Assembly (NCBI GenBank): GCA_000196815.1
Contig: FP929003.1
Location: 124,001 to 188,000, forward strand
Origin: Nitrospira defluvii
GTDB taxonomy: Bacteria; Nitrospirota; Nitrospiria; Nitrospirales; Nitrospiraceae
Direction of reading: 5' to 3'
DNA length: 64,000 nt
Below, piece by piece: positions 1-64,000 of the stretch. Position numbers and translations under genes: made by a program. Below the pieces are notes generated by a model. That model did not search any database, was not told where the DNA came from, and saw only the letters and a program-made list of their open reading frames with translations. Every line of letters begins with the position of its first letter. Position 1 is the stretch's first letter.

Positions 1-352
1 GAGGCAGCGCCACGCTTTTCACCTGATGTTCCTGTAGTTCCTTCTTCAACGCCTGGAGCGCATGGTTGACGTTGGGCAAGGTGGCCTTTCCGGGATGATC
101 CTGATCGCTGGCCGGCGGTTCTTGCGTAAAGAGATTGATGATGACGGGGGAATTCGGGCCTTTCCAGGACCAGGCGCCGCCCGGTTTGGGATTGTAGGTT
201 TGGCAATAGTGGCGAAAATCTTTGTACATGCCGGGCCACTGCTCACGGAGTGACAAGGCCAAGCCCTGCTTAAAATTGTCGTGGGGGGCAATGCCGTGTG
301 CGATCGCGCCGGCGGTGGATAACAGGATGTCTCCGGTCACTTCCTTGAGCAT
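1..352 (-). CDS. Macro (ADP-ribose-binding) domain protein, 3' end missing
   Basis: The N-terminal 117 residues of a macro-domain protein, cut by the left window edge. The translation begins MLKEVTGDILLSTAGAIAHG, which fits the usual macro start of a first beta strand, then G-D-I/L, then the 'A-x-A-H-G-I-A' loop that contacts ADP-ribose. A QxYNPKPGG-type loop and a strand VIINLFTQ follow. Such proteins bind or hydrolyse ADP-ribose derivatives, but the substrate cannot be told from this fragment. The start is supported by AAGGAGG about 8 bases upstream. The neighbouring ppk2 gene is divergent. Family assignment is by motif reading only. Confidence 0.7.
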   Translation of the reverse strand, partial: MLKEVTGDILLSTAGAIAHGIAPHDNFKQGLALSLREQWPGMYKDFRHYCQTYNPKPGGAWSWKGPNSPVIINLFTQEPPASDQDHPGKATLPNVNHALQALKKELQEHQVKSVALP

Positions 353-574
353 GACTGACGCCTCCTTGATTTGGGAATACGATCATGTCTTATCACATAA
401 GGCTGCGTCCGTTTTAATCAATGGAGCGGGGGGGAAGAAATTTAGTTCGCAGCCTGGAATGCGACTCGTTTCATCGCCGATAGAGTCGCTCGCCATGACA
501 GCGTGCAGGCAGCTGTTTCATGAAGAGATCGTGCAGAAAAGCGCTGGTCCTGGTCAGTGGAGGGAGGCACTCTT

Positions 575-1408
575 GTGGAGAAGGATGACATGAAGGCCTA
601 TCGCATCGAGCCCGGCTGCCGGCTGGCATTGAAACGGTTCGATCCCGATGACACCGGGGCATACAAGAAGAATGAAGATGGAAAAGCCAAGGCCAAGGCG
701 GCAGCGGACGAACTCATTGCGACACTCGATCAATTGCAGGAGCGGCTCTATGCCAACGGCACGCACGCCCTCTTGATCGTGCTGCAGGGCATGGACACCA
801 GCGGCAAGGACGGCACGATCAAGCACGTCATGTCTGGGGTCAATCCGCAAGGCTGCAAGGTGGTGTCGTTTAAACCACCCTCCGACGAAGAGTTGTCCCA
901 CGACTTTCTCTGGCGTGTGCATCAGAAAGCGCCTCCCAAGGGCCAGATCGGGATCTTCAACCGCTCGCATTATGAAGACGTATTGATCACGCGGGTGCAT
1001 GGCTGGGTCTCGGACAAGGTGGTGAAGCGCCGGTTCAATCAGATCAAGGAATTCGAGGAACTCCTTGCCGAGAACGGGACGGCCATTCTGAAATGTTTCC
1101 TCCATATTTCGAAAGACGAACAGAAGGCCCGGCTGGAAGCCCGCATTCGCGATCCCGAAAAGCGGTGGAAATGGAATTCCGGGGATCTGGAAGAGCGCAA
1201 GCTGTGGGACGAGTATATGACGGCGTTCGAAGAGGTGATCGCGGCGACCAGCACCGAACAGGCCCCCTGGTATATCGTGCCGGCCAATCGAAAATGGTAT
1301 CGCAATCTCGTGGTGGCGGAACTGGTCGTTCAGGCGCTGACCGCGATGAAGCTCTCGACCCCTCCGGCTCCGAAGGGAGTGAATTTCAAGACGCTGAAGA
1401 TCGTCTAG
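575..1408 (+). CDS. ppk2: Polyphosphate kinase 2 family (polyP:nucleotide phosphotransferase)
   Basis: PPK2-family enzyme of about 277 residues, which transfers phosphate between polyphosphate and nucleotides in the cytosol. It has the Walker A-like GMDTSGKDGTIKHV, the Walker B-like IGIFNRSHYEDVLI, and the late RKWYRNL motif typical of one-domain PPK2 proteins. GTG at 575 is preferred because GGAGGGAGG lies about 7 bases upstream; ATG 590 is an alternative. The class (AMP-, ADP- or NDP-using) cannot be fixed by eye. The TAG stop lies inside the end of a 205-bp repeat element, so the last codons abut mobile-like DNA. The gene stands alone, divergent from the macro-domain gene. Confidence 0.9.
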   Translation: MEKDDMKAYRIEPGCRLALKRFDPDDTGAYKKNEDGKAKAKAAADELIATLDQLQERLYANGTHALLIVLQGMDTSGKDGTIKHVMSGVNPQGCKVVSFKPPSDEELSHDFLWRVHQKAPPKGQIGIFNRSHYEDVLITRVHGWVSDKVVKRRFNQIKEFEELLAENGTAILKCFLHISKDEQKARLEARIRDPEKRWKWNSGDLEERKLWDEYMTAFEEVIAATSTEQAPWYIVPANRKWYRNLVVAELVVQALTAMKLSTPPAPKGVNFKTLKIV

Positions 1409-1610
1409 CAGGCTGCGGAAAAACTCGATTATTGCGTCATACGTCGCGTTTCGCACACGGGCCGTCTCGCGTCAGAATCGCCCGCAGGATGCGCAAAAAG
1501 GCCGTCCAGCAAGGCCGCAGCGAACGAAGAGGCGAATCGTACTCGTGCCGTACGGTGAGCTTCTGAGTGATGCGAGAACGCCGCTGGCGGACTTTTTCCG
1601 CATCCTGCTA
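1406..1610. repeat. 205-bp inverted-repeat-ended element, copy 1
   Basis: The left end tagcaggctgcggaaaaact (1406-1425) matches the reverse complement of the right end (1591-1610) at 18 of 20 positions. A third version of the end motif (about 1485-1502) lies inside. A second copy occurs at 45108-45313, and the right 120 bp of the two copies are nearly identical. The first three bases are the stop codon of ppk2. There is no coding capacity. It resembles a MITE or palindromic intergenic repeat. Confidence 0.75.
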
Positions 1611-1722
1611 GGCGTGGTGGCTCGCAGGGGCACGCTTGGCCGGTCCAGACTGGTTCCGGCCACTACACTCGGCTACACTGCAGCCTGTCTTGCAGGCGCT
1701 CGTCCAACCAGGAGTGTGAATC

Positions 1723-2604
1723 ATGCAGAGAACATGGCCGATTGTTGTCCCGACCGTTGCGCTGAGTCTCGCTCCCCTCTCTGCCCGCGCGGGTGAGTTT
1801 GAAGGCGTGCTCCACATGACGACCAGTCATGCGGACACCGATCTGAGGAGCGCGATGGACTGGTATCTCAAGGGTGACAAGGGCCGCATGGAAATGTCCC
1901 GCGGTGAAGGGCGCACGAGTGTCATGATCTTCGACGCCACGACCAGAACGATGCAGATGGCGATGCCCGGACAGAAGTCTTATATGGAATTCAGCTTGGC
2001 GGGCGAGCGTGGGGAGCATCTCGCGGAGGCGTTCGAACATCAGGTCGTCGAGCGGACGGGCAAGACCGAGACGATTGCGGGATATTCCTGCGAGATCTGG
2101 CGCATCACCGACAAGGAACAGCATCGACTGAAGAGTCACGTCTGTGTGGCCAAGGGATTCGGAAAAGCCGCGACGTTCTGGGCTGATCAGAAGGATGGGC
2201 GGCGATCTTCGCAGCCCGGTTGGATGAAGCAACTCGCCGAAGAGGGAGGATTCGCCATCCGTAGCATTCAGTATGACGAAGCGGGCAAGGAGTCCATGCG
2301 CATGGAAGTGACCGGCATCGACACAAAGCGCTTGGGGGCCAACCTCTTTGCCTTTCCGGCGGACTGGGTGAAGCAGGACATGTCGGCGATGCAGGAACGG
2401 ATGAGGGCGATGCGGGAGCAAAAGGGGCAGGGTAAGGCGGATCTCTCCAGGATGCTGGAGGACATGAACAAGCGCAAAGCCGCGCGCCGCGGTGGAGGTG
2501 AGCCGGCCGGTGAAGGCGGGCAGCAACCGGATATGCAAGAAATCATGACGCAGCTCGGCGAGGCGATGAAAAAACAGCAGGTGCAACCGCAAGGCGGGCA
2601 GTAG
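1723..2604 (+). CDS. Secreted DUF4412-type protein, copy 1
   Basis: Hypothetical exported protein of 293 residues with a signal peptide (hydrophobic residues 5-20, ending Ala-Arg-Ala). The body reads FEGVLHMTT...DWYLKGDKGRMEM...SVMIFDATTRTMQMAMPGQKSYME, the pattern of DUF4412 proteins: a beta-rich domain that resembles lipoprotein-carrier folds and has no proven function. Its C-terminus is long, charged and Gln/Gly-rich (about residues 225-293), unlike its downstream paralogue. The two genes lie 31 bp apart in the same direction, so they are probably co-transcribed tandem duplicates. Confidence 0.8.
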   Translation: MQRTWPIVVPTVALSLAPLSARAGEFEGVLHMTTSHADTDLRSAMDWYLKGDKGRMEMSRGEGRTSVMIFDATTRTMQMAMPGQKSYMEFSLAGERGEHLAEAFEHQVVERTGKTETIAGYSCEIWRITDKEQHRLKSHVCVAKGFGKAATFWADQKDGRRSSQPGWMKQLAEEGGFAIRSIQYDEAGKESMRMEVTGIDTKRLGANLFAFPADWVKQDMSAMQERMRAMREQKGQGKADLSRMLEDMNKRKAARRGGGEPAGEGGQQPDMQEIMTQLGEAMKKQQVQPQGGQ

Positions 2605-2635
2605 CTCCGCGTATCCGGACTGAAAGGAGAGCGAC

Positions 2636-3349
2636 ATGCGTACGGTCATACTGGGTCTGGCGGGAGGCCTCCTGCTGACGGCTGTTTCGGCCGTCGCGTC
2701 GGCGAGTGATTTTGAGGGCCTCATGGTCCTGAATGAGACGAGCGACGGGATCACCATGCAGCAGCAGTGGTTTCTGAAGGGCGACAAGCTGCGGTTCGAA
2801 GAAATGGGGCCGGATGCGGACAAGGGCGCCATGATCTTCGATGCGAAAAAGAAGGTGATGTACAGCCTTCAGCACGACGAAAAGATTTATATGGAGATCC
2901 CCACGGGGGAGACGTCGAAGGCTGCGCCGGACAGGTCGGAGGATGTCGTGGTCGCGAAGACTGGAGCACGCGACCAGGCCGCGGGGTATTCGTGCGAGAT
3001 CTATCACACGAAAGACAAGTCGGACGGCAGCACCGGCGAGCTCTGTATCGCGAGGGGGATCGGGAATGCGGCCATGCTCGGGATGATGAGCGCGCAAGCG
3101 GGCGGCGGTTCGTTGCTGCCGGGGTGGATGCGTGAGCTGTTCAAGGACGGCGGGTTTCCGATCAAGGGTGTGGATCGTGATGCCAAGGGGAATGAGGAGG
3201 CTCGCTGGGAAGTCGTGACCATCGAAAAGAAGAGCCTTGACGACAGGCTGTTTCTCCCTCCCGCCGACTACAAGAAGCAGGACATGGCCGTGATCAGGCA
3301 GCAGTCCGGCGACGCGATGCAGGAGGGGCGCTCACCGGCCAACCGGTAA
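2636..3349 (+). CDS. Secreted DUF4412-type protein, copy 2
   Basis: A 237-residue exported protein with a signal peptide (residues 1-23, ending A-S-A). It shares the order of motifs of the preceding gene: FEGLMVLNE, QQWFLKGDKLRFEE, AMIFDAKKKVMYSLQHDEKIYMEIP, a Y-S-C-E-I strand, then LPGWMRELFKDGGFPIKGV. Both keep one Cys in 'YSCEI' and another about 25 residues later, a possible conserved disulfide. The start is supported by AAAGGAGAG 6 bases upstream. Function is unknown. It probably acts in the periplasm and was made by tandem duplication with copy 1. Confidence 0.8.
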   Translation: MRTVILGLAGGLLLTAVSAVASASDFEGLMVLNETSDGITMQQQWFLKGDKLRFEEMGPDADKGAMIFDAKKKVMYSLQHDEKIYMEIPTGETSKAAPDRSEDVVVAKTGARDQAAGYSCEIYHTKDKSDGSTGELCIARGIGNAAMLGMMSAQAGGGSLLPGWMRELFKDGGFPIKGVDRDAKGNEEARWEVVTIEKKSLDDRLFLPPADYKKQDMAVIRQQSGDAMQEGRSPANR

Positions 3350-3419
3350 AGCTGCATGTTACCGGCCTCGAGTGATGGGATCGGTCGGGCCGTCACCGGG
3401 ATATCAACGACACCCTGTA

Positions 3420-3448
3420 TTGACAGAATTTTTCAAGGAGCGTAGATA
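3420..3448 (+). promoter_or_regulatory. Sigma70-type promoter of small unit A
   Basis: TTGACA at 3420-3425, a 17-base spacer, then TAGATA at 3443-3448. The spacer (ending AAGGAGCG) matches the spacer of the promoter at 3939 at 14 of 17 positions, far more than promoters need, which suggests a duplicated unit or a shared regulator site. Confidence 0.65.
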
Positions 3449-3552
3449 GGATTTGCGGCCCGATTCCATCGTGGTAGTTGGGAGACCGGACAGACCGCGC
3501 GGCTGCCGTCTAGATCTCCCACGGAGTCCCGCAACGGAAAGGAGGGTGGACG

Positions 3553-3597
3553 ATGAACGATACGACTCCACCTGGCCCGTACGGCCTGCTGAATTGA
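3553..3597 (+). CDS. Candidate 14-residue small ORF (unit A)
   Basis: Short reading frame MNDTTPPGPYGLLN with an excellent ribosome site (AAAGGAGGG, 7 bases before ATG). It lies about 100 bases downstream of a canonical promoter and inside a roughly 460-base unit that ends in a hairpin (3841-3868). The partner unit B has the same design and a peptide beginning MEELTPP, so acidic/polar-TPP is shared. It could be a small protein, a leader peptide or part of a dual-function RNA. No homology was checked. Confidence 0.4.
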   Translation: MNDTTPPGPYGLLN

Positions 3598-3840
3598 AGG
3601 CAAGCGGCTCGCCGGGGCTTCCGGGCAGTTCTCTCTCGGCTATGCCTCGCGGCATCGAAGGCGCACCGATTTTCATCATCGCGTCATGCCCCTCAGCGGA
3701 GAACTGGTTTCGGTTTCCACAGGTCGCCTGTTGATGACAGGCTGTTTTCTCCGGCGAGATGTTCTTCCCTCTTGTTCGACTCGGCGGGTCTTCACGGGCC
3801 GCTACATCACAGACAGCACTCGGCGTCCTAAGCGCCACCC

Positions 3841-3868
3841 AAGGGCTCCTGTCCAAGCAGGGGCCCTT
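3841..3868 (+). terminator. Hairpin closing unit A
   Basis: An 11-bp stem (3841-3851 with 3858-3868, one G-T wobble) and a 6-base loop. No T-run follows, so it is a weak terminator or an RNA 3' structure. The preceding GGCGTCCTAAGCGCC is nearly identical to the sequence before the unit B hairpin. Confidence 0.45.
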
Positions 3869-3938
3869 GCCGTTACGAGCATCTCGAACAGACCTATCGG
3901 ATTCGGATCAGGAAATATGACTAGGGCCGATTTTCCTC

Positions 3939-3967
3939 TTGACAGGATTTTCTAAGGAGCGTAATAC
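3939..3967 (+). promoter_or_regulatory. Sigma70-type promoter of small unit B
   Basis: TTGACA at 3939-3944, a 17-base spacer, then TAATAC at 3962-3967. The spacer is almost the same as in unit A (3420), including TAAGGAGCG against CAAGGAGCG. Confidence 0.65.
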
Positions 3968-4068
3968 GGAATCGTGTATTCCAAGGGCTGTGTTAACCGT
4001 GACGAGGCGATGGACAGTGCGCGCCTGTTCGGGAAACCTCGCCACTCCTCAACCGGGGAGGTTCACAG

Positions 4069-4095
4069 ATGGAAGAACTTACGCCGCCGGACTAG
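4069..4095 (+). CDS. Candidate 8-residue small ORF (unit B)
   Basis: Reading frame MEELTPPD preceded by GGGGAGG with a 7-base spacing. It lies at the same relative place as the small ORF of unit A (about 100 bases after the promoter) and shares the TPP motif. It is too short to judge alone; the argument rests on the parallel layout of the two units. Confidence 0.35.
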   Translation: MEELTPPD

Positions 4096-4344
4096 AACGG
4101 CCCGCAGAGTTGAGGGTGGGCTGATCGTCGGTCGGGTTTGACGATCCTTCACTGGCTTGTGCCTCTCGGCACTATCCGATAACCGGATAACAGCCACCGA
4201 AAAAGAGAAGGATTCGATTCAAACACGAGGCACACAAGTTTCCTGGGATAGACTATCCCCCGACGGACATCCTGATACCCCGTCTTCTCGACCGGGTCCT
4301 GTGTTTCCGACAACCTAATCGACTTTCGGCGTCCCAAGCGCCAT

Positions 4345-4391
4345 CCACGGGCGACCTCCCACCGCAATGTAGGGTCGCCCGTGGCATTTTA
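4345..4391 (+). terminator. Rho-independent terminator of unit B
   Basis: A perfect 12-bp stem, CCACGGGCGACC (4345-4356) with 4373-4384, followed by cattttat. It ends unit B about 100 bases before the MscS gene. Confidence 0.75.
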
Positions 4392-4489
4392 TACGACCCG
4401 GTCTTCCACCCTTGTTCCTTCCTTCTTTCATGGCATACAGTCCCAGGAGTTGATGGTTCTGATCACGTGCCGTGCCATGGGAGGTCCCT

Positions 4490-5026
4490 ATGTCTTTTCT
4501 TGACGTATTTGTTCGTGGAGAGTTCATCAACCCTGCCACGTTGGTCGGGGCTGCGTTTTACGCGTTCTTATTCATCCTGATTGCCTGGTTCCTCGCTCGT
4601 ATGATCCGGTTGGGCGTGCGCCGGGTGGCGTCTCTTCTGAGCGATCAGGCGGCATCGACACTGCTGATCAGGCTGGGGCAAGTGGTGGTCTATACCCTGG
4701 CAGTCATCCTCTACTTCAACGCGATCCCGCAACTCCACTCCGTGGGGACGGCGTTGCTCGCGAGTGCCGGTGTGGCGTCGATCCTGTTCGGTTTGGCGGC
4801 GCAGACCACGCTCAGCAACCTGGTGTCCGGTTTTGCCTTGTTGTTCTATCAACCCTTCGAGGTGGGCGATCGTGTGCAACTGTCTGCGCCGACCGGACTC
4901 GAAACCGGCGTGATCGATGAGATGACCATGGGCTATATTTTGGTGAAGACGGTCGATGACCGCCATATTGTGGTGCCGAATAGCGTCGCTGCCCAGCAGA
5001 TCGTGGTGAAACTACGTGCGGCTTAA
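4490..5026 (+). CDS. Short MscS-family mechanosensitive channel protein
   Basis: A 178-residue membrane protein of the MscS family, which opens in response to membrane tension and releases solutes. It has two hydrophobic helices near residues 18-36 and 60-80. The pore-like third helix, GVASILFGLAAQTTLSNLVSG, sits at about 95-115 and is followed by the beta-domain FEVGDRVQL...GVIDEM...VVPNSV. It stops soon after the beta domain, so the usual C-terminal alpha/beta cage is missing and it is a minimal version. The start at 4490 is set by GGGAGG 5-6 bases upstream. It converges on the glycerophosphodiesterase gene, with a shared hairpin between them. Confidence 0.85.
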   Translation: MSFLDVFVRGEFINPATLVGAAFYAFLFILIAWFLARMIRLGVRRVASLLSDQAASTLLIRLGQVVVYTLAVILYFNAIPQLHSVGTALLASAGVASILFGLAAQTTLSNLVSGFALLFYQPFEVGDRVQLSAPTGLETGVIDEMTMGYILVKTVDDRHIVVPNSVAAQQIVVKLRAA

Positions 5027-5034
5027 GAGCGTAT

Positions 5035-5107
5035 AGCAGGTGGCGTATCGCCCGGAACGGTGACCGGACGGTTCTCTTTCCGAACCATGGGCGATACGCC
5101 ATCTGCT
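5035..5107. terminator. Bidirectional hairpin between convergent genes
   Basis: Two 19-base arms (5035-5053 and 5089-5107) are complementary at 18 positions around a 35-base loop. It sits between the ends of the MscS gene and the convergent GDPD gene. There is no strong T-run on either side. Confidence 0.5.
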
Positions 5108-5118
5108 CTGTGCCGAGC

Positions 5119-5793
5119 TCAGATGCGGTCCGGGAAGTCGGAAATGATGCCGTCCACGCCCAGGTTGCGCATGCGTTGGATGTCCTGCGGTTCATTCACG
5201 GTGTAGACGAAGACCTGTCGTCCGAGGTTGTGATACGTCTGCAGCAGCATGGGTGTGACCGTCGAAAAGTGGAGTCCGACATGGGAGGCATCCAACGCGA
5301 CGACATCTGCCACAGGGTCAGGCGGCAGCCGGCGGTGCTGCAAGACCATGAGCTTCGCGTCGGGGTCGGTGTGCCGCACGCGCTGCAGCTCCGGCATCAG
5401 AAACGACGCGTAAATCAACGGTCCGGGGAAGCCGGTGCGCTTGACGATCGCGCAGGCCTCGTTGCCGATTCCCTCCGCTTTGAGTTCGAGAATCATACCG
5501 ACGGCGCGTCCCGCAACGTCTAAGGCCTCCTCCAGCGTGGGGACACGCTGCCAATTTCCCGCATCGAGCCGTTGGATCTGCTCAAGCGACATCTCGGACA
5601 CGTGTCCGCTCTTGTTGGTGGTGCGGTCGATGGTGTCGTCGTGCAACAACACAAGATGACCGTCGCTGGTCGCGCGGAGGTCGATTTCGATGAGATCTGC
5701 GTGAAACGAGCGGGCTTTCCAAATAGCGGCGAGAGTGTTCTCGGGGGCGTGGCCGGCGGCTCCCCGATGACCGATGCGAAGGACGGTGGCGAT
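5119..5793 (-). CDS. Glycerophosphodiester phosphodiesterase (GDPD), no normal start codon
   Basis: TIM-barrel GDPD, which cleaves glycerophosphodiesters to glycerol-3-phosphate and an alcohol. Motifs run in order: R-I-G-H-R-G-A-A-G-H-A-P-E-N-T (catalytic HR and PEN), E-I-D-L-R-A-T-S-D-G-H-L-V-L-L-H-D (metal/acid site), ILELK, then VDGIISDFPD at the end. The frame is open upstream to a TAG near 5884 but contains no ATG, GTG or TTG before the HRG motif; the first is GTG 5652, inside the barrel. The best fit to the family length is ATC at 5791-5793, preceded by GAGG. A frameshift from ATG 5893 or an error in the sequence is the alternative. Confidence 0.7.
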   Translation of the reverse strand: MATVLRIGHRGAAGHAPENTLAAIWKARSFHADLIEIDLRATSDGHLVLLHDDTIDRTTNKSGHVSEMSLEQIQRLDAGNWQRVPTLEEALDVAGRAVGMILELKAEGIGNEACAIVKRTGFPGPLIYASFLMPELQRVRHTDPDAKLMVLQHRRLPPDPVADVVALDASHVGLHFSTVTPMLLQTYHNLGRQVFVYTVNEPQDIQRMRNLGVDGIISDFPDRI

Positions 5794-6094
5794 AGCGACC
5801 TCGCGTGAGATGCCCTGGGAGAGGGCCCTCCCCGATCCTGCGTTGACCGGCTGCAGGGAGGGGCTTTCTTTTCGAACCCCACTTCCCTACCATATTTCGC
5901 GTCAGTCTGCAAAGAACGCCGAGGGGCCCACCCTCCGGTGAGTTGGTACGATGGTGAGCGGCGGACCCGGTCCCGGCTCTGCCAGGATCGGATGATGCGG
6001 CCGGAGGTGACTTGGATCAGAGCGAGTGATGATGCAGAATACATTCCCCTTCCAATGACTCCTCTGCGAGTCGCCCTGTTGAAAGGAGGCTGCC

Positions 6095-6583
6095 ATGCTT
6101 GTCCAGGATGTCATGTCCACCGGTGTGGTCACGGCCAGGCGAAATGAGTCGGTCCGTAGCGTGGTCACCAAGATGCTGAGCCGTCATTGCGGCGCCATTC
6201 CGGTCGTCGAGGACGGTGAGCTCTTGATCGGCATGGTGACGCTGCGCGATGTCTTGATTCCGCTCTATCCCAATTACGGCGAATATATTCATGACAATGT
6301 GCACAGCCGGGATTTTGTGGAGATGGAGGAGGGGTATGCGGACGTCCTCACTCAACGAGTCGAAGAGGTCATGAGCCTGAACCCGCTGACCGTAACGCCA
6401 CGGACCCCGGTGCTTGAAGCCGCGTCCTATATGGGCTTGAAAAATTTTCGCCGGATTCCGGTGGTCGAGAAGGGGACATTGGTCGGGATGGTCAGCGTGG
6501 GCGACATCAATCGAGGGCTTTTTTTCGAACGAGGACATGCCGCGATGGATGAACGCAGGGTTGCACAACCGTCAGGGCGATAG
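6095..6583 (+). CDS. Tandem CBS-domain protein
   Basis: A 162-residue protein made almost only of two CBS domains. The first is at about 3-60 (VQDVMSTGVVTARRNESV...GAIPVVEDGELLIGMVTLRDVL) and the second at about 88-145 (VEEVMSLNPLTVTPRTPV...FRRIPVVEKGTLVGMVSVGDI). Such Bateman pairs bind adenine nucleotides and act as energy-sensing modules. With no attached enzyme domain the partner is unknown. AAAGGAGG lies 6 bases before the ATG. It is transcribed in the same direction as the pterin dehydratase gene 86 bp downstream. Confidence 0.9.
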   Translation: MLVQDVMSTGVVTARRNESVRSVVTKMLSRHCGAIPVVEDGELLIGMVTLRDVLIPLYPNYGEYIHDNVHSRDFVEMEEGYADVLTQRVEEVMSLNPLTVTPRTPVLEAASYMGLKNFRRIPVVEKGTLVGMVSVGDINRGLFFERGHAAMDERRVAQPSGR

Positions 6584-6669
6584 GGCGGTTGCGGGACCGA
6601 ACGGGCAACTCGTAGAATAGCCCCTGTTTGAAACGACCGACGGCTGTCACTGTCTGCGAAGGAGATGTC

Positions 6670-7017
6670 ATGAGTCTGGCCGACCATAAATGTATTCCCT
6701 GTCGAGGCGGAGTCCCTCCCCTCCCCGCCGATCGTACACAGAACTTGTTGCAAGAGTTGGGACGTGGGTGGGCGTTGAATGCCCAAGGCCATCTTGAACG
6801 GCTGTATACGTTCAAGGATTTTGCGCAGTCGCTGGCATTTGCGAATAAGGTCGGCGCAGTGGCTGAAGCCGAGGGCCATCACCCGGATCTGTATGTGGCC
6901 TGGGGAAAATGTACGGTCGAGATCTGGACACACAAAATCAACGGCCTCACGGAGAGCGATTTTTATCTGGCTGCCAAGGCGGATCGAGAGTTTGAACCGT
7001 TCCGGGCGGGGGCCTAA
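6670..7017 (+). CDS. phhB: Pterin-4a-carbinolamine dehydratase
   Basis: A 115-residue protein of the PCD/DCoH family, which dehydrates 4a-hydroxytetrahydrobiopterin or acts on related molybdopterin-type compounds. The signature E-G-H-H-P-D and the later V-E-I-W-T-H-K-I-N-G-L-T-E-S-D match the family's catalytic His pair and its 'WTH...GLT..D' end. The N-terminus has CIPCRGG, a short Cys pair found in some bacterial members. The start at 6670 is chosen from GAAGGAGATGTC just upstream; the extension upstream lacks a ribosome site. No aromatic hydroxylase lies nearby. Confidence 0.85.
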   Translation: MSLADHKCIPCRGGVPPLPADRTQNLLQELGRGWALNAQGHLERLYTFKDFAQSLAFANKVGAVAEAEGHHPDLYVAWGKCTVEIWTHKINGLTESDFYLAAKADREFEPFRAGA

Positions 7018-7029
7018 CCAGGAGAAGGT

Positions 7030-7239
7030 ATGGCGCATCTACTGCGACAGCCGACCCTCTCGCCCGGCGCGGACGTTCTCGCGCGCTCTCTTCGACGGAG
7101 TGCGGTAAATGCGCCTGCGTCGTTCTGTATGCGAGCGCCCGCGGCGAGCGTCGAACTCGACTCTCTCGTGACGATGCTCATGAGTTATCCGGGGTTGGCC
7201 CCCGGCTTGTGTCGGCCGGACTGGGGATCTTATGAGTAG
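7030..7239 (+). CDS. Possible small ORF upstream of the radical SAM gene
   Basis: A 69-residue frame with AGGAGAAGGT just before the ATG. Its TAG overlaps the ATG of the following radical SAM gene (ATGAGTAG), which suggests translational coupling. The sequence is basic in the N-terminal half, with PGLAPGLCRPDWGS near the end, and does not look like a known leader peptide. It could be a RiPP precursor for the adjacent enzyme or a chance frame. Confidence 0.35.
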   Translation: MAHLLRQPTLSPGADVLARSLRRSAVNAPASFCMRAPAASVELDSLVTMLMSYPGLAPGLCRPDWGSYE

Positions 7240-9097
7240 CTCGCAGGCTCAGGTGGCGCTCGTCAACATGCCCTTCAGTTTTTCGAAGTATCCCTCGATT
7301 CAATTGGGTACGCTGTCGGCGCTGTTGAAAGCGAAGGGCATCAGGGTCGATTGTCATCACCTCAATGTGCGATTCGCGCACAAGATCGGAATTCCTCTCT
7401 ACGAATCGATTTGCGAGAAACGCGCGCTCTTCGGCGAGTGGCTCTTCTCCTATCTGTTGTTTCGCGACAACCCCAAACGGGCCGAGTATCCGCGGGTATT
7501 CAAGCCGGTGTTCGAGCAGATTGCCCGGGAGAGCGGTCAGCCGATGTCGTTCTTCGAGGAGATGGCCACGCGGACCGCGCCGCAATTTCTGACCGGAGCC
7601 ATGACCGGCATCGATTGGGGCCAGTACAAGATCGTGGGGTTCACGTCCACCTTTGATCAAAACGTGGCCAGCCTGACGATGGCGAAGCTCATCAAGGATT
7701 TGTATCCGGACGTGAAGATCGTGTTCGGTGGCGCCAACTATGACGGCGAGATGGGGCTGGAATATTTTCGCGCCTTTCCGTTCATCGACCATGTGGTCGT
7801 GGGCGAAGGTGAGGTGACATTCCCCGCATTGGTGACCCATCTCTTGAGCGGATCGACCGGACCCTGCCCGAAAGGGGTGACCTATCGGGAGCAGGGCGAC
7901 ATTCGATGTGAGCCGAATACCGCGCTCTTTACGGAGTTCGCGCAGACCGGCCCGCCGGACTACGACGACTATTATCACCTGCTGGCCGAACTCGGCACCG
8001 AGGCGTCGCGCGGCCTGGATCGTATTCTGTTGTACGAGGGCTCACGCGGTTGTTGGTGGGGCGAGAAGCACCATTGCACCTTCTGCGGGCTGAATGCGCA
8101 GAGTATGAAATTCCGGGCCAAGTCGTCTGAACAGGTCGCTCGCGAGATGGCGTATCTGTCCAGTCGCTACGATACGACACGGTTCCGGCTGGTGGACAAC
8201 ATCATCGATATGAAATATGTCGAGAACCTGTTCGGCCGGTTTGCCGCCGAGCACTGCGATCTGGATGTGTTTATCGAAACCAAGAGCAATCTGCAGAAGA
8301 GCCAGATCCGGACGTTGGCCGTGGGGGGTGTGAAGTGCATGCAGCCCGGTCTGGAAAGCCTGAGCCTGTCACAGCTGAAGGCCATGGACAAGGGCGTGAC
8401 GCCCATGCAGAACATCATTTGCCTCAAGTGGAGTGGTTACTACCGAGTGTCGGTATCCTGGAACATTCTGCTCGGCTTTCCCGGCGAGACGAATGAGGAC
8501 TATCGGCGGCAGATCGATCTCCTGCCGTCCCTGTTCCATTTGCAGGCGCCGGAAGCGACCGGGAAATTCTGGTTGCAACGGTTCAGTCCCTACTTTACGA
8601 GACCGCATGAGTACGGCGTGCGCATCACGGGTCCGGGGACAGCCTATGAGTATGTGTATGATGCGTCGCGCGTCGATCTGCGCAAGATCGCCTATGATTT
8701 CGAGTATGAACTCGACGACTGGCCGGTGGATCCCCATGTCTATCAGGAATTGACCGGTTTGGTGGAGGAATGGCAGCGGCTGGCGCGCAGCAGCGACCGG
8801 CCGTTTTTGTATTACTCCAAGGCCATGGAGTATGTCACGATCTATGATGGTCGTAATCCGCACACGCCCACGAGGCGGCGATACGACTGGCCCGCGGCGG
8901 GCATCATCGAGGCCTGCAACGAGGCTGCGAAGAGTCGGGATCAGATTCGTGCGGTGTTGAACGACGCACAGCGCGACAGGGTGTGTTCGGAAGACGAGCT
9001 GACCGAGGCGCTTGGCATCTTGACGAGTCGTCGCATTTTGTACGAAGAGCGCGGGAAGTATTTTACGCTGGCCATACCCGAGCACCCCTACTACTGA
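7232..9097 (+). CDS. B12-binding radical SAM protein, RiPP maturation type 1
   Basis: A 621-residue cobalamin-dependent radical SAM enzyme. Residues 1-210 form a B12-binding Rossmann region (SIQLGTLSALLKAKG, IVFGGANYDG, VVVGEGE). The radical SAM cluster motif is G-S-R-G-C-W-W-G-E-K-H-H-C-T-F-C-G: Cys274, Cys282 and Cys285 with an unusual C-x7-C-x2-C spacing. This segment is characteristic of the family called ribosomal peptide maturation radical SAM protein 1, often C-methyltransferases acting on precursor peptides. No recognisable nitrile-hydratase-like leader peptide gene lies nearby, so the substrate is unknown. The start overlaps the upstream small ORF. Confidence 0.85.
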   Translation: MSSSQAQVALVNMPFSFSKYPSIQLGTLSALLKAKGIRVDCHHLNVRFAHKIGIPLYESICEKRALFGEWLFSYLLFRDNPKRAEYPRVFKPVFEQIARESGQPMSFFEEMATRTAPQFLTGAMTGIDWGQYKIVGFTSTFDQNVASLTMAKLIKDLYPDVKIVFGGANYDGEMGLEYFRAFPFIDHVVVGEGEVTFPALVTHLLSGSTGPCPKGVTYREQGDIRCEPNTALFTEFAQTGPPDYDDYYHLLAELGTEASRGLDRILLYEGSRGCWWGEKHHCTFCGLNAQSMKFRAKSSEQVAREMAYLSSRYDTTRFRLVDNIIDMKYVENLFGRFAAEHCDLDVFIETKSNLQKSQIRTLAVGGVKCMQPGLESLSLSQLKAMDKGVTPMQNIICLKWSGYYRVSVSWNILLGFPGETNEDYRRQIDLLPSLFHLQAPEATGKFWLQRFSPYFTRPHEYGVRITGPGTAYEYVYDASRVDLRKIAYDFEYELDDWPVDPHVYQELTGLVEEWQRLARSSDRPFLYYSKAMEYVTIYDGRNPHTPTRRRYDWPAAGIIEACNEAAKSRDQIRAVLNDAQRDRVCSEDELTEALGILTSRRILYEERGKYFTLAIPEHPYY

Positions 9098-9134
9098 GCG
9101 GATTCTGCGAGCTCTTCGGTTCTTCTCCCCTCCC

Positions 9135-9467
9135 CTACATCGACAGCTTCTCGGCGACGTTTCGCATCTGCACGCCGTGTACGAGCGACGCCCCGCCGCG
9201 GATCGCGCACGCGACGTGGACGGCTTCCGTCATTTCTTCGGTGTTGGAGCCCTTTTCCAGGCAGGCCTGTGTGTAGGCGTCGATGCAGTACGGGCATTGT
9301 ACGGCATGGGCCACGCCGAGCGCGATCAGCACCTTTTCGCGTTCCGTGAGCGCCCCTTCCGCGAAGACGGCGCTGTAATAACTCATGAACTTTTCCCACA
9401 AGACCGGGTTGCCTTTCCCCATGTCTCCGAATTTGCCGAGATCGTTCGAGTGGTAATAACAGTCCAT
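9135..9467 (-). CDS. Carboxymuconolactone decarboxylase-like (arsenosugar-associated peroxidase-like) protein
   Basis: A 110-residue AhpD/CMD-fold protein. It begins MDCYYHSNDLGKFGDMGKGN and has the redox-type CPYC (HAVQCPYCIDAYT) followed by EAVHVACAIRGGASLVHGVQM. The first segment and the 'GGASLVHGVQMRN' end are those of proteins usually found beside the arsenosugar radical SAM enzyme ArsS. No arsS or arsM is in view; the nearby radical SAM gene is of another type. The start is at 9467 because GAGG lies 7 bases upstream. It converges on the radical SAM gene, 37 bp away. Confidence 0.8.
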   Translation of the reverse strand: MDCYYHSNDLGKFGDMGKGNPVLWEKFMSYYSAVFAEGALTEREKVLIALGVAHAVQCPYCIDAYTQACLEKGSNTEEMTEAVHVACAIRGGASLVHGVQMRNVAEKLSM

Positions 9468-9556
9468 GGATAGCCTCGCAGGGTGAGTAGGTGTGGTTCG
9501 CTCCGGAGCCGACATGACGTCGGCGGGCGATCAGAGGATTTTCACTGTCCGATGCG

Positions 9557-9826
9557 TCAGGCGTTACCCGGAGGGGTGGGATCGGTCTCCCCGAGGGCCT
9601 GAGAAAAACGGTGCCCGACGATGGTGGTGACTTTGCTCATCAGCTCGCCGAGCTCTTTCCATTCCTCCGCGCTCAAGTCTGCCTTGATCTGAGGGTGCAG
9701 CGCCCACTCGGCATTCACGAGTTGTCCTTTGCGTGACACGTGGACATGTAAGAGTTCGACGTCCCAGACATCCTGCGGATTCGCCGCTGAGGTGACTGGT
9801 TTCTGTGGAGGGACTTGGCTTGCCAT
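9557..9826 (-). CDS. Hypothetical 89-residue protein
   Basis: Small soluble protein of unknown function, with no signal peptide or membrane segment. The central part reads DVWDVELLHVHVSRKGQLVNAEWALHP, then an acidic helix LSAEEWKELGELMSKVTTIVGHRFSQAL. AAGGAG lies about 9 bases before ATG 9826, which supports a real gene. It lies between the CMD-like gene and suhB on the same strand, but gaps of 89 and 143 bp make a single operon uncertain. Confidence 0.65.
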   Translation of the reverse strand: MASQVPPQKPVTSAANPQDVWDVELLHVHVSRKGQLVNAEWALHPQIKADLSAEEWKELGELMSKVTTIVGHRFSQALGETDPTPPGNA

Positions 9827-9969
9827 GGTGCGTGCGCTCCTTCAGTCTGACATGTGAGAGCGGCATGATACCGCATCGAAGATTGCGCTGTACATGGGAC
9901 GGCCGGCAGTGCGGCCTTTCCGCCGTCGGCGAAGCATCGCCCTGACCCGCCGGCTGGAGTCGATGGTGA

Positions 9970-10791
9970 TCAGTGAGGATCGGGGTGTTGATTGATGGCG
10001 CGAAGCAACTGATCGTGAATGTGTCCGTTGGTGGCGACAAGTTCCTGTCCGTACAATGAAAATCGGCTCCTGCTGAATCCGGACACCACTCCCCCTGCCT
10101 CGCGGAGAATGACGATTCCCGCGGCCATGTCCCATGGGCTCAGTTTCACTTCCCAATACCCGTCGAATCGCCCGGCCGCGACATAACTGAGATCCAATGC
10201 GGCTGAACCGGTTCGGCGCACGCCCTGTGCGCGAAGTGAGATGCGGGAAAAGTGGTCGAGATTATTGTTGGTGGTCTCACGGATGTTGTAGGCGAAGCCG
10301 GTGACCAGCAGCGAGTGTTCGAGCGTCTGAATTATCGACACGCGAAGGCGCTCGCCGTTCAGGTACGCGCCCTGCCCCAGCACCGCAGTGAATAACTCAC
10401 GGCGAACCGGGTCCAGCACGACACCCACGATACATTCCCCGTCACATTCCAGGCCGATTGAGACGGAGTAAAACGGGAAGCCATGGGCGAAGTTGGTGGT
10501 ACCATCCAGAGGATCGATAATCCATCGATATGGCGAGTCTGCGGCCCCGTCTTCCCCGCGTTCCTCCGCCAGGATCCGGTGGGACGGGTGGGCGGAGAGG
10601 ATGGTGCGCACGATGCTTTCTTCGGCGCCTCGATCCGCATCGGTCACAAGGTTGATGGCCGCCTTATAGTCGATCCGAAATCCGGAGCGGGCATGTTCCA
10701 GGAGCACGGTTCCGGCTGCTTCAGCCGCTCGAATCGCGGTCGCAAGGAATACGGTGCAGTCTTCTGAAGAAGGACGCTTAGATGTCTGCAT
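9970..10791 (-). CDS. suhB: Inositol-1-monophosphatase family protein
   Basis: A 273-residue metal-dependent sugar phosphatase of the inositol monophosphatase family. The metal-site motifs are complete: TDADRGAEE, LAEERGED, the signature WIIDPLDGTTNFAHGFP at about 91-107, and SPWDMAAGIVILREAGG near 217-234. Such enzymes hydrolyse myo-inositol phosphates or related substrates; the E. coli member SuhB also binds RNA polymerase. Length is normal. It is divergent from the HARE-HTH gene at 11042, with a roughly 250-bp AT-rich gap between. Confidence 0.9.
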   Translation of the reverse strand: MQTSKRPSSEDCTVFLATAIRAAEAAGTVLLEHARSGFRIDYKAAINLVTDADRGAEESIVRTILSAHPSHRILAEERGEDGAADSPYRWIIDPLDGTTNFAHGFPFYSVSIGLECDGECIVGVVLDPVRRELFTAVLGQGAYLNGERLRVSIIQTLEHSLLVTGFAYNIRETTNNNLDHFSRISLRAQGVRRTGSAALDLSYVAAGRFDGYWEVKLSPWDMAAGIVILREAGGVVSGFSRSRFSLYGQELVATNGHIHDQLLRAINQHPDPH

Positions 10792-10984
10792 AGATGCTGC
10801 ATCCTAGCACGACTCGCTTCCAGGTTCCGCCTAGGACTTCTCCTTAAGCTGCTAATTCACCATAACACGTTGAAAAATAACAATACGCTAAACGCTTGTT
10901 CTTGTATGGCAAGGCTTGGCTAGGCATTGTATGCATTCGGCTTGTACACGCGTAGAATGCGATCAAATAGTTGTTTTGAATCAC

Positions 10985-11013
10985 TTGACAGAAAATGAAT
11001 CACTTGCTATAAA
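10985..11013 (+). promoter_or_regulatory. Near-consensus sigma70 promoter of the HARE-HTH gene
   Basis: TTGACA (10985-10990), a 17-base spacer, then TATAAA (11008-11013). It lies 29 bp before GTG 11042, which rules out longer upstream starts for that gene. Confidence 0.8.
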
Positions 11014-11019
11014 GCAAGT
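11002..11019. promoter_or_regulatory. Palindrome enclosing the -10 box
   Basis: Perfect inverted repeat ACTTGC-TATAAA-GCAAGT with the -10 hexamer as its centre. A repressor bound here would block the promoter. The downstream DNA-binding protein is a candidate autoregulator, which is inference only. Confidence 0.55.
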
Positions 11020-11041
11020 ATGCTTTATTGAGGACTTGCTT

Positions 11042-11551
11042 GTGGAAGAATTAACCGACATTCTGGTGGGCCTGGAGCAGCGGATCAGCGCCTATCGGAA
11101 TCGCTACCAGGAGCTTGAGAAAAAGCGGCGTCGGCTCGACGACGAAATCGCGATGATCAAGAAATACCTGGAGCTGGCGGAAACGCTGTATCGCGTTGAA
11201 GCCGACAAGGCCAAGCTCGCCAGCCTCTCTAGCCAGATTATTACCGATGAAAAAGGTATTCGACCGCTCCCCGTGACCGATGTTACGGACCAATCGCGTG
11301 AAATCCTGCTCGGCAAAAGCAAGTACGTCGGAAAGAGCGTCCCGGAGGCTGCCTATCAGATTCTCCGCGAAGCCAGCCGGCCGATGCATGCCAAGGAGCT
11401 TTTGCAGCGCCTGCTGGAGGGCGGTTTACAGATCAAGGGCAAGACACCATTGACGTCTGTGGCGACATCATTGAAGCGGGATAAGCGATTCCAGAAAGTC
11501 GGACCGAACACGTTTGCGGTGATGACCCAGGAGTTAACGGCAGTAGTGTAA
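11042..11551 (+). CDS. Coiled-coil plus HARE-HTH domain protein
   Basis: A 169-residue protein. Residues 5-60 are a charged coiled coil (LVGLEQRISAYRNRYQELEK...). Residues about 97-165 form a winged-helix HARE-HTH domain (SVPEAAYQILREASRPMHAKELLQ...), the fold found in RNA polymerase delta subunits and restriction-linked proteins and used for DNA binding. GTG 11042 is chosen because a near-consensus promoter lies directly upstream, inside the longer possible frame, and GAGG lies 8 bases before the GTG. A TTG-start Lys/Ala-rich mini-gene and a terminator follow. Its DNA target is unknown. Confidence 0.75.
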   Translation: MEELTDILVGLEQRISAYRNRYQELEKKRRRLDDEIAMIKKYLELAETLYRVEADKAKLASLSSQIITDEKGIRPLPVTDVTDQSREILLGKSKYVGKSVPEAAYQILREASRPMHAKELLQRLLEGGLQIKGKTPLTSVATSLKRDKRFQKVGPNTFAVMTQELTAVV

Positions 11552-11604
11552 GCGGGCGGAAGAAGTTCATATCAACTCTAAATGTGTGAAGGGAGGTGAG
11601 AGTC

Positions 11605-11661
11605 TTGGCAACGAAGAAGGCAGCGAAGAAACCAGCGAAGAAGGCAGCGAAGAAGAAGTAA
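11605..11661 (+). CDS. 18-residue histone H1-like Lys/Ala peptide
   Basis: Mini-gene encoding MATKKAAKKPAKKAAKKK, with a TTG start placed 8 bases after GGGAGGTGAG. A strong terminator begins 19 bases after the stop codon. The peptide is a pure (K/A/P) tail like the C-terminal arms of bacterial H1/HU-type chromatin proteins. It follows the HARE-HTH gene, 53 bp after its stop, and may be co-transcribed. It probably binds nucleic acid. It is too short for normal gene finders, but the ribosome site, clean stop and terminator all support expression. Confidence 0.6.
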   Translation: MATKKAAKKPAKKAAKKK

Positions 11662-11679
11662 GTCCCACCAGGATTTACA

Positions 11680-11716
11680 CGCCGGGGGTAAGGCCACTTA
11701 CCTCCGGCGTTTTTTT
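11680..11716 (+). terminator. Rho-independent terminator
   Basis: CGCCGG-G-GGTAAG (11680-11692) pairs with CTTACC-T-CCGGCG and is followed by seven T residues (11710-11716). It ends the HARE-HTH/Lys-Ala transcript. Confidence 0.9.
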
Positions 11717-11792
11717 ATGCCTAAAAGCAGCCGTGGCCTTTGGGGATAGGCATGGAAGTGCATCCGTGTATGCGGGTGCTTAGGAGCAGCGG

Positions 11793-12719
11793 TTAGATCG
11801 CGAGGGATGGCGCGGGACGAAGGAGCCCGATCGACGAGCGGGATTCTGGTGCCGTGACTGCATGTTCCCCGGTGATGAGGGCCCATTTGTCGCGCTGAGC
11901 CAGGATTTGCTCAACGAGTCTGGTGTGCATGGCATGGCCTGATCGTTCCGCAATGATATGGCCGATGAACGGGAAGCCGAGAAGCGCGATATCGCCGATC
12001 AAGTCCAGGACCTTGTGACGAACAAACTCGTTCTGGAAGCGGAGGCCTGATTCATTCACGACACCGTCTTTGGAGAGAATTACGGTGTTCTCCAGTGTTC
12101 CACCTTTTCCGAGGCCTCTGGCCCACAAGGCTTCGACTTCGTGCAAAAATCCGAACGTTCGAGCCGTTGCGATGTCCTGCTCAAAAGCCAGCGCGGAGCA
12201 GGCATAGGTGTAGGATTGGGTTTGGATCAATGGATGATCGTAGTGGATGGAGTACGTAATCTTCGGCGTGGAAGAGGGCTCGATCCTGACTCGCCGTGCT
12301 CCATCAACAACCTCAATGGGTTGCGTGATTTTCACATACGATTGGCGGCGGGTCTGGGGGATTACGCCTGCCGTGCGAATCAATCGCACGAAGGGGCTTG
12401 CGCTGCCATCCAGCACGGGGACTTCCCCTGCATCAACTTCTGCGTACACGTTGTCCACTTCCATGCCGACCAAAGCCGACAGGAGGTGTTCGATGGTCTT
12501 CACTTGACGGCCGTTGACGCTGATGGCCGTGCAGAGCTCGGTCGGTACTTTATTCGAGACTGCAGCCGGGAGGAGGGTTTCCTCCGATCCGTTGCGATAG
12601 ACAAACACGATGCCGGTATTGGGAGGAGCTGGGCGGAGTGTCAGCGTGACCGGTTGGCCTGAGTGGAGCCCGACGCCCGAACATGAAACTGGTGATCCGA
12701 TCGTTTGCTGAAACCGCAC
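11793..12719 (-). CDS. lpxC: UDP-3-O-acyl-N-acetylglucosamine deacetylase
   Basis: LpxC, the committed zinc hydrolase of lipid A synthesis, 308 residues. Motifs are GVGLHSG near the start, TIEHLLSAL (zinc His), V-L-D-G-S-A-S-P-F, and the C-terminal RHKVLDLIGDIALLGFPFIGH with further zinc ligands (His, Asp). It begins with GTG at 12719, preceded by GAGGAGG with 5-base spacing. It shows that the organism makes a lipopolysaccharide outer membrane. It stands alone with a 236-bp AT-rich upstream region, so it probably has its own promoter, which I could not place firmly. It converges on the HARE-HTH unit. Confidence 0.95.
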   Translation of the reverse strand: MRFQQTIGSPVSCSGVGLHSGQPVTLTLRPAPPNTGIVFVYRNGSEETLLPAAVSNKVPTELCTAISVNGRQVKTIEHLLSALVGMEVDNVYAEVDAGEVPVLDGSASPFVRLIRTAGVIPQTRRQSYVKITQPIEVVDGARRVRIEPSSTPKITYSIHYDHPLIQTQSYTYACSALAFEQDIATARTFGFLHEVEALWARGLGKGGTLENTVILSKDGVVNESGLRFQNEFVRHKVLDLIGDIALLGFPFIGHIIAERSGHAMHTRLVEQILAQRDKWALITGEHAVTAPESRSSIGLLRPAPSLAI

Positions 12720-12955
12720 GGTGCCTCCTCAGTAATGTGTACTCCCATATGAGCAATGCTCGTGCCAATCAGCAATATAATCATAAGGCATTGATATATA
12801 GTTAATTTAGTTCAATTGCTGGAAATGTTCACTGTTGTGAAATTCGCACAATTGTATCTTTTGCTGGAGGATGCGAGGCACGGAAGTGTTTGGTTTTCAA
12901 TGAGTTAACTGATTGTATTTTGTGATGGGCTCTGCCTGGGTGGCGCCGCCTCCGT

Positions 12956-13627
12956 TCAGGGTCTCGGCTCCAGTTCGATCAGCCCTTTGCGAATGGCCAG
13001 AATCGCGGCCTGGGTCCGGTCATACACCTGCAGTTTGTGAAAGATATTGCGAACGTGGTTTTTTACCGTCTTCTCACTGAGATCCAGATTGTTGGCGATT
13101 TCTTTGTTGGTCTTCCCGTCTGCGACGAGGCGCAGGACGGTGATTTCGCGTTCGGTCAAATCGTGTTCCACCCAAGCAGGCTTTTTCCCCTTTTTCTGTG
13201 ACATGAGGGAGAACTCCGCCAGGATCTTGCTGGCGACCGACGGATGAATGAGCGACTCGCCCCGGTAGATCGCCCGGATGGCCGCCACGATTTGTGAGGA
13301 TTCAGAGTCTTTCAGCAGATACCCGGTGGCGCCGGCACGCACGAGATCGAAGATGTATTGCTGCTCTTCGTACATCGTCAGCGCTACGATGCCCATGTGA
13401 GGAAACTCCCGCTTGATTTGCCGAGTGGCTTCGATGCCGCCCATGCGGGGCATACTGACATCCATGAGAATGACGTCCGGCATGAGGGTTTTGGTTTTCT
13501 CCACGGCTTCCACGCCGTCTTGCGCTTCGCCCACCACGTTGATGTCGTCTTTGGTTTTGAGGATGGCCGCCAGGCCTTCGCGCACCACGCGGTGATCATC
13601 AGCGATCAGGACCTTAATTTTTTCCAT
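12956..13627 (-). CDS. NarL/FixJ-type response regulator
   Basis: A 223-residue regulator. The receiver domain (1-120) has DD at 10-11, the phospho-acceptor Asp near 56 (VILMDVSMP), a Thr/Lys switch (LTMYEE...LLKDSE) and, after a linker, a LuxR-type HTH (about 155-215, LTEREITVLRLVADGKTNKEIANNL). Its ATG overlaps the 3' end of the upstream kinase gene by 14 bp, so the pair is translationally coupled and very likely forms one two-component system. Target genes are unknown. Confidence 0.9.
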   Translation of the reverse strand: MEKIKVLIADDHRVVREGLAAILKTKDDINVVGEAQDGVEAVEKTKTLMPDVILMDVSMPRMGGIEATRQIKREFPHMGIVALTMYEEQQYIFDLVRAGATGYLLKDSESSQIVAAIRAIYRGESLIHPSVASKILAEFSLMSQKKGKKPAWVEHDLTEREITVLRLVADGKTNKEIANNLDLSEKTVKNHVRNIFHKLQVYDRTQAAILAIRKGLIELEPRP

Positions 13628-14735
13628 GACGAATCGTCTCCTTGTCGGCTAGTGGGATTCGCAACACGATGCGCGTGCCGCGCCCTTTCTTCGAGTCGAT
13701 CGTGGCTTCCCCGCCCACCAGTCGTGCGCGTTCCAGGATGCCCCGAATGCCGAAGTGATCCCACTTTTCGGGATCGCGAAGGACCGCATCCATGTCGAAT
13801 CCGATCCCGTTGTCGGAAATGGTCACTTGCAACAGATCAAGCCGGATATCGAGTTGCACCGAGACCCGGCCGGCCTTGGCGTGCTTTTGCACATTACTCA
13901 GCGCCTCTTGGACGATTCGGAACAAAAAGATCTTGGTCCGCGGGAACAGGATGGTTTCGTCTCCGGTCACGGAAAAGGCCGTCTTGATGTGGTATTGGGT
14001 TTCGTAGGACTTGAGATAGTTCGTCAATGCCGGGATGAGCTCCATTTTGTCGTAGTGGAGCGGACGCAGGTTGAAGATAACCTGTCTGGCCTCCTGGATG
14101 GCCAGTTTCAACTGAGCTTTGGATTCACGGATCGTCGCGAGACTGGCTTTGGGATTTTTCCGAAGCAGCTCTTGAGAGAGTTCCAGCTTGAAGTTGACGC
14201 CGGCGAGGCTTTGCACCAACCCGTCGTGAATTTCGCAGGCAATGCGCGTCCGTTCCTCCGTCACCGCTGCGCCGGTTTCTTTGACGTACAAGCGGTAGAG
14301 CGACTGATACTTATTCAGGGCTTTTTCGATGTCGGCTGTGGCGCGAATGCGCGCCTCGATCAACTGCCACATGAATTTGGCGCTGGCCCCCCCGATGACC
14401 GAGACGCCCATGCGGCGAATGTCCTGCAGGTATTCGCCGACCTCCGGGTTGCCCGACACATCGATGACCAGATCGACCGGTCCCATTTTCAGCAGTTGGC
14501 GATAGTTACGCGTCACGCGGATGTGCAGCCGTTTGGCGAGGCCGAGGCCCGGTGCCTGATCGCTGATGTCGGCTACGCCGACGATTCGGACCAGGGGATC
14601 GTTGGCGAAAATTTCCATCAAGGCGGTACCGCCGCGGCCCGCGCCGATGATGACCACGTGTGTGGCTCCGGGCGATCGGCGTCGGCTTGGCCGCTTGACT
14701 GTTCGTCGGTTGCGGGTGACTTTGGTCGTTGTCAT
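13614..14735 (-). CDS. Histidine kinase with N-terminal NAD-type Rossmann domain
   Basis: A 373-residue soluble sensor kinase. Residues about 25-125 are a dinucleotide-binding fold: VVIIGAGRGGTALMEIF, then VGVADIS and VIDVSGNPEVG, as in NAD(P) oxidoreductases. A HisKA_3 dimer domain follows with phospho-acceptor His170 (IACEIHDGLVQSLAG), then an ATPase domain (VQEALSNVQKHA, ISDNGIGFD, GIRGILERA). It has no membrane helix. It may sense NAD(H) or redox state, which is inference. ATG 14735 is preferred; 14786 would add a short arm and no ribosome site is strong. It is coupled to the response regulator and follows nrdR. Confidence 0.85.
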   Translation of the reverse strand: MTTTKVTRNRRTVKRPSRRRSPGATHVVIIGAGRGGTALMEIFANDPLVRIVGVADISDQAPGLGLAKRLHIRVTRNYRQLLKMGPVDLVIDVSGNPEVGEYLQDIRRMGVSVIGGASAKFMWQLIEARIRATADIEKALNKYQSLYRLYVKETGAAVTEERTRIACEIHDGLVQSLAGVNFKLELSQELLRKNPKASLATIRESKAQLKLAIQEARQVIFNLRPLHYDKMELIPALTNYLKSYETQYHIKTAFSVTGDETILFPRTKIFLFRIVQEALSNVQKHAKAGRVSVQLDIRLDLLQVTISDNGIGFDMDAVLRDPEKWDHFGIRGILERARLVGGEATIDSKKGRGTRIVLRIPLADKETIRHGKN

Positions 14736-14843
14736 GGGTTTAGAACCTATCGGAAGGACGCAGACCTCTCCTCTGTTGGTGCCCATCCTGCCGAGACCTA
14801 CACCGAGCGGACTGATCCGAAACAGCGAAGAGAAGGGGAGGGC

Positions 14844-15308
14844 TTAACGCTCCCGGCGCTGCTGGGCCAGGGCTTTGATCTCGTCCATGAACTGGTCGAT
14901 GTCTTTAAATTCCCGATACACGGACGCGAATCGAACATAGGCAACCTGATCGAGCTGAGACAGTTCTCGCATGACTTCCTCACCGACGGCGGTGCTCACG
15001 ATCTCGGTTTCACCTAAATCCTGGATGCGCTTTTCGATGCGATCGGTGACGGCTTCGATGGTCGCGGTGCTGATCGGGCGTTTTTCGCAGGCCTTCTTGA
15101 GCCCGGACACGATCTTGCTCCGGTCGAAGGGCTCCCGGCGTCCGTCCTTTTTTACGACGGCGGGCATCGTTTCTTCGACCCGTTCGTAGGTGGTGTACCG
15201 GCGTTTACACGACAGGCATTCGCGCCGCCGCCGGATGACCTCGCCTTCTTTGGCCATCCGCGAATCGACGACTTTGTCCTCGACATCGTCGCAGAAAGGA
15301 CACTTCAC
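14844..15308 (-). CDS. nrdR: Transcriptional repressor NrdR
   Basis: NrdR, the zinc-ribbon/ATP-cone repressor of ribonucleotide reductase genes, 154 residues. It opens with MKCPFC and [12 protein letters not shown], the four zinc ligands. The ATP-cone follows ([16 protein letters not shown]...) and it ends with [11 protein letters not shown]. It binds dATP/ATP and represses at NrdR boxes; none was found in this window. It lies 15 bp after glyA on the same strand, in the order rplI-glyA-nrdR, so one transcript is likely. Confidence 0.95.
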
Positions 15309-15323
15309 TGGCGAACGTCCTGC

Positions 15324-16601
15324 CTAAGCGGGAGACGAATCGTAGGCATGAAAGATGGGGAAACGATTACACAACGTTTTTGCTTGCGCCCGCACCTCGG
15401 CCTGCACTTGTTGATCCTGGGGATGCTGTAACACACGATCGATGAGGGCCACGATCTCACGCATGTCCGCTTCGCGCATGCCGCGCGTCGAGACGATGGG
15501 GCTGCCGATCCGGATGCCGCTGGCCGTGGCCGGTGGTTTTTCGTCGTAGGGGACGGCGTTCTTGTTGACGATGATGCCGGCGGCGTCGAGGGCAGCGTCG
15601 GCCTCTTTGCCCGTAATGCCTTTGTTGGTGAGGTTAACCAGCATCAGGTGGGTATCGGTTCCCCCCGACACAATTTTATAGCCACGGTCGACGAGGCCCT
15701 GCGCCAAGGTGCGCGCGTTGGCGAGCACCTGTTGCTGGTACCGTTTGAACGCCGGCGATAGCGCTTCTTGGAATGCGACGGCTTTGGCGGCAATCACATG
15801 CATGAGGGGGCCGCCCTGCAGGCCCGGAAAAATAATCTTATCGACGGCCTTGGCATATTCGGCCTTGCACATCGTCACGCCACCGCGTGGGCCGCGCAGC
15901 GTCTTATGCGTCGTGGTCGTGACAAAATCCGCGTAGGGGACAGGATTGGGATGCAAACCGGCCGCGATCAACCCGGCAATGTGCGCGATATCCACCAGCA
16001 GGTAGGCGCCCACCGACTTGGCGATTGCCTGAAACTTGGGAAAGTCGAGCGTGCGGGCGTAGGCGCTGGCGCCCACCACCAACATGCGGGGACGGCATTC
16101 CTCGGCAATCTTCTGAACCGCCGCGTAATCGATGGTTTCGGTCTGGCGATCGACGCCATACGAAAACGCACGGAAGATAATGCCGGAGAAATTCACCTTG
16201 CTGCCGTGGGTGAGGTGTCCGCCCTGGGCGAGGTCCAATCCGAGAATCGTGTCGCCCGGTTTGAGCACGGACAGGTACGCGGCCATATTGGCTTGCGATC
16301 CCGAATGCGGCTGCACGTTCACATGCTCGGCGCCGAAGATCTTTTTGGCGCGTTCGATGGCGAGGCTTTCAACCGTATCGACATGCTGGCAACCGCCGTA
16401 ATAGCGTTTGCCGGGATACCCTTCGGCATACTTGTTCGTCATGACGCTGCCCTGGGCGGCCAGGACGGCGGGGCTGGCGAAATTTTCCGAGGCGATCAAC
16501 AGCAACTTGTCCCGTTGCCGCTGCTCCTCGGCGACGATGGCCTCGTAGGTTTCAGGGTCGGTTGATTTTAACGCGTCCAACGAACCGATCAGCTCCTGCA
16601 T
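15324..16601 (-). CDS. glyA: Serine hydroxymethyltransferase
   Basis: GlyA, 425 residues, a PLP enzyme that converts serine and tetrahydrofolate to glycine and 5,10-methylene-tetrahydrofolate. It has LIASENFAS near the N-terminus, [16 protein letters not shown], the PLP lysine motif [15 protein letters not shown], and the [13 protein letters not shown] substrate segment. Length is normal. It is 54 bp downstream of rplI and 15 bp upstream of nrdR, the middle gene of a small housekeeping operon. Confidence 0.97.
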
Positions 16602-16655
16602 GCTTCCTCCGAGCGTGGCTTGCTATCCGGTGGCCACGCATGATCCCGCAACGGG

Positions 16656-17141
16656 TTATGCGGTTGGTGCGGCTTCTTCCGGCTCTGCCTGTTCTTCCTG
16701 CTTCTTCACCACATGGACCGCGATGGTCGCGGTGACTTCGCGCGGCAGCTTGATGGCAATGGCGAAGGTGCCGAGTTCCTTGATGGGCTGGGCCAGCTGG
16801 ATCTTGCGGCGATCCACGGTGAATCCCTGCTCCGCCAACCCGTCCGCAATATCCTTGGCCGTCACGGACCCGAACATCTTGTCGTCTTTTCCGACCTGGG
16901 CGGCAATGGTCAGCGAGACGGCGGAGATCTTCTTGCCGTGCGCCTCGATGTCCTGCTTTTCCTTCTTGGCCTTCTCGGCCGCAGCCCGCTTGGCATGTTC
17001 GAATTCTTTAATGTTCCGGCTATTGGCTTCAACGGCCTTCTTGCGGGGCAAGAGATAGTTCCGGGCAAACCCATTGGAGACGTCCAAAAGGTCGCCGAGG
17101 TCGCCCACGCCTTCGAGTGTTTCTTGGAGAATCACCTTCAT
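16656..17141 (-). CDS. rplI: 50S ribosomal protein bL9
   Basis: bL9, 161 residues, a two-domain protein of the large ribosomal subunit. The N-terminal domain reads MKVILQETLEGVGDLGD and has the conserved GFARNYLLPRKKA. A long connecting helix (about 42-75) leads to a C-terminal domain with MFGSVTAKDIADGL. The last 10 residues are an acidic, Glu/Ala-rich tail beyond the usual end. The usual partners rpsF and rpsR are not upstream; a divergent promoter region lies there instead. First gene of the rplI-glyA-nrdR set. Confidence 0.97.
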   Translation of the reverse strand: MKVILQETLEGVGDLGDLLDVSNGFARNYLLPRKKAVEANSRNIKEFEHAKRAAAEKAKKEKQDIEAHGKKISAVSLTIAAQVGKDDKMFGSVTAKDIADGLAEQGFTVDRRKIQLAQPIKELGTFAIAIKLPREVTATIAVHVVKKQEEQAEPEEAAPTA

Positions 17142-17171
17142 ACTGCAACTCCTTCTGTTGGAAAGGGAAAA

Positions 17172-17200
17172 AGCATACTGGCGGGCTGTGCAAAAGTCAA
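17172..17200 (-). promoter_or_regulatory. Sigma70 promoter of the rplI-glyA-nrdR transcript
   Basis: Read on the minus strand: TTGACT (17200-17195), a 17-base spacer, then TATGCT (17177-17172). It lies about 30 bp before the rplI start, with AAGGAG in between. Confidence 0.75.
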
Positions 17201-17439
17201 TTGATCTGGAGCCATCGGGCGGTTTTCTTCATTCGGCTCGAAATGGCGTTGCAGGCGCCCAGTGCGGCTCTTTCCGTTCGTTTTCGCGTTTCGACGGTGG
17301 ATGAAATGGTGCGTGCGTCGCTGGTGGACAGGATCTTTGGGAACTCTTTAAGATACGCTCCCGATTCGATGAACGATGCGCTGGTGTGCGATCGGCACCG
17401 CAGGCTGCGCCACGACAACACGCGGGGGAAGAACGGAAC

Positions 17440-18915
17440 ATGACCGCAATACCAGACACCTTGCCCGATCTCCTCGATCAACTGGCCGCAACGCTGGAAG
17501 GTGATGCCGCGCGCAGCACGGAGCAGGGGCTCGACCAATCGATTCCGCTCACGCGAGGCCGGCTGCTTCAGACCATCGGGAATTTGCACCTGTATGAGTT
17601 CTATCTCTCCGTCGACGTGGTGGTCGGAGCCGATCTGTCTGTGACGCTGCTCCTGGGCGAAGAGGCTGAACCCACGGAGGGCATTGTGCTGTTTCAGGAC
17701 GGGGAGCGCCTCGTGCTGCAATTGTTCGATGCTGTCGGCGATGTGGTGCCCAGCGCCACGCTGGTGCCGGATGCCAGTGGAATGGCCCTGACCACCAGCC
17801 GCCGTTTGGCCGAGATGAGCAAGGCGGGCGCCTCCTATACATTGGGCCCGGCGGAGCGGCTTCTGCCTGTTCTCGAAGCGGGGCAATCCGGAGATCGCGC
17901 CGCGCTGGAGGCCCTGGTGCCCACCTCCGTGCTGACGCCCTTGTGGCAAGACGACTTGACGGCGCGCCGGCAAAAGCTGGCCACGCTCGTCATTGAGCTG
18001 CTTCGAGGCAACAAACGCATTCTTCTCGTGGCCCCGGACCACCAGAGCGCCGATGCGATCACCCTTCTCACGGCCCGGGCGATGAAAGCCGCCGGGCTGA
18101 CGTTCAAAAGTTGGCTGAGTCGGTACGAAGTGGCGACCAGCAAGGAGAGCGGAGGCATTCCTCTTCCGGATTTGGGATTCGAGGCGCAGATGCATCAGTT
18201 CTATGCCAAGTCTCGATCCGACAAGGCGGTCTTGCGCAAAAAATACGATCGGTTCCGTGAGCTCACGCCGATTCTGGCCTACAAGGCTCAAAAGCAGAAG
18301 GATCTGGACGAGGTGCGGTTGTTGGAATGGCGACTCGTGACCCAGTTGACCGATTTCCAGGCGAAGATCAAGGAAATCGACCAGACCCTGACCGACTATG
18401 AACAGCTCCCCATATGGAAGCGGTTGTCCATGCAGGCGGTAGGAAAAAACGTCGAATCGCTACGTGAGTACAAAGCGATCTATGAGCGGCACTGCGCCGG
18501 GCTTCGCCAGGAGGTCGACATCGCCAAGGAACGAATCGCTGAATTGATCCCCGAGGCGACCGTCCCGAAGGAACTCAAGCCGGAATTTGCCGAACTCAAA
18601 GAAGACGTGATCCGGTTGGGGGGCACGAAGAAGATTCGCGAGCTGTTGGCGGCGCAGGAGGATACGAACCGGCAGGCCTTCGTGCAGAACCGGCGGGTCA
18701 TTGTCACGACGGCGGCGCGGGTGGCGGCCGATCCGTTGTTTCGCAAGGTGCGGTTCGACGTATTGATTGCGGATGAGGCGCCACGCATTCGCGCGGCCTT
18801 CCTGCTGGCGGCCGCGGGGTTGGTCCGCGAGCGTATTGTGCTCAGCGGCGACCTGCGCGAGGTGACGGCCGGTGGCGCCTGGAACCTCACCGACGGGGTC
18901 CTGACTGTCGGGTGA
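17440..18915 (+). CDS. Degenerate SF1 (UPF1-like) helicase-related protein
   Basis: A 491-residue protein of unknown function. The middle resembles an SF1/UPF1 helicase domain. There is a motif Ia-like strand ILLVAPDHQSAD and a motif II-like VLIADEAP. A motif III-like VLSGDLREV lies near the C-terminus. Where the Walker A GxxGxGKT should stand it reads D-D-L-T-A-R-R-Q-K-L-A, with no glycine loop. A coiled-coil stretch (about 230-400) separates motifs Ia and II. The RecA-like domain 2 is absent because the protein ends just after motif III. ATPase activity is therefore unlikely. It could be a scaffold or decayed helicase. The start follows GGGGGAAGAACGGAAC. Confidence 0.6.
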   Translation: MTAIPDTLPDLLDQLAATLEGDAARSTEQGLDQSIPLTRGRLLQTIGNLHLYEFYLSVDVVVGADLSVTLLLGEEAEPTEGIVLFQDGERLVLQLFDAVGDVVPSATLVPDASGMALTTSRRLAEMSKAGASYTLGPAERLLPVLEAGQSGDRAALEALVPTSVLTPLWQDDLTARRQKLATLVIELLRGNKRILLVAPDHQSADAITLLTARAMKAAGLTFKSWLSRYEVATSKESGGIPLPDLGFEAQMHQFYAKSRSDKAVLRKKYDRFRELTPILAYKAQKQKDLDEVRLLEWRLVTQLTDFQAKIKEIDQTLTDYEQLPIWKRLSMQAVGKNVESLREYKAIYERHCAGLRQEVDIAKERIAELIPEATVPKELKPEFAELKEDVIRLGGTKKIRELLAAQEDTNRQAFVQNRRVIVTTAARVAADPLFRKVRFDVLIADEAPRIRAAFLLAAAGLVRERIVLSGDLREVTAGGAWNLTDGVLTVG

Positions 18916-18958
18916 ACCGGATTCACCTCAGCCGACGGAGATTTTCGCGTCCCTCACC

Positions 18959-18987
18959 TTGACGGCTCGAAACCGATCAGCGATAAT
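18959..18987 (+). promoter_or_regulatory. Promoter of tRNA-Leu
   Basis: TTGACG (18959-18964), a 17-base spacer, then GATAAT (18982-18987), 17 bp upstream of the tRNA 5' end. Confidence 0.65.
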
Positions 18988-19004
18988 CCCGCTCTCTTCT
19001 TCAT

Positions 19005-19091
19005 GCCGAAGTGGCGGAACTGGCAGACGCACTGGTTTCAGGTACCAGCGCCCGTAAGGGTATCCGGGTTCAACTCCCGGCTTCGGCACCA
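19005..19091 (+). tRNA. tRNA-Leu (anticodon CAG), site of island insertion
   Basis: A complete class II tRNA with encoded CCA. The acceptor stem GCCGAAG pairs with CTTCGGC, the anticodon stem-loop CTGGT-TTCAGGT-ACCAG gives anticodon CAG, there is a long variable arm (CGCCCGTAAGGGTAT), and the T-loop is GGTTCAACTCC. The last 19 bases are repeated at 31110-31128, so this gene served as the attachment site of the element to its right and remained intact. Confidence 0.97.
19073..19091 (+). repeat. attL core (tRNA 3' end)
   Basis: The 19-bp sequence ACTCCCGGCTTCGGCACCA at the tRNA end is exactly repeated at 31110-31128. The two copies bound a segment of about 12 kb with an integrase at the left end. 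Confidence 0.9.
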
Positions 19092-19144
19092 TCAACTCAT
19101 AAAACCCGCTCTAGTCCTAGTGATTCGCGCTTCTCGCCCCTGAT

Positions 19145-19185
19145 CTCGTAGCACTTTGCTACACGATTGGAGGCAACGTGCTACG
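19145..19185 (+). repeat. Left 41-bp end repeat (candidate integrase arm sites)
   Basis: A 41-bp stretch matching 31009-31049 at 33 positions. It contains the dyad GTAGCA-ctt-TGCTAC plus a further TGCTAC. It overlaps the ribosome site and GTG start of the integrase gene, so integrase binding could also repress its own translation or transcription. Confidence 0.65.
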
Positions 19186-20821
19186 TCTTTTTCTTCGCGG
19201 TCGATCATATTCCGCTCGTTTCCTTGTGCCTGTCACCCTGCGTGCTATGATCAAACGGAGAGAGATTTGGACGGCACTAGGCACCCGTTCACACTCAGCC
19301 GCCAAGCTGCGGGCGGGTAGAGTTGCGGGCAATGTGTCGCGTCTGTTCAGTCTGCTGTTAGGTCGAGGGGGGCACAGGATGGACAAGGCTGAGATTGATT
19401 TGTTGATACGTCGATGGACTGCGGCGGCATTGGAAGAGGGTGAAGTCGAACGCGCTACAAGCGGGCCACTCTCTGAGGCTAAGTTGGACGACATCAGTAC
19501 GGGACTGGGTATCGCATTGGAGGCGGCACACGAGGAACTTGTGGGCTGTGATTACTCCAGGGTGACGGGCGAAGTGGACGAACTACTGGCAACTCACAAG
19601 CTGCCACCCCTGGACCACCAGTCCGAAGCGTTCAAGCGGCTGGCTCGTGAACTACTGAGGGCGAAACGTGACGTACTGCGGACGGAGTTGGATCGGTGGC
19701 AAGGTGACTACACCACAGGCAACGGTTCGCTGCTCCAGAATCATCAGGGAAGCACTGCTGAAGGGCCTCAATTCGATGCGCTCCCGCTGTCTGAGGCAAT
19801 CCCACTCTACCTGAAACACTTTGAGGATCGCGCCCCTGGCACCATCGAGGCGAAGCAGAACGCTCTCAGGCGCTTCCTGGGTGTGGTGAACAACAAGCCG
19901 GTACACACCATCGCCAAGGCCGACTGCATCCTCTACCGTGACACCTTGCGGAAGCTGCCGGCGAACCTCAGCAAGAGGTTCCCAGGGCGAACGATCAATG
20001 AAGCGCTCGCACTCGTGGCACACAAACCTGGCAAGAGTGGCGCGCTTCTCTCAAAGAACACGATCAATCAAGACCTCATGCACATCGGGCACTTCTTCGG
20101 CTGGCTCATCGCTGAAGGAAAGCGGGGTAAGGACAACCCCGTTGACGGACTGGCGTTTGATGGTGTCGAGGCGAAGTCACACGAGACGTTCAGCGACAAG
20201 GATATATCAACGATCTTCACCAGTACGAAGTACAAGGCTCAACTGTGGGACAAGGAATACGCGAGGTACTTCCTTCCCTTGATCCTGTTGTATTCCGGTG
20301 CAAGGCGTGAAGAGGTTGCGAACCTCGCGCTGCCTGATATCCAGAAGGAAGGCAGTGTGTACTTCATGGACCTCGCACCTGATCCGACACGCGGGCGTAG
20401 GCTCAAGAACAAAGCGAGCCGTAGGCGTGTGCCGATTCACTCCCACCTGATCGAGTTGGGGTTTATCGACTACGTAGAGTGGATGAGGGCCAAAGGTGAG
20501 ACGCTACTGTTTCCGAAGGACAAACGTAAGAAGGGTCGAGCTACGATGGGCGATGCAGTGTCGAAGTGGTTTGCTCGGACGGTGAAGGGGTTGAAGATTC
20601 CCGGGAAGAAAACACTGCACGGCTTCAGGCCGACTGTTGCCACTCGACTGTACGAAGTGGGTGTTGATGGGGAGACACGGCGAGAGTTGCTAGGACACTC
20701 GGGGAAAGATGTTCACGAGCAAGTGTACTTGCGACCACCACTCGCCATGTTGAGCGGGCACCTTGAGAAGATGGACTTTCGCCCGCTCCTCAAGGGGTTG
20801 CCCGTGTACCACGCTTCCTAA
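19178..20821 (+). CDS. Tyrosine recombinase/integrase of the island
   Basis: A 547-residue phage-type integrase that should carry out integration and excision at tRNA-Leu. The N-terminal part (LRLFLRGRSYSARFLVPVTLR...IWTALGTR) is the small DNA-binding module seen in large proteobacterial integrases. A core-binding domain follows (about 205-330). Catalytic motifs are Arg376/377 (GARREEVANL), H-x-x-R near 481-484 (LHGFRPTVAT), LLGHSG near 504-509 and the nucleophile Tyr near 517 (QVYLRPP). GTG 19178 is supported by GGAGG 4 bases upstream. The gene sits 87 bp inside attL, the standard place for an island integrase. Confidence 0.93.
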   Translation: MLRLFLRGRSYSARFLVPVTLRAMIKRREIWTALGTRSHSAAKLRAGRVAGNVSRLFSLLLGRGGHRMDKAEIDLLIRRWTAAALEEGEVERATSGPLSEAKLDDISTGLGIALEAAHEELVGCDYSRVTGEVDELLATHKLPPLDHQSEAFKRLARELLRAKRDVLRTELDRWQGDYTTGNGSLLQNHQGSTAEGPQFDALPLSEAIPLYLKHFEDRAPGTIEAKQNALRRFLGVVNNKPVHTIAKADCILYRDTLRKLPANLSKRFPGRTINEALALVAHKPGKSGALLSKNTINQDLMHIGHFFGWLIAEGKRGKDNPVDGLAFDGVEAKSHETFSDKDISTIFTSTKYKAQLWDKEYARYFLPLILLYSGARREEVANLALPDIQKEGSVYFMDLAPDPTRGRRLKNKASRRRVPIHSHLIELGFIDYVEWMRAKGETLLFPKDKRKKGRATMGDAVSKWFARTVKGLKIPGKKTLHGFRPTVATRLYEVGVDGETRRELLGHSGKDVHEQVYLRPPLAMLSGHLEKMDFRPLLKGLPVYHAS

Positions 20822-21134
20822 GCCGCCACAGACGCGAGTACTCACGCATCCTCGCCAACAACTCGGGCGTTCGTCGCTTCTTCCACGAGGCTCGCTCTCG
20901 CTTGAGTGACTTGGTGAGGTTCTTCAATCGACTCTTGCGGACTGCCGCGCTTCTCTGCTCGGGGTGCGCGCGTTGCCACTCAGCATTGATGGCCTTCACT
21001 TTCTGAGGATCGTCCCTGTACGCGGCCTTCGACGCAGCCCGCGACCGCTTGCGTACTGCCTCCGCGTCTTGTCGTTGGAACCCTAGCGGCTTACCCTTCA
21101 CTTTGTGATAGTAGACGGCGGGCCTAGCGGACAT
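20790..21134 (-). CDS. Basic hypothetical protein of the island
   Basis: A 114-residue, very basic protein (many Arg/Lys), predicted soluble and probably nucleic-acid binding. The repeated pattern 'YR.DPQKVKAINAEWQRAHPEQR..AV' resembles the helical N-terminal repeats of phage endonuclease VII-like proteins, such as the gene at 27313 on this island, but no zinc or HNH motif is present. GGAGG lies 6 bases before the ATG. The 3' end overlaps the convergent integrase gene by 32 bp. Function unknown. Confidence 0.6.
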   Translation of the reverse strand: MSARPAVYYHKVKGKPLGFQRQDAEAVRKRSRAASKAAYRDDPQKVKAINAEWQRAHPEQRSAAVRKSRLKNLTKSLKRERASWKKRRTPELLARMREYSRLWRLRKRGTRATP

Positions 21135-21408
21135 GGGATTCCTCCGTTCCTGGTTTCGTCACGTAGAACTTCATTGTGTACGGTGTTCGCCCAAAACGAT
21201 ACTCACGACCTCTAGTGAGGCGACGAGGTAGTGGTGAGGTGCGCGCGGGGTGTCCAGTGAGAGAGTGAGAAGCTGTAGGGAAGATCGAGAATGGAGGGCA
21301 TGGTCGAGAGGATAACGCGAAGTCTTTATCGTTCCCAACCAGGCAGATACGGGTAGCGGGGTGGTCATTGGTGAGGCTTGGGGTAGGTGGGTGCAGAGGG
21401 GGTGACAC
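21124..21408 (-). CDS. Possible small protein, low confidence
   Basis: A 94-residue frame whose end overlaps the start of the basic protein gene. The first 75 residues are low in structure (Pro/Ser/Thr/His rich) and may not be translated. The last 16 residues could be a short product from ATG 21171, MKFYVTKPGTEESHVR. I list it only because the overlap suggests coupling; it may be a chance frame. Confidence 0.25.
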   Translation of the reverse strand: MSPPLHPPTPSLTNDHPATRICLVGNDKDFALSSRPCPPFSIFPTASHSLTGHPARTSPLPRRLTRGREYRFGRTPYTMKFYVTKPGTEESHVR

Positions 21409-21428
21409 AACTTAGCGCTAGAAGGAAG

Positions 21429-21660
21429 GCCAGGCTTAGCCCACTGACTTACCTCACTGACTTACCTCTAGGTCTAAGCATAGCAGGTATGTGTGTAACC
21501 CAGGCTTAGCCAACTGAACAGTACTGAACCTCTAGGTCTAAGCATAGTAGGTATGTGTAACCCAGGCTTAGCCCACTGAACAGTACTGAACCTCTAGGTC
21601 TAAGCATAGTAGGTATGTGTAACCCAGGCTTAGCCCACTGACTTACCTCTAGGTCTAAGC
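21429..21660 (+). repeat. Tandem 62-bp iteron-like units
   Basis: Units begin at about 21429, 21499, 21561 and 21623, the last one cut short by the AT-rich block. Each starts CCCAGGCTTAGCC and carries CTCTAGGTCTAAGCATAG and GTATGTGTAAC. Units two and three are 62 bp and differ at one position. A diverged fifth unit lies at about 21876-21935. There is no coding frame through them. Confidence 0.85.
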
Positions 21661-21665
21661 ATGTC

Positions 21666-21762
21666 TATACTTATTTAAGTTATATATATACTTATTTAAG
21701 TTATATATATACTTATTTAAGTTATATATATATACTTATTTAAGTTATATATAAGCATATAT
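21666..21762. repeat. AT-rich 21-bp tandem repeat (possible DNA unwinding element)
   Basis: Four copies of TACTTATTTAAGTTATATATA or close variants, nearly pure A/T in an otherwise GC-rich region. It directly follows the 62-bp units, as unwinding elements follow iterons in plasmid origins. Confidence 0.7.
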
Positions 21763-22371
21763 GTGCCCCCTTGCTACTCCGCATAGGACGGGAGCATGGT
21801 GGTAAAAAGGAGACACCCACATATAACGCATTGATTCCTCAGCGAAATCTGACACAACTTAGCGCTAGAAGGAAGGCCAGGCTTAGCCCACTGAATAGTA
21901 CTGACTTACCTCTAGGTCTATAAGCGTAGCCATACTTTATAGGTATAGGTATAGGTATATGTGTAACCCCCGAGCTCAGAGGGTCTAGCCCGCCCAGCCG
22001 GTGCCACCACTGCGGGGGGAAGTGGGCTGACCGTCGTATAACCCGGAAGGGCTACAGTCTGTCTGGTTTGTGAACCTTATGGGGGGCTAATCGTCAGGAA
22101 GGGGCCTAGCTGCCTCCAGGATGAGTCGGAAGGCTCGACCCCTACCAACCCTCGTCCTGAAGGAGATCGTTGATCCTGGGGCATCCTCGCCATTTCTGGA
22201 GGGTGTTCTGGTTCATGTTGTGGCCGACCCGTCACGGAGGCCCTTGAGCGGCGGGCAACCCACTATGCCACGTCGTCATCGGCCCAATCGGGTTCCCCCC
22301 GCCCGAAGTAGGTGTTCAGGTCATCGTTGAACCCTCGGCCGTGTTGATGACCTCCCCCCCTAAGTCATTCA

Positions 22372-22449
22372 TGTTACTATGTGAGAATCTGGCTTGAGAT
22401 GTGGCCGGCTGTCCCTAAAAGAATTGGCGGCGACCACTTCTCATGCGGC
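22372..22449 (+). repeat. 78-bp perfect direct repeat, copy 1
   Basis: Identical to 22566-22643, start to start 194 bp. It begins TGTTACTATGTGAGAATCTG. Confidence 0.9.
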
Positions 22450-22565
22450 GAGCTTGAACCGTCGGCCATGTTGATGACCTCCCCCCCTAAGTCCTTCATT
22501 TTACTAGGTGCGCCTCGTAACCCATTGATATTCTCGATGAAATCACAAGGCTACACGCAAGTTGT

Positions 22566-22643
22566 TGTTACTATGTGAGAATCTGGCTTGAGATGTGGCC
22601 GGCTGTCCCTAAAAGAATTGGCGGCGACCACTTCTCATGCGGC
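22566..22643 (+). repeat. 78-bp perfect direct repeat, copy 2
   Basis: Identical to 22372-22449. A second repeat family (22327-22383 and 22454-22510, 57 bp with 5 differences) is interleaved with it, which points to a recent staggered duplication. Confidence 0.9.
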
Positions 22644-22920
22644 TCATCAAAAGAAACGGCGGGGTGCCCTTGATAGACACTCCGCCTTAGCCGACTCCAT
22701 TGTAGCCCGGTAGAGTGCTCAACCAGGGCCTTTCACTGCATGCAAATGAGTAGGTTCGGATTCTATCCCTCTATAGGCAAATGAGTAGGTTCTACGCAGC
22801 ACGCTCAATGCTCTGATCTGCTTGTTTCCATTGAGGAAGTTGAGCCCTGTCCAGTGAGATAGAGGGGGGGAAGTCTACCCAGTCTCCCAGGTAGACCTCT
22901 GGTCATTTCACTACTGAGGC

Positions 22921-24942
22921 TCAGGCCGCTGCTACCGTTTCGTCCTTGAATCCATACCGCTCTGCCGTAGCCCTCACCAGGCTTCTTCCCTCACGAATCC
23001 AAGGACTTGCGCGGTAAGGGAGGTCACTCACAAGAGAGTACTCTTTATGACCCACCGCACTTAACCTACAGACCTCATCGAGGATGTCTGACCACGAGTG
23101 CCCGCACACATTTGCGTCTACGCCCGCTTTCAAGTCTCGGCTGCTAATCCGTTCACGGCCTGACTCGTTGGCGTGCTTCAGAACAATCGGTGCCCATCGA
23201 CTCACCAAGCCTTTCGACTCCTTTGCAAACCTCGGCTGGTACTCATCCCACTTCGCCCCTGGATAGATGTCTACCAAGCGCTCGGTGAGGTTGAAGTCTG
23301 CGGTGTCCTCGTAGAACAGTATCGTTTCCTGTTCGCCCGCTATCCCATTCAGCGTCACACGGCTGACTCCTCTACCTATGGCTTGCTGACTCACCACGGC
23401 AGATTCACCAACTCGTGCTGCGTAGACTTCTGCATACTTCAGCTTGGCACCTAGTTCACGGTCTACCCCAAGGATGGCCGCACTAATGTCTCCTAGCTGT
23501 CTCCGTTGGACACCGAACAGGATCACCACGTTGCAGTAGGAGTACTTATTCGTCGCGTCATGCTGTCCGTAGTTCTCCACTCGGACTTGTGGCACTGACT
23601 CCTTACCCCCACGGCTATTGGGGTTGTTGATCATCTTCATGGTGTCTACGCCGCCCTTCTGTAGAGCGGCTTCCAGAGCTTGTGGAATGTTGTTACATCC
23701 CATGCTGGCCTTGTGCGCCCAGATGAGGACAGCCTTACCAGCGGCTTGTCGTGCTTTCACAATCTCAACCAACTCCTGTACTGAGTTCCCACCCTTGGCC
23801 GTTCCATTGGTGTACTCAGTCAGCGCTTTCACAACCGAGTCTTTCCCTGTGGGCACATTCCAGTGGGTGAAGCGAAGAGTCGAATACTCAATCACGTCTC
23901 TCAGAGTCTTGCCGTAGGTTCGTTTCAACTCACACAGCATTGGGTGATGATCCTCTAGGCTCTTGATCGAAGCGTCTCGTGTGCTCAACTCTGACACCTT
24001 GAATGAGGCATCCAGCACAAGCACGTTGGTGATATGATCGGGCACCACCACAAAGTAGGACACCATTGCCTCGTGTCCCTTGATAGGGATGAGGCGTAGT
24101 CTGAACTGCATCATACTCAGGAAGTCTTGCAGAGTCTTTTGCGCGACCCCTGCACCATAGATGTTGGCGAGGAAGTGGGTGATGTTCCCCGCTGGTAGCT
24201 CTGGGGCTACACCAACGGACTTGGGCAACGATCCCTTGCTGTACTTGGTGGACATAACCGCCGCAGTCTTAACGAGCAACGGCAACACTTGATCGAGCCA
24301 GTCAATGAGCGGCTTGTGGTGTGGCTTGTGATCGGCCTTCAATGCGCCGTGCGCCTGTTTCAAGTCTTTCAAGGGGAGACTGATCGGAGAGGTAACGAGG
24401 CACCGTTCATCCCACACCACTAGATCGCGTTTGAGGAAGTACACCGGCTTGCGGTCAATGACGTTTCGCTCAGGGCGTGCGTACACCCGTCGCATCTTCT
24501 CGTGGGTGATGAGAAGCACTGGGGCCTCTCGGTCCTCATCGCTGTTCCGCTTGGCGTTCTTATCCTTGTGTAGGACGCTCACATACTGCCTGATCTCACT
24601 CTTCGGGATACCGGCATTCAGGATCGCCTCTTCAAAGTCGTACAACTGCTCCACCCTCGCGGCTGCAATCGTGACTGTGAGCTTGCCTAAAAAGCCTAAC
24701 TGCCGTGCGGCTGACAAGAACGCGGCCACAGCGCTCGACTTCCCAAAGCCGATAGGCGCTGACAAGCACCAACGACCTTGCATGGGTGAACCCTCAGTGA
24801 CCATTCCTGCAAGCTGATTGTGGACGGCTCGGAGAGCAAGCTGTTGTGCTGCATCTGGTCGGTTGCCGTGTTCTCGGAGAATCTGGAAATGTAACTCGCT
24901 CGTGAGCGTTTCGAGTTCTTGTGCTTCGTGTGTGGATAACAT
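22921..24942 (-). CDS. SF2-like helicase/ATPase of the island
   Basis: A 673-residue protein with helicase motifs: Walker A SAPIGFGKSSAV (Lys68), a strand TVTIAAARVEQL (Ia), the Walker B/DExx VVWDERCL (about 175-182), and the arginine-finger-like QQAIGRGVSR (motif VI) in the C-terminal half. It therefore looks like a DEAD/DEAH-type helicase. A wHTH-like end may follow (SRDLKAGVDANVCGHSWSDIL). ATG 24942 is set by GGGAGG 6 bases upstream. It is encoded beside the iteron/AT block and transcribed away from the integrase, so a role in replicating the excised element is likely, though not shown. Confidence 0.7.
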   Translation of the reverse strand: MLSTHEAQELETLTSELHFQILREHGNRPDAAQQLALRAVHNQLAGMVTEGSPMQGRWCLSAPIGFGKSSAVAAFLSAARQLGFLGKLTVTIAAARVEQLYDFEEAILNAGIPKSEIRQYVSVLHKDKNAKRNSDEDREAPVLLITHEKMRRVYARPERNVIDRKPVYFLKRDLVVWDERCLVTSPISLPLKDLKQAHGALKADHKPHHKPLIDWLDQVLPLLVKTAAVMSTKYSKGSLPKSVGVAPELPAGNITHFLANIYGAGVAQKTLQDFLSMMQFRLRLIPIKGHEAMVSYFVVVPDHITNVLVLDASFKVSELSTRDASIKSLEDHHPMLCELKRTYGKTLRDVIEYSTLRFTHWNVPTGKDSVVKALTEYTNGTAKGGNSVQELVEIVKARQAAGKAVLIWAHKASMGCNNIPQALEAALQKGGVDTMKMINNPNSRGGKESVPQVRVENYGQHDATNKYSYCNVVILFGVQRRQLGDISAAILGVDRELGAKLKYAEVYAARVGESAVVSQQAIGRGVSRVTLNGIAGEQETILFYEDTADFNLTERLVDIYPGAKWDEYQPRFAKESKGLVSRWAPIVLKHANESGRERISSRDLKAGVDANVCGHSWSDILDEVCRLSAVGHKEYSLVSDLPYRASPWIREGRSLVRATAERYGFKDETVAAA

Positions 24943-25159
24943 TGCAAACCTCCCAGTTCGCTGTAGTGTCCAAGTGAACAACCTCCCCATGAACTCCCGT
25001 CGCTACACGCGAGGAGGGAGGGGCCTCGTTCAACCACGAGAGCCACAGGGAAGTTGTTCGCTTGAAGAGTTGATTGGAAGAGGAACTACTTAGATGTGCG
25101 AGTGAGCCGATGCCCATTGAGTACCGGCCCACTGCTACTGCTGCTGCTGCTGCTGCGAG

Positions 25160-25300
25160 CTAGGCAGCCTTGACGATGGTTCCGCTCACGCGGTCATACG
25201 TCACGTCGGTGCCTGGATCTCCATTGTCTCTACGAGTGGTCGGAGGGCAGACGTGTGGATATGCCTCCACACGAATGCCGTTGTTGTCGCCCTTGCTCAC
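25160..25300 (-). CDS. Small ORF of the island, start uncertain
   Basis: From GTG 25300 the frame gives 46 residues, VSKGDNNGIRVEAYPHVC... ending GTIVKAA. The same frame stays open upstream through TLQREEEGELLWQQQRDLTEGG, which looks protein-like, but that part has no ATG, GTG or TTG. Either the start has been lost, a CTG near 25387 is used, or only the short form is made. No function is recognised. Confidence 0.3.
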   Translation of the reverse strand: MSKGDNNGIRVEAYPHVCPPTTRRDNGDPGTDVTYDRVSGTIVKAA

Positions 25301-25541
25301 GTCGTAGGGCGTGCCCCCCTCCGTCAGATCTCGTTGTTGTTGCCATAGTAATTCACCTTCCTCTTCTCTCTGAAGTGTCAGAGCTTGTTATAAAACCAGG
25401 ATACTAGTGTTGCGGGCTACTTGTTGTGGTCCATCGGATCGACTGAGGCATCGCTGTTCAGCATGACCCTGTGCGCTCCGGTGTCTGTGCCCGATTGGTG
25501 ACGAAGGCTGCGGGAGCGGCGCGTGCAGGCCGCTCTTGAAG

Positions 25542-25850
25542 TCACTGGGCATACCTGAATCCTTCCTTCGTCATTGTGAATAACCGTTGCTGTGTCGGTG
25601 TTGGCTTGGCATCCCTGGCTAGCGAGAACGGGCTGTCCCATGCCATGACTCCCGCCAGTCTCAGGGCTGAGCGAATCAGGTAGATTCCTCTGTAGCCCAA
25701 TCTCAACGCTTTCCTGGCTTCTTCCATCGAGGCCCACTTGCGAGCCTCTAGGCCGTCCATGATCTCGGCCCATCGGGGCCTCAGTCGCCGCTTGAGCGTT
25801 GGCCGTCGCTTGGCGGGCATCCTCGCTAGCACGTCCTCTAGCGTCACCAC
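25542..25850 (-). CDS. Hypothetical helical protein of the island
   Basis: A 102-residue protein, MVTLEDVLARMPAKRRPTLK..., with charged helices (RWAEIMDGLEARKW, MEEARKALRLG). It is probably cytosolic and may bind DNA. It starts with GTG and the ribosome site is weak, but codon usage and composition are more protein-like than the overlapping frames. It stands between unknown small genes on the same strand. No family recognised. Confidence 0.45.
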   Translation of the reverse strand: MVTLEDVLARMPAKRRPTLKRRLRPRWAEIMDGLEARKWASMEEARKALRLGYRGIYLIRSALRLAGVMAWDSPFSLARDAKPTPTQQRLFTMTKEGFRYAQ

Positions 25851-26243
25851 GGCTCACACCCGCCGGCGTAGGTGCTTCGGCCCGTACATCGCGGCTCGCT
25901 GCTGCTACCGATGCACCCCCAAAGCGAACACGAACAACGAGTGAACGATGCGCCGACACGAATCAAGTTGTGCTGTTCCATGATGGTAGATAGTCTCCCT
26001 TTCAGACTGTGGCTTGCTTGTGGAACCCTGTGAGAACGATCTGCGGCCCCTTCCTGTTGGTGCTGCTCGCTCCAAGTCATTGTGTGAGACAGGGGTTGCT
26101 TCCTTCGTTTGCTTCCCCCCGGCTTGGCGCACGTTGCCGGTGGTTCCACGATGGCCGGCGCACAGTGGCCGACATGAGTTGAGGCAAAGCACCGACTTGG
26201 TAGAAACCGTGGGTAGAGGCAAAATCCTGGGGCAAATCGAGTG

Positions 26244-26263
26244 AAAACCCCAATGTTTTGGGG
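26244..26263 (-). terminator. Terminator downstream of the 26345-27075 genes
   Basis: On the minus strand CCCCAA-AACA-TTGGGG is followed by TTTT. A short but well-formed intrinsic terminator. Confidence 0.6.
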
Positions 26264-26297
26264 GGTAAATTCACACCCCAACTGGGCCGAATCGTTC

Positions 26298-26339
26298 ACA
26301 TGGGCCTTGGTATGGGTGCGGTTTTGCGTTTGGCGTGGG
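26298..26339 (+). repeat. 42-bp spaced direct repeat, copy 1
   Basis: Twenty-four bases beginning ACATGGGCCTTGGTATGGG, then 7 variable bases, then TTTGGCGTGGG. The same arrangement is at 27221-27262. The two copies flank the two-gene unit 26345-27075. Confidence 0.8.
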
Positions 26340-26344
26340 GGTAA

Positions 26345-26677
26345 TCAGAAATCCTCTGTGATTTCAATGTCTTCGGTGGCTTCGATTGAGTTCCCACCAA
26401 ACACCCTGGCATTGAACTTCCGACGACACGAGGCCGCTTGGTTATCAGCCTTCTTGGTGCCCCCGAACCACCAGGGGTACGTACCGGCCACTGACTCGAC
26501 GACCTTAGCCCATGCCTCCCAGACAGAGAGTTGGTAGCCGGTGGCTTCGTCGATCTCGGCATACACTCGGCGGCGTGTCCCTTCGGGGATTAGCGGCCAA
26601 GGTTCGATGCGGTTGGTTTTGGTGATGTAGGCAGAAACGGCCTTGGTGTAGTTATCGACTGGTGTGGAAACGGCCAT
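26345..26677 (-). CDS. Hypothetical 110-residue island protein
   Basis: A soluble, mixed-charge protein with an acidic end (EATEDIEITEDF). The central part, IPEGTRRRVYAEIDEATGYQLSVWEAW...YPWWFGGTKKADNQAASCRRKFNARVFGG, looks folded. A purine-rich AAGGGATGAC lies 6 bases before the ATG. It lies 65 bp after the next upstream gene on the same strand, and a terminator follows, so the two probably form one transcript. No family recognised. Confidence 0.6.
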   Translation of the reverse strand: MAVSTPVDNYTKAVSAYITKTNRIEPWPLIPEGTRRRVYAEIDEATGYQLSVWEAWAKVVESVAGTYPWWFGGTKKADNQAASCRRKFNARVFGGNSIEATEDIEITEDF

Positions 26678-26742
26678 GATGAGTCATCCCTTATCTCCCT
26701 CCGGAGACATTGTTGTTGTGATCTAACTACGGTGCGTACTTC

Positions 26743-27075
26743 CTACTTCCTCCCTCGTTTCGGGTGTAGGCCCTTCCGGTCCTTCGCCACTCGCACGTCC
26801 TTACCAGCAGTCAGGCGTTGCCACTCCGACCCAGCGAACAGAGGATGCTGACGGGCGCTGATCTCTACGTACTTGGCGTAGTGATTGATGGCGGCCCGCA
26901 TCAGCATCGAGACGGAAGGAACGTGGTGTTCCTCCGTGCCGTGCAAGAGGGAGCGAAGCAACTCGATGGACCGATCTTCTTTGTCTGAAAGCCTCACAGG
27001 GTGGACAGAACTGTGGCCGTAAACCCGAGGCCGCACTCGAAACATGGTGTTGACGGATGGATCGTTGGCGTTCAT
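26743..27075 (-). CDS. Hypothetical island protein, possible ribbon-helix-helix-like fold
   Basis: A 110-residue basic protein. The segment V-R-L-S-D-K-E-D-R-S-I-E-L-L-R-S-L-L is followed by PSVSMLMRAAINHYAKYVEI, which has the strand-helix-helix look of RHH DNA-binding proteins; the C-terminus is Lys/Arg-rich. ATG 27075 follows GAGGAGGTTTTAGCC, a clear ribosome site, so the longer upstream extension is rejected. It resembles in layout the gene at 27892. It may be a copy-number or partition regulator, which is inference. Confidence 0.6.
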   Translation of the reverse strand: MNANDPSVNTMFRVRPRVYGHSSVHPVRLSDKEDRSIELLRSLLHGTEEHHVPSVSMLMRAAINHYAKYVEISARQHPLFAGSEWQRLTAGKDVRVAKDRKGLHPKRGRK

Positions 27076-27220
27076 GGCTAAAACCTCCTCGTGGGATTGT
27101 TGGTTGATGTGGGCTGCGGGTTGACTAGCTGCGAGACTCGTATGCTTGTGACTTGAAGAGATAAGTACAGGAGATGTGACGAAGGCGTTGAAATGTGGGC
27201 CGGTGCCCAATCGAGTTGGG

Positions 27221-27262
27221 ACATGGGCCTTGGTATGGGTGCGGAAACTCATTTGGCGTGGG
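27221..27262 (+). repeat. 42-bp spaced direct repeat, copy 2
   Basis: Matches 26298-26339 in both conserved blocks (24 and 11 bases) with the same 7-base gap. Confidence 0.8.
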
Positions 27263-27312
27263 TGCGTGTGAATCGCCTAGAGCAGCGCTGCTTTTGTGAG
27301 GCGCGAAATGGG

Positions 27313-27840
27313 CTACTGTGGTGCTGGAGCGCTGGACACCCAGAACCCTCCCACCCCCTGTCGGACCTTGGCGTGAAGTAGGTAAATGAACGCCTTGACG
27401 ACGAAGTTGTGAGGACACTTGTGAGGGCCGAAGAGCCCATGCTTGTCGATCCGGCCCAACTTGCGATTACACGGCAGACACAATAATCCTCGCGCCTCGT
27501 TAGTCGCGTGGTCGTGATCGAGGTCCAGGGCGCGACCCTTGGCACCTTTGATGCTCGGCTTCTGACAGATTTCACAGACGGCAGAGCAAACCATCACCAT
27601 GTCTTGATATTGTTCCATCGTCATGCCGGTGATGCCCTGCTTGCGCCACTTACCTTCTCGGATCAGCGCGTTGGCACGCTCAGGGTTTGATGCCTGCCAT
27701 TGTCGGGCTCGGCTGATTACGTCATTCCTGTTCGCGGCGTACCACTTCGCCTGCCGTTCACGGTTGTACTCGGGGTTGTTCTCGCGCCACTTCTTACAGG
27801 ACAGCCTGTTTCGTTCTTTGCGTTCATCATCTGTTAGCAT
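27313..27840 (-). CDS. Endonuclease VII-like (HNH-type) nuclease
   Basis: A 175-residue protein with the recombination endonuclease VII signature: C-E-I-C-Q-K-P (first zinc Cys pair), LDLDHDHATNEARGLLC (catalytic His/Asp), then C-L-P-C-N-R-K-L-G (second Cys pair). The N-terminal 80 residues are basic helices with repeats (WRENNPEYN, WQASNPERA) that probably grip DNA. Phage members resolve branched DNA or act as homing-type nucleases. GGAAACTAC upstream is a weak ribosome site. It fits the island's replication/recombination gene set. Confidence 0.88.
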   Translation of the reverse strand: MLTDDERKERNRLSCKKWRENNPEYNRERQAKWYAANRNDVISRARQWQASNPERANALIREGKWRKQGITGMTMEQYQDMVMVCSAVCEICQKPSIKGAKGRALDLDHDHATNEARGLLCLPCNRKLGRIDKHGLFGPHKCPHNFVVKAFIYLLHAKVRQGVGGFWVSSAPAPQ

Positions 27841-27891
27841 GTACGTAGTTTCCTTTCATCAATGTGCAACTGATCGGGCCACATTGGCGGA

Positions 27892-28305
27892 CTACTTAGA
27901 GTACACCCTGTGAGTTGTTGCTACTGGGTTTCTATGCCGGTTCCTTCGTGCCGGGATGATTGATCCATACCGAAGGTTCCCGTACTCGGCGGTTTGTACT
28001 TCTGGCTTGAGCGCATGTGCGCCGTAGAACTTCAGCGCCCTTCGCAGTACCGCACTCGCGTTGAGCTTGTTGAGTGGGTTCGTAGGATCGCTATAGGTGG
28101 CTTGCAACTGGGTAAGCACGCCCTCTGATTCAACATCGAGGCGTACTGCGTGCCATGTAGTCTTGCCTTGACCATTGCGGGGGTTTCTTGAGTCGAAGGC
28201 GTAAGTTGTTTTCCCGAATCTAGATTCATGGCGGTTGACCTCCTGTGTGGTTGTCCGTTGGTGGAACTGATCGGGACTGAAATAGGGACGAGGGGTGCGA
28301 GCCAT
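27892..28305 (-). CDS. Hypothetical island protein related in layout to the 26743 gene
   Basis: A 137-residue frame with AVRLDVESEGVLTQLQATY...LNASAVLRRALKFYGAHALK, the same strand-helix-helix plan as the gene at 26743. ATG 28305 has no ribosome site. By contrast ACAGGAGG lies just before ATG 28229 in another frame, so the true start, or a small frameshift between the two frames, is unresolved. Function unknown; possibly a DNA-binding regulator. Confidence 0.5.
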   Translation of the reverse strand: MARTPRPYFSPDQFHQRTTTQEVNRHESRFGKTTYAFDSRNPRNGQGKTTWHAVRLDVESEGVLTQLQATYSDPTNPLNKLNASAVLRRALKFYGAHALKPEVQTAEYGNLRYGSIIPARRNRHRNPVATTHRVYSK

Positions 28306-29210
28306 GCGTGAAAATGTGGGCCTGTGGGCGTGCCCTCGTGCTAACTGGCTGGAGTTGCCGGCTTAGGGTCGCTAGATGGCACTTCCCTTTAGCTGCTCTC
28401 CCCGATTACGTACGGACCAAAGTGCGAAATATGAGACGCCAACCTTGCGTAGGTCACAGGCCCTAATGTAATAGCACTGGGTGAGGGGCAGTCTGGGCAG
28501 AGATCGTTGATCCTAGAGGCGCCTAGGCGGCTTCCTGGGGCATCCTCACCATTTCTGGGGGGAGGGTGTTCGGCTGGTAGTGGGCGAAGGGTTGCGAGGA
28601 ATGGGCTCGGCCGGTTCCTTCACCTTGTGCTGCTCCGCATAGTCAGGTTCCGTCTGAATTCGGACAACCTCCTGAACGATTTCCCCAGGCCACACCACCA
28701 CTTGCACGCTTTCTGAGAATGCACGTCAGCCTTGAGTGCTGAGGGAGGGCCGGTCACGGTTTCCCCTGCTGTGCTTCTCATTGGCAGGGTATTCCTGAAT
28801 TCAAACATATTCCCGCTTCCCTCAACAGCCCCTGCACCCGCTCTAGTGGCCTCGGCTCGCGGCTCTCAGGGACTACCAACGAGGCATGGGCTACTAGGCG
28901 AAAGGGCTACGGGTGGCGCGGAAATCACTAGGATAGAAAGGCATAGTTTCCCCCCTGTGGCGGTACGCATAGGACGGCAGCATCCAAATTCGGGGGGACG
29001 AAAAAATTGGGAGTACCAGGGTGAATCCCCGCTCCTGTGGCTGCTAGGCCCGCTGTTGAGGGGTACGGGTACTTTGCATCGTTACCCTGTTCCCCAAAAC
29101 CTACCCGAAACGACCCCATGAAACCCCGCGCCATTCGACCCCTTGACGTACTTGCCCATGTGTTATAGATTGCAACTGTCTAGGGGAACACCTAACGCGG
29201 GAGGCTGGAT
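28306..29210. other. Island stretch without a convincing gene
   Basis: About 0.9 kb. It contains a diverged repeat of a segment also found near 22163 (here 28499-28572, with a 22-bp insertion holding AGGCGCCTAGGCGG). It also has CGCATAGGACGGCAGCAT at about 28967, close to CGCATAGGACGGGAGCAT near 21780. No coding frame with a ribosome site was seen. Confidence 0.5.
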
Positions 29211-29825
29211 ATGGTGTGCAAGGCAAGGCGGGCAGTGATCTACGCTCGGGTGAGTACCGATGGGCAAACCACTGACAACCAAGTGCAGGAGCTACGGGCG
29301 ACGGCTGAGCGCAACGGCTGGGTAGTGGTTGAGGAGTTTGTAGACCGTGGCATCTCGGGTGCGAAGGGAAGGGAACACCGACCGGCGTTTGATCGGCTAT
29401 GGAAGGGCGCGGCTCGGAAGGACTTCGACGTGGTGATGGTATGGGCAGTGGATCGACTCGGACGCTCGCTGCAACACTTGGTCGAGTTCCTGTCTGAGCT
29501 ACACAGCAAGCGCATTGACCTGCTGATTCACCAGCAAGGCATCGACACCACGACCCCAGGCGGTAAGGCACTGTTCGGCATGTTGGGCGTGTTTGCTGAG
29601 TTTGAACGCAGCATGATTCAGGAGAGAGTGAAGGCGGGCATCAGGCGGGCGCGCGCCAACGATCCTAGCAAGCTATGGGGCCGCAAACCCTATGAAGTCT
29701 CCGACCCTCACCTAGTAGCGAAGGTGTTGGCACTCAGGAAACAAGGGCTAGGCATGAGGCCGATAGCGCGGCAGGTAGGCATCAGCCTCAAGACGTGTTG
29801 GCGGTTACTGCAAGTAGCGGCCTGA
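29211..29825 (+). CDS. Serine recombinase (resolvase/invertase family)
   Basis: A 204-residue small serine recombinase. The catalytic region is AVIYARVSTDGQTTDNQ, with the nucleophile Ser at about 16. It is followed by VVVEEFVDRGISGAKGREHRPAFDRL, VWAVDRLGRSLQHLVEFL, and FAEFERSMIQERVKAGI along the E-helix. The C-terminal HTH (VLALRKQGLGMRPIARQVGISLKTCWRLL) is complete. Such enzymes resolve dimers or invert segments. GGGAGG lies about 7 bases before ATG. It may resolve multimers of the excised island. Confidence 0.93.
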   Translation: MVCKARRAVIYARVSTDGQTTDNQVQELRATAERNGWVVVEEFVDRGISGAKGREHRPAFDRLWKGAARKDFDVVMVWAVDRLGRSLQHLVEFLSELHSKRIDLLIHQQGIDTTTPGGKALFGMLGVFAEFERSMIQERVKAGIRRARANDPSKLWGRKPYEVSDPHLVAKVLALRKQGLGMRPIARQVGISLKTCWRLLQVAA

Positions 29826-29826
29826 G

Positions 29827-30060
29827 CTAGTAAGGGTATGGCTTTGCCTGTCCACCGTAAGCCCTGGATGGATCGGGCTGACTCCATGTCGAGTTATCGT
29901 AAGGGTTGCGCCCACCATTATCGTAAGGGTTCCTGTTCTGTAGCTCCTGATAGTTCCCGCTGAATCCTCCTGGCTCATTCCCGCATGGCCCTGTGGACTC
30001 GCTGTTGGCTGCGCTCACTAGGACGGACACAACGGCTGCAACGAGTATTGTTCTAAGCAT
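29827..30060 (-). CDS. Small exported protein with NPYDN repeats
   Basis: A 77-residue protein with a signal peptide (MLRTILVAAVVSVLVSAANS). The mature part is Asn/Gly/Pro/Tyr-rich, with RNPYDN twice and a PYPY end. AAAGGAG lies 7 bases before the ATG. It has no enzymatic motif. It could be a cell-surface or periplasmic peptide carried as island cargo. It converges with the resolvase gene, 1 bp apart. Confidence 0.65.
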   Translation of the reverse strand: MLRTILVAAVVSVLVSAANSESTGPCGNEPGGFSGNYQELQNRNPYDNGGRNPYDNSTWSQPDPSRAYGGQAKPYPY

Positions 30061-30441
30061 GGCGGCTCTCCTTTCATTGGTTCGACGTTACACCCAACTG
30101 TGGTCGATGGCAACACTACGTAGTGAGCATTCCACCCGCGCATCATTTCCGCCTGTGGAGGGATGGTGAAGTGCCCGAGATCGTTTGCTTTACTTTGCTC
30201 AGCCCCAACGCCTAACTCGGTGATACGGCGTGGTGTGGGTAGCATGGCAAGGTTGCCGCAAAAAGGACTGGGCGCGCCGCTTGCTACATTTCACACCTTG
30301 CGCGCGCCCACTAAGATTTCGCCCACGCGCAACCCTGGCCTAGTAGAGAAACAGGCACGAAACGTGGCGGGAGACTTGCGAGCCATACCCTAGTAGGGGG
30401 ACGTTCGCGGCCTACGCCTGTCGATAACCCTGACGGATTTT
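30061..30441. other. Island gap with no gene seen
   Basis: About 380 bp between the exported peptide and the next minus-strand gene. No frame with a ribosome site, tRNA or strong hairpin was noticed; the right end is T-rich (30438-30452). Confidence 0.4.
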
Positions 30442-30981
30442 TTATATTTTTTCTGCCGGTAGGGTTGACTGCCTAGACTCTACCCACCGTCGCCCTTCCT
30501 TGCTCGTGGGCTGCTCGTGAACACTTCGCCTAAACACTTCCGGTAGTGGATCGGGAACCGCTGCCCCTGGTTTACGTGTGATGGCCCTGAATAATTCCCT
30601 GCTCCAAAGCGTGCCGATGTAGCGCGTGCTGTGTGAGAAGGTTGGGTCGTTCTCAAGGCGAGTACCCAGGTCTGCGGTAGTGGCGCGGCTATGCAACCAC
30701 CAACGAGTCTCCCCGTTCTCTTCCAGAAGGACAAACCCGAACCAGGGAAGAAGGTCGGCGTGATGTGTGCAATGGGTCAAGCAAACCTCGTGACACCTTC
30801 CCTCGGGGCCGTCGATCTTCACTGACTGCATCCGGTCTTGCGGGTGCTCGATGGCAAAGCGAAGGAACAAGTCTGTCACAGCGGGATTGAACCACTCCCG
30901 CAACATTCCGTCCACTGGTGGAAAGATCATAGCTGTGGGGTGGAGCGCGTGAAGGCACTCCGTTATCAGTGCGAGGCTCAT
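30442..30981 (-). CDS. Hypothetical 179-residue protein at the right end of the island
   Basis: Soluble protein, MSLALITECLHALHPTAM..., with His/Cys-rich CHEVCLTHCTHHADLLPWFGF in the middle, which could bind a metal. Trp pairs (RWWLHSR) follow. AGGAG lies 7 bases before the ATG. It is the last gene before the right end repeat of the element. No family recognised. Confidence 0.6.
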   Translation of the reverse strand: MSLALITECLHALHPTAMIFPPVDGMLREWFNPAVTDLFLRFAIEHPQDRMQSVKIDGPEGRCHEVCLTHCTHHADLLPWFGFVLLEENGETRWWLHSRATTADLGTRLENDPTFSHSTRYIGTLWSRELFRAITRKPGAAVPDPLPEVFRRSVHEQPTSKEGRRWVESRQSTLPAEKI

Positions 30982-31008
30982 GGTGTACTCCTGGGGGTAT
31001 TGCGTCGG

Positions 31009-31049
31009 CTCGTAGCAAACTGCTACACGATTGTGGATAACTTGCTACG
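31009..31049 (+). repeat. Right 41-bp end repeat (candidate integrase arm sites)
   Basis: Counterpart of 19145-19185 (33 of 41 identical, same length), with GTAGCA-aac-TGCTAC and a further TGCTAC. It lies 60 bp inside the right att core. Confidence 0.65.
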
Positions 31050-31109
31050 AGAAATGGTTGGGCGAGTTGCGAATATCAAGGACTTACGTGAATTTGGTGC
31101 CGTTTCCAC

Positions 31110-31128
31110 ACTCCCGGCTTCGGCACCA
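31110..31128 (+). repeat. attR core
   Basis: Exact 19-bp copy of the tRNA-Leu 3' end, including CCA, without the rest of the tRNA. It marks the right boundary of the island. Confidence 0.9.
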
Positions 31129-31463
31129 CACACAGTTTGCTCGCCCCGGAGCCTCTCTAGATCGTTCTTGGCGACGGGATAAAGCCCTCTACCAGTCTTT
31201 CTAGCCTCTCCTCTCTTTATCTCGACCGTTCGAATATTCTGCGGTATTTCAATTACCACACGTCTTTGACCGGGCCTGTACGAGGCCGACGAGTGCCAGC
31301 CGCAGCCGAATCTGCAGAGCTACTAAACGCTGGACAGCCAAACGCCATGTAGCCCTGGTGGTTCGGCCCTACCACTCTTCACTCGAAGTTTGTACCATGC
31401 GGAAAAGTCCTTGCGAGATCCCATGCCCGGCACGCCCAACAATCACCCGTCTCATCCCACTCA
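31129..31463. other. Gap between attR and the P450 gene
   Basis: About 335 bp of chromosomal sequence. I see no gene, clear promoter or terminator in it. Confidence 0.4.
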
Positions 31464-32846
31464 ATGCCTGTCGATGTGAACCCATCTCCTACGCTGGTCG
31501 ATGTTCCCGGCGGCGAGCCTCTGTTGGGCCACCTGCGTGCGTTCAGGCGGCAACCGTTGGAGGCCATGTCGCAGTGGTGGCGACGGCACGGCGATGCCCT
31601 GCGCTTTCGGCTTGGTCCTAAGACGCTCTACCTCCTCAGCCATCCCGATCTCGCCGAAGAGGTTCTTGTCCATCAGGCCGATCGTTTCGTGAAAGTGTAC
31701 GAGCCGCGGCGTCCCACCGGCCTTGCGTTGGTCTTGGGTAACGGATTGGTGACCAGTTCGGGCGACGTCTGGAAGCGGCATCGGCGCATCATCCAGCCGG
31801 TCTTTCATCGCGCCCGCATGGCGGCGATGGCCGAGCGTATGGCGCAGGTGGGCGAGCAGCGGATCGCGGGTTGGACGGTCCACGCGGCACGTTCGGTCGA
31901 TATCGCCGACGAAATGATGCGACTGGCCCTCGAAGTGATCTCTCATACGATGTTTCACACGAACGTGGCCGACCAGATCGATCACATCAGTCATGCGCTA
32001 CGGGTCAGTCTGAAGTATGCGTTCGATTCGTTTCACAGTCCCGTGCGCCTGCCCCTGTGGGTGCCAACCCCGCGCAACCGTGAATTTCGTCTCGCTCTGC
32101 AGTTCATGGACAAGCTGATCTATGGATTCATCGCCGAGCGCCGCCGCACCGGAGCGCAGCACGACGATCTCCTCGATCTTCTCCTCAGGGCCCGTGATGA
32201 GGAGACGGGCGTCGGGCTGAGCGATCAGGACCTGCGGGATGAAGCGCTGACCATCTTTGCAGCCGGACACGAGACCACCGCCAATGCCCTCGCTTGGACC
32301 TGGTACCTGCTTGCCATCCATCCGGAGGTAAAGGCGCGTTTTCACGAAGAGGTGGACCGGGTGCTGCAGGGTCGAACGCCTCAGGCCGACGATCTTCAAC
32401 AGCTCCCGTACACGCGCGCGGTTTTCGATGAAGCGGTTCGTTTATATCCCCCCGTTCCGGCGGTCCAGCGAAAGGCCGCCACCCGCACAAGGATCGGGGG
32501 ATTGACCCTGCCTGCCGGGGCGCTTGTCCTGGTGGGCATCTATCACCTGCACCGACACCCGGCCTTCTGGCGCGATCCAGAGCGATTCATGCCGGAGCGA
32601 TGGCTGGAGGGCGAACGGCCGGCTTCCCGATGCGCCTATCTGCCGTTCGGCGCAGGGCCCCGGGCCTGCGTGGGGACGCACTTCGCGACGGTGGAAGGAC
32701 CGCTGCTCCTGGCGCTGATCGGTCGCTCCCACGATCTGCAGCTGGCGCAGGAACACGTCGAGCCGGAAATCATGGTGACCTTGCGTCCGAAACACGGCAT
32801 CCGCATGACAATCCAGCCACGACACCAGCCGGTCCCCTCCGCCTAA
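31464..32846 (+). CDS. Cytochrome P450
   Basis: A 460-residue soluble bacterial P450 monooxygenase. The I-helix is AGHETT (267-272), with ExxR at E323-R326, PERF at 372-375 and the heme-binding loop F-G-A-G-P-R-A-C-V-G with Cys402. Substrate is unknown. B12-photoreceptor clusters in some bacteria include a carotenoid-hydroxylating P450, and one such regulator lies 3 kb away, but that link is only suggestive. No good ribosome site precedes ATG 31464, so the start is uncertain by a few codons. First chromosomal gene right of the island. Confidence 0.92.
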   Translation: MPVDVNPSPTLVDVPGGEPLLGHLRAFRRQPLEAMSQWWRRHGDALRFRLGPKTLYLLSHPDLAEEVLVHQADRFVKVYEPRRPTGLALVLGNGLVTSSGDVWKRHRRIIQPVFHRARMAAMAERMAQVGEQRIAGWTVHAARSVDIADEMMRLALEVISHTMFHTNVADQIDHISHALRVSLKYAFDSFHSPVRLPLWVPTPRNREFRLALQFMDKLIYGFIAERRRTGAQHDDLLDLLLRARDEETGVGLSDQDLRDEALTIFAAGHETTANALAWTWYLLAIHPEVKARFHEEVDRVLQGRTPQADDLQQLPYTRAVFDEAVRLYPPVPAVQRKAATRTRIGGLTLPAGALVLVGIYHLHRHPAFWRDPERFMPERWLEGERPASRCAYLPFGAGPRACVGTHFATVEGPLLLALIGRSHDLQLAQEHVEPEIMVTLRPKHGIRMTIQPRHQPVPSA

Positions 32847-32945
32847 CGCAAGCGGGGTTTCATCCGGACTAGCTGTCTCAGTCTTTCAGAAGCACCAGAG
32901 TGTGACGGTCGATCTGTCGGCAAGCGTATCTCTTGCGGAGGCGGG

Positions 32946-33494
32946 TCAGTACCCGACCGGGGTCATCAACCAATTGGTGATGTAGACGTTCTGGACCTGT
33001 CCTTTGGGAAGCAACTTGTTGATGGCGCGTCGAATGTCTGCTCGCAAGGCCGGTAACTGCCCGGACGCGCGCAGATCGCTGACGGCATAGGTGTGGAGAA
33101 TTTCCATCACCTGCCGATCGATCGCGTCGTGGCGGGCCTGGATCAATCCGGCAGTCCCCGAGCGATCAAGCTCCAGGGCCAAATTGACTTGCACGTAATA
33201 GTAGCGCTGGCCGTCATCCACGGGCGCGACGACGGGCGGCAGGTTGATGGTCACACCTGGCTGTCCCTGTGAGGGATCGGGGGGAGCGGTTTGCAATGAG
33301 AACGTATGCGGCAGGAGGTCCGGGTGGTACTGGCCCGCCAAATAACCTACCAGGAGCAGGATCACGGCGATGCTGAACAGCACGATGAGGCTGACGCGTA
33401 ATGTCATGCTGAAGCGGATGAATGTGACGTGAAGCGGCGGTCCTGTTTCCGATGACTCTGGTGCGCGGTCTCGCGCCAGGACGACGTTCTGCAT
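32946..33494 (-). CDS. FliL-like single-span membrane protein
   Basis: A 182-residue protein with a cytoplasmic arm, one membrane helix (LIVLFSIAVILLLVGYLAGQ, about 36-55) and a periplasmic domain like the flagellar stator-associated FliL: YYYVQVNLALELD, ...ARHDAIDRQVMEIL, ...ALRADIRRAINKLLPKGQVQNVYITNWLM. No flagellar genes are nearby, so it may be a stray FliL or a stomatin-like relative. AAGGAAATGC precedes ATG 33494. It faces away from the P450 gene's direction and ends close to it. Confidence 0.7.
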   Translation of the reverse strand: MQNVVLARDRAPESSETGPPLHVTFIRFSMTLRVSLIVLFSIAVILLLVGYLAGQYHPDLLPHTFSLQTAPPDPSQGQPGVTINLPPVVAPVDDGQRYYYVQVNLALELDRSGTAGLIQARHDAIDRQVMEILHTYAVSDLRASGQLPALRADIRRAINKLLPKGQVQNVYITNWLMTPVGY

Positions 33495-33824
33495 AACAGT
33501 AGCATTTCCTTGGAAATTGTCAGCAAGGGAGCTCCCAGGTAGACACTAGGAAATTACCCAGGCCTGGCGGTTCCTGATGGTTAGTGCTATTGGGTGAGAT
33601 TCGGATGGATGTGTAGGGCGCCTCTGTCAGACTTTTCCTCCACGCGAGGTTAGGTTCGACCAACCGGGAGTGAGTCGACGATCCGCTCGTTACGTCTCGC
33701 TCCCTCTCAAGGTCTGTCGCGATAGATGAACATTCATGGTTTAGGTACAAAGGCCTGTTCCGGGCCTCGCGGCTCCGTTGCGCTCCGTCATGACTGGCGC
33801 GTTGGGAACGAGAGAGGAGGCGGA
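33495..33824. other. Intergenic stretch
   Basis: About 330 bp between two minus-strand genes. It holds only a weak inverted repeat (AGGCC/GGCCT near 33750-33768) that might end the upstream transcript. No gene seen. Confidence 0.35.
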
Positions 33825-34238
33825 CTATTGCGGGGCTTGTATTGATGCGGGGGAAGCTGCGGCGCAGGCATTTCCAGGGCAGGCATTGCTGCGGCCGGTG
33901 AGCCAGAGCCGGTTTCTGGCAAACCACCCGTAGGCCGTCACCATGAGTGGGGCAACCAACGGAAGCCGGCTGAGACGAGACAGGAATCCCAGACCGATCG
34001 CCTCCCAAATCGCACGGAAGACCTCGACCCCGGTGATAACGGTGCCGTCCGCCCACTGGGCGTGGATCACTGCGCTCAGATCTGTGACAGCCAGGTCGGC
34101 CGGTGCGGCAAAGCCGGCAAGAGAAAAATCGAGCAGGGTGAGGCGTTGTGTCCTGTCCAGACGCTTCATCAGCGCCATTTCTCGGGCGCAAATGGGGCAG
34201 GCTCCGTCGTAGAACACGGTGAGTGGATAGACGGCCAT
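33825..34238 (-). CDS. DCC-family thiol-disulfide oxidoreductase-like protein (DUF393)
   Basis: A 137-residue protein beginning with the name-giving motif V-F-Y-D-G-A-C-P-I-C (D-x-x-C-x-x-C), followed by LLDFSLAGF...AVIHAQWADGTVITGVEVFRAIW and a C-terminal W-F-A-R-N-R. The thioredoxin-like Cys pair suggests redox activity, but no substrate is known for the family. It lies 18 bp downstream of the MerR/B12 regulator, so it is probably co-transcribed with it. Related genes recur in other light-responsive photolyase clusters. Confidence 0.85.
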   Translation of the reverse strand: MAVYPLTVFYDGACPICAREMALMKRLDRTQRLTLLDFSLAGFAAPADLAVTDLSAVIHAQWADGTVITGVEVFRAIWEAIGLGFLSRLSRLPLVAPLMVTAYGWFARNRLWLTGRSNACPGNACAAASPASIQAPQ

Positions 34239-34256
34239 CCGAACGGTGCCTTTCTG

Positions 34257-35174
34257 TCATCCCGGGATCGTAAAGCGCCGGGTGAATCGCTCCAGTACTT
34301 CGTCCAATTCGCTGAAGGTGTCCAGGACATTGATGCCGTCTTGCGCAAACTGACCGCGCATCATGCGCGCGCCGTGGCCGCCGGCTATGACCGTGGTGAC
34401 GGGTTTCAATTCCTCCGCGAGCGAGTGAATCAATTCCGCTGCGTGGCCTTCCCGCAGCACCAAGGTCAACGACAGGATGGTCAGATCCGGGACGACCTCC
34501 CTGCAGAGCCTGCTGAGGGAGGTGATCGGCACGTTGGATCCTAAGTAGTAGACCCGGCATCCACGCACGCGGCACCGGTAGGCGACTGCCAGTGCCGCAA
34601 TGTCGTGCTCTTCGCCGGGGGGGCAGGCCACGACGACTTTCGCGCCGAATTCCGCCACCGGCAATTGATTCATGGCCGCATACAGCTTTTGCTGAATTTG
34701 GCTGGTCACGTAATGTTCGACGGCGATACTGATGCGCCCGCTGTGCCACAGGTCTCCGACGCGTTCCTGCAGCGGGAGCAGAATTCCGTGGAGTGCCTCT
34801 TCAAACGGCACGACTGCGACCGCGCCGTTCAAGCGTTTCTCGAATGTGACGCGGTCGAGTGGTTCCAAGGCCGAGAGGAGTTCTCGCAAGAGTCGGTCGA
34901 AGGTATTGTCTACCACGGCGGTGCGCGGCGCTTCCGCGCGCAGGCGGGTGATCAACTCCTCGCGCCCCAGCTTGGCGAGATCACCGATTGATGCTCCCGC
35001 ATCCAGTTGCTGCTTCAGATAGCGCAGCAAGGCCACATCTTCATCCGAATAATTGCGATAGCGATTCGCGCCGCGTGTCGGTTTGAGCAGGTCAAATCGG
35101 CGCTCCCACACCCGAATGACATCGCGGCTTAGACCGGTGAGCTTCGCAACCCTATGAATTCTGTGCGTATTCAT
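34257..35174 (-). CDS. MerR-type regulator with B12-binding domain (CarH/LitR class)
   Basis: A 305-residue regulator. The N-terminal MerR winged helix (1-70) reads HRVAKLTGLSRDVIRVWERRF. A four-helix cap (about 95-165) carries W143-x9-E153-H154, the signature of adenosylcobalamin photoreceptors. The B12-binding Rossmann domain has GEEHDIAALA (His190 as candidate lower ligand; the usual E-x-H-x-x-G ends in Ala) and YYLGSNVP. Known CarH/LitR proteins repress DNA in the dark and release it when light breaks the cobalamin bond. The start at 35174 fits the leftward promoter. It is divergent from the photolyase array. Confidence 0.9.
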   Translation of the reverse strand: MNTHRIHRVAKLTGLSRDVIRVWERRFDLLKPTRGANRYRNYSDEDVALLRYLKQQLDAGASIGDLAKLGREELITRLRAEAPRTAVVDNTFDRLLRELLSALEPLDRVTFEKRLNGAVAVVPFEEALHGILLPLQERVGDLWHSGRISIAVEHYVTSQIQQKLYAAMNQLPVAEFGAKVVVACPPGEEHDIAALAVAYRCRVRGCRVYYLGSNVPITSLSRLCREVVPDLTILSLTLVLREGHAAELIHSLAEELKPVTTVIAGGHGARMMRGQFAQDGINVLDTFSELDEVLERFTRRFTIPG

Positions 35175-35187
35175 TGTTGTGCTTCCG

Positions 35188-35216
35188 AGTATATGGCGGT
35201 GTCCAATGTTTGTCAA
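35188..35216 (-). promoter_or_regulatory. Promoter of the B12/MerR regulator
   Basis: On the minus strand: TTGACA (35216-35211), a 17-base spacer, then TATACT (35193-35188). One AAACATTGGACA motif (35200-35211) fills most of the spacer. Confidence 0.8.
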
Positions 35217-35293
35217 ATATTTATTGAAATAACTATTGACACATTGGACAAAAAGGGTTAAACATTGGACATAGAGGTTGCAAACATTGGACA
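35200..35293. promoter_or_regulatory. Operator array: four copies of (AA)ACATTGGACA
   Basis: Copies at 35200-35211 (reverse), 35241-35250, 35260-35271 and 35282-35293 (forward). The first lies in the spacer of the regulator promoter. The second overlaps the -35 and spacer of the rightward promoter, the third overlaps its -10, and the fourth lies just downstream. This is the expected layout for repression of both promoters by the adjacent regulator. Confidence 0.8.
35236..35264 (+). promoter_or_regulatory. Rightward promoter of the photolyase/SUMF1 array
   Basis: TTGACA (35236-35241), a 17-base spacer, then TAAACA (35259-35264). It is covered by operator copies and lies 50 bp before the first gene of the array. 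Confidence 0.75.
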
Positions 35294-35313
35294 TGAACAT
35301 GCGAGGAGTGATC

Positions 35314-35610
35314 ATGGCGACCACGAAGACAATGGAAGGAACTGCGGGACTGAGTGACATCCGGAGACAGATCCTGACTCTTCAGCAAGAGTCGAGCTGC
35401 CTGCGGTGCGGCGGACTAATGGTTCGGGATTTCTGCACGGACCTGTTGAGCGGAGCCAGCGGGCTCGATAGCGCCACTTCGCGTTGTGTGCAATGCGGGG
35501 ATGTCGTCGATCCGGTCATTCGGTGGAACCGGTACCTACAGCAGTCTGCCGGCGTAGTGCGGGAGATGAGGTCGTCGAAGCCGGTCCTGCAGGGCCAGGT
35601 CTCTGTTTAG
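35314..35610 (+). CDS. Zinc-ribbon protein, copy 1
   Basis: A 98-residue protein with C-L-R-C-G-G and C-V-Q-C-G-D-V-V-D-P-V-I, two Cys pairs about 35 residues apart that should form one zinc ribbon. A helical N-terminus (LSDIRRQILTLQQES) precedes it. The gene at 39413 encodes a paralogue with the same CxxCGG...CxxCGxVxDPVI plan. ATG 35314 follows GCGAGGAG with 5-base spacing. First gene after the B12-regulator operators, so it is the promoter-proximal member of the array. Function unknown; possibly a nucleic-acid or partner-binding adaptor. Confidence 0.7.
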   Translation: MATTKTMEGTAGLSDIRRQILTLQQESSCLRCGGLMVRDFCTDLLSGASGLDSATSRCVQCGDVVDPVIRWNRYLQQSAGVVREMRSSKPVLQGQVSV

Positions 35611-35666
35611 CAACAATCGTGACCCCACCGGGGGGCTGTCAGGGTTCTCAACCAAGGAGGTTTCTC

Positions 35667-36629
35667 ATGCGGAGGCACACAGGTCTTCAAATTGGAATAG
35701 GAGCGATGCTCGTGGCTGGATCCATGTCGATGGCCGTGTCGGCGAAGGCGGCCGGCGACCATAAGGACATGGTCCTCATCCCGAGCGGCGAATTCACCAT
35801 GGGCAGTAACGAACATTCCGATGAGGTGAGGCACCAGGTGGTGCTGGATGCGTACCTGATCGACAAGTTCGAAGCGTCGAACGCGCGGTACAAGGAGTTC
35901 ATGCGGGCCACCGGTCATCCGGCACCGGCCTACTGGGACGATCCGCGTCTCAGCAAGCCCGAGCAACCGGTCGTGGGAGTGAGTTGGACGGATGCCAACG
36001 CCTTTTGCAAGTGGGACGGCAAGCGGTTGCCCACCGAGGCGGAATGGGAAAAAGCTGCCAAGGGTCCGGAGGGAGACAATCACTACCCGTGGGGACATCA
36101 CCTCGATCCGAAGAAGGCCAACTATGGACAGAATGTGGGACGCACCACGCCGGTGGACTCCTACCCTGAAGGGGTGAGCGGCTATGGCGTGTACAACATG
36201 GCGGGTAATGTCTTCGAGTGGGTGGACGACTGGTACGATCCAAAATATTACCGCACCAGCAATGCGTTGAATCCACGTGGCGCGGATAAGGGCTACAACT
36301 TCGCGAATCAAGGGCCGGTGAAGGTGTTGCGTGGCGGGTCCTGGCTGGCTCCGGAAACCTCGCTGCACACCAGCCACCGGTTCTGGAATCAGCCGGAGAA
36401 TAACTCCTATGGCGTCGGGCTGGGTTTCCGTTGCGCGAAGTCGGCCAGCGTGGTGTCCGATGAGGCCGCTCAAGCCGGGCGTGATGCCTTCATTCAGGCG
36501 CTTGTAGGCATGGGAGCGGAGAAGAATGCCGACGCCCTCGCCTCTATCGAGAAGGCTCTGGCGGCGGATCCCGACAACAAAGAGTATCTGGCCACTCGCG
36601 ATCTCATCAAGAAGAGCATGAAGAAGTAG
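35667..36629 (+). CDS. SUMF1/FGE-fold exported protein, copy 1
   Basis: A 320-residue protein with a signal peptide (residues 1-28), a SUMF1 domain (about 32-265) and a TPR-like tail (AFIQALVGMGAEKNADALASIEKAL). Domain motifs are MVLIPSGEFTMGS, PVVGVSWTDANAFCKW, RLPTEAEWEKAA, GNVFEWVDDWYD and VLRGGSW...GLGFRC. The segment after GGSW lacks the two copper-binding Cys residues of aerobic formylglycine-generating enzyme, so sulfatase activation is unlikely. It may be a structural or C-type-lectin-like relative. AAGGAGG precedes the ATG. It has a close paralogue directly downstream. Confidence 0.85.
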   Translation: MRRHTGLQIGIGAMLVAGSMSMAVSAKAAGDHKDMVLIPSGEFTMGSNEHSDEVRHQVVLDAYLIDKFEASNARYKEFMRATGHPAPAYWDDPRLSKPEQPVVGVSWTDANAFCKWDGKRLPTEAEWEKAAKGPEGDNHYPWGHHLDPKKANYGQNVGRTTPVDSYPEGVSGYGVYNMAGNVFEWVDDWYDPKYYRTSNALNPRGADKGYNFANQGPVKVLRGGSWLAPETSLHTSHRFWNQPENNSYGVGLGFRCAKSASVVSDEAAQAGRDAFIQALVGMGAEKNADALASIEKALAADPDNKEYLATRDLIKKSMKK

Positions 36630-36693
36630 CACGTAGCCGTGGAGGGGGCGGCTGACCGTCCCCCGGCCCGGCCCTCAGTGCAGGAGGTATCGC

Positions 36694-37752
36694 ATGAAGA
36701 CAATGAGGAATGTAGTCAAGGCAGGACTGATCATGACCGTCGCTGTCATGGCCGCGACGGCACAGGCGGAGGATTCCATCATTCCCGAAGGTATGGTCTA
36801 CGTGGGACAAGGACCGTCGATCATGGGGTTAGACAAGGTCCACCCGGCAGATTCAGGGCGCCGGCTGACGCTGTACGACAAGCGAATGAAGACGCCCTTG
36901 TCTGCCGAAGCGTTCAACGACGAAGGGCCGGCGCATATGGTGTTCCTGGATTCCTATCTCATCGACAAGTACGAGGTGTCGAACAAGGACTATGGTGCCT
37001 TCATTAAGGCGACCGGACATCCCGCGCCGGCCTACTGGGACGATCCGCGCTTAAACAAGCCTCAGCAGCCGGTGGTGGGCGTCAACTGGATCGATGCTAA
37101 AACCTACTGTCAATATCGCGGGAAGCGGTTGCCCACCGAAGCCGAGTGGGAAAAGGCGGCTCGCGGCCCGCACGGCAACCTCTATCCCTGGGGCAACGAC
37201 TTCGATTCGAACAAGGCAAATTATGACAGGCATCATGATGCGACCTTGCCGGTGGATTCTCATCCGGAGGGTGCGAGCTACTACGGCGTGTACAACATGG
37301 CGGGCAATGTCTTCGAATGGGTCGGCGACTGGTATGACCCGAAATACTACGGGAGACTCGAAACCATGGTGAATCCCACCGGCCCGGAAAAACCCTTGTG
37401 GATCGGTGGAACCGGAACCTACGTCGACCGCTTGACCGTCGGTGAAAAGCGAGTCATCCGCGGCGGCTCGTGGATCGCGCCGGAAGGCACGATACGCTCG
37501 ACGCACCGGTTCTGGAATCATCCGCTCAATAACAGTTACGGCGTCGGTCTCGGTTTCCGGTGCGCCAAGGCGGCTCCAGCCGACTGGGAGCAGCGCATCA
37601 GGGATAGCTACATCACCGCGTTGGTGGAAATGGGGCGGGAACGCTTCACTGAGGCCCTGCAGGCGGTCAGCCGGGGTTTGGCCATGGATCCGGCGAACGT
37701 TGAATTGTTGGAGCTGCGACCTCTCATCGAACAGTCGATGAAGCAGCGATGA
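36694..37752 (+). CDS. SUMF1/FGE-fold exported protein, copy 2
   Basis: A 352-residue exported protein (signal 1-25, ending A-Q-A). The same domain runs from about 30 to 295: YLIDKYEVSNKDYGAFIKATGHPAPAYWDDPRL is almost identical to copy 1, then RLPTEAEWEKAARGP, GNVFEWVGDWYD and VIRGGSWIAPEGTIRS, GLGFRC. Again the FGE copper cysteines are absent. The tail is helical and TPR-like (ERFTEALQAVSRGLAMDPANVELLELR). Insertions near residues 45-75 and 230-245 distinguish it. It lies 64 bp after copy 1 with CAGGAGG before the ATG, so it is a tandem duplicate in one transcript. Confidence 0.85.
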   Translation: MKTMRNVVKAGLIMTVAVMAATAQAEDSIIPEGMVYVGQGPSIMGLDKVHPADSGRRLTLYDKRMKTPLSAEAFNDEGPAHMVFLDSYLIDKYEVSNKDYGAFIKATGHPAPAYWDDPRLNKPQQPVVGVNWIDAKTYCQYRGKRLPTEAEWEKAARGPHGNLYPWGNDFDSNKANYDRHHDATLPVDSHPEGASYYGVYNMAGNVFEWVGDWYDPKYYGRLETMVNPTGPEKPLWIGGTGTYVDRLTVGEKRVIRGGSWIAPEGTIRSTHRFWNHPLNNSYGVGLGFRCAKAAPADWEQRIRDSYITALVEMGRERFTEALQAVSRGLAMDPANVELLELRPLIEQSMKQR

Positions 37753-37804
37753 GTGCACAGGGCGGGAGGGGCCGGCCCGCCATACACCCCACGGAGGCAG
37801 AGGT

Positions 37805-38173
37805 ATGACGTACAGCACGATGATCACACTGGTCGGCGGATTCACCGCGCTCTTGATGACGGCGGATCTCCACGCCGGTCCGATCGATGCCAGCCGCCAC
37901 CCCCATCCGGAGAAACTCCAGATGGTGCATGAGGCGGAACACAGCGTGGATCACGCGTGGGAGGTGTATCACCGCGCGGCCCTGGGGGGCACCGTGGCCT
38001 CGCCTGACCTGCAGGCGCAGATCGAACATCATCTGCATGAAGCCAGAACCCTTGTGACACAGGCGCAGGAGGCGGCCGACCGGGGAGACACGGGCAAGGT
38101 GGAACGGCTTGTCGGTGAGATCAAGATTCATACGGCCCAGGCAATCGCGGGGAGCAAGGAGCAGAAGAAATGA
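37805..38173 (+). CDS. Small exported helical protein
   Basis: A 122-residue protein with a signal peptide (about 1-24, ending L-H-A). The mature part is helical and His-rich (HPHPEKLQMVHEAEHSVDHAWEVYH, QIEHHLHEARTLVTQAQEAADRGDT). It resembles small periplasmic metal-binding-type helical proteins, but no known motif is complete. The TGA overlaps the ATG of the third SUMF1 gene by 4 bp, so both are translated together and probably act together. Confidence 0.65.
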   Translation: MTYSTMITLVGGFTALLMTADLHAGPIDASRHPHPEKLQMVHEAEHSVDHAWEVYHRAALGGTVASPDLQAQIEHHLHEARTLVTQAQEAADRGDTGKVERLVGEIKIHTAQAIAGSKEQKK

Positions 38174-39000
38174 CTCAAGGTTTGACCAGGAGAAGAACCA
38201 GGTGGACATGCATGAGCCTGTTCGTGACGGCAACCTGTGCGGTCGCCCTGACACCTGTGCTCGCGGCGCCGACTCTCAAGGAGCTGGATCCGGTTCCGAT
38301 GGTCACCGTTCCAGGCGGACCGTTTCTGATGGGCAGTGAGAATCCCAAGGGGCGGGCCGACGAGTGGCCGCAACGTTCGGTTCATGTCGATACGTTCGCC
38401 ATCGATCAGGTGGAAGTGACCAATGAGCGCTATATGGCGTTTGTCGCCACCACCGGCCATCGTAGCCCGCCGAATCCCTATGGCACGGGGGTCTTGGTCT
38501 CGGCCAAAGGGATCGAGCAGCTGCCGGTTGTGCAGGTGACATGGTACGACGCCAAAGCGTATTGCGCGTGGGCCAAGAAACGGCTGCCCACCGAAGCGGA
38601 GTGGGAAAAGGCCGCGCGCGGCACCGATGGCCGGATGTTCCCTTGGGGGAATGAACACCCGAGTCCGATTCGGGCGAATTTCGACCGGGAGTGGGTCGAC
38701 GACAAGACGTTGCACCCCATCGGTTCGTTGTCCGGAGGCGACTCGCCGTACGGCATCAAGGATATGTCCGGCAACGCGCGGGAGTGGGTGCAGGATTGGT
38801 ACGACCCCGACTATTACGCGAATGCTCCCGACAAGAACCCGCAGGGACCCGACAAGGGGATCGTCCGGGTCATTCGTGGAGGGTCGTGGCACAGCCCCGA
38901 GTCGGACATCACCGCGACGGCGCGAGGACGCGGAGGATTCGCGCTGCAGACACACGGCACCGGATTCCGGTGCGTCCGGGGGGGAGAGACAGCGAAATGA
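38170..39000 (+). CDS. SUMF1/FGE-fold exported protein, copy 3
   Basis: A 276-residue protein with an Arg-rich N-terminus, then a hydrophobic signal (about 14-32) and one SUMF1 domain without the TPR-like tail: MVTVPGGPFLMGSENPKGRADEWPQ, VDTFAIDQVEVTNERYMAFV, QVTWYDAKAYCAWAKKRLPTEAEWEKAARG, GNAREWVQDWYD, VIRGGSWHSPESD and GFRCVRG. Like the others it has no Cys pair after GGSW. It starts within the stop codon of the preceding gene. Function unknown; it is more distant from copies 1 and 2 than they are from each other. Confidence 0.85.
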   Translation: MTQGLTRRRTRWTCMSLFVTATCAVALTPVLAAPTLKELDPVPMVTVPGGPFLMGSENPKGRADEWPQRSVHVDTFAIDQVEVTNERYMAFVATTGHRSPPNPYGTGVLVSAKGIEQLPVVQVTWYDAKAYCAWAKKRLPTEAEWEKAARGTDGRMFPWGNEHPSPIRANFDREWVDDKTLHPIGSLSGGDSPYGIKDMSGNAREWVQDWYDPDYYANAPDKNPQGPDKGIVRVIRGGSWHSPESDITATARGRGGFALQTHGTGFRCVRGGETAK

Positions 39001-39189
39001 GCCATGAACAGGCGTGTGGAAGTGAGGCCGGTCCGATGCAGTGACTGTCAGGAGGTACCGCGACTCCGCACGCGGCCTCCCGTTGAGGTGGGCGGGTTCT
39101 TCCTTCGGAGGAATCCGTCCCCTCAGCGAATCATCGGATGACAAGCAGAGGGCACGGCGCCCCCCAGGCGCCACGATCAGGAGGCATTC

Positions 39190-39321
39190 ATGACGCAGAT
39201 GTTCGTATATGGTATCGCGGCGATTGTGGTGAGTGTCGGAGCGGCCCTGTTCGCCAGGCAGCGGCGTGCTGCCTATGCGGTCGTGCGGCCGGCTCGGCCG
39301 AGAAGGTCACGGGTGCGATAG
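39190..39321 (+). CDS. 43-residue single-span membrane peptide
   Basis: Small gene with ATCAGGAGG 5 bases before the ATG. The product MTQMFVYGIAAIVVSVGAAL is one membrane helix followed by a very basic tail (ARQRRAAY...RPARPRRSRVR). It is probably an inner-membrane small protein. It lies in the same direction between the third SUMF1 gene and the second zinc-ribbon gene. No family recognised. Confidence 0.6.
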   Translation: MTQMFVYGIAAIVVSVGAALFARQRRAAYAVVRPARPRRSRVR

Positions 39322-39412
39322 AGCATGGGTGAGCACCGGAGCGGGAGCAGTGGTATGCAGTGGGCCCGGTTCAGTTCGCGGTCGTCCATTTTTATCCCAG
39401 TCGGGGGTTCCA

Positions 39413-39772
39413 ATGGAAACACATGGGACGCCAGAATCTCTCTCCACTCCGCAGCCCGGACATCACATCTGTCCGCGTTGCGGAGGATTGTTGTTGACAC
39501 AGCACTATATCGATTTGCTTGATGATACCGGTCAGATCGATATTACGGCATGGCATTGCACGATGTGCGGCGAGGTGCTCGACCCGGTCATCCTGAAGAA
39601 TCGCCGGAGCCCGCCGCCGAACCTGCTGTATGGCACAAAGCAGAGAAAGTTCAGCCAGCGAGTGACGGCCGTTTCCGACAGCAGGCCTGTGAAGCAATCA
39701 TCGGACGATCGAGCACCGGACGAGAGTGACGAGGAGTCGGCCGATGAAGCCGACCAGGACGGGGCATCGTAG
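39413..39772 (+). CDS. Zinc-ribbon protein, copy 2
   Basis: A 119-residue paralogue of the gene at 35314. C-P-R-C-G-G and C-T-M-C-G-E-V-L-D-P-V-I have the same spacing and sit about 32 residues apart. It has a longer, acidic C-terminal tail (DDRAPDESDEESADEADQD) that is probably disordered. ATG 39413 follows CGGGGG; longer upstream frames lack a ribosome site. Function is unknown. The two ribbons bracket the SUMF1 genes. Confidence 0.7.
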   Translation: METHGTPESLSTPQPGHHICPRCGGLLLTQHYIDLLDDTGQIDITAWHCTMCGEVLDPVILKNRRSPPPNLLYGTKQRKFSQRVTAVSDSRPVKQSSDDRAPDESDEESADEADQDGAS

Positions 39773-39804
39773 CTGTGGACTGTGCCAGACGGGAGGACGG
39801 ACAG

Positions 39805-40743
39805 ATGAAAATCATCGGCGCCGGAGGAACGGGATTCATCGGCCATGCGTTGGTCGAAGAGCTGGCTCGACAGGGTCATGAGGTGGTGGTCTTGAGCCGC
39901 CGGTCCGGTCATGCGTCTCAGTCGTCGGTCCGGTTCGTAGAATGGGATGCTCGCTCTGCCGGAGCCTGGCACTCTGACGCGGCGACGGCAGATGTCGTCA
40001 TCAATCTTGCCGGTGCGCCGATCGCCGATGGGCGATGGACGGAATCCCGCAAACGGCTTCTGGTGGAGAGCCGGGTTATGTCGACCAGACTGCTGGTAGA
40101 CGCATTGGCCGGCCGGTCTGCCCCCCTTCCCCTGTTGATCAGCGCATCGGGGATCGGCTACTACGGCCCGAGCGACGATCGGCTTCTGAATGAGGCGTCG
40201 CCGCTCGGTCGGGGCTTCCTCGCCGAGCTGTCTGCCGCCTGGGAAGCGGAGGCCTTGCGCGCCGGTCAGCTCGGGACGCGTGTCGTCCTGCTGAGAACCG
40301 GGATGGTGCTCGAACAGGGCGGTGGCGCGTTGCCGAGGATGTTGCTGCCTTTTCAGCTCTTTGCCGGAGGGCCGGTGTTGCCGGGTACGCAATGGGTGTC
40401 ATGGATTCACCGGGCGGATCTTATCGGACTCATCCAATGGGTCATCGCGACGGCGACGATCTCAGGCCCTGTGAACGCAGTGGCGCCTGAGGCGGTTACG
40501 ATGAAGACGTTCTGTACCACAGTCGGCAAGGTGCTCCATCGTCCTTCTTGGCTTCCGGTTCCCGGTCTGGCCTTGCATCTGGCGCTGGGTGAGTTGGGGA
40601 CGTTGATGACCACCGGACAACGTGTCGATCCGGCGAAGGCGAAAGCCGGGGGCTATATCTTCCGTTATCCGGCCCTGGAGCCGGCCTTGCGAGCGATCGT
40701 CAACAAGGAGGACCAGGCATGTCTGCCTTCCTCGACTCGGTGA
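39805..40743 (+). CDS. TIGR01777-type NAD-dependent epimerase (SDR family)
   Basis: A 312-residue extended SDR protein. G-A-G-G-T-G-F-I-G at residues 5-13 binds the dinucleotide, and VVINLAGAPIADGRWTESRK is the family hallmark. S-A-S-G-I-G-Y-Y-G carries the catalytic Tyr, and VSWIHRADL and a DUF1731-type C-terminus follow. It is the cell-division-inhibitor SulA-like or YfcH group, with no proven substrate. ATG 39805 is set by GGGAGG. The next gene overlaps its end by 25 bp, so they are coupled. It is a common partner of photolyase and B12-regulator genes. Confidence 0.88.
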   Translation: MKIIGAGGTGFIGHALVEELARQGHEVVVLSRRSGHASQSSVRFVEWDARSAGAWHSDAATADVVINLAGAPIADGRWTESRKRLLVESRVMSTRLLVDALAGRSAPLPLLISASGIGYYGPSDDRLLNEASPLGRGFLAELSAAWEAEALRAGQLGTRVVLLRTGMVLEQGGGALPRMLLPFQLFAGGPVLPGTQWVSWIHRADLIGLIQWVIATATISGPVNAVAPEAVTMKTFCTTVGKVLHRPSWLPVPGLALHLALGELGTLMTTGQRVDPAKAKAGGYIFRYPALEPALRAIVNKEDQACLPSSTR

Positions 40744-41201
40744 TGCAGTACCTGCAGGCCCTGGCTGTTGCGGTCTTGGTCGGCAAGGTCGTGCTGCTGT
40801 CGTTTGTGGTGGCGCCGATTCTGGCCAAGAGTCTGGACCAGGAAGCGTTTGGGAAAGTCGTCCGCCGGCTCTTTCCTGCCTACTATGTACTCGGCATGGG
40901 AACCGCTGCGGCCGGGCTGTTGTCGGCCACCGTGCTGGGGAGCACACGTGGGTGGACTCTGCCGGTGCTGATCGCAGTCGGAATCTGGCTCGGGATTCTC
41001 GCGGCAGAATCTTATTGCCGGGCGCCTCTCACTCCGCAGAGCAATGCGATGCGTGATCGATTGAAGGAGCAGGAACAGCACGGGGTCGTCGATGCGACGT
41101 TGAAGCAGGCCTGGAATCGATTGCATCAGCGGTCCTTATATCTGAACTCACTGGTGTTACTGGCAGGCTTGTGTTTGGTGGGCGTTGCGCGTCAATTCTG
41201 A
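40719..41201 (+). CDS. DUF4149-like membrane protein
   Basis: A 160-residue protein with four hydrophobic segments (about 10-32, 50-72, 78-97, 140-158). The first, ALAVAVLVGKVVLLSFVVAPILAK, and the loop AFGKVVRRLFPAYYVLG match the TMEM205/DUF4149 family, membrane proteins of unknown role. AAGGAGG precedes the ATG within the epimerase gene. It is in the same transcript as its neighbours. Confidence 0.75.
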   Translation: MSAFLDSVMQYLQALAVAVLVGKVVLLSFVVAPILAKSLDQEAFGKVVRRLFPAYYVLGMGTAAAGLLSATVLGSTRGWTLPVLIAVGIWLGILAAESYCRAPLTPQSNAMRDRLKEQEQHGVVDATLKQAWNRLHQRSLYLNSLVLLAGLCLVGVARQF

Positions 41202-41223
41202 TTGTCACGAAGGGAGAGGGACG

Positions 41224-41706
41224 ATGAAGAAGCAGAACAATACCTCCGTCTACTTGGTCGTAGGATTCTTGAGCATCTGCCTGAGCCACTCTTCTGCCGC
41301 AATCGGCACAGCCCGGGCGAGCGATGGGCATGAGAAGGCAGGGGCGCCGGCACCCACATTCAGTTTGGAAAGCACGATTCCGGATGGCGTGATCGGAGTG
41401 TCGCTGCACGTCGGGGCGGAGCGTGTGGGTGAGACCGCGGTGCTCTACGTGGCGCACGTATTGCCCGATGGACCGGCGGAGAAAGCCGGGCTCAAGCAAG
41501 GAGATGAGCTGACGACCGTAGACGGTGTTGCCGTGACCGGAAAGACCTACGAGCAAGTGGCCCTCATCGTTCGGGGCGAGCCCGGGTCGGTGGTGAAGTT
41601 GGGGGTGAAAAGCGAAGGCGGTTCGCGCGAGGTCTCCGTGACTCGTGTATCGGGCCAGACTCTGTACAAAGGACAAATGGGATCACACGGCGGCTCGGGC
41701 CGATAG
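41224..41706 (+). CDS. Exported PDZ-domain protein
   Basis: A 160-residue protein with a signal peptide (about 1-34) and one PDZ domain (about 60-145): LYVAHVLPDGPAEKAGLKQGDELTTVDGVAVTGKTYEQVALIVRGEPGSVVKL. No protease domain is attached, so it is a stand-alone periplasmic peptide-binding module. GGGAGAGGG precedes the ATG. It lies 22 bp after the DUF4149 gene. Confidence 0.8.
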   Translation: MKKQNNTSVYLVVGFLSICLSHSSAAIGTARASDGHEKAGAPAPTFSLESTIPDGVIGVSLHVGAERVGETAVLYVAHVLPDGPAEKAGLKQGDELTTVDGVAVTGKTYEQVALIVRGEPGSVVKLGVKSEGGSREVSVTRVSGQTLYKGQMGSHGGSGR

Positions 41707-41713
41707 GTGGCAT

Positions 41714-42238
41714 GTGAAACGGATGCTTGCGGCGCTCGGATTGTCGATGATCGTGGCCGGACCGTTTGCCGTCGAGGGGCATGGACAGGTGGTGCCTGTC
41801 TCACGGACCTCCGGCATCGAGAGAACGGGGTTATTCCTCCTGGCGGGCGACTATCGCCGGGCGCTGGAGGCTTGTGAGCAGGCCATTCAGGAGCGGCCCT
41901 CGGCAGAAGCCTACCTTCAGCTCACCTATGTCTACCAGGCGATCGATGCCTACCTTGAACAGCTTTCGAAGGATGAGAGCTGGACGGCCGTGGAACAGTT
42001 GTATCTGAACCTTGCCTATCGACACACGGAGGATCTCGTCGATCCACCGGGCGGCCTGGCTCGCATGGCGAAGGAAATGATTCAAACCAGCGTGCGCCAG
42101 CAGTCCGATGTCAGTGCTGCGATGGCAGTACGGCTGAACCGGGCGACGGCCGACCGGCTCTGGCAGGAGCAGGCGCAATGGCGGCACACGCATCCCACCG
42201 AATGGTGGCGGGCGTTTCCGGATTCCTGGGGTCGATGA
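41714..42238 (+). CDS. Exported TPR-like protein
   Basis: A 174-residue protein with a signal peptide and a TPR-like first helix pair (TGLFLLAGDYRRALEACEQAIQERPSAEAYLQLTYVYQAI). The rest is helical and ends in a Trp-rich segment (QWRHTHPTEWWRAFPDSWG). GTG 41714, 8 bp after the PDZ gene, is preferred (AGGTGG upstream); ATG 41723 is possible. Function unknown; tight packing suggests it works with the PDZ protein. Confidence 0.65.
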   Translation: MKRMLAALGLSMIVAGPFAVEGHGQVVPVSRTSGIERTGLFLLAGDYRRALEACEQAIQERPSAEAYLQLTYVYQAIDAYLEQLSKDESWTAVEQLYLNLAYRHTEDLVDPPGGLARMAKEMIQTSVRQQSDVSAAMAVRLNRATADRLWQEQAQWRHTHPTEWWRAFPDSWGR

Positions 42239-42286
42239 ATGAGCACGGAGCCAGGGAGTCCGTCCGCGGGGAAGGAGCATGAGAAC

Positions 42287-42718
42287 ATGACCGGACACAC
42301 GACTTCACGGGGCATCGATATCAAAATCTTCGGGGCGCTCTTTCTGCTGGTGGGATTGATCGATGTGCTGATCATCGAATTGTTTCCCGCCTATGCGCTC
42401 AAACTGTTCGGCGTCACGATTGCCGGTCCGTTGGCCTATGTGGTCAAGTTGCATTCGCCGGCCGTGCATTTTCTGATCGGTTACGGGTTTCTGTTTCTGC
42501 GTCCGTGGGCCTGGGGAGTGGCTATGGCTTATGGAGGATTCGGCCTTACCAGCGAATTGATGAACCAGTTTCAATTCGGTTTCCATCAGTTGCGCACGGG
42601 CTTCATGGCCACCACGGCCCTGTTTCTTTGTTATGTCGCCTGGCGGCGAATCCTGTTCGCCGATCCTGTCCCTCCGGCACAGCGGCTCACCTCCTCCACT
42701 CCCGAGGTTCACCTATGA
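42287..42718 (+). CDS. Hypothetical four-helix membrane protein
   Basis: A 143-residue protein with membrane segments at about 12-32, 40-60, 70-90 and 100-118 (IFGALFLLVGLIDVLIIELF; FLIGYGFLFLRPWAWGVAMAYGG). It has no known family. ATG 42287 follows AAGGAG with 9-base spacing; an in-frame ATG at 42239 is possible. Its stop codon overlaps the photolyase start (ATGA), so the two genes are coupled. Confidence 0.65.
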   Translation: MTGHTTSRGIDIKIFGALFLLVGLIDVLIIELFPAYALKLFGVTIAGPLAYVVKLHSPAVHFLIGYGFLFLRPWAWGVAMAYGGFGLTSELMNQFQFGFHQLRTGFMATTALFLCYVAWRRILFADPVPPAQRLTSSTPEVHL

Positions 42719-44160
42719 AAGGTCTGGTCTGGTTTCGCCGAGATCTCCGGCTCAGTGACAACCCCGCCCTGTCGGCGGCCTGTCAGGAATGTCGGGAGAT
42801 TGTGCCGCTGTTCGTATTCGATGAACCGCTGCTGCGTTCACACGCGTTCGGCTCAGCCTGCGTCGGGTTCATGCTGGGGTGTCTGGAGGAGTTGCGCCGG
42901 TCTCTGGCCCTGCACGGTGTGTCCCTCGCTTGGCGGATGGGCGATCCGGTTGAATCGGTCCTGCAGGCGGCGGACGACTTCAAGGTCGATGCGGTGTATT
43001 GGAATCGAGACTATGAACCGGCGGCGCTTGAACGGGATCGCGAGGTTCAGCAGCGGCTGGCACAACAGGGTCGCACGGTCAGGACGTTTAAGGACCATGT
43101 CGTGTTCGAAGCGGAGGAAGTGCGCGGGCTGAGCGGAGACCCGTTTCAGCGCTACAGCGCGTATCGCGACCGCTGGTGGACGAAATGGCGGGCCGCTGCC
43201 CCGCCTCTGCTGGGCATCCCCTCGTTTCCGCCGGCCGGCAAGGCGTCTACTCCGGATTCGCGCAAATGGCCTTCAGTGACCGACCTGGGATATGAGTCGG
43301 TGCCGATGTGGATCGAGCCGGGTGAACAGGCGGCCCATGCCAGACTGCAGTGGTTTCTGCGAGGGCCGGTTCATCAGTATGTGACAGGCAGGAATCTTCC
43401 GGCCATCGACGGCACCTCGAAGTTGTCGCCCCATCTGCGCTTCGGGACGGTCTCTGCGCGCACGTTGGTGCATGCGGCGCTGAATGCGCTTGCCAAAGGT
43501 GGTGCGGTATCGCGCGCGGACGTCTTCACCTGGGTCGATGAACTGGTCTGGCGGGAATTTTTTCAGCAAGTCCTCGCGGCGTTTCCGCACGTGGCGCATG
43601 GGCCGTTCAAAGCGAAACCGGGTCTTCCCGAACCCAGACCTGCGGGGCCTGAGCGCGATCGGTTGTTTGCCGCCTGGTCTCAGGGCCTCACGGGCTATCC
43701 GATTGTGGATGCCGGCATGCGGCAATTGAACCAGACAGGATGGATGCACAATCGCGTACGGATGGTGGTCGCCTCGTTTCTGGTGAAGGACCTCCGGGTC
43801 GATTGGCAGAGCGGAGAGCGTTATTTCATGGAACGGCTCGTCGACGGCGACCTGGCTGCCAACAACGGCAACTGGCAATGGTGCGCCTCGACGGGGACGG
43901 ATGCCATGCAGGGCTACAGGATTTTTAATCCGAGAATCCAAAGCGAAAAGTTCGACGCCGAGGGGGAATATCTTCGCCGCTATGTCCCGGAACTCAAGCA
44001 TGTGCCGACGAAATGGATTCATGAGCCGCATCTCATGCCGCCGTTGGAGCAGGTGCAGGCCGGATGCCGCATCGGATCGGATTATCCGGAGCCGATCGTG
44101 GACCATCGACAAGCGCGGCAGGAATATCTGGATCTCGGAAAGGCGCCGGTGAAGGCATGA
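42715..44160 (+). CDS. phrB: Deoxyribodipyrimidine photolyase
   Basis: A 481-residue blue-light DNA repair enzyme that splits cyclobutane pyrimidine dimers. The antenna domain starts GLVWFRRDLRLSDNPAL. The FAD domain has SKLSPHLRFGTVSARTL, VWREFFQQVL, G-Y-P-I-V-D-A-G-M-R-Q-L, WMHNRVRMVVASFL and the hallmark NNGNWQWCASTGTD followed by RIFNP. Length and motifs fit class I CPD photolyase. It overlaps the genes on both sides by 4 bp. Its place behind a B12 photoreceptor's operators supports light-controlled DNA repair. Confidence 0.95.
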   Translation: MKGLVWFRRDLRLSDNPALSAACQECREIVPLFVFDEPLLRSHAFGSACVGFMLGCLEELRRSLALHGVSLAWRMGDPVESVLQAADDFKVDAVYWNRDYEPAALERDREVQQRLAQQGRTVRTFKDHVVFEAEEVRGLSGDPFQRYSAYRDRWWTKWRAAAPPLLGIPSFPPAGKASTPDSRKWPSVTDLGYESVPMWIEPGEQAAHARLQWFLRGPVHQYVTGRNLPAIDGTSKLSPHLRFGTVSARTLVHAALNALAKGGAVSRADVFTWVDELVWREFFQQVLAAFPHVAHGPFKAKPGLPEPRPAGPERDRLFAAWSQGLTGYPIVDAGMRQLNQTGWMHNRVRMVVASFLVKDLRVDWQSGERYFMERLVDGDLAANNGNWQWCASTGTDAMQGYRIFNPRIQSEKFDAEGEYLRRYVPELKHVPTKWIHEPHLMPPLEQVQAGCRIGSDYPEPIVDHRQARQEYLDLGKAPVKA

Positions 44161-45110
44161 TGACCTCTCCGCTTCGCCTGGGCATCAGCCGTTGTCTGCT
44201 CGGGGAGGAGGTCCGTTTCGATGGAGGCCACAAACGGGACGTGTTTCTGACCGAGGTGCTGGGTCGGTACGTTGAGTGGGTGCCGGTCTGTCCGGAAGTC
44301 GAAGCCGGGCTCGGGACACCGCGTGAAGCGATGCGACTGATCGGCAATCCCCAACAGCCGCGGCTGGTCGCCATCAAGAGCGGGCGGGATCACACGCTGG
44401 CGTTGGAGACGATGACCGGGAAGCGCCTGGGTGATCTTGAGCAGCTGGACTTGTCCGGGTTTGTGTTCAAGAAAGACTCACCGAGTTGCGGGGTGGAGCG
44501 GGTTCGTACATACAACGAGCATGGCATGCCGGGCAGAAAGGGTGTGGGATTGTTTGCACGCGCCTTTCTCGATCGGTTTCCGCTCATTCCGGTGGAGGAA
44601 GAGGGGCGGCTCTGCGATCCGATCCTGCGGGAAAACTTCATCGAGCGGGTGTTCTGTTATCGTCGTTGGCAGGATCTGATGCAGAGCGGCGTCACCAGGC
44701 AGGCGTTGGTGCGGTTTCATACGATCCACAAATATCTGCTGTTGGCCCATAGCGCCCCGCACTATCGTCAGCTCGGGCGACTGGTGGCGCAGGTGAACGA
44801 GTATCGCCCGAAAGACCTGGCCATCCGGTACGGCGAACTGTTTATGCAGGCCCTCGCGGCGAAGGCGACGGTGCGAAAACATGTGAATGTGCTCCAGCAC
44901 ATCCTGGGTCATTTCAAAGAACGGCTGGATGCGGAGGAAAAAGCCGAGCTGTTGAGCGTGATCGGGGACTACCACCAGGGACTCACGCCCCTGATTGTTC
45001 CGCTGACATTGATCAAGCACTACGTACAGATCTTTGATGTCGAATACATTCGCGACCAGGTGTATCTGAATCCGCATCCGAAGGAGTTGATGCTCCGCAA
45101 TCATGTCTAG
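44157..45110 (+). CDS. DUF523/DUF1722 fusion (YbbK-YbgA type)
   Basis: A 317-residue fusion. The N-terminal DUF523 domain (about 5-150) is recognised from LGISRCLLGEEVRFDGGHKRD, VCPEVEAGLGTPREAMRL and FKKDSPSCGVERVR. The C-terminal DUF1722 (about 185-310) has FHTIHKYLLLAHSAPHYRQLG. Such proteins are usual neighbours of photolyase genes, although their activity is unclear; conserved Cys residues suggest metal or cluster binding. It begins inside the photolyase stop. Its own TAG is the first three bases of a 206-bp repeat element. Confidence 0.88.
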   Translation: MMTSPLRLGISRCLLGEEVRFDGGHKRDVFLTEVLGRYVEWVPVCPEVEAGLGTPREAMRLIGNPQQPRLVAIKSGRDHTLALETMTGKRLGDLEQLDLSGFVFKKDSPSCGVERVRTYNEHGMPGRKGVGLFARAFLDRFPLIPVEEEGRLCDPILRENFIERVFCYRRWQDLMQSGVTRQALVRFHTIHKYLLLAHSAPHYRQLGRLVAQVNEYRPKDLAIRYGELFMQALAAKATVRKHVNVLQHILGHFKERLDAEEKAELLSVIGDYHQGLTPLIVPLTLIKHYVQIFDVEYIRDQVYLNPHPKELMLRNHV

Positions 45111-45313
45111 CAGGCTGGGAAAAAACTTGATGATGGCGCATTGCGTTATGACCAACTCGTGCGTCGTATCGGTAGTTGAATCACGTGCAGGATGCGAAAA
45201 AAGGCTGTCCAGCAAGGCCGCAGCGAACGAAGAGGTGAATCGTACCCGTGCCGTACGGTGCGCCTCTGAGTGATGCGAGAACGCCACTGGGGGACTTTCC
45301 CCGCATCCTGCTG
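45108..45313. repeat. Inverted-repeat-ended element, copy 2
   Basis: Second copy of the element at 1406-1610. The core from about 45199 is close to identical, while the left part is more diverged. It starts with the stop codon of the DUF523/DUF1722 gene and ends directly before the ribosome site of the next gene (GGAAAGGAG). Confidence 0.75.
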
Positions 45314-45326
45314 GAAAGGAGCGGCT

Positions 45327-45695
45327 ATGCCGCACGTAGTAATCGAATCGACCGGTGAGCTCCAGGCTGTGTACCAAGCCTTCGCCCCGATGTTGCAACG
45401 GACGGAGGGGGAGATTGTCAAGGTTCAGGAGTGCTACCTGGCGAAGAGCGGACGAGAAGCGCTGCTGGATGCGGTCGTGATCGAGCAGGGTACGGCGCGC
45501 AGTTTTTTCATTCAGCTGAAACGGCACGAGACGACCATCACCGTCCGTCTTCTTCCCGCCACCGATCCCGAGAAGACGCCGGCCGTCAAAAAGGCGATGG
45601 CGCTGGTGGCCGGTCTCATCCGGAAGGTGTATCCGGCGAGCCGCTACGGCAAGACTAACCTTCAGGAGTATCTGGAGTCCCCGGTGTCGATGTGA
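45327..45695 (+). CDS. Hypothetical 122-residue protein
   Basis: Soluble protein, MPHVVIESTGELQAVYQAFAPMLQR..., with mixed alpha/beta features (ALLDAVVIEQGTARSFFIQLKRHETTITVRLLP) and a charged helix at the end. GAAAGGAG lies 6 bases before the ATG and abuts the end of the repeat element. No family recognised. It is followed 39 bp later by the CbiX-like gene. Confidence 0.65.
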   Translation: MPHVVIESTGELQAVYQAFAPMLQRTEGEIVKVQECYLAKSGREALLDAVVIEQGTARSFFIQLKRHETTITVRLLPATDPEKTPAVKKAMALVAGLIRKVYPASRYGKTNLQEYLESPVSM

Positions 45696-45734
45696 GTGCA
45701 AGTAGGTGTGAATTTCAATCAGAGGAGTGATGAC

Positions 45735-46244
45735 ATGGCAACAGTGCGACAGGGTGTGATTCTCGTCGGGCATGGCGGTATCCCCAGGGGATGCCCGCAG
45801 GACTTGGTGACGAAATTGAAACGGCTGGAGGGGCAGCGGCGCGCGGCGAAACAACCGGCCTCGGCCGAAGAACTGGAATTGGATGCCAAAATCCGCCAGT
45901 GGCCGAGGAACGCCGAGACGGATCCGTATCAGGCCGGGCTTGAAGCGGTGGCGGCGCAATTGCGCGCCAACCTGGGCGATGTGTTGTTCGCCGTGGCCTA
46001 CAACGAATTTTGCGCCCCCACACTGGAAGAGTCGGTCGAGCAACTCGTCAAGCAGGGGGCGACTCACATTACGGTGGCGACGACGATGTTCACGCCGGGC
46101 GGTTCGCATTCGGAAGTCGAGATTCCTGAAATCCTCGAGCATCTTCGCCCACAGTATCCCGGGGTCGAGTTGCGCTATGCCTGGCCGTTTGATTTGAGCC
46201 TGGTTGCGGGGACGCTGGCCGAGCAGGTGCGGCGATTCTCCTGA
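45735..46244 (+). CDS. Sirohydrochlorin chelatase-like (CbiX) protein
   Basis: A 169-residue protein of the CbiX/SirB class: G-V-I-L-V-G-H-G-G-I-P-R-G at the start (metal-site His), VLFAVAYNEFCAPTLEESVEQLVKQGATHITVATTMFTPGGSHSEVEIPEIL in the middle. Such enzymes insert Co2+ or Fe2+ into sirohydrochlorin for cobalamin or siroheme. A charged insertion (about 20-55) is longer than in standard CbiX-S. Its position in a cluster run by a B12-binding regulator is notable. GAGGAGTGATGAC precedes the ATG. Confidence 0.75.
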   Translation: MATVRQGVILVGHGGIPRGCPQDLVTKLKRLEGQRRAAKQPASAEELELDAKIRQWPRNAETDPYQAGLEAVAAQLRANLGDVLFAVAYNEFCAPTLEESVEQLVKQGATHITVATTMFTPGGSHSEVEIPEILEHLRPQYPGVELRYAWPFDLSLVAGTLAEQVRRFS

Positions 46245-46306
46245 CGGAGTTCCTGCGTATGGAGAGGCGCGGCCGGGATGCCGGTCAGGGGTGACCTGGG
46301 AGTCGG

Positions 46307-46906
46307 ATGATGCACGGACCGGAGAAAATTTCAGAGTGGCTCGTCGTCATCGGGCTGGCGGTTTCGGCACTCGTGTCCTCGCCCGTCATCGGCGGAGCGG
46401 TTGAAATCGAAGGCGTGACGTTTGCCGATACGTTCCGGGCCGGTCCCTTGCCGATGCCGCTTCAGGGGGTAGGGTTGGCGAAGTTTCTGCGCACGATCAA
46501 GGTGTATGTCGGGGCACTGTATCTCGCGCCGGGGACTAACCCTGAGCGCGTGTTGGATGACGTGCCGAAGCGTCTGGAGTTGTCCTACTTCAGAGCCATC
46601 CAGGCCGGTGACTTCGGGCAGGCAGCGATGAAGGTGCTGGCCGACAATGTGTCGCCGGCCACGATCACGCGCCTGAAGCCTCGCATCGAGCAGCTCCATC
46701 GGCTCTATCAGGACGTGAAGCCGGGGGACCGGTACGGGCTGACCTATCTCCCCGGAGTCGGAACCGAACTCGCCTTCAACGGCGAACGGAAGGGCATTGT
46801 GGAGGGGGCCGACTTCGCCGCCGCGTACTTCGCCATCTGGCTCGGCCCGGATCCGATCAATGAAGCCTTGAAAGAGGGGCTCATGCACCGGCGGGAGGGG
46901 GGCTGA
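46307..46906 (+). CDS. Exported chalcone isomerase-like protein
   Basis: A 199-residue protein with a signal segment (about 12-30) and a chalcone-isomerase-like domain: VEIEGVTFADTF, L-Q-G-V-G-L-A-K-F-L-R-T-I-K-V-Y-V-G-A-L-Y-L, LELSYFRAIQAGDF, LTYLPGVGTELAFNGE. Bacterial members are not flavonoid enzymes; they probably bind fatty acids or lipids in the periplasm. It starts ATGATG, and the ribosome site is modest. It is a regular member of photolyase/CFA-type clusters. Confidence 0.82.
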   Translation: MMHGPEKISEWLVVIGLAVSALVSSPVIGGAVEIEGVTFADTFRAGPLPMPLQGVGLAKFLRTIKVYVGALYLAPGTNPERVLDDVPKRLELSYFRAIQAGDFGQAAMKVLADNVSPATITRLKPRIEQLHRLYQDVKPGDRYGLTYLPGVGTELAFNGERKGIVEGADFAAAYFAIWLGPDPINEALKEGLMHRREGG

Positions 46907-46986
46907 CGCCGGTGATCGATGGAGAGCGCTGAAAGAATCCGTCCGTCAGGTGCCTTCGTAGAAGAGCAGGAGAGGAATCCGCTGTC

Positions 46987-47403
46987 GTGCAACCGGTTGT
47001 CGAACGATTCAAACAGATCTACGGCGGACTGACGATTCGCTCGTTGGGACTGCTGGACGAGTTGTACAGCGACGACGTCGAATTTCAAGATCCCTTTCAC
47101 CGGATCGCCGGACTCCCCGCCCTGCGCCGCTATATGGCTGCACTCTACGCGCAGGTGGAGGCCTGTTCATTCCGGTTCGAGGACGATGTCCGGCAAGGCA
47201 ATTGTGCCGTGTTGACCTGGACCATGCAGCTGAACCACCCGAGGCTGAATGCAGGCGCGGTGGTGACGGTTCCCGGTTCGACGCTCATTCGTTTTCGAGA
47301 CACGGTGTTCTATCACCGCGATTACTTCGATGCCGGTGCGATGGTGTACGAGCAGCTTCCGTTGATCGGCATGCTCATCCGGACGATCAAAGGCCGAGTG
47401 TGA
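46987..47403 (+). CDS. NTF2/SnoaL-like protein
   Basis: A 138-residue cone-fold protein: YGGLTIRSLGLLDELYSDDVEFQDPFHRIAGLPALRRYMAALY, then a beta sheet (CAVLTWTMQLNH, VVTVPGSTLIRF, YHRDYFDAGAMVYEQLPLIG). It belongs to the NTF2-like superfamily, with no catalytic residues assigned here. It begins with GTG 46987. The SDR gene starts 4 bp after its stop, so it is part of one operon. Homologues often accompany SDR, amine-oxidase-like and CFA-like genes. Confidence 0.82.
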   Translation: MQPVVERFKQIYGGLTIRSLGLLDELYSDDVEFQDPFHRIAGLPALRRYMAALYAQVEACSFRFEDDVRQGNCAVLTWTMQLNHPRLNAGAVVTVPGSTLIRFRDTVFYHRDYFDAGAMVYEQLPLIGMLIRTIKGRV

Positions 47404-47406
47404 CTC

Positions 47407-48177
47407 ATGAACCGAACCAGTCTCAATGCGCGACGGGTGTGGGTGACCGGCGCCTCGACCGGTATCGGCCGGGCGGTCACGCTGGAGCTCGTTCGTCGCG
47501 GGGCCACCGTCTTTGCCTCGGCACGGAACGAATCGGCGCTCAACGAGCTCGTCCGTGAATGCGGAGACGATCGTGTCGCGGCGCTTCCGTTCGATGTGAC
47601 CGACCGGACCGCCAATCAGCGGGCGGTCAACGACATGCACCGCCGTGCAGGGGGCCTGGATATTGCCTTTCTCAACGCCGGTACCTGTGAGTACGTGGAT
47701 GTGGCGGCATTCGACAGTGCGCTGTTTGAGCGGACGATCCGCACCAACTTCCTGAGCATGGTCTATGGGATTGAAGCGGCGCTCCCGCTGCTGCGGCAGT
47801 CACCGGCCCCGCAGCTCGTGGGGATGAGCAGTACGGTGGCCTACCGCGGGTTGCCTCGCTCCGAAGCCTATGGGGCGTCGAAGGCGGCGATCAAGAACCT
47901 CTTCGAATCGCTGCAGGTCGATCTCGCGCCCGAAGGCATCAGCGTGTCGGTCGTGTGTCCGGGGTTCGTACGGACACCGTTGACCGACCGGAACGATTTC
48001 TCGATGCCGTTCAGGATCGAAGCCGAGGACGCGGCCCGACGCATCGTCGACGGGATCGAGGCCCGGAAGCCGGAGATTCATTTCCCGAGGCGATTCAGCC
48101 TGCTCTTCAAGTGCCTGACCCTGCTCCCGAGCCGGTGGTACATCGGCCTCTGCGCCAGAATGGTGAAGCAGCCATGA
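47407..48177 (+). CDS. Short-chain dehydrogenase/reductase
   Basis: A 256-residue classical SDR: T-G-A-S-T-G-I-G at 14-21, NAG at 90-92, catalytic Ser142, Tyr155 and Lys159 (YGASKAAIKNL). The PG motif (VVCPGFVRTPL) follows the active site. Substrate unknown, perhaps a lipid intermediate given the neighbours. It overlaps the FAD protein gene by 4 bp. Length is normal. Confidence 0.92.
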   Translation: MNRTSLNARRVWVTGASTGIGRAVTLELVRRGATVFASARNESALNELVRECGDDRVAALPFDVTDRTANQRAVNDMHRRAGGLDIAFLNAGTCEYVDVAAFDSALFERTIRTNFLSMVYGIEAALPLLRQSPAPQLVGMSSTVAYRGLPRSEAYGASKAAIKNLFESLQVDLAPEGISVSVVCPGFVRTPLTDRNDFSMPFRIEAEDAARRIVDGIEARKPEIHFPRRFSLLFKCLTLLPSRWYIGLCARMVKQP

Positions 48178-49433
48178 AGCTTGCCATTGTCGGAACAGGC
48201 ATTGCGGGAATGACGGCGGCGCATGTGCTGCACCGGGATCATGACCTCACCATCTTCGAGGCCGGTGCGTATATCGGAGGTCATACCAACACGGTCGATG
48301 TGGACCTGCAGGGGACAACCTATGCGATCGATACCGGGTTTATCGTATTCAACGACTGGACCTACCCGAATTTCGTGGCCCTGCTGGATCGCCTGGGTGT
48401 GGCCTCACAGCCGAGCGACATGAGCTTCAGTGTGCGGTGTGAGGAGACGGGGTTGGAGTATAACGGCACCTCGTTGAACAGCCTCTTCGCCCAGCGGCGC
48501 AATCTGCTGCGGCCGTCGTTCTATCGCATGATCCGGGATATTCTCCGCTTCAATCGGGAGTCGCTGGAACTGTTGGATGAACCGGGCCCCGGTCCTTCGC
48601 TGGGCGCGTATCTGGAGCAGAACCGCTACTCACCGACGTTTATTCGTCATTACATCGTTCCCATGGCGGGGGCAATCTGGTCGGCCGGCCGCGCGACAAT
48701 GCAGGAGTTTCCGGCGCGGTACCTCGTTCAGTTTTTTAAGAACCATGGCATGTTGTCGGTCGATGCGCGTCCGACCTGGAGGGTGATTACCGGCGGCTCC
48801 CGGCAATATGTCGAGCGCCTGGTGCGGCCCTTCCGTGACCGCATCCGGCTTCAGTCTCCGGTGGAGTCGGTCACCCGTTACGCGGACCGTGTCGAGGTGC
48901 GGGGATGCGACCCCCGCGGGATCCACCGGACCGAGTCATTCGACGGGGTCCTTCTCGCCTGCCATAGCGATCAGGCGTTGGCGTTGTTAGCGGACCCGTC
49001 TCCCCTGGAGAAGGAGATTCTCGGGGCGATCCGTTATCAACCGAACGAAGCGGTGTTGCATGTGGATCGGTCGCTCCTCCCGAGACGCCACCTGGCTTGG
49101 GCGGCCTGGAACTATCATCTGGTGCCGAACCCGCCGGACCATGCCTTGGTGACCTATCACATGAATCGCCTTCAGGGGCTGAGTGCGCCCTGCGATTTCT
49201 GCGTGACGTTGAATCACACGGAGGCGATCGATCCGGCGACGATCCTCAAGCGCATCACCTACCACCATCCGGTGTTTTCCCCCGAAGCGATCGCCGCGCA
49301 GCAACGGCATGGGGAGATCAACGGACGTCGGCGGACGTGGTATTGCGGGGCCTACTGGGGCTTCGGGTTTCATGAAGACGGCGTGAAGAGCGCCATGACG
49401 GCCTGTCAGGCGCTGACGGCAGGGCAAGCATGA
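48174..49433 (+). CDS. FAD-dependent amine-oxidase-like protein
   Basis: A 419-residue flavoprotein: [19 protein letters not shown] (FAD fold), then a GG loop ([13 protein letters not shown]), [16 protein letters not shown], and [21 protein letters not shown]. The C-terminal part lacks a normal amine-oxidase substrate cage, as in the group always found beside DUF1365 and CFA-like methyltransferases. In Rhodobacter a related gene set takes part in modifying unsaturated fatty acids under singlet-oxygen stress. It overlaps both neighbours by 4 bp. Confidence 0.9.
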
Positions 49434-50215
49434 AGAGCTGCGTGTATGAAGGAACGGTCAGGCACCGACGCTATGCGCCGGCCCGCCATTCGTTCCGCTA
49501 CTCGATCTTCATGATGTATCTGGATCTGGCCGAATTGCCGGACCTCTTCCGTGAGCGCTGGTTCTGGTCTCCCGCGACCCCCAACCTGGCCTGGTTCAGA
49601 CAGAGCGACCACTTGGGCGATCCGAAGAGGCCTCTGGATCAGAATGTGCGTGACCTCGTCGAATCGAAGACGGGTCGTCGGCCGTCCGGTCCGATCCGGC
49701 TGCTCACGCATCTGCGGTACTTCGGGTACGGTTTCAACCCGGTCAGCTTTTATTTTTGTTTCGACCCTGCCGATCGGCTGGTCGACACCGTCGTGGCTGA
49801 GGTGACGAATACGCCGTGGGGAGAGCAGCATTGTTATGTGCTCGGGCAATCCCTGGATGAGGGCATCGGTCGCCGACACCGGTATCGCTTCGGCAAGGAG
49901 TTTCACGTCTCCCCGTTCATGGACCTGGATGTGGACTACGATTGGCGGTTCGGCACGCCCGGCGCCGGTCTCTCCGTACACATGGAGAATTTCCGCAGTG
50001 GAGAACGGTTTTTCGATGCCACGATGGTCCTGCGCCGGGAGGAGATGACCGGTAGGTCTTTGGCCCGCGTGTTGCTGCGGTACCCGCTGATGACGACGCA
50101 GGTCATCGCGGCGATTCATTGGCAGGCGTTGCGCCTGTGGTTGAAACGTTGTCCTGTTATTCCCCATCCCGACAGGTCCAGGCATTCCATCGATGCAAGG
50201 AGGATATCCGGATGA
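49430..50215 (+). CDS. DUF1365 protein
   Basis: A 261-residue DUF1365 protein: [19 protein letters not shown] at the start, [21 protein letters not shown] in the middle, [15 protein letters not shown], and [12 protein letters not shown]. The fold is unknown; it always occurs between the FAD protein and the CFA-like methyltransferase, so it probably works in the same lipid-modifying route. The ends overlap both neighbours by 4 bp (ATGA), which indicates tight coupling. Confidence 0.92.
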
Positions 50216-51519
50216 ATGACCTCGTGCCGACCGGCTGTTCACCCGCCGTGGACCGGCGGCCACCGCATGCCGCAGAGTCTGATCCTGCTCCCGGCCTGCT
50301 GGTCAGGATTGCCAGACGCATCGTCCGTGCCCGTCTGCGCCGGCTCATCCAGGGAACGATCACGGTGATTGAGGGGCCGTGCCGCACGGTCTTCGGTGAG
50401 CCCTGCTCCGTCTCAACGCTCAAGGCGACGATTACTATTCTCGCGCCCGACTGTTATCTCGACATCGCGTGGAGCGGGACGGTGGGGGCGGGAGAAAGTT
50501 ATGCCCGAGGCGATTGGCATTGTGACGACCTCACCGCGCTGGTCCGGATTTTCGCGTTGAATCGATTGCTCGTGGACGGGATGGAGCGGGGGGTGGCGCG
50601 TGTGTCCGCACCGCTGCTCAAGGTTGCGCACCGGCTCCGACGGAATACCAAAACGGGAAGCCGGCAAAACATTGCGGCCCATTATGACCTGAGCAACGAA
50701 TTCTTTACGCAGATGCTGGATCGGACCATGATGTACTCCTGCGCCTACTTCCAACGTCCCGACAGCACGCTGGAGGAGGCGTCACGCGCCAAGCTCGATT
50801 TGATCTGCCGCAAGCTCCATCTGACGGAAGACGACCATCTGGTAGAAATCGGGTCCGGCTGGGGCGGCTTGGCCTGTCATGCCGCGAAGACCTACGGTTG
50901 CCGAGTGACGACGACCACGATTTCCCGTGCGCAATACGAATTGGCGGTGCGCCGGGTGCGTGAGGACGGCCTGTCCGATCGTGTACGGGTGCTGCTCTCC
51001 GATTATCGGGACTTGCCCGCGCTCGGCTTGCGGTTCGATAAGCTGGTCTCGGTGGAGATGATCGAGGCCGTGGGCCATGAATACTACCCCACGTTCTTCG
51101 ATGTCTGCAGTCGCCTGTTGAAGCCCGACGGGCTGATGCTGCTCCAGGCGATCACCATCGATGAGCGGTACTATGAGCGGGCGAAACGGTCGGTCGATTT
51201 TATCCAACGCTTCATCTTCCCCGGTAGTGGCATCCCCTCGGTGAATACCTTGTGTCGGGCCATGGCGCAGGCCTCGGACTTCAGTCTGTTGCATCTACAG
51301 GATATCGGTGAGCATTACCCGCCGACCTTGCGAGGATGGCGCGACAACCTGCGGAAGAATGTCGAGCACGTGGGGCGGCTCGGATTTCGTTCCGAGTTCC
51401 TGCGGCTGTGGGATTTTTATTTGTCCTACTGCGAAGGCGGATTCCTCGAACGATCGATTTCGACGGCCCACCTCCTCTTCGCGAAATCCGGGTGGCGGCA
51501 GGATCCCCTGGCAGGATGA
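50212..51519 (+). CDS. CFA-type SAM-dependent fatty-acid methyltransferase
   Basis: A 435-residue protein of the cyclopropane-fatty-acid synthase family. It has an N-terminal lipid-binding region (1-140), then [24 protein letters not shown] with Cys177, and the SAM loop [11 protein letters not shown] (211-221). After that come [18 protein letters not shown], and [10 protein letters not shown]. It may methylate or cyclopropanate membrane fatty acids, or make the methylated precursor of furan fatty acids as reported for related genes in Rhodobacter. AAGGAGG precedes ATG 50212. Its stop overlaps the DUF2878 start. Confidence 0.92.
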
Positions 51520-52049
51520 GCGGCGCCATCGCCAATGCGGTGGTCTTTCAGGTCGGCTGGTGGATCGCTGTCATTGGCACGGGTTGGGCCTATCACTGGA
51601 TGGGCCCCCTCCTGGTCGCCTGCCTGGTCGGTGTGAATGTCTGCTCCTCGGCCGATCGCCGCGCGACCGCTCGAATCGTCATCGTGGTTGGATTGTTCGG
51701 AACGCTGCTGGACAGCGCCCTCAGCTTCGCCGGTCTCCTCCTATTTGTCGAGAATCCCTTCGCGCCCTGGCTGTGTCCGCCCTGGTTGATCGCGCTCTGG
51801 TGCCTCTTGGCGACGACGTTGAACGGGTCTCTTCGTTGGTTGGCGGGGCGCAATCAGCCGGCGGCGCTTGTCGGGGCGATCTTCGGTCCGTTGAGTTATT
51901 ACGCAGGACAACAACTCGGAGCGCTCCGGCTCGGCCGCAATGAGACACTCTCGTTACTGCTGTTGGCCATCCTCTGGGCGGTCGTGCTGCCGCTGTTGTT
52001 GCGCTGGGCTGCGAAGCGGAGGAGCGTAGGTGTGTCCGGTGAAGCATGA
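51516..52049 (+). CDS. DUF2878 membrane protein
   Basis: A 177-residue integral membrane protein with about five helices: NAVVFQVGWWIAVIGTGWAYHW, ATARIVIVVGLFGTLLDSALSF, PWLIALWCLLATTLNGSL, LVGAIFGPLSYYAGQQLGA, LLLAILWAVVLPLLLRW. The W-W plus GTLLDS plus G-P-L-S-Y-Y-A-G-Q pattern is that of DUF2878. It is the last gene of the array and is coupled to the methyltransferase gene (ATGA). It may have a transport or scaffold role in lipid modification; not established. Confidence 0.88.
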   Translation: MSGAIANAVVFQVGWWIAVIGTGWAYHWMGPLLVACLVGVNVCSSADRRATARIVIVVGLFGTLLDSALSFAGLLLFVENPFAPWLCPPWLIALWCLLATTLNGSLRWLAGRNQPAALVGAIFGPLSYYAGQQLGALRLGRNETLSLLLLAILWAVVLPLLLRWAAKRRSVGVSGEA

Positions 52050-52086
52050 TGGGGAGATACCGGACGGTCAGGTGGTGAATCGCCGA

Positions 52087-55000
52087 TCAGTACGCGCTTG
52101 CGTCTTCGGTGCCGGAGGGTGGCGTGAGGACCGTGGCTTCGGGTGCGCAGGCGCCGGTCGGGGTGCAAGGAGGGATTTCGCGAGCCACGTGGTCTTCGTC
52201 CATGAAGACATCCATGCGCGTTCCCTCGACCACGTCCTCGGGTAGATAGGTCGAGAGAACGCTGTACCACAAGGGGTTGGACGCGTGGCGCATATACCAG
52301 GGGATGGCGGAGGCCACGTTGAACGAGGGGATCGTGCCGAACCGGCAGGCATTGAAACAGACAAGGCCGGGGGGGACATTCAGCATGGTGAGCGCCTGGC
52401 CGGGGAATACGGTGCCGTTCAGAAAGGCCGAGATGCCGAAACGGGCCGCCGTCGCATGAATGCCGAGGGTGCCGGCGCTCACATGCACGGTGATCGGCGC
52501 GACTTGCGTTCCGACCACTCCGTTGAGCGCCTGCAGGGATGAGTTCGCGCCTGCGGTGATGTTCATGCCTGAACCTGCTGCGCTCAACACCGACCCGCCG
52601 CTCGATATCACCGTCACTCCTGCACCGGTGCGCAAGGACCCCAAGGTGATATCGGCTCCTGCGGCATAGGCGATGGCGCCGGTGTCGCTGCTGGTCGTGG
52701 CGGTGGGCGCCATCGCCAACGGGCCGCTGGGCGCAGTGACCGTGACCGTGTGGGCGCCGGTCACCGAAAGGTGGGCCAACTGTGTCACCGAGTTCGTGCC
52801 GGTCAGGGTCAGGTTGCCGCCGCTTGACGTCAGCGCGCCCCCGATCGTCACACTGCCGGCATCGGCGTCAAGGTTCCCGCTGGTGGTGGATGTGGCAAGC
52901 CTGAGCGCATTCGTGTCCCTGAGCGAGACGTGGTTGCCGCCGGTAATGCTGATGCTGGTGAAATCGTTTCCAGCCTCGATCAAGGTGATGTCGTAGGAAC
53001 CGGTGGCGAGGGTGGCGGCGCCGCGCACGGTCGATGCCCCGCTTTGGGTGAGTGCGCCATTCGTGGTGACGTTCAGGGTGCCGTTGACGGTGGAGGCGCC
53101 AAGCACCAGCGCATCGCTGTCCCTCAGGGCGACGTGGTTCGCGCTTGTGACGTCGACGCGCGAGAAATTATTGCCGGCCTGTGTGAGTGTGATGTCACCC
53201 GATCCCGCCGCGAGTGTCGTTCTGCCGGTGACGGTGAGGGCCCCGCCCTGGGTGATGGCGCCGTTCGTGGTGAGATCGAAGTGGCCCGGGATATTCGAGC
53301 CGCCGAGAATGACGTCGCTCGCATCGGTGTACTGTACGTGATCGGTCGTATTGGCCGAGAATGCCGTCACCTCATTCGTGTGGTCTGTCAGCGTGAAAGG
53401 GCCGCTGCCTAGAAGTCTCAAGCTTGAGCCATGAATCCGATGGGTTTGCGCGACGGCGCCGCCGCCTTGAAGCGTGATGGCGCCGCCCGCGCTCACACCT
53501 GTGAGGGCGGGATGGAACCCGTCTGCGGTAGCTGTCACCGTGCCGATCGTGAATCCGTTGTTGTTCGTGAAGGTCAGGTCGCCTGCCGCGGTCTGAGCCG
53601 CGAGTGTGGCCACGTCATTGAGGGGCTGTGCCAACGTGATCCCGCTCGCGGCGGAGACCCCGGCGGTCTCGGCGATGAGAGTTCCTGCCGTTTGCGAAAT
53701 CGCCCCCGTTGTCGTCAATCGCAAGGTTCCGGTACCAAGCGTCAGGCTTTGCCCAATGGTGATGCCGCCGGTTCCGCCGGTGACTCCGAGGGATTGGTTC
53801 CCGCCGGCATAGGGGGCGTTTTCGAAGGTGACCGATCCCGTTCCGCCGTTCACGATCTGGATCGAACTGGGGGCTGCCGCCACGCCTGTGACGAAGATGT
53901 TGCCGCTGTGAGTGGGGCGGCCTATGGTAAAGCTGCCGGCCGTCAGACTTCCGAACAGGGATCCGTAATACACCGTGGTCCCCCGCGCCGTATTTACATC
54001 GCCGAACTCGATGGTGTTCGTCAGGGTAGTCGGCGACAGTGTGAACGTGCCCGTTCCCGCGTCGATATTCGCTCCGTTGGGATGAAAGCTGTTCGTCAGA
54101 AATCTGATCGGGCCGTTCCCGGTCGTGGCCACCGTCTTTCCGCTCGTGAGCGAAAGGGTCGGTGCGTCGACCGTCAGGCCGGCTCCCGCCAGGATATTGG
54201 TCGCGTGTTCCGCAAACGTGATCGCCCCGCCGGTGGAGGTGACGGTTGTGAACTGGTTCATGGTCACGGCATCGTTGTAGGTCTGGTTGCCGGATGTGGT
54301 GACCGCTCCGCCGTTGAGGGCGGTGGTGCCGCCGGAGTCGGTGGTCAAGCTCGTGAGCGCGGTGGTGGTTCCGACCGACCCGCCGAAGGTAGTCGTGCCG
54401 GTCGTATTGACGGCCAGAGTCCGCGCTCCATTGACGGTACTGTGAAACGTGATGTCGTGATTGCCGGAGCTTGTCAATGTGGTGCCGCCGGCCAGTGTGA
54501 CCGCGTCGCCGAACGTTTGTGCACCGGTGGTGGTGAATGCGCCGGTGAGACTGGTCGTCCCTCCATTGCCGCTCACGAATTGATTGATGCCGGTAAAGGC
54601 GGCCCCGTTGATGCCGGTCGTTCCACTGAAGTTCAACGTGAGATCAAACCCTCCGCCTGTGAGGGTCGAGCCGAAGGTCGGGGTGGTGCCGGTCATCGTC
54701 GAATGGGCGAGCAGTGTGAGAGGGTCGTTGTAGGTCTGCACACCGGTGGTGGTGACGTTGCCGCCGACTCTGACGCTTCCCGGCGCATCTGTGGCGAGAG
54801 AGGTCAGCGCAAATGTCTCCCCGACTGCTCCGGTGAAGGTTGTGATGCCGTTCGTATTGACGGTGAGTGTGCGGTTGGCTCCGGATGAGTCGACGGTATT
54901 CCCGAATGTCACGTGGCCTCCGGTGCCGGCACCGGCACTTCCTCCACCGGCCGCGATGGTCGTTGCGGCCGAGAGCAGTGACGCATCGGCCACGGAGATG

Positions 55001-55536
55001 TCCCCGCCCGTCCCTGCAGTCCCGCCGCCGATCCGGTTGCCTCCTGTTGTCGTCATTGTCTGATGAGTGATCGTGGGTGTTGCACCGCCTGCATCGAGCG
55101 AGACCGATCCCCCGTTGCCGCCGTCGGCGTTTCCTGCGAGCGCATGGCCGCCGATGGCCGAGATGGTGCCGACTCTGACATTGCCTCCTGTCGAGGTGAT
55201 GCTGAGGGCGCCGCCTGCACCGCCGGGCTGATCGGCCCCGTTGCCGTTGCTGCCGCTGGCCGTGAGGGTGGTCGCGGTGAGCGTGTCGGCACTGGCCAGG
55301 GTGAGGGAGCCGGCGGGGCGTCCGGCCGTCCCGGCCAGGGCGGTACCTCCGGAGGTGGTGACGGTGGTCAGGGTGGTTGCGCCCGCGGTGGACGTGAGCG
55401 CGACGGCGCCGCCCGAGCCGTTGCTGCCGCCGGTCGTCGTGAGCGGCCCCGCGGTGACGGCGGTACCCGTCAGCGTGATTGAGCCGGCGCCGCCGCCCGG
55501 TCCGGTGCCTGTGGCCGCGCCGGTGGACGTAGTCAC
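52087..55536 (-). CDS. TpsA exoprotein, 3' part (downstream of a frameshift)
   Basis: The C-terminal 1149 residues or so of a filamentous-haemagglutinin-like exoprotein, made of beta-helix repeats rich in Gly, Thr, Ser and Asn (for example GSNGNGADQPGGAGGALSITS). It ends in a Cys-containing segment (CFNAC ... CTPTGAC) that could form a disulfide-closed terminus. The frame joins the upstream part at 55622-55625, where one base appears to be missing from a C4 (G4 on the coding strand) run. Its GTG at 55536 has no ribosome site, so it is not an independent gene. It converges on the DUF2878 gene. Confidence 0.75.
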   Translation of the reverse strand: MTTSTGAATGTGPGGGAGSITLTGTAVTAGPLTTTGGSNGSGGAVALTSTAGATTLTTVTTSGGTALAGTAGRPAGSLTLASADTLTATTLTASGSNGNGADQPGGAGGALSITSTGGNVRVGTISAIGGHALAGNADGGNGGSVSLDAGGATPTITHQTMTTTGGNRIGGGTAGTGGDISVADASLLSAATTIAAGGGSAGAGTGGHVTFGNTVDSSGANRTLTVNTNGITTFTGAVGETFALTSLATDAPGSVRVGGNVTTTGVQTYNDPLTLLAHSTMTGTTPTFGSTLTGGGFDLTLNFSGTTGINGAAFTGINQFVSGNGGTTSLTGAFTTTGAQTFGDAVTLAGGTTLTSSGNHDITFHSTVNGARTLAVNTTGTTTFGGSVGTTTALTSLTTDSGGTTALNGGAVTTSGNQTYNDAVTMNQFTTVTSTGGAITFAEHATNILAGAGLTVDAPTLSLTSGKTVATTGNGPIRFLTNSFHPNGANIDAGTGTFTLSPTTLTNTIEFGDVNTARGTTVYYGSLFGSLTAGSFTIGRPTHSGNIFVTGVAAAPSSIQIVNGGTGSVTFENAPYAGGNQSLGVTGGTGGITIGQSLTLGTGTLRLTTTGAISQTAGTLIAETAGVSAASGITLAQPLNDVATLAAQTAAGDLTFTNNNGFTIGTVTATADGFHPALTGVSAGGAITLQGGGAVAQTHRIHGSSLRLLGSGPFTLTDHTNEVTAFSANTTDHVQYTDASDVILGGSNIPGHFDLTTNGAITQGGALTVTGRTTLAAGSGDITLTQAGNNFSRVDVTSANHVALRDSDALVLGASTVNGTLNVTTNGALTQSGASTVRGAATLATGSYDITLIEAGNDFTSISITGGNHVSLRDTNALRLATSTTSGNLDADAGSVTIGGALTSSGGNLTLTGTNSVTQLAHLSVTGAHTVTVTAPSGPLAMAPTATTSSDTGAIAYAAGADITLGSLRTGAGVTVISSGGSVLSAAGSGMNITAGANSSLQALNGVVGTQVAPITVHVSAGTLGIHATAARFGISAFLNGTVFPGQALTMLNVPPGLVCFNACRFGTIPSFNVASAIPWYMRHASNPLWYSVLSTYLPEDVVEGTRMDVFMDEDHVAREIPPCTPTGACAPEATVLTPPSGTEDASAY

Positions 55537-58500
55537 CCCGGCCGTGGTGGTGACGGTCCCGGTGCCGGTGATGGCGACGACGCCCGCCTGGCCTCCGGCC
55601 TGATCGGTGCCGACAGCCGCGCCCCGCTGGCCGTGATCAGGCCGGTGATCGTGCGGTTGACGCCGGTGATGGTGACATCGCCGCCGGCGGCCCCGGCATG
55701 GGTCCCGCCGGTCACGGGCGCTCCGCCGGTCGTGGTGATCGTACTCGTCACCGTGACGTGGCCCATCGAGTCCAACACGACGGCCCCGCCGGCACCCTGC
55801 GTGCCGCCGCTGGTGTTGATCGCGCCGGTCTGGAGCGTTGCCCCGGCCGTCGCATTGGTTTGCGTGACGGACACGGTCCCGGCCGTGCCGGCGAGCCCGG
55901 CGCCGCTGGCGTTGCCGGTCCGGCTGGTCAAGGCCCCGGTGGTGACCGTGCCGGTGGTGGGCGAGGTATTGGTGACCGTGAGGGCGCCGGCCTGCCCCCC
56001 GGCCGCATCGCCGGTCCCGGCGTGGCCCCCGCTGGCGGTCAACGCCCCGGCCGAGGTGGTCAGTGTGCCGGCCGAGGTGATCGAGAGGGCGCCGGCCTGG
56101 CCGCCGGGTTGATCGGCGCCGTTGCCGTTACTGCCGGAAGTCGTGAGGGCGCCGGTCGTGGTGACCGTGCGGCCGGTGATTGTGAGGTCCCCGCCGGCGC
56201 GTCCGGCTGTGCCGGCCAAGGCAGTGCCGCCGGTGGTTTGGATGGTCGCGGCGGTCGCAAACTGGACGCCGCTTTGTGAGGACAGGGTGACAGTGCCTCC
56301 GTCGCCGTTGGAGCCGCCGATGGTGCTGATTGCGCCGGTTTGCAAGAAGGCGCCGGCGGCCGCATTGTGCTGGGTGATGGTGACGGTGCCACCGGGGCCG
56401 CTGGCACTGGCGCCGGTGGCGTTGCCGGTGCGGGCGGCGAGGGCGCCGACGGCGAGGTTGCCCGCGGTGCTGTTGGTGACGGCGAGGCTCCCGGCCTGTC
56501 CTCCGGCGGCGGTGCCGGGTCCGGCGTGGCCGCCGCTGGCGGTCAGGGCGCCGGTCGTGACTCCGTTGGTGGAGGTGATGCTGAGGGCGCCGCCTGCGCC
56601 GCCGGGCTGATCGGCTCCGTTGCCGTTGCTGCCGCTGGCCGTGAGGGCTCCGGTGGTGACCCCGACGCCTGTGATCGCCACCGTGCCATCGGCTCGCCCG
56701 CTGGTGTCGGCGCCTGCGGTTCCGCCGTTGGCTGTGACGGCTCCCCGCAGATTGACGGCCCCGGTCGCGTTGATCGTGATGTGGCCCGCGTCTCCGCTCG
56801 CCAGTCCGGTCGTGGTGATCGTTCCGGCTGTGCTGCTGGTGATGCCGTCGCCGGAAATCTCAATGCCGCCGAGTCGGGCTGAGATCGCGGCGTTGAGGGC
56901 GACGTTGCCGCCTCCGATTCCATCTTGATCTCCGATCAGGCGGAGGATGCCCAATCCGGTGGAGGAAAGTCCGGCGTTAACGGTGATCGTGTTGTGGGCG
57001 CGCAGGTCGAGGGAGTTGGCGCTGGACCAGGTCACGGCATTCGAGACCGTGATATTGCCGGCGCTCGCAAAGGGGCTTGTCGTGTCGACGATCACGTTGT
57101 TGGTTGTGAGGGCGGTTTGCAGCGTGGTCACGTTCAGCGTCGATGTGGCGGTTGTGCCCATGAATGTCGGAGCGGCGCTGATAGTGGCGTTGGCCGCCGA
57201 TGAGATGGTGATGTTGCTCGGGTCCAGCAGGAGCGTTCCCGTGTTCCCGGCCGGTGCGGTTGTGTCCACGCGGCCGGTGAAATCAAGCGCCTGCTTGCCC
57301 GAGACTTCCACGAAGCCGCCGTGGCCCCCTAGGGTTCCGCCTTGGGCCGAAACGGTTCCTGCGTACTGAGTGTCCTCGTCTGCCCAGACAATGACTGTGC
57401 CACCGGAACCTTGTGTGAGGGCGTCTGCCGAGATGGAGGCACGGTCGGCAACCACTGTCGTGGTCGCGGTCTGTCCCGTGCCCCGTCCCTGGAACTGCCC
57501 GCCGATCAGCGCGGTGCCTCCGCCCGCATCGCCGGAGACATCGATGCGCGCGGTCGGCGTTAACATGACCGATTCGCCGAGCAGGGACACTCGCCCGCCC
57601 GTTCGGCCGAGGGCAGGTCCGGAGGCGTCGATGGTTCCCGCCAGTATGACTTGCCCGCTCTCTCCTCCGTCGAGTCGCACAATTCCATCCTCGTGGGTGA
57701 GGCTGCGGGCGCGTATCACTCCACTCTGATTGACGACGGAGGAGAAAATATCGCCGGCGGCGCTGGCTTGCAGAATGACCTGTCCGCCGTCCGCATGAAT
57801 GGTCCCGCTGTTCTTTACCGCCGAGGCGGAGGCGGTTTCGTCGATACCCGTGACCTGTTCGAGGACTTTGCCCGTGAGCGCATAGTTGATGAGACCGTCG
57901 CCCATAAGATCGACCGTCAGTTTCTGCCCGGAGCTCAATAAGGTCGTGCCCAGATTGGCGACGATGATGCCTTCGTTGGAGACGGCGGGTGCCGCGAGGA
58001 TGACAAAACCGTGTTCGGAGACCTGCAGCGTGCCCTGGTTGACGACGGTCTTGAGCCCCTTCAACGGATCTTGGGCAAAGAGGTAACGCCCGGCCATGAA
58101 TTCTTCATCGCGCGTGTGCAAGGTTGACGCGAGGAGGCCGCCGACGTTGATCTGTGCGCCGGCGCCGAAGAGGATGCCGTTGGGGTTGAGGAGGAAGATG
58201 CGCCCGTTGGCCTGTAATCGGCCCAGAATGACGGAGGGATCTCCTCCGATCACCCGGTTGAGCGCAATGGAGTCGGCCGATGGTTGTCTGAAATGCACCG
58301 CTTCATCGGCGGCGATGGAGAAGCTCTTCCAATTCAGGATGGCTTTGTCGGTGGTTTGTTGGATGGTGATCGATTTTGAGGTGGATTGAAGGGTCGCGCC
58401 ACCTCCCGCGACCCGGCCGTCTGTGGGGAGGGCGAGGGTAAGGCAGGGAACCAGCAGGTGGACCGCGGCGAGCAACCCGCAGAGGATTCGCGGTCGCCGC

Positions 58501-58580
58501 AGCGATGGCTTGCTGAAGGCACATGAAGCGGGGCCCGCTTTCGGAACCCGTGCCGTGTTATGAATGGGGGAATCGTACAT
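55533..58580 (-). CDS. TpsA exoprotein, 5' part with TPS secretion domain
   Basis: About 1015 residues. A signal region (about 28-50) is followed by the TPS domain (about 52-250): LNWKSFSIAADEAVHFRQP, SVILGRLQANGRIFLLNPNGILFGAGAQINVGGLL, typical of filamentous haemagglutinin-like proteins exported by TpsB. Then come GSNGNGADQPGG-type repeats. The last 29 residues (after TASGA) are out of frame: the repeat pattern continues in the other frame, so the intact protein would be about 2160 residues. Its ATG overlaps the tpsB stop (TGATG), so it is coupled to the transporter gene. Confidence 0.85.
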   Translation of the reverse strand: MYDSPIHNTARVPKAGPASCAFSKPSLRRPRILCGLLAAVHLLVPCLTLALPTDGRVAGGGATLQSTSKSITIQQTTDKAILNWKSFSIAADEAVHFRQPSADSIALNRVIGGDPSVILGRLQANGRIFLLNPNGILFGAGAQINVGGLLASTLHTRDEEFMAGRYLFAQDPLKGLKTVVNQGTLQVSEHGFVILAAPAVSNEGIIVANLGTTLLSSGQKLTVDLMGDGLINYALTGKVLEQVTGIDETASASAVKNSGTIHADGGQVILQASAAGDIFSSVVNQSGVIRARSLTHEDGIVRLDGGESGQVILAGTIDASGPALGRTGGRVSLLGESVMLTPTARIDVSGDAGGGTALIGGQFQGRGTGQTATTTVVADRASISADALTQGSGGTVIVWADEDTQYAGTVSAQGGTLGGHGGFVEVSGKQALDFTGRVDTTAPAGNTGTLLLDPSNITISSAANATISAAPTFMGTTATSTLNVTTLQTALTTNNVIVDTTSPFASAGNITVSNAVTWSSANSLDLRAHNTITVNAGLSSTGLGILRLIGDQDGIGGGNVALNAAISARLGGIEISGDGITSSTAGTITTTGLASGDAGHITINATGAVNLRGAVTANGGTAGADTSGRADGTVAITGVGVTTGALTASGSNGNGADQPGGAGGALSITSTNGVTTGALTASGGHAGPGTAAGGQAGSLAVTNSTAGNLAVGALAARTGNATGASASGPGGTVTITQHNAAAGAFLQTGAISTIGGSNGDGGTVTLSSQSGVQFATAATIQTTGGTALAGTAGRAGGDLTITGRTVTTTGALTTSGSNGNGADQPGGQAGALSITSAGTLTTSAGALTASGGHAGTGDAAGGQAGALTVTNTSPTTGTVTTGALTSRTGNASGAGLAGTAGTVSVTQTNATAGATLQTGAINTSGGTQGAGGAVVLDSMGHVTVTSTITTTGGAPVTGGTHAGAAGGDVTITGVNRTITGLITASGARLSAPIRPEARRASSPSPAPGPSPPRPG

Positions 58581-60190
58581 CAGAATCTGGTCGCCGCCTG
58601 GAGATACATCGTCGGGCTACGGTCCCCGGCAATGGTTCCCCCGCCAGGTTTTGGACCGACCGGAAACCCCAGGTCTGCGCGCAGGTGGATCGAATAATAC
58701 GGGAGTTCAGTCTGAAGGCCGACACCGGCTCCGCTCAGACTGCTGTATCTCCGCTCTCCCGGTTGAGGGTTTCGCAGGTGACCGGCGCCGTGATCAAAGA
58801 ACAGCGCGGCCTGCGTCGAGGGGAGCATGGAGGGCAGGAGCGGGATCCGTGTTTCAGCGGTGACCGCGTAGCCCTCGTCTACGAATCGTTCCCCGAGTTG
58901 ATAGCCCCGGACCGAATCCGGCCCGCCCAGTAACATCTGCTCGATGACGACCATGGGGCCGCTCGTGATTTGTCCGGTTCCTTTGAGGATCAACAGCGCA
59001 TCATGACCCAGGCTCTGAATACGCCCCACGGCGAGCGTGCCTTTGAGAAACCGATTGTCGGCCCCCGGCCTGGTGCTGATGGCCGCGTGATCGTCCATCC
59101 CGCCCAGGATTTCGCCCAAGCCATGGAAGCCGTAGGCCGACAGATAGGTCCGGCCGTAGAGGTCCACTCGATCGTAGTTCATTCCGAGCTTGGCCATTCT
59201 GACGGTGTCATGACCGGTGAGAGTGCCGTTGATGAACAGGCGATTATCTTTGGCGGCGAATCCGGTATCGAGCAGGAGGGATTGCCAGCGTGTCTTCACC
59301 ACCGGATGTGTGATCGACAGGTCGTAGGTTTGTATTTCCCCGCGAATCTGGAGGGCGGCCAGCTCGGCGCCCACGTCGAACCGGCCCGTGGATCCTGAGA
59401 GCACCACTTTCGTGCCGTGCACGCCCACCGGCAGGGCGTACCCGCCGGTGATGAATTGCAGCCGTTCGGGATGGTCTCCCACGATTCCGTTGACCGTCAG
59501 TAGGGCTCCCTCCCTCAACGCATTTCCAACTTCAATGCCGGCTCCGAACCGGTTTCTCGAAATGTTGTTGAATCCGTAGTTGTTGTAGTCGAGCGTGGCG
59601 TGAATCGGTCGCTTGTCCTCAGCACTGGCGCGTACATTGGTGCTGCCCGTGAATTCTCCCGGTTCGAGCGCCGCGGAGACCTTGAGGTCCGGATAGTCGT
59701 TCAGCAACAACAGGGCTCGTTCCAGGTCAGTATTCCGGATCACCCGCGCTTCCATCACGCCGGCGAATCCGCTGCGAATAAATTCCGTCGAGTAGAACCG
59801 GTTCCCGAAGACCGAGATGTCGCCGAGACGGCCTTCGAGCACGCTGATCTCAACCATCCCGAACTGAATGCGCTGCTGGGGAATGTACGCGCTTGCGAGA
59901 GTGTACCCCCGCTGCTTGTAGAGGTCGGCGACGGCGGCGGCGATGTGTTCGAGATCGGGGAGGGTCAGTGCCTGTTCGACATAGGGCTGCGTGAGGGCTT
60001 CGAGTTCAGCTTGGGAGATGACGGTGTTCCCGCTGAATGAAAAGCCCCTCACGAGCATAGCGGCGGGAGCGTCCGGTTGTTCGGTTGCGTGCGTCGCAGG
60101 GATCGTCCAGAAGCAGGTCACGATCAGGAACCCCCGGGCGAGTCGCGAAAGAAGTCGACACATCGTGTGGCGCATCTGCCCTTGCTTCAC
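58580..60190 (-). CDS. TpsB (ShlB/FhaC/HecB-type) outer-membrane transporter
   Basis: A 536-residue two-partner secretion transporter. The signal segment runs to about residue 37 (THA). A POTRA region (about 43-120: FSFSGNTVISQAELEALTQPYV, LYKQRGYTLASAYIPQQRIQFGMVEISVLEGRLG) precedes the 16-strand barrel, which has MLLGGPDSVRGYQLGERF (the conserved VRGY loop) and ends in Phe. It exports the TpsA protein encoded next to it. GTG 60190 is used; ATG 60175 is possible. It shares a promoter region with the divergent lipoprotein gene. Confidence 0.93.
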   Translation of the reverse strand: MKQGQMRHTMCRLLSRLARGFLIVTCFWTIPATHATEQPDAPAAMLVRGFSFSGNTVISQAELEALTQPYVEQALTLPDLEHIAAAVADLYKQRGYTLASAYIPQQRIQFGMVEISVLEGRLGDISVFGNRFYSTEFIRSGFAGVMEARVIRNTDLERALLLLNDYPDLKVSAALEPGEFTGSTNVRASAEDKRPIHATLDYNNYGFNNISRNRFGAGIEVGNALREGALLTVNGIVGDHPERLQFITGGYALPVGVHGTKVVLSGSTGRFDVGAELAALQIRGEIQTYDLSITHPVVKTRWQSLLLDTGFAAKDNRLFINGTLTGHDTVRMAKLGMNYDRVDLYGRTYLSAYGFHGLGEILGGMDDHAAISTRPGADNRFLKGTLAVGRIQSLGHDALLILKGTGQITSGPMVVIEQMLLGGPDSVRGYQLGERFVDEGYAVTAETRIPLLPSMLPSTQAALFFDHGAGHLRNPQPGERRYSSLSGAGVGLQTELPYYSIHLRADLGFPVGPKPGGGTIAGDRSPTMYLQAATRF

Positions 60191-60257
60191 TTTGCCGCCG
60201 GGCTATGTCAGAATGCCCGACATCGAGCCCGTCAATGGTTCACCGCGAGGCGGTGGT

Positions 60258-60449
60258 GTGTTGAAGTGGTTGCTGCTTCTGAGCGTGATCGGGATGTGGT
60301 CAGGCTGCGCGAGTCCTTCGGATCATTCCGATGAGTCGCGCCCTCGGCCGGCTGCCGGTGAAGCGGGCCCTCCTCCCGCGGTCGAACAAACAGCACCGCC
60401 AAAGCGGCCGTCGACCACGTGCCCGCCGGCGATGAGAGGATCCTGCTAG
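60258..60449 (+). CDS. Small lipoprotein
   Basis: A 63-residue protein, VLKWLLLLSVIGMWSGCAS, with a lipobox-like end before Cys, then a Pro/Ser-rich tail ending in RPSTTCPPAMRGSC. GTG 60258 follows GCGAGGCG; ATG 60213 in the same frame would add 15 residues. It is probably anchored in a membrane. It is divergent from tpsB. No function known. Confidence 0.5.
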   Translation: MLKWLLLLSVIGMWSGCASPSDHSDESRPRPAAGEAGPPPAVEQTAPPKRPSTTCPPAMRGSC

Positions 60450-60600
60450 GTGTCTGTCGCGCAGGGACGGCTCTGTTGAGTAGGGCCATTCGATCGTACC
60501 CTGAAGGGTGGGCGAGGTCCATCTATATTCATGTTTTCGTGACGTTGAACTCAGTAGATGTGGATACGTAAGATTTCATTACCGCATGGAAAGAACGGTT

Positions 60601-61176
60601 ATGCTGCACGATGATCTGATCGCCGCGTTTCACAAGACTCAGTCGTTCAAGTGGGATCCGAAGGGCGGCTTCAAACTCGCCTCGGGTCTGACGAGCCCCT
60701 TTTATGTCGATTGCCGGACCTTGATGGCCTTTCCTCACGCGCGTCGCCTGATGGCGCACCGGGCGTGGGAAGTAACCAAGGCGCTCGACATCGATTGTCT
60801 GGGAGGGCTGGAGATTGGAGCGATCTCGATTGCGACGACGATTTCAGACTTCGCTTATGCGGCGACGCCTCGTCGAGAGTGGCGGACATTTTTTGTCCGC
60901 AAGCAGCCGAAGGACCATGGGTTGGGCAGGTTGGTTGAAGGTGTCGTGCAGGCGGGAGATCGGGCCCTCATCGTCGATGATGTGTTGACCAGCGGGGGGT
61001 CCGTGCTGAAGGCCATCGCGGCCGCGCGGGAGGCGGGGTTGAAGGTGACCGATGCATTGGTCATCGTCGATCGGAAAGAACAGGACGGCCGTGCTCGCGT
61101 GGAGGCCACGGGAGTGAAGGTCGTGAGCCTCCTGACGATCGATGATCTCATGCAGGGGCGCAACATTTCTTCCTAG
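60601..61176 (+). CDS. pyrE: Orotate phosphoribosyltransferase
   Basis: A 191-residue PyrE-type phosphoribosyltransferase that makes orotidine-5'-phosphate from orotate and PRPP. The substrate segment FKLASGLTSPFYVDCRTLM, the F-V-R-K-x-x-K-D-H-G-L-G loop, and the PRPP motif ALIVDDVLTSGGSVLKAI are all present. ATG 60601 is preceded by GGAAAG, 7 bases away; ATG 60586 is an alternative. It stands alone. Length is slightly shorter than the E. coli enzyme. Confidence 0.9.
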   Translation: MLHDDLIAAFHKTQSFKWDPKGGFKLASGLTSPFYVDCRTLMAFPHARRLMAHRAWEVTKALDIDCLGGLEIGAISIATTISDFAYAATPRREWRTFFVRKQPKDHGLGRLVEGVVQAGDRALIVDDVLTSGGSVLKAIAAAREAGLKVTDALVIVDRKEQDGRARVEATGVKVVSLLTIDDLMQGRNISS

Positions 61177-61177
61177 C

Positions 61178-61489
61178 TCATTTGCATTGGAACTGAATGC
61201 CCCAACGGCGTTCTTCGACGATATCGTTCGAGCCCGCGATGGGACTGGCCTGGCGCAGACGTCCCTTTGTTTCCCCTTCGCGCACCGTCATCCACCCCGC
61301 TGGGCATTTCTGCTCCATGAGCCGCACAGCTTCCTTCCGGAAGGACGAGAGTAAGTTGCCCTGTTCGGCGCGATAGGGGTAGACGACTACGCCGCCGTTG
61401 TCGACTTCTTTGACCATGATGGCTCCCTCCCCGCAGCCGGATGTGCCCAGGAGCAAGAAAACGGCAACCACTCTTGACCAGCTTTTCAT
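61178..61489 (-). CDS. Small lipoprotein, 103 residues
   Basis: Begins MKSWSRVVAVFLLLGTSGC, a lipoprotein signal with Cys19. The mature part (VKEVDNGGVVVYPYRAEQGNLLSSFRKEAVRLMEQKCP...WGIQFQCK) has two later Cys that could pair. Family unknown. It converges on pyrE (1 bp apart) and is divergent from the rhodanese gene. The 5' end is preceded by ATAAGGAGCC, a clear ribosome site. Confidence 0.7.
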   Translation of the reverse strand: MKSWSRVVAVFLLLGTSGCGEGAIMVKEVDNGGVVVYPYRAEQGNLLSSFRKEAVRLMEQKCPAGWMTVREGETKGRLRQASPIAGSNDIVEERRWGIQFQCK

Positions 61490-61548
61490 AAGGCTCCTAT
61501 CATAGGACGTTCGTCAACCTTCTCGGTATGAGCAAAGGAGCGGCGACG

Positions 61549-61974
61549 ATGAGATATCTGAGTGGTCTTCTCTGCGTGGGTGTGCTGTGCGGTCTCCTCT
61601 TGGAGTGGCCGCAGCCCACCTTCGCGTATCATTCCTATACCTTGACGGTTCAGCAACTGCGAGCCGGTCTGCTTAAGGCACCATCGACCGGCGCAAAGGG
61701 GTTCCTGTTGGTCGATGTGCGTTCGTCCGAGGAGCATGCGTCCGGCATGATTCCGGGGACCGATCGAAATATCGACTTTCGTGAGATGAAGACGCGGCAT
61801 CGGGAGCTCGGCGCGGCCTTGAATGACCATATCGTCGTGTATTGCCAGTCCGGTCATCGCAGCAACATTGCGGCGGAGACGTTGGCCGATCTGGGCTATA
61901 CGCACGTGTACAATGTCGTGGGCAGCATGAATGCCTGGACCGAGGCCGGCTTTCCCGTCTCGCCCGGGCGGTAG
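61549..61974 (+). CDS. Exported rhodanese-domain protein
   Basis: A 141-residue protein with a signal peptide (about 1-27) and a single rhodanese domain: LVDVRSSEEHASGMIPGTDRNIDF, then the active loop VVYCQSGHRSN with Cys99, and GYTHVYNVVGSMNAWTEAGFPV. It should carry sulfane sulfur in the periplasm. ATG 61549 is chosen because AAAGGAG lies 8 bases upstream; ATG 61528 has no ribosome site. It faces convergently the glycosidase-like gene, with 11 bp between. Confidence 0.88.
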   Translation: MRYLSGLLCVGVLCGLLLEWPQPTFAYHSYTLTVQQLRAGLLKAPSTGAKGFLLVDVRSSEEHASGMIPGTDRNIDFREMKTRHRELGAALNDHIVVYCQSGHRSNIAAETLADLGYTHVYNVVGSMNAWTEAGFPVSPGR

Positions 61975-61985
61975 ATCGGCGTTGG

Positions 61986-62912
61986 TCATCGGCGGTGTGA
62001 TGATGGTGAGGCATCCGGAGCGGGTATGGTGCGCGGGTGTGTTCGGGGGCTGATGCCGATGACGGTCGGCAGCGGAATGTGCACGCCGATATTGCCTGCC
62101 AGGAGTGATCGCCAGGTGGCTTGTGACGTGGTTTCCTGGGCGGCATGGAGAAGATCCGGGCTGGCGATCACATCCGAAGAGGCACCCCCGTCCATGGCCA
62201 TGGCCTGTTGGATCGACGGGATCTGTCGATGGAGACAGTCGGCCAGGTGGTGGAGCGAGACGACATCCACCGTCTTGATCACCAGTATTGCGCCTTCCCC
62301 CTCTTCGGCAACCACGGTTTGAAACGCCCGTTTCCCGCTGTCCCGGACCCGGAGCTTTCCCGTCCGGTCGAACAGCATCAGCGATTGCGCGGCCTCCCGG
62401 TAGGGAGGGGTTTCTTCTGTGAATCCGTCGAAGGCAAGGTCGAGCACACGGGCCTTCCTCAGCCTCCCATCGGTCGGTTCCGCTGCGAATAGTCCCTGCC
62501 ATGAGTGATGTTTCTTCGTGCCGAGTGACCGGCCTTCTTTCAACAAGACACCCAAATACGAGTAGTCCTCTCGAAACAGGCCCGCATTGAATAAGACGTA
62601 CGCATCCGTCCGTTGTTGCCAGTCGTGGATCGAGAGGGGGGCGCGGAGACCTTCATCGCGATATTGATAGATGGAGAACCGAAACCGTTCCGGGTCGATG
62701 TGCAGCATGAGCAGAGACGGGACCTGGGGGCAGGCTTCGATGGGGTTCCAGAGCGCCACCTGCATGCCTGTGGTCAAACGCTCCCATGGTACCCCGGCGG
62801 GAGGCGCCGCATCGGCTTGGGGTCCGCTACTGAGGCAGAGCGCGAGCAGGCACCCGCAGAGGAGCTTCAGCCGGTGAACGGATCGTCGGTCTTTCAGGCA
62901 GCGGCCACGCAT
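61986..62912 (-). CDS. Phosphodiester glycosidase (NAGPA-like) protein
   Basis: A 308-residue exported protein (signal about 15-36). The domain is that of phosphodiester glycosidases, which hydrolyse sugar-1-phosphodiesters: LFNAGLFREDYSYLGVLLKEGR, FAAEP..., and the late motif IQQAMAMDGGASSDVIA with the conserved D-G-G-(A/G)-S. Substrate in bacteria is usually a cell-wall or polysaccharide linkage. AAGGAGAG lies 11 bases before the ATG. The C-terminal tail is Pro/Ser-rich. Confidence 0.8.
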   Translation of the reverse strand: MRGRCLKDRRSVHRLKLLCGCLLALCLSSGPQADAAPPAGVPWERLTTGMQVALWNPIEACPQVPSLLMLHIDPERFRFSIYQYRDEGLRAPLSIHDWQQRTDAYVLFNAGLFREDYSYLGVLLKEGRSLGTKKHHSWQGLFAAEPTDGRLRKARVLDLAFDGFTEETPPYREAAQSLMLFDRTGKLRVRDSGKRAFQTVVAEEGEGAILVIKTVDVVSLHHLADCLHRQIPSIQQAMAMDGGASSDVIASPDLLHAAQETTSQATWRSLLAGNIGVHIPLPTVIGISPRTHPRTIPAPDASPSSHRR

Positions 62913-63043
62913 GATGAGCGTCTCTCCTTCATCCTGTCGACCTCTGTGAGTGTGTATTCCCGGTCTCGCACGACCCCAGTATAAAAAGGATGCGCAAAAG
63001 GGTCAAATTTCAGGCGCTGTCTGCGGTGTGCGCAGGTGCGGGG

Positions 63044-64000
63044 TTAGGAGGCTCGTGCGGTGCGCGGTGCCTGGTCGGGGGGAAAGTGGTGCGGTGCGCT
63101 CCCCGTCGCGGGAGCGGAGGAATCGAGCAACGCGCGTACCGTGCGCAAGAGGAGGTCGGGGGTAAACGGCTTTTGGAGGAACGTCGTTCGATGCGGGTCC
63201 ATGCCGCTGTTCACGGAGATATCGTCCAAATAGCCCGACATGAACAGCACCCTGAGGTTCGGCTTGATGACGGACAGATGTTGTGCCAGTTCGCGACCGT
63301 TCATTCCCGGCATGACCACATCGGTGAGCAAAAGGTCTACGTGGTAACTCTGCTGTGTGGCCGTGAGACAGGCCTCGACGCCATTTTTGGCCTCGATCAC
63401 CTGATAGCCGGTTTTGACCAGTTCGTGACGGACCAGGTTGCGCACGCCACTATCGTCCTCGACGAGAAGAATGGTTTCCGATCCCTGGCGCAGGCGGCCT
63501 TGCGGTGCGGTGGCATCCGCAGTAGGGGCTTGCGGGTTGACGCGCGGGAAATACAGGTCGAAGGTGGTGCCATGCCCGACCTGGCTCCACACATCGATCC
63601 CGCCTCCGCAGGTGGTCACGATGCCGAAAACCGTCGACAGACCCAGTCCGGTACCCTTGTGTTCTTCCTTCGTCGTAAAAAACGGTTCGAATAGATGGGC
63701 GAGCACGTCGGCATTCATGCCGCATCCGGTATCGGTGACAGTGAGTTTCACATACTGCCCCAATGGCAGCGGGTGGAGATGATGCATCGGGGTCCGTGCC
63801 AGTTCCGTTTGCGAGGTTTCGATCGCCAGTAGGCCGCCATTGGGCATGGCATCCCGGGCATTCACGACCAGATTCATGAGGACCTGTTCCAGTTGTCCGG
63901 GGTCTGCCTTCACATGGCCGTTAAAAGGATCCGGGCGGATCACGAGTTGAATGTCTTCACCGATGAGTCGCCGGAGCATGCTTTCCACATTGCCGACGAC
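63044..64000 (-). CDS. Hybrid sensor histidine kinase, N-terminus beyond window
   Basis: The C-terminal 318 residues or so of a hybrid kinase; the gene continues past the right edge. ATPase boxes: VLMNLVVNARDAMPNGG (N), VTDTGCGM (G1), LFEPFFTTKEEHKGTGLGLSTVFGIV (F/G2). After a linker a receiver domain follows: ILLVEDDSGVRNLV, phospho-acceptor Asp in VDLLLTDVVMPGMNG, and FLQKPF. It ends in a Pro/Ala-rich tail. Sensor input is unknown because that part is missing. Confidence 0.9.
   Translation of the reverse strand, partial: VVGNVESMLRRLIGEDIQLVIRPDPFNGHVKADPGQLEQVLMNLVVNARDAMPNGGLLAIETSQTELARTPMHHLHPLPLGQYVKLTVTDTGCGMNADVLAHLFEPFFTTKEEHKGTGLGLSTVFGIVTTCGGGIDVWSQVGHGTTFDLYFPRVNPQAPTADATAPQGRLRQGSETILLVEDDSGVRNLVRHELVKTGYQVIEAKNGVEACLTATQQSYHVDLLLTDVVMPGMNGRELAQHLSVIKPNLRVLFMSGYLDDISVNSGMDPHRTTFLQKPFTPDLLLRTVRALLDSSAPATGSAPHHFPPDQAPRTARAS

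Follow-up and report, generated by a model that had tools for sequence, protein, structure and literature searches.

The 64,000-nt window analysed here corresponds to bases 124001-188000 of the Nitrospira defluvii genome, which consists of a single contig of 4,317,083 bp. Within it, the gene of a CarH/LitR-type regulator (carH) and a long run of genes on the opposite strand diverge from two sigma-70-type promoters (Table 1). Reading away from carH, this run encodes Zn-ribbon, FGE1, FGE2, 122-aa, FGE3, Zn-ribbon, SDR39U1, DUF4149, PDZ, photolyase and RudS proteins, in that order. An earlier note on this DNA had the plus-strand promoter reading into a photolyase array. A photolyase gene does lie downstream, but the first genes encode Zn-ribbon and FGE-sulfatase-like proteins, and about 7 kb separate the promoter from the start of the photolyase gene, which is class I-type and has its domains from about position 42724.

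Exact copies of ACATTGGACA occur four times within 94 bp, once in reverse (35200-35209 on the minus strand; 35241-35250, 35262-35271 and 35284-35293 on the plus strand), as the earlier note had reported. The whole genome holds seven exact copies, and since the three outside the locus are isolated, the cluster is not a product of chance. In addition, a genome scan with the relaxed pair ATTRRACA-N9..16-ATTRRACA returned none outside this locus. Both promoters proposed in the note can be read in the sequence. The regulator promoter joins TTGACA to TATACT across a 17-bp spacer, matching 11 of 12 consensus bases, and one copy of ACATTGGACA fills this spacer. The operon promoter joins TTGACA to TAAACA across 17 bp, with one copy overlapping the -35 and spacer and another the -10, while the remaining copy is located downstream of the predicted transcription start.

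The operator unit of CarH proteins is an 11-bp direct repeat, 5'-nnnnTnnACAn-3', to which a single MerR-type DNA-binding domain binds; one of the repeats contains the -35 element (PMC9304148, PMC8156234). Extended by one base, ACATTGGACA is one such unit, and a scan for TnnACA revealed that both TTGACA boxes also fit it, raising the number of repeats from four to six. The idea of a 10-12 bp operator motif therefore stands in that the motif fits the CarH repeat and is conserved, but the 10-mer belongs to a single 11-bp repeat, and the two -35 boxes are further ones. The six repeats form two arrays, each oriented with its own promoter. In the minus array, ATATTTGACAA and then ACATTGGACAC make a perfect 11-bp tandem. 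The plus array runs ACTATTGACAC, ACATTGGACAA, ACATTGGACAT, ACATTGGACAT, and its spacings of 9, 21 and 22 bp, rather than a tandem 11, are the unusual aspect of the locus. The reversed copy of ACATTGGACA is simply a member of the regulator's own array, and because each array points in the direction of its own promoter, this inversion does not in itself require the looping that had been suggested from it. No RNA element was matched in an Rfam search of the region.

Table 1. Features of the carH locus, in positions of the window.
Feature	Position	Strand	Remarks
CarH/LitR-type regulator, 305 aa	34257-35174	-	MerR HTH, four-helix B12-binding_2, Rossmann B12-binding
-10 TATACT, regulator promoter	35188-35193	-	Read from sequence
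CarH-type direct repeat ACATTGGACAC, fills regulator-promoter spacer	35199-35209	-	Offset 11; 53/72 family promoters
CarH-type direct repeat ATATTTGACAA, includes -35 TTGACA (35216-35211)	35210-35220	-	11-bp register with ACATTGGACAC
Repeat ACTATTGACAC, includes -35 TTGACA (35236-35241), photolyase-operon promoter	35232-35242	+	Offset 0
Repeat ACATTGGACAA	35241-35251	+	Offset 9 from -35; 68/78 family promoters
-10 TAAACA, 17-bp spacer	35259-35264	+	Mostly TATACA in relatives
Repeat ACATTGGACAT, overlaps -10	35262-35272	+	Offset 30; 30 or 31 in 69/78
Degenerate repeat slot	35273-35283	+	Offset 41; some conservation in relatives, complete repeat in other families
Repeat ACATTGGACAT, predicted 5' leader	35284-35294	+	Offset 52; 47/78
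Small CxxC (Zn-ribbon-like) protein, first gene of operon	35314-35610	+	No Pfam match; start from conserved AGGAG-ATG
Three FGE-sulfatase-domain proteins	35667-36629, 36694-37752, 38170-39000	+	FGE1-FGE3
122-aa protein	37805-38173	+	Between FGE2 and FGE3
Second Zn-ribbon protein, SDR39U1/TIGR01777, DUF4149, PDZ protein, photolyase, RudS	39233-45110	+	
CbiX-like, chalcone-isomerase-like, SnoaL, SDR, FAD amine oxidase, DUF1365, CMAS, DUF2878	45270-52049	+	Same-strand continuation; candidate transcript members

The regulator contains the domains MerR_1 (PF13411, E 1.8e-15), B12-binding_2 (PF02607) and B12-binding (PF02310), all above the Pfam gathering cut-offs, and its best matches in a sequence search of the PDB are TtCarH/LitR (E about 4e-28). 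With its AlphaFold model (mean pLDDT 87.8), the top PDB folds are all TtCarH; the cobalamin domain superposes at an rmsd of about 2.9 A, while the whole-chain rmsd is 10-14 A because the domain orientation either differs or is poorly predicted. Residues W131, H132, E141 and H177 of TtCarH function in cobalamin binding and switching (PMC10442372). They align with W143, H144, E153 and the lower-axial-ligand H190 of the regulator, which has both histidine ligands of the cobalt and whose W-x9-EH motif (W143-x9-E153-H154) is retained in 93 of 97 collected homologues. The W-x9-EH cap residues and the lower-axial His are all four invariant among 26 aligned homologues. These domains, ligand residues and fold bear out the B12 photoreceptor-type regulator proposed earlier. 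Since the protein scores 129.1 bits against the narrow NCBIfam CarH equivalogue (NF052513), under the curated 400-bit cut-off, we call it a class I CarH/LitR protein by architecture and residues, and its function putative. Assignment to class II LitR, which has lost the Rossmann B12 domain and has a LOV partner encoded nearby, was rejected as both B12 domains are present, and no LOV (PAS-type) family was reported among the neighbouring proteins scanned. The genome also encodes CbiC and two adenosyltransferases, making a supply of AdoCbl plausible. One Nitrospira orthologue (locus L021, 8001-8915) has Arg (WRTGRINVAVEH) at the position of the His that, upon photolysis, becomes the upper ligand of the cobalt, offering a natural test case for this step.

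Of 296 genomes of the phylum examined by protein search, 68 encode the regulator, and the orthologues of the locus are nearly all from Nitrospira. Upstream regions were collected from these relatives, and TnnACA offsets were counted from the forward -35. Among 78 forward promoters of the Nitrospiraceae, repeats lie at offset 0 in 76, at 9 in 68, at 30 or 31 in 69 and at 52 in 47, against an expected count of about 1.5 per offset, and a TATACA or TAAACA -10 lies at offset 23. On the regulator side, repeats occur at offset 0 in 72 of 72 promoters and at offset 11 in 53 of 72. Across 39 non-redundant promoters, which were selected for sites at 9 and 30 and in which the promoter hexamers contribute to the conservation, conservation within the forward repeats reaches 95% at the T..ACA positions, compared with 74% elsewhere in the region; a trace of a repeat is seen in the same set at offset 41. 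The arrangement of the regulator beside divergent, repeat-bearing promoters is conserved across the class.

The search for the motif upstream of orthologous regulators, which the earlier note had proposed as a check, likewise found it conserved, including in a MAFFT alignment, so that the refuting case named there, a motif not shared by relatives, does not hold. Among 20 chosen genomes that encode the regulator, 15 contain a strict pattern, TTGACACATTRRACA-N10..14-ACATTRRACA, and none of 20 genomes lacking the regulator does; the five carriers that miss it include variants with an altered base or spacing. Similarly, 17 of 18 regulator-less genomes also have no FGE2 homologue, the one exception having FGE2 near a contig end. 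Some Nitrospira relatives (loci L031 at 8001, 11046 and 15112, L035, L036, L037 and L125) have more than one carH-like gene, two or three in number and separated by 3-10 kb, with the extra copies near another FGE-like gene and most copies having their own operator with equal offsets. In another family of the order (L133 at 4260-5126, L134, L135, L137 and L138), a second MerR-B12 protein of 30-35% identity is encoded within the operon, between RudS and a CbiX-like gene; the intact W-x9-EH is lost in three of five, as if these proteins were B12-blind.

The 9-bp step is particular to the Nitrospiraceae, with two members having 10. Families of the class and order outside the Nitrospiraceae space their forward repeats in 11-bp steps, at offsets 0, 11, 41 and 52 or 0, 11, 31, 42 and 53 (only five and six sequences), so that the total span of about five helical turns is kept and the occupied slots vary. 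Assigning the shift between 9 and 11 bp to a single tree event was dropped, as a quick protein tree gave four changes of spacing label with weak deep branches; one label (L136) was mis-scored, and no gain or loss is claimed. In TtCarH, one dimer contacts DR1 and DR3, 22 bp apart, and another domain contacts the middle repeat (PMC9304148). In the Nitrospiraceae, two helical turns separate each of the sites at 9, 30 and 52 from the next, so they could be read by the TtCarH assembly, the middle repeats being weak, or by another assembly. It is possible, though on balance doubtful, that the 0/9/30/52 geometry reflects a CarH-DNA assembly specific to the Nitrospiraceae and unlike the tandem 11-bp mode, with the domains two turns apart on one face of the DNA and the -35 repeat out of register.

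Like the class I LitR proteins of Thermus thermophilus and Bacillus megaterium known as CarH, the Nitrospira regulator combines a MerR domain, AdoCbl-binding domains, W-x9-EH and the axial His, and its operators similarly place 11-bp nnnnTnnACAn repeats over the -35 (PMC9304148, PMC8156234). Unlike those operators, which are tandem 11, the Nitrospira forward array departs from the 11-bp step, and its predicted target is a photolyase/FGE/RudS operon that contains no carotenoid genes, whereas theirs is carotenoid synthesis. The P_crt operator of Myxococcus xanthus (DR1-dr2-DR3-DR4-dr5) also combines full repeats with degenerate ones across about 55 bp, and its -35 falls in one repeat (PMC9304148). 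The Nitrospira locus differs from it in that the promoter of the regulator gene has a second array, divergent from the first, and in the shift to 9 bp of the repeat beside the -35 repeat. As in the light-controlled class II LitR systems of Pseudomonas (PplR1, PmlR2), the protein is a predicted repressor of a photolyase/RudS-type operon, and one site lies between the transcription start (predicted in Nitrospira) and the start codon (PMC9758184, PMC11417400). The Pseudomonas proteins, however, have one B12 domain and a LOV partner, where the Nitrospira regulator has both B12 domains and the ligand residues, and their site, TGTACA-N12-TGTACA, differs from the Nitrospira repeats.

RudS, which here has TudS-DUF1722 domains, is known from light-responsive operons (PMC11417400), and photolyase is common in Nitrospira (PMC9239080). 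The operon is largely syntenic across the class: the gene order from carH to RudS persists for the most part throughout the genus and can be followed, despite some losses and local rearrangement, as far as another family of the order. A scan for sigma-70 promoters within the operon found no clear internal ones, and terminator-like sites in the gene run are near chance level. From the common strand, the gene order and the lack of clear internal signals, the run of roughly 17 kb is predicted to form one transcript. The three FGE-sulfatase (formylglycine-generating-enzyme-like) proteins that head this predicted light operon are kept in Nitrospiria loci with occasional losses, and a literature search found no paper linking FGE, photolyase and MerR. 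Next to RudS lies the gene of a CbiX-like protein of the cobalt/nickel chelatase family (45696-46244); in deeper relatives its neighbour is the gene of the second B12 regulator, and it may provide a link to cofactor supply. The window also encodes endonuclease VII and resolvase upstream of the locus (27313-29825), and the distance between the P450 and DCC1 genes is larger in loci L010 and L011 than in the window, which suggests turnover of this flank.

Taken together, the locus very likely contains the operators through which a CarH/LitR-type B12 photoreceptor-repressor, released by light, controls its own gene and a photoprotection and repair operon. Binding, repression, light release and AdoCbl dependence are what we infer from the computed features. 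In the dark, the AdoCbl-bound regulator would form an oligomer with its DNA-binding domains on the 11-bp nnnnTnnACAn repeats, covering the -35, spacer and -10 of both divergent promoters and excluding RNA polymerase. Two targets would thereby be repressed, the regulator's own gene by autoregulation and the sunlight-repair operon, which is probably kept off in the dark. Light would break the Co-C bond and dissociate the oligomer, freeing both promoters, and in relatives that require B12, a shortage of the vitamin may also derepress them.

In another reading, derepression would mark such a shortage: the regulator binds the repeats but senses mainly B12 (AdoCbl) supply or redox state rather than light. 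The relative N. marina requires external B12 (PMC8115632), so that free AdoCbl may vary, and a CbiX-like gene belongs to the downstream run. However, the downstream photolyase and RudS genes suit light, all residues of AdoCbl photochemistry are retained and the genome encodes CbiC and both adenosyltransferases, making this reading improbable. Still less credible is that the repeats serve a different transcription factor, with the adjacent regulator a bystander: though their core, ACATT, specifies more than the published TnnACA consensus does, the repeat fits that consensus, the array has no counterpart elsewhere in the genome, the strict pattern is missing where the regulator is missing, and extra regulator copies in some genomes have their own operator.

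The MerR-type DNA-binding domain also raises the question of classical MerR activation, in which the promoter is untwisted. MerR activators have 19-20-bp spacers and a palindromic site in the spacer, and spacers of 17 bp fit plain repression. Both spacers here are 17 bp, which favours steric repression, and the sites are direct repeats overlapping the -35 and -10; activation of this kind is accordingly a very remote prospect.

The predicted light-released repressor at this locus suggests that a major group of nitrite oxidisers has a light switch based on vitamin B12. The literature searched describes no B12 light switch in nitrite-oxidising Nitrospira, and one paper that mentions both CarH and Nitrospira discusses CarH for other bacteria only. 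With their fixed spacing, some ninety naturally occurring variants of the operator would be useful for gauging the spacing tolerance of the CarH oligomer. Such a switch would tie together light, B12 supply and DNA repair in nitrifiers.
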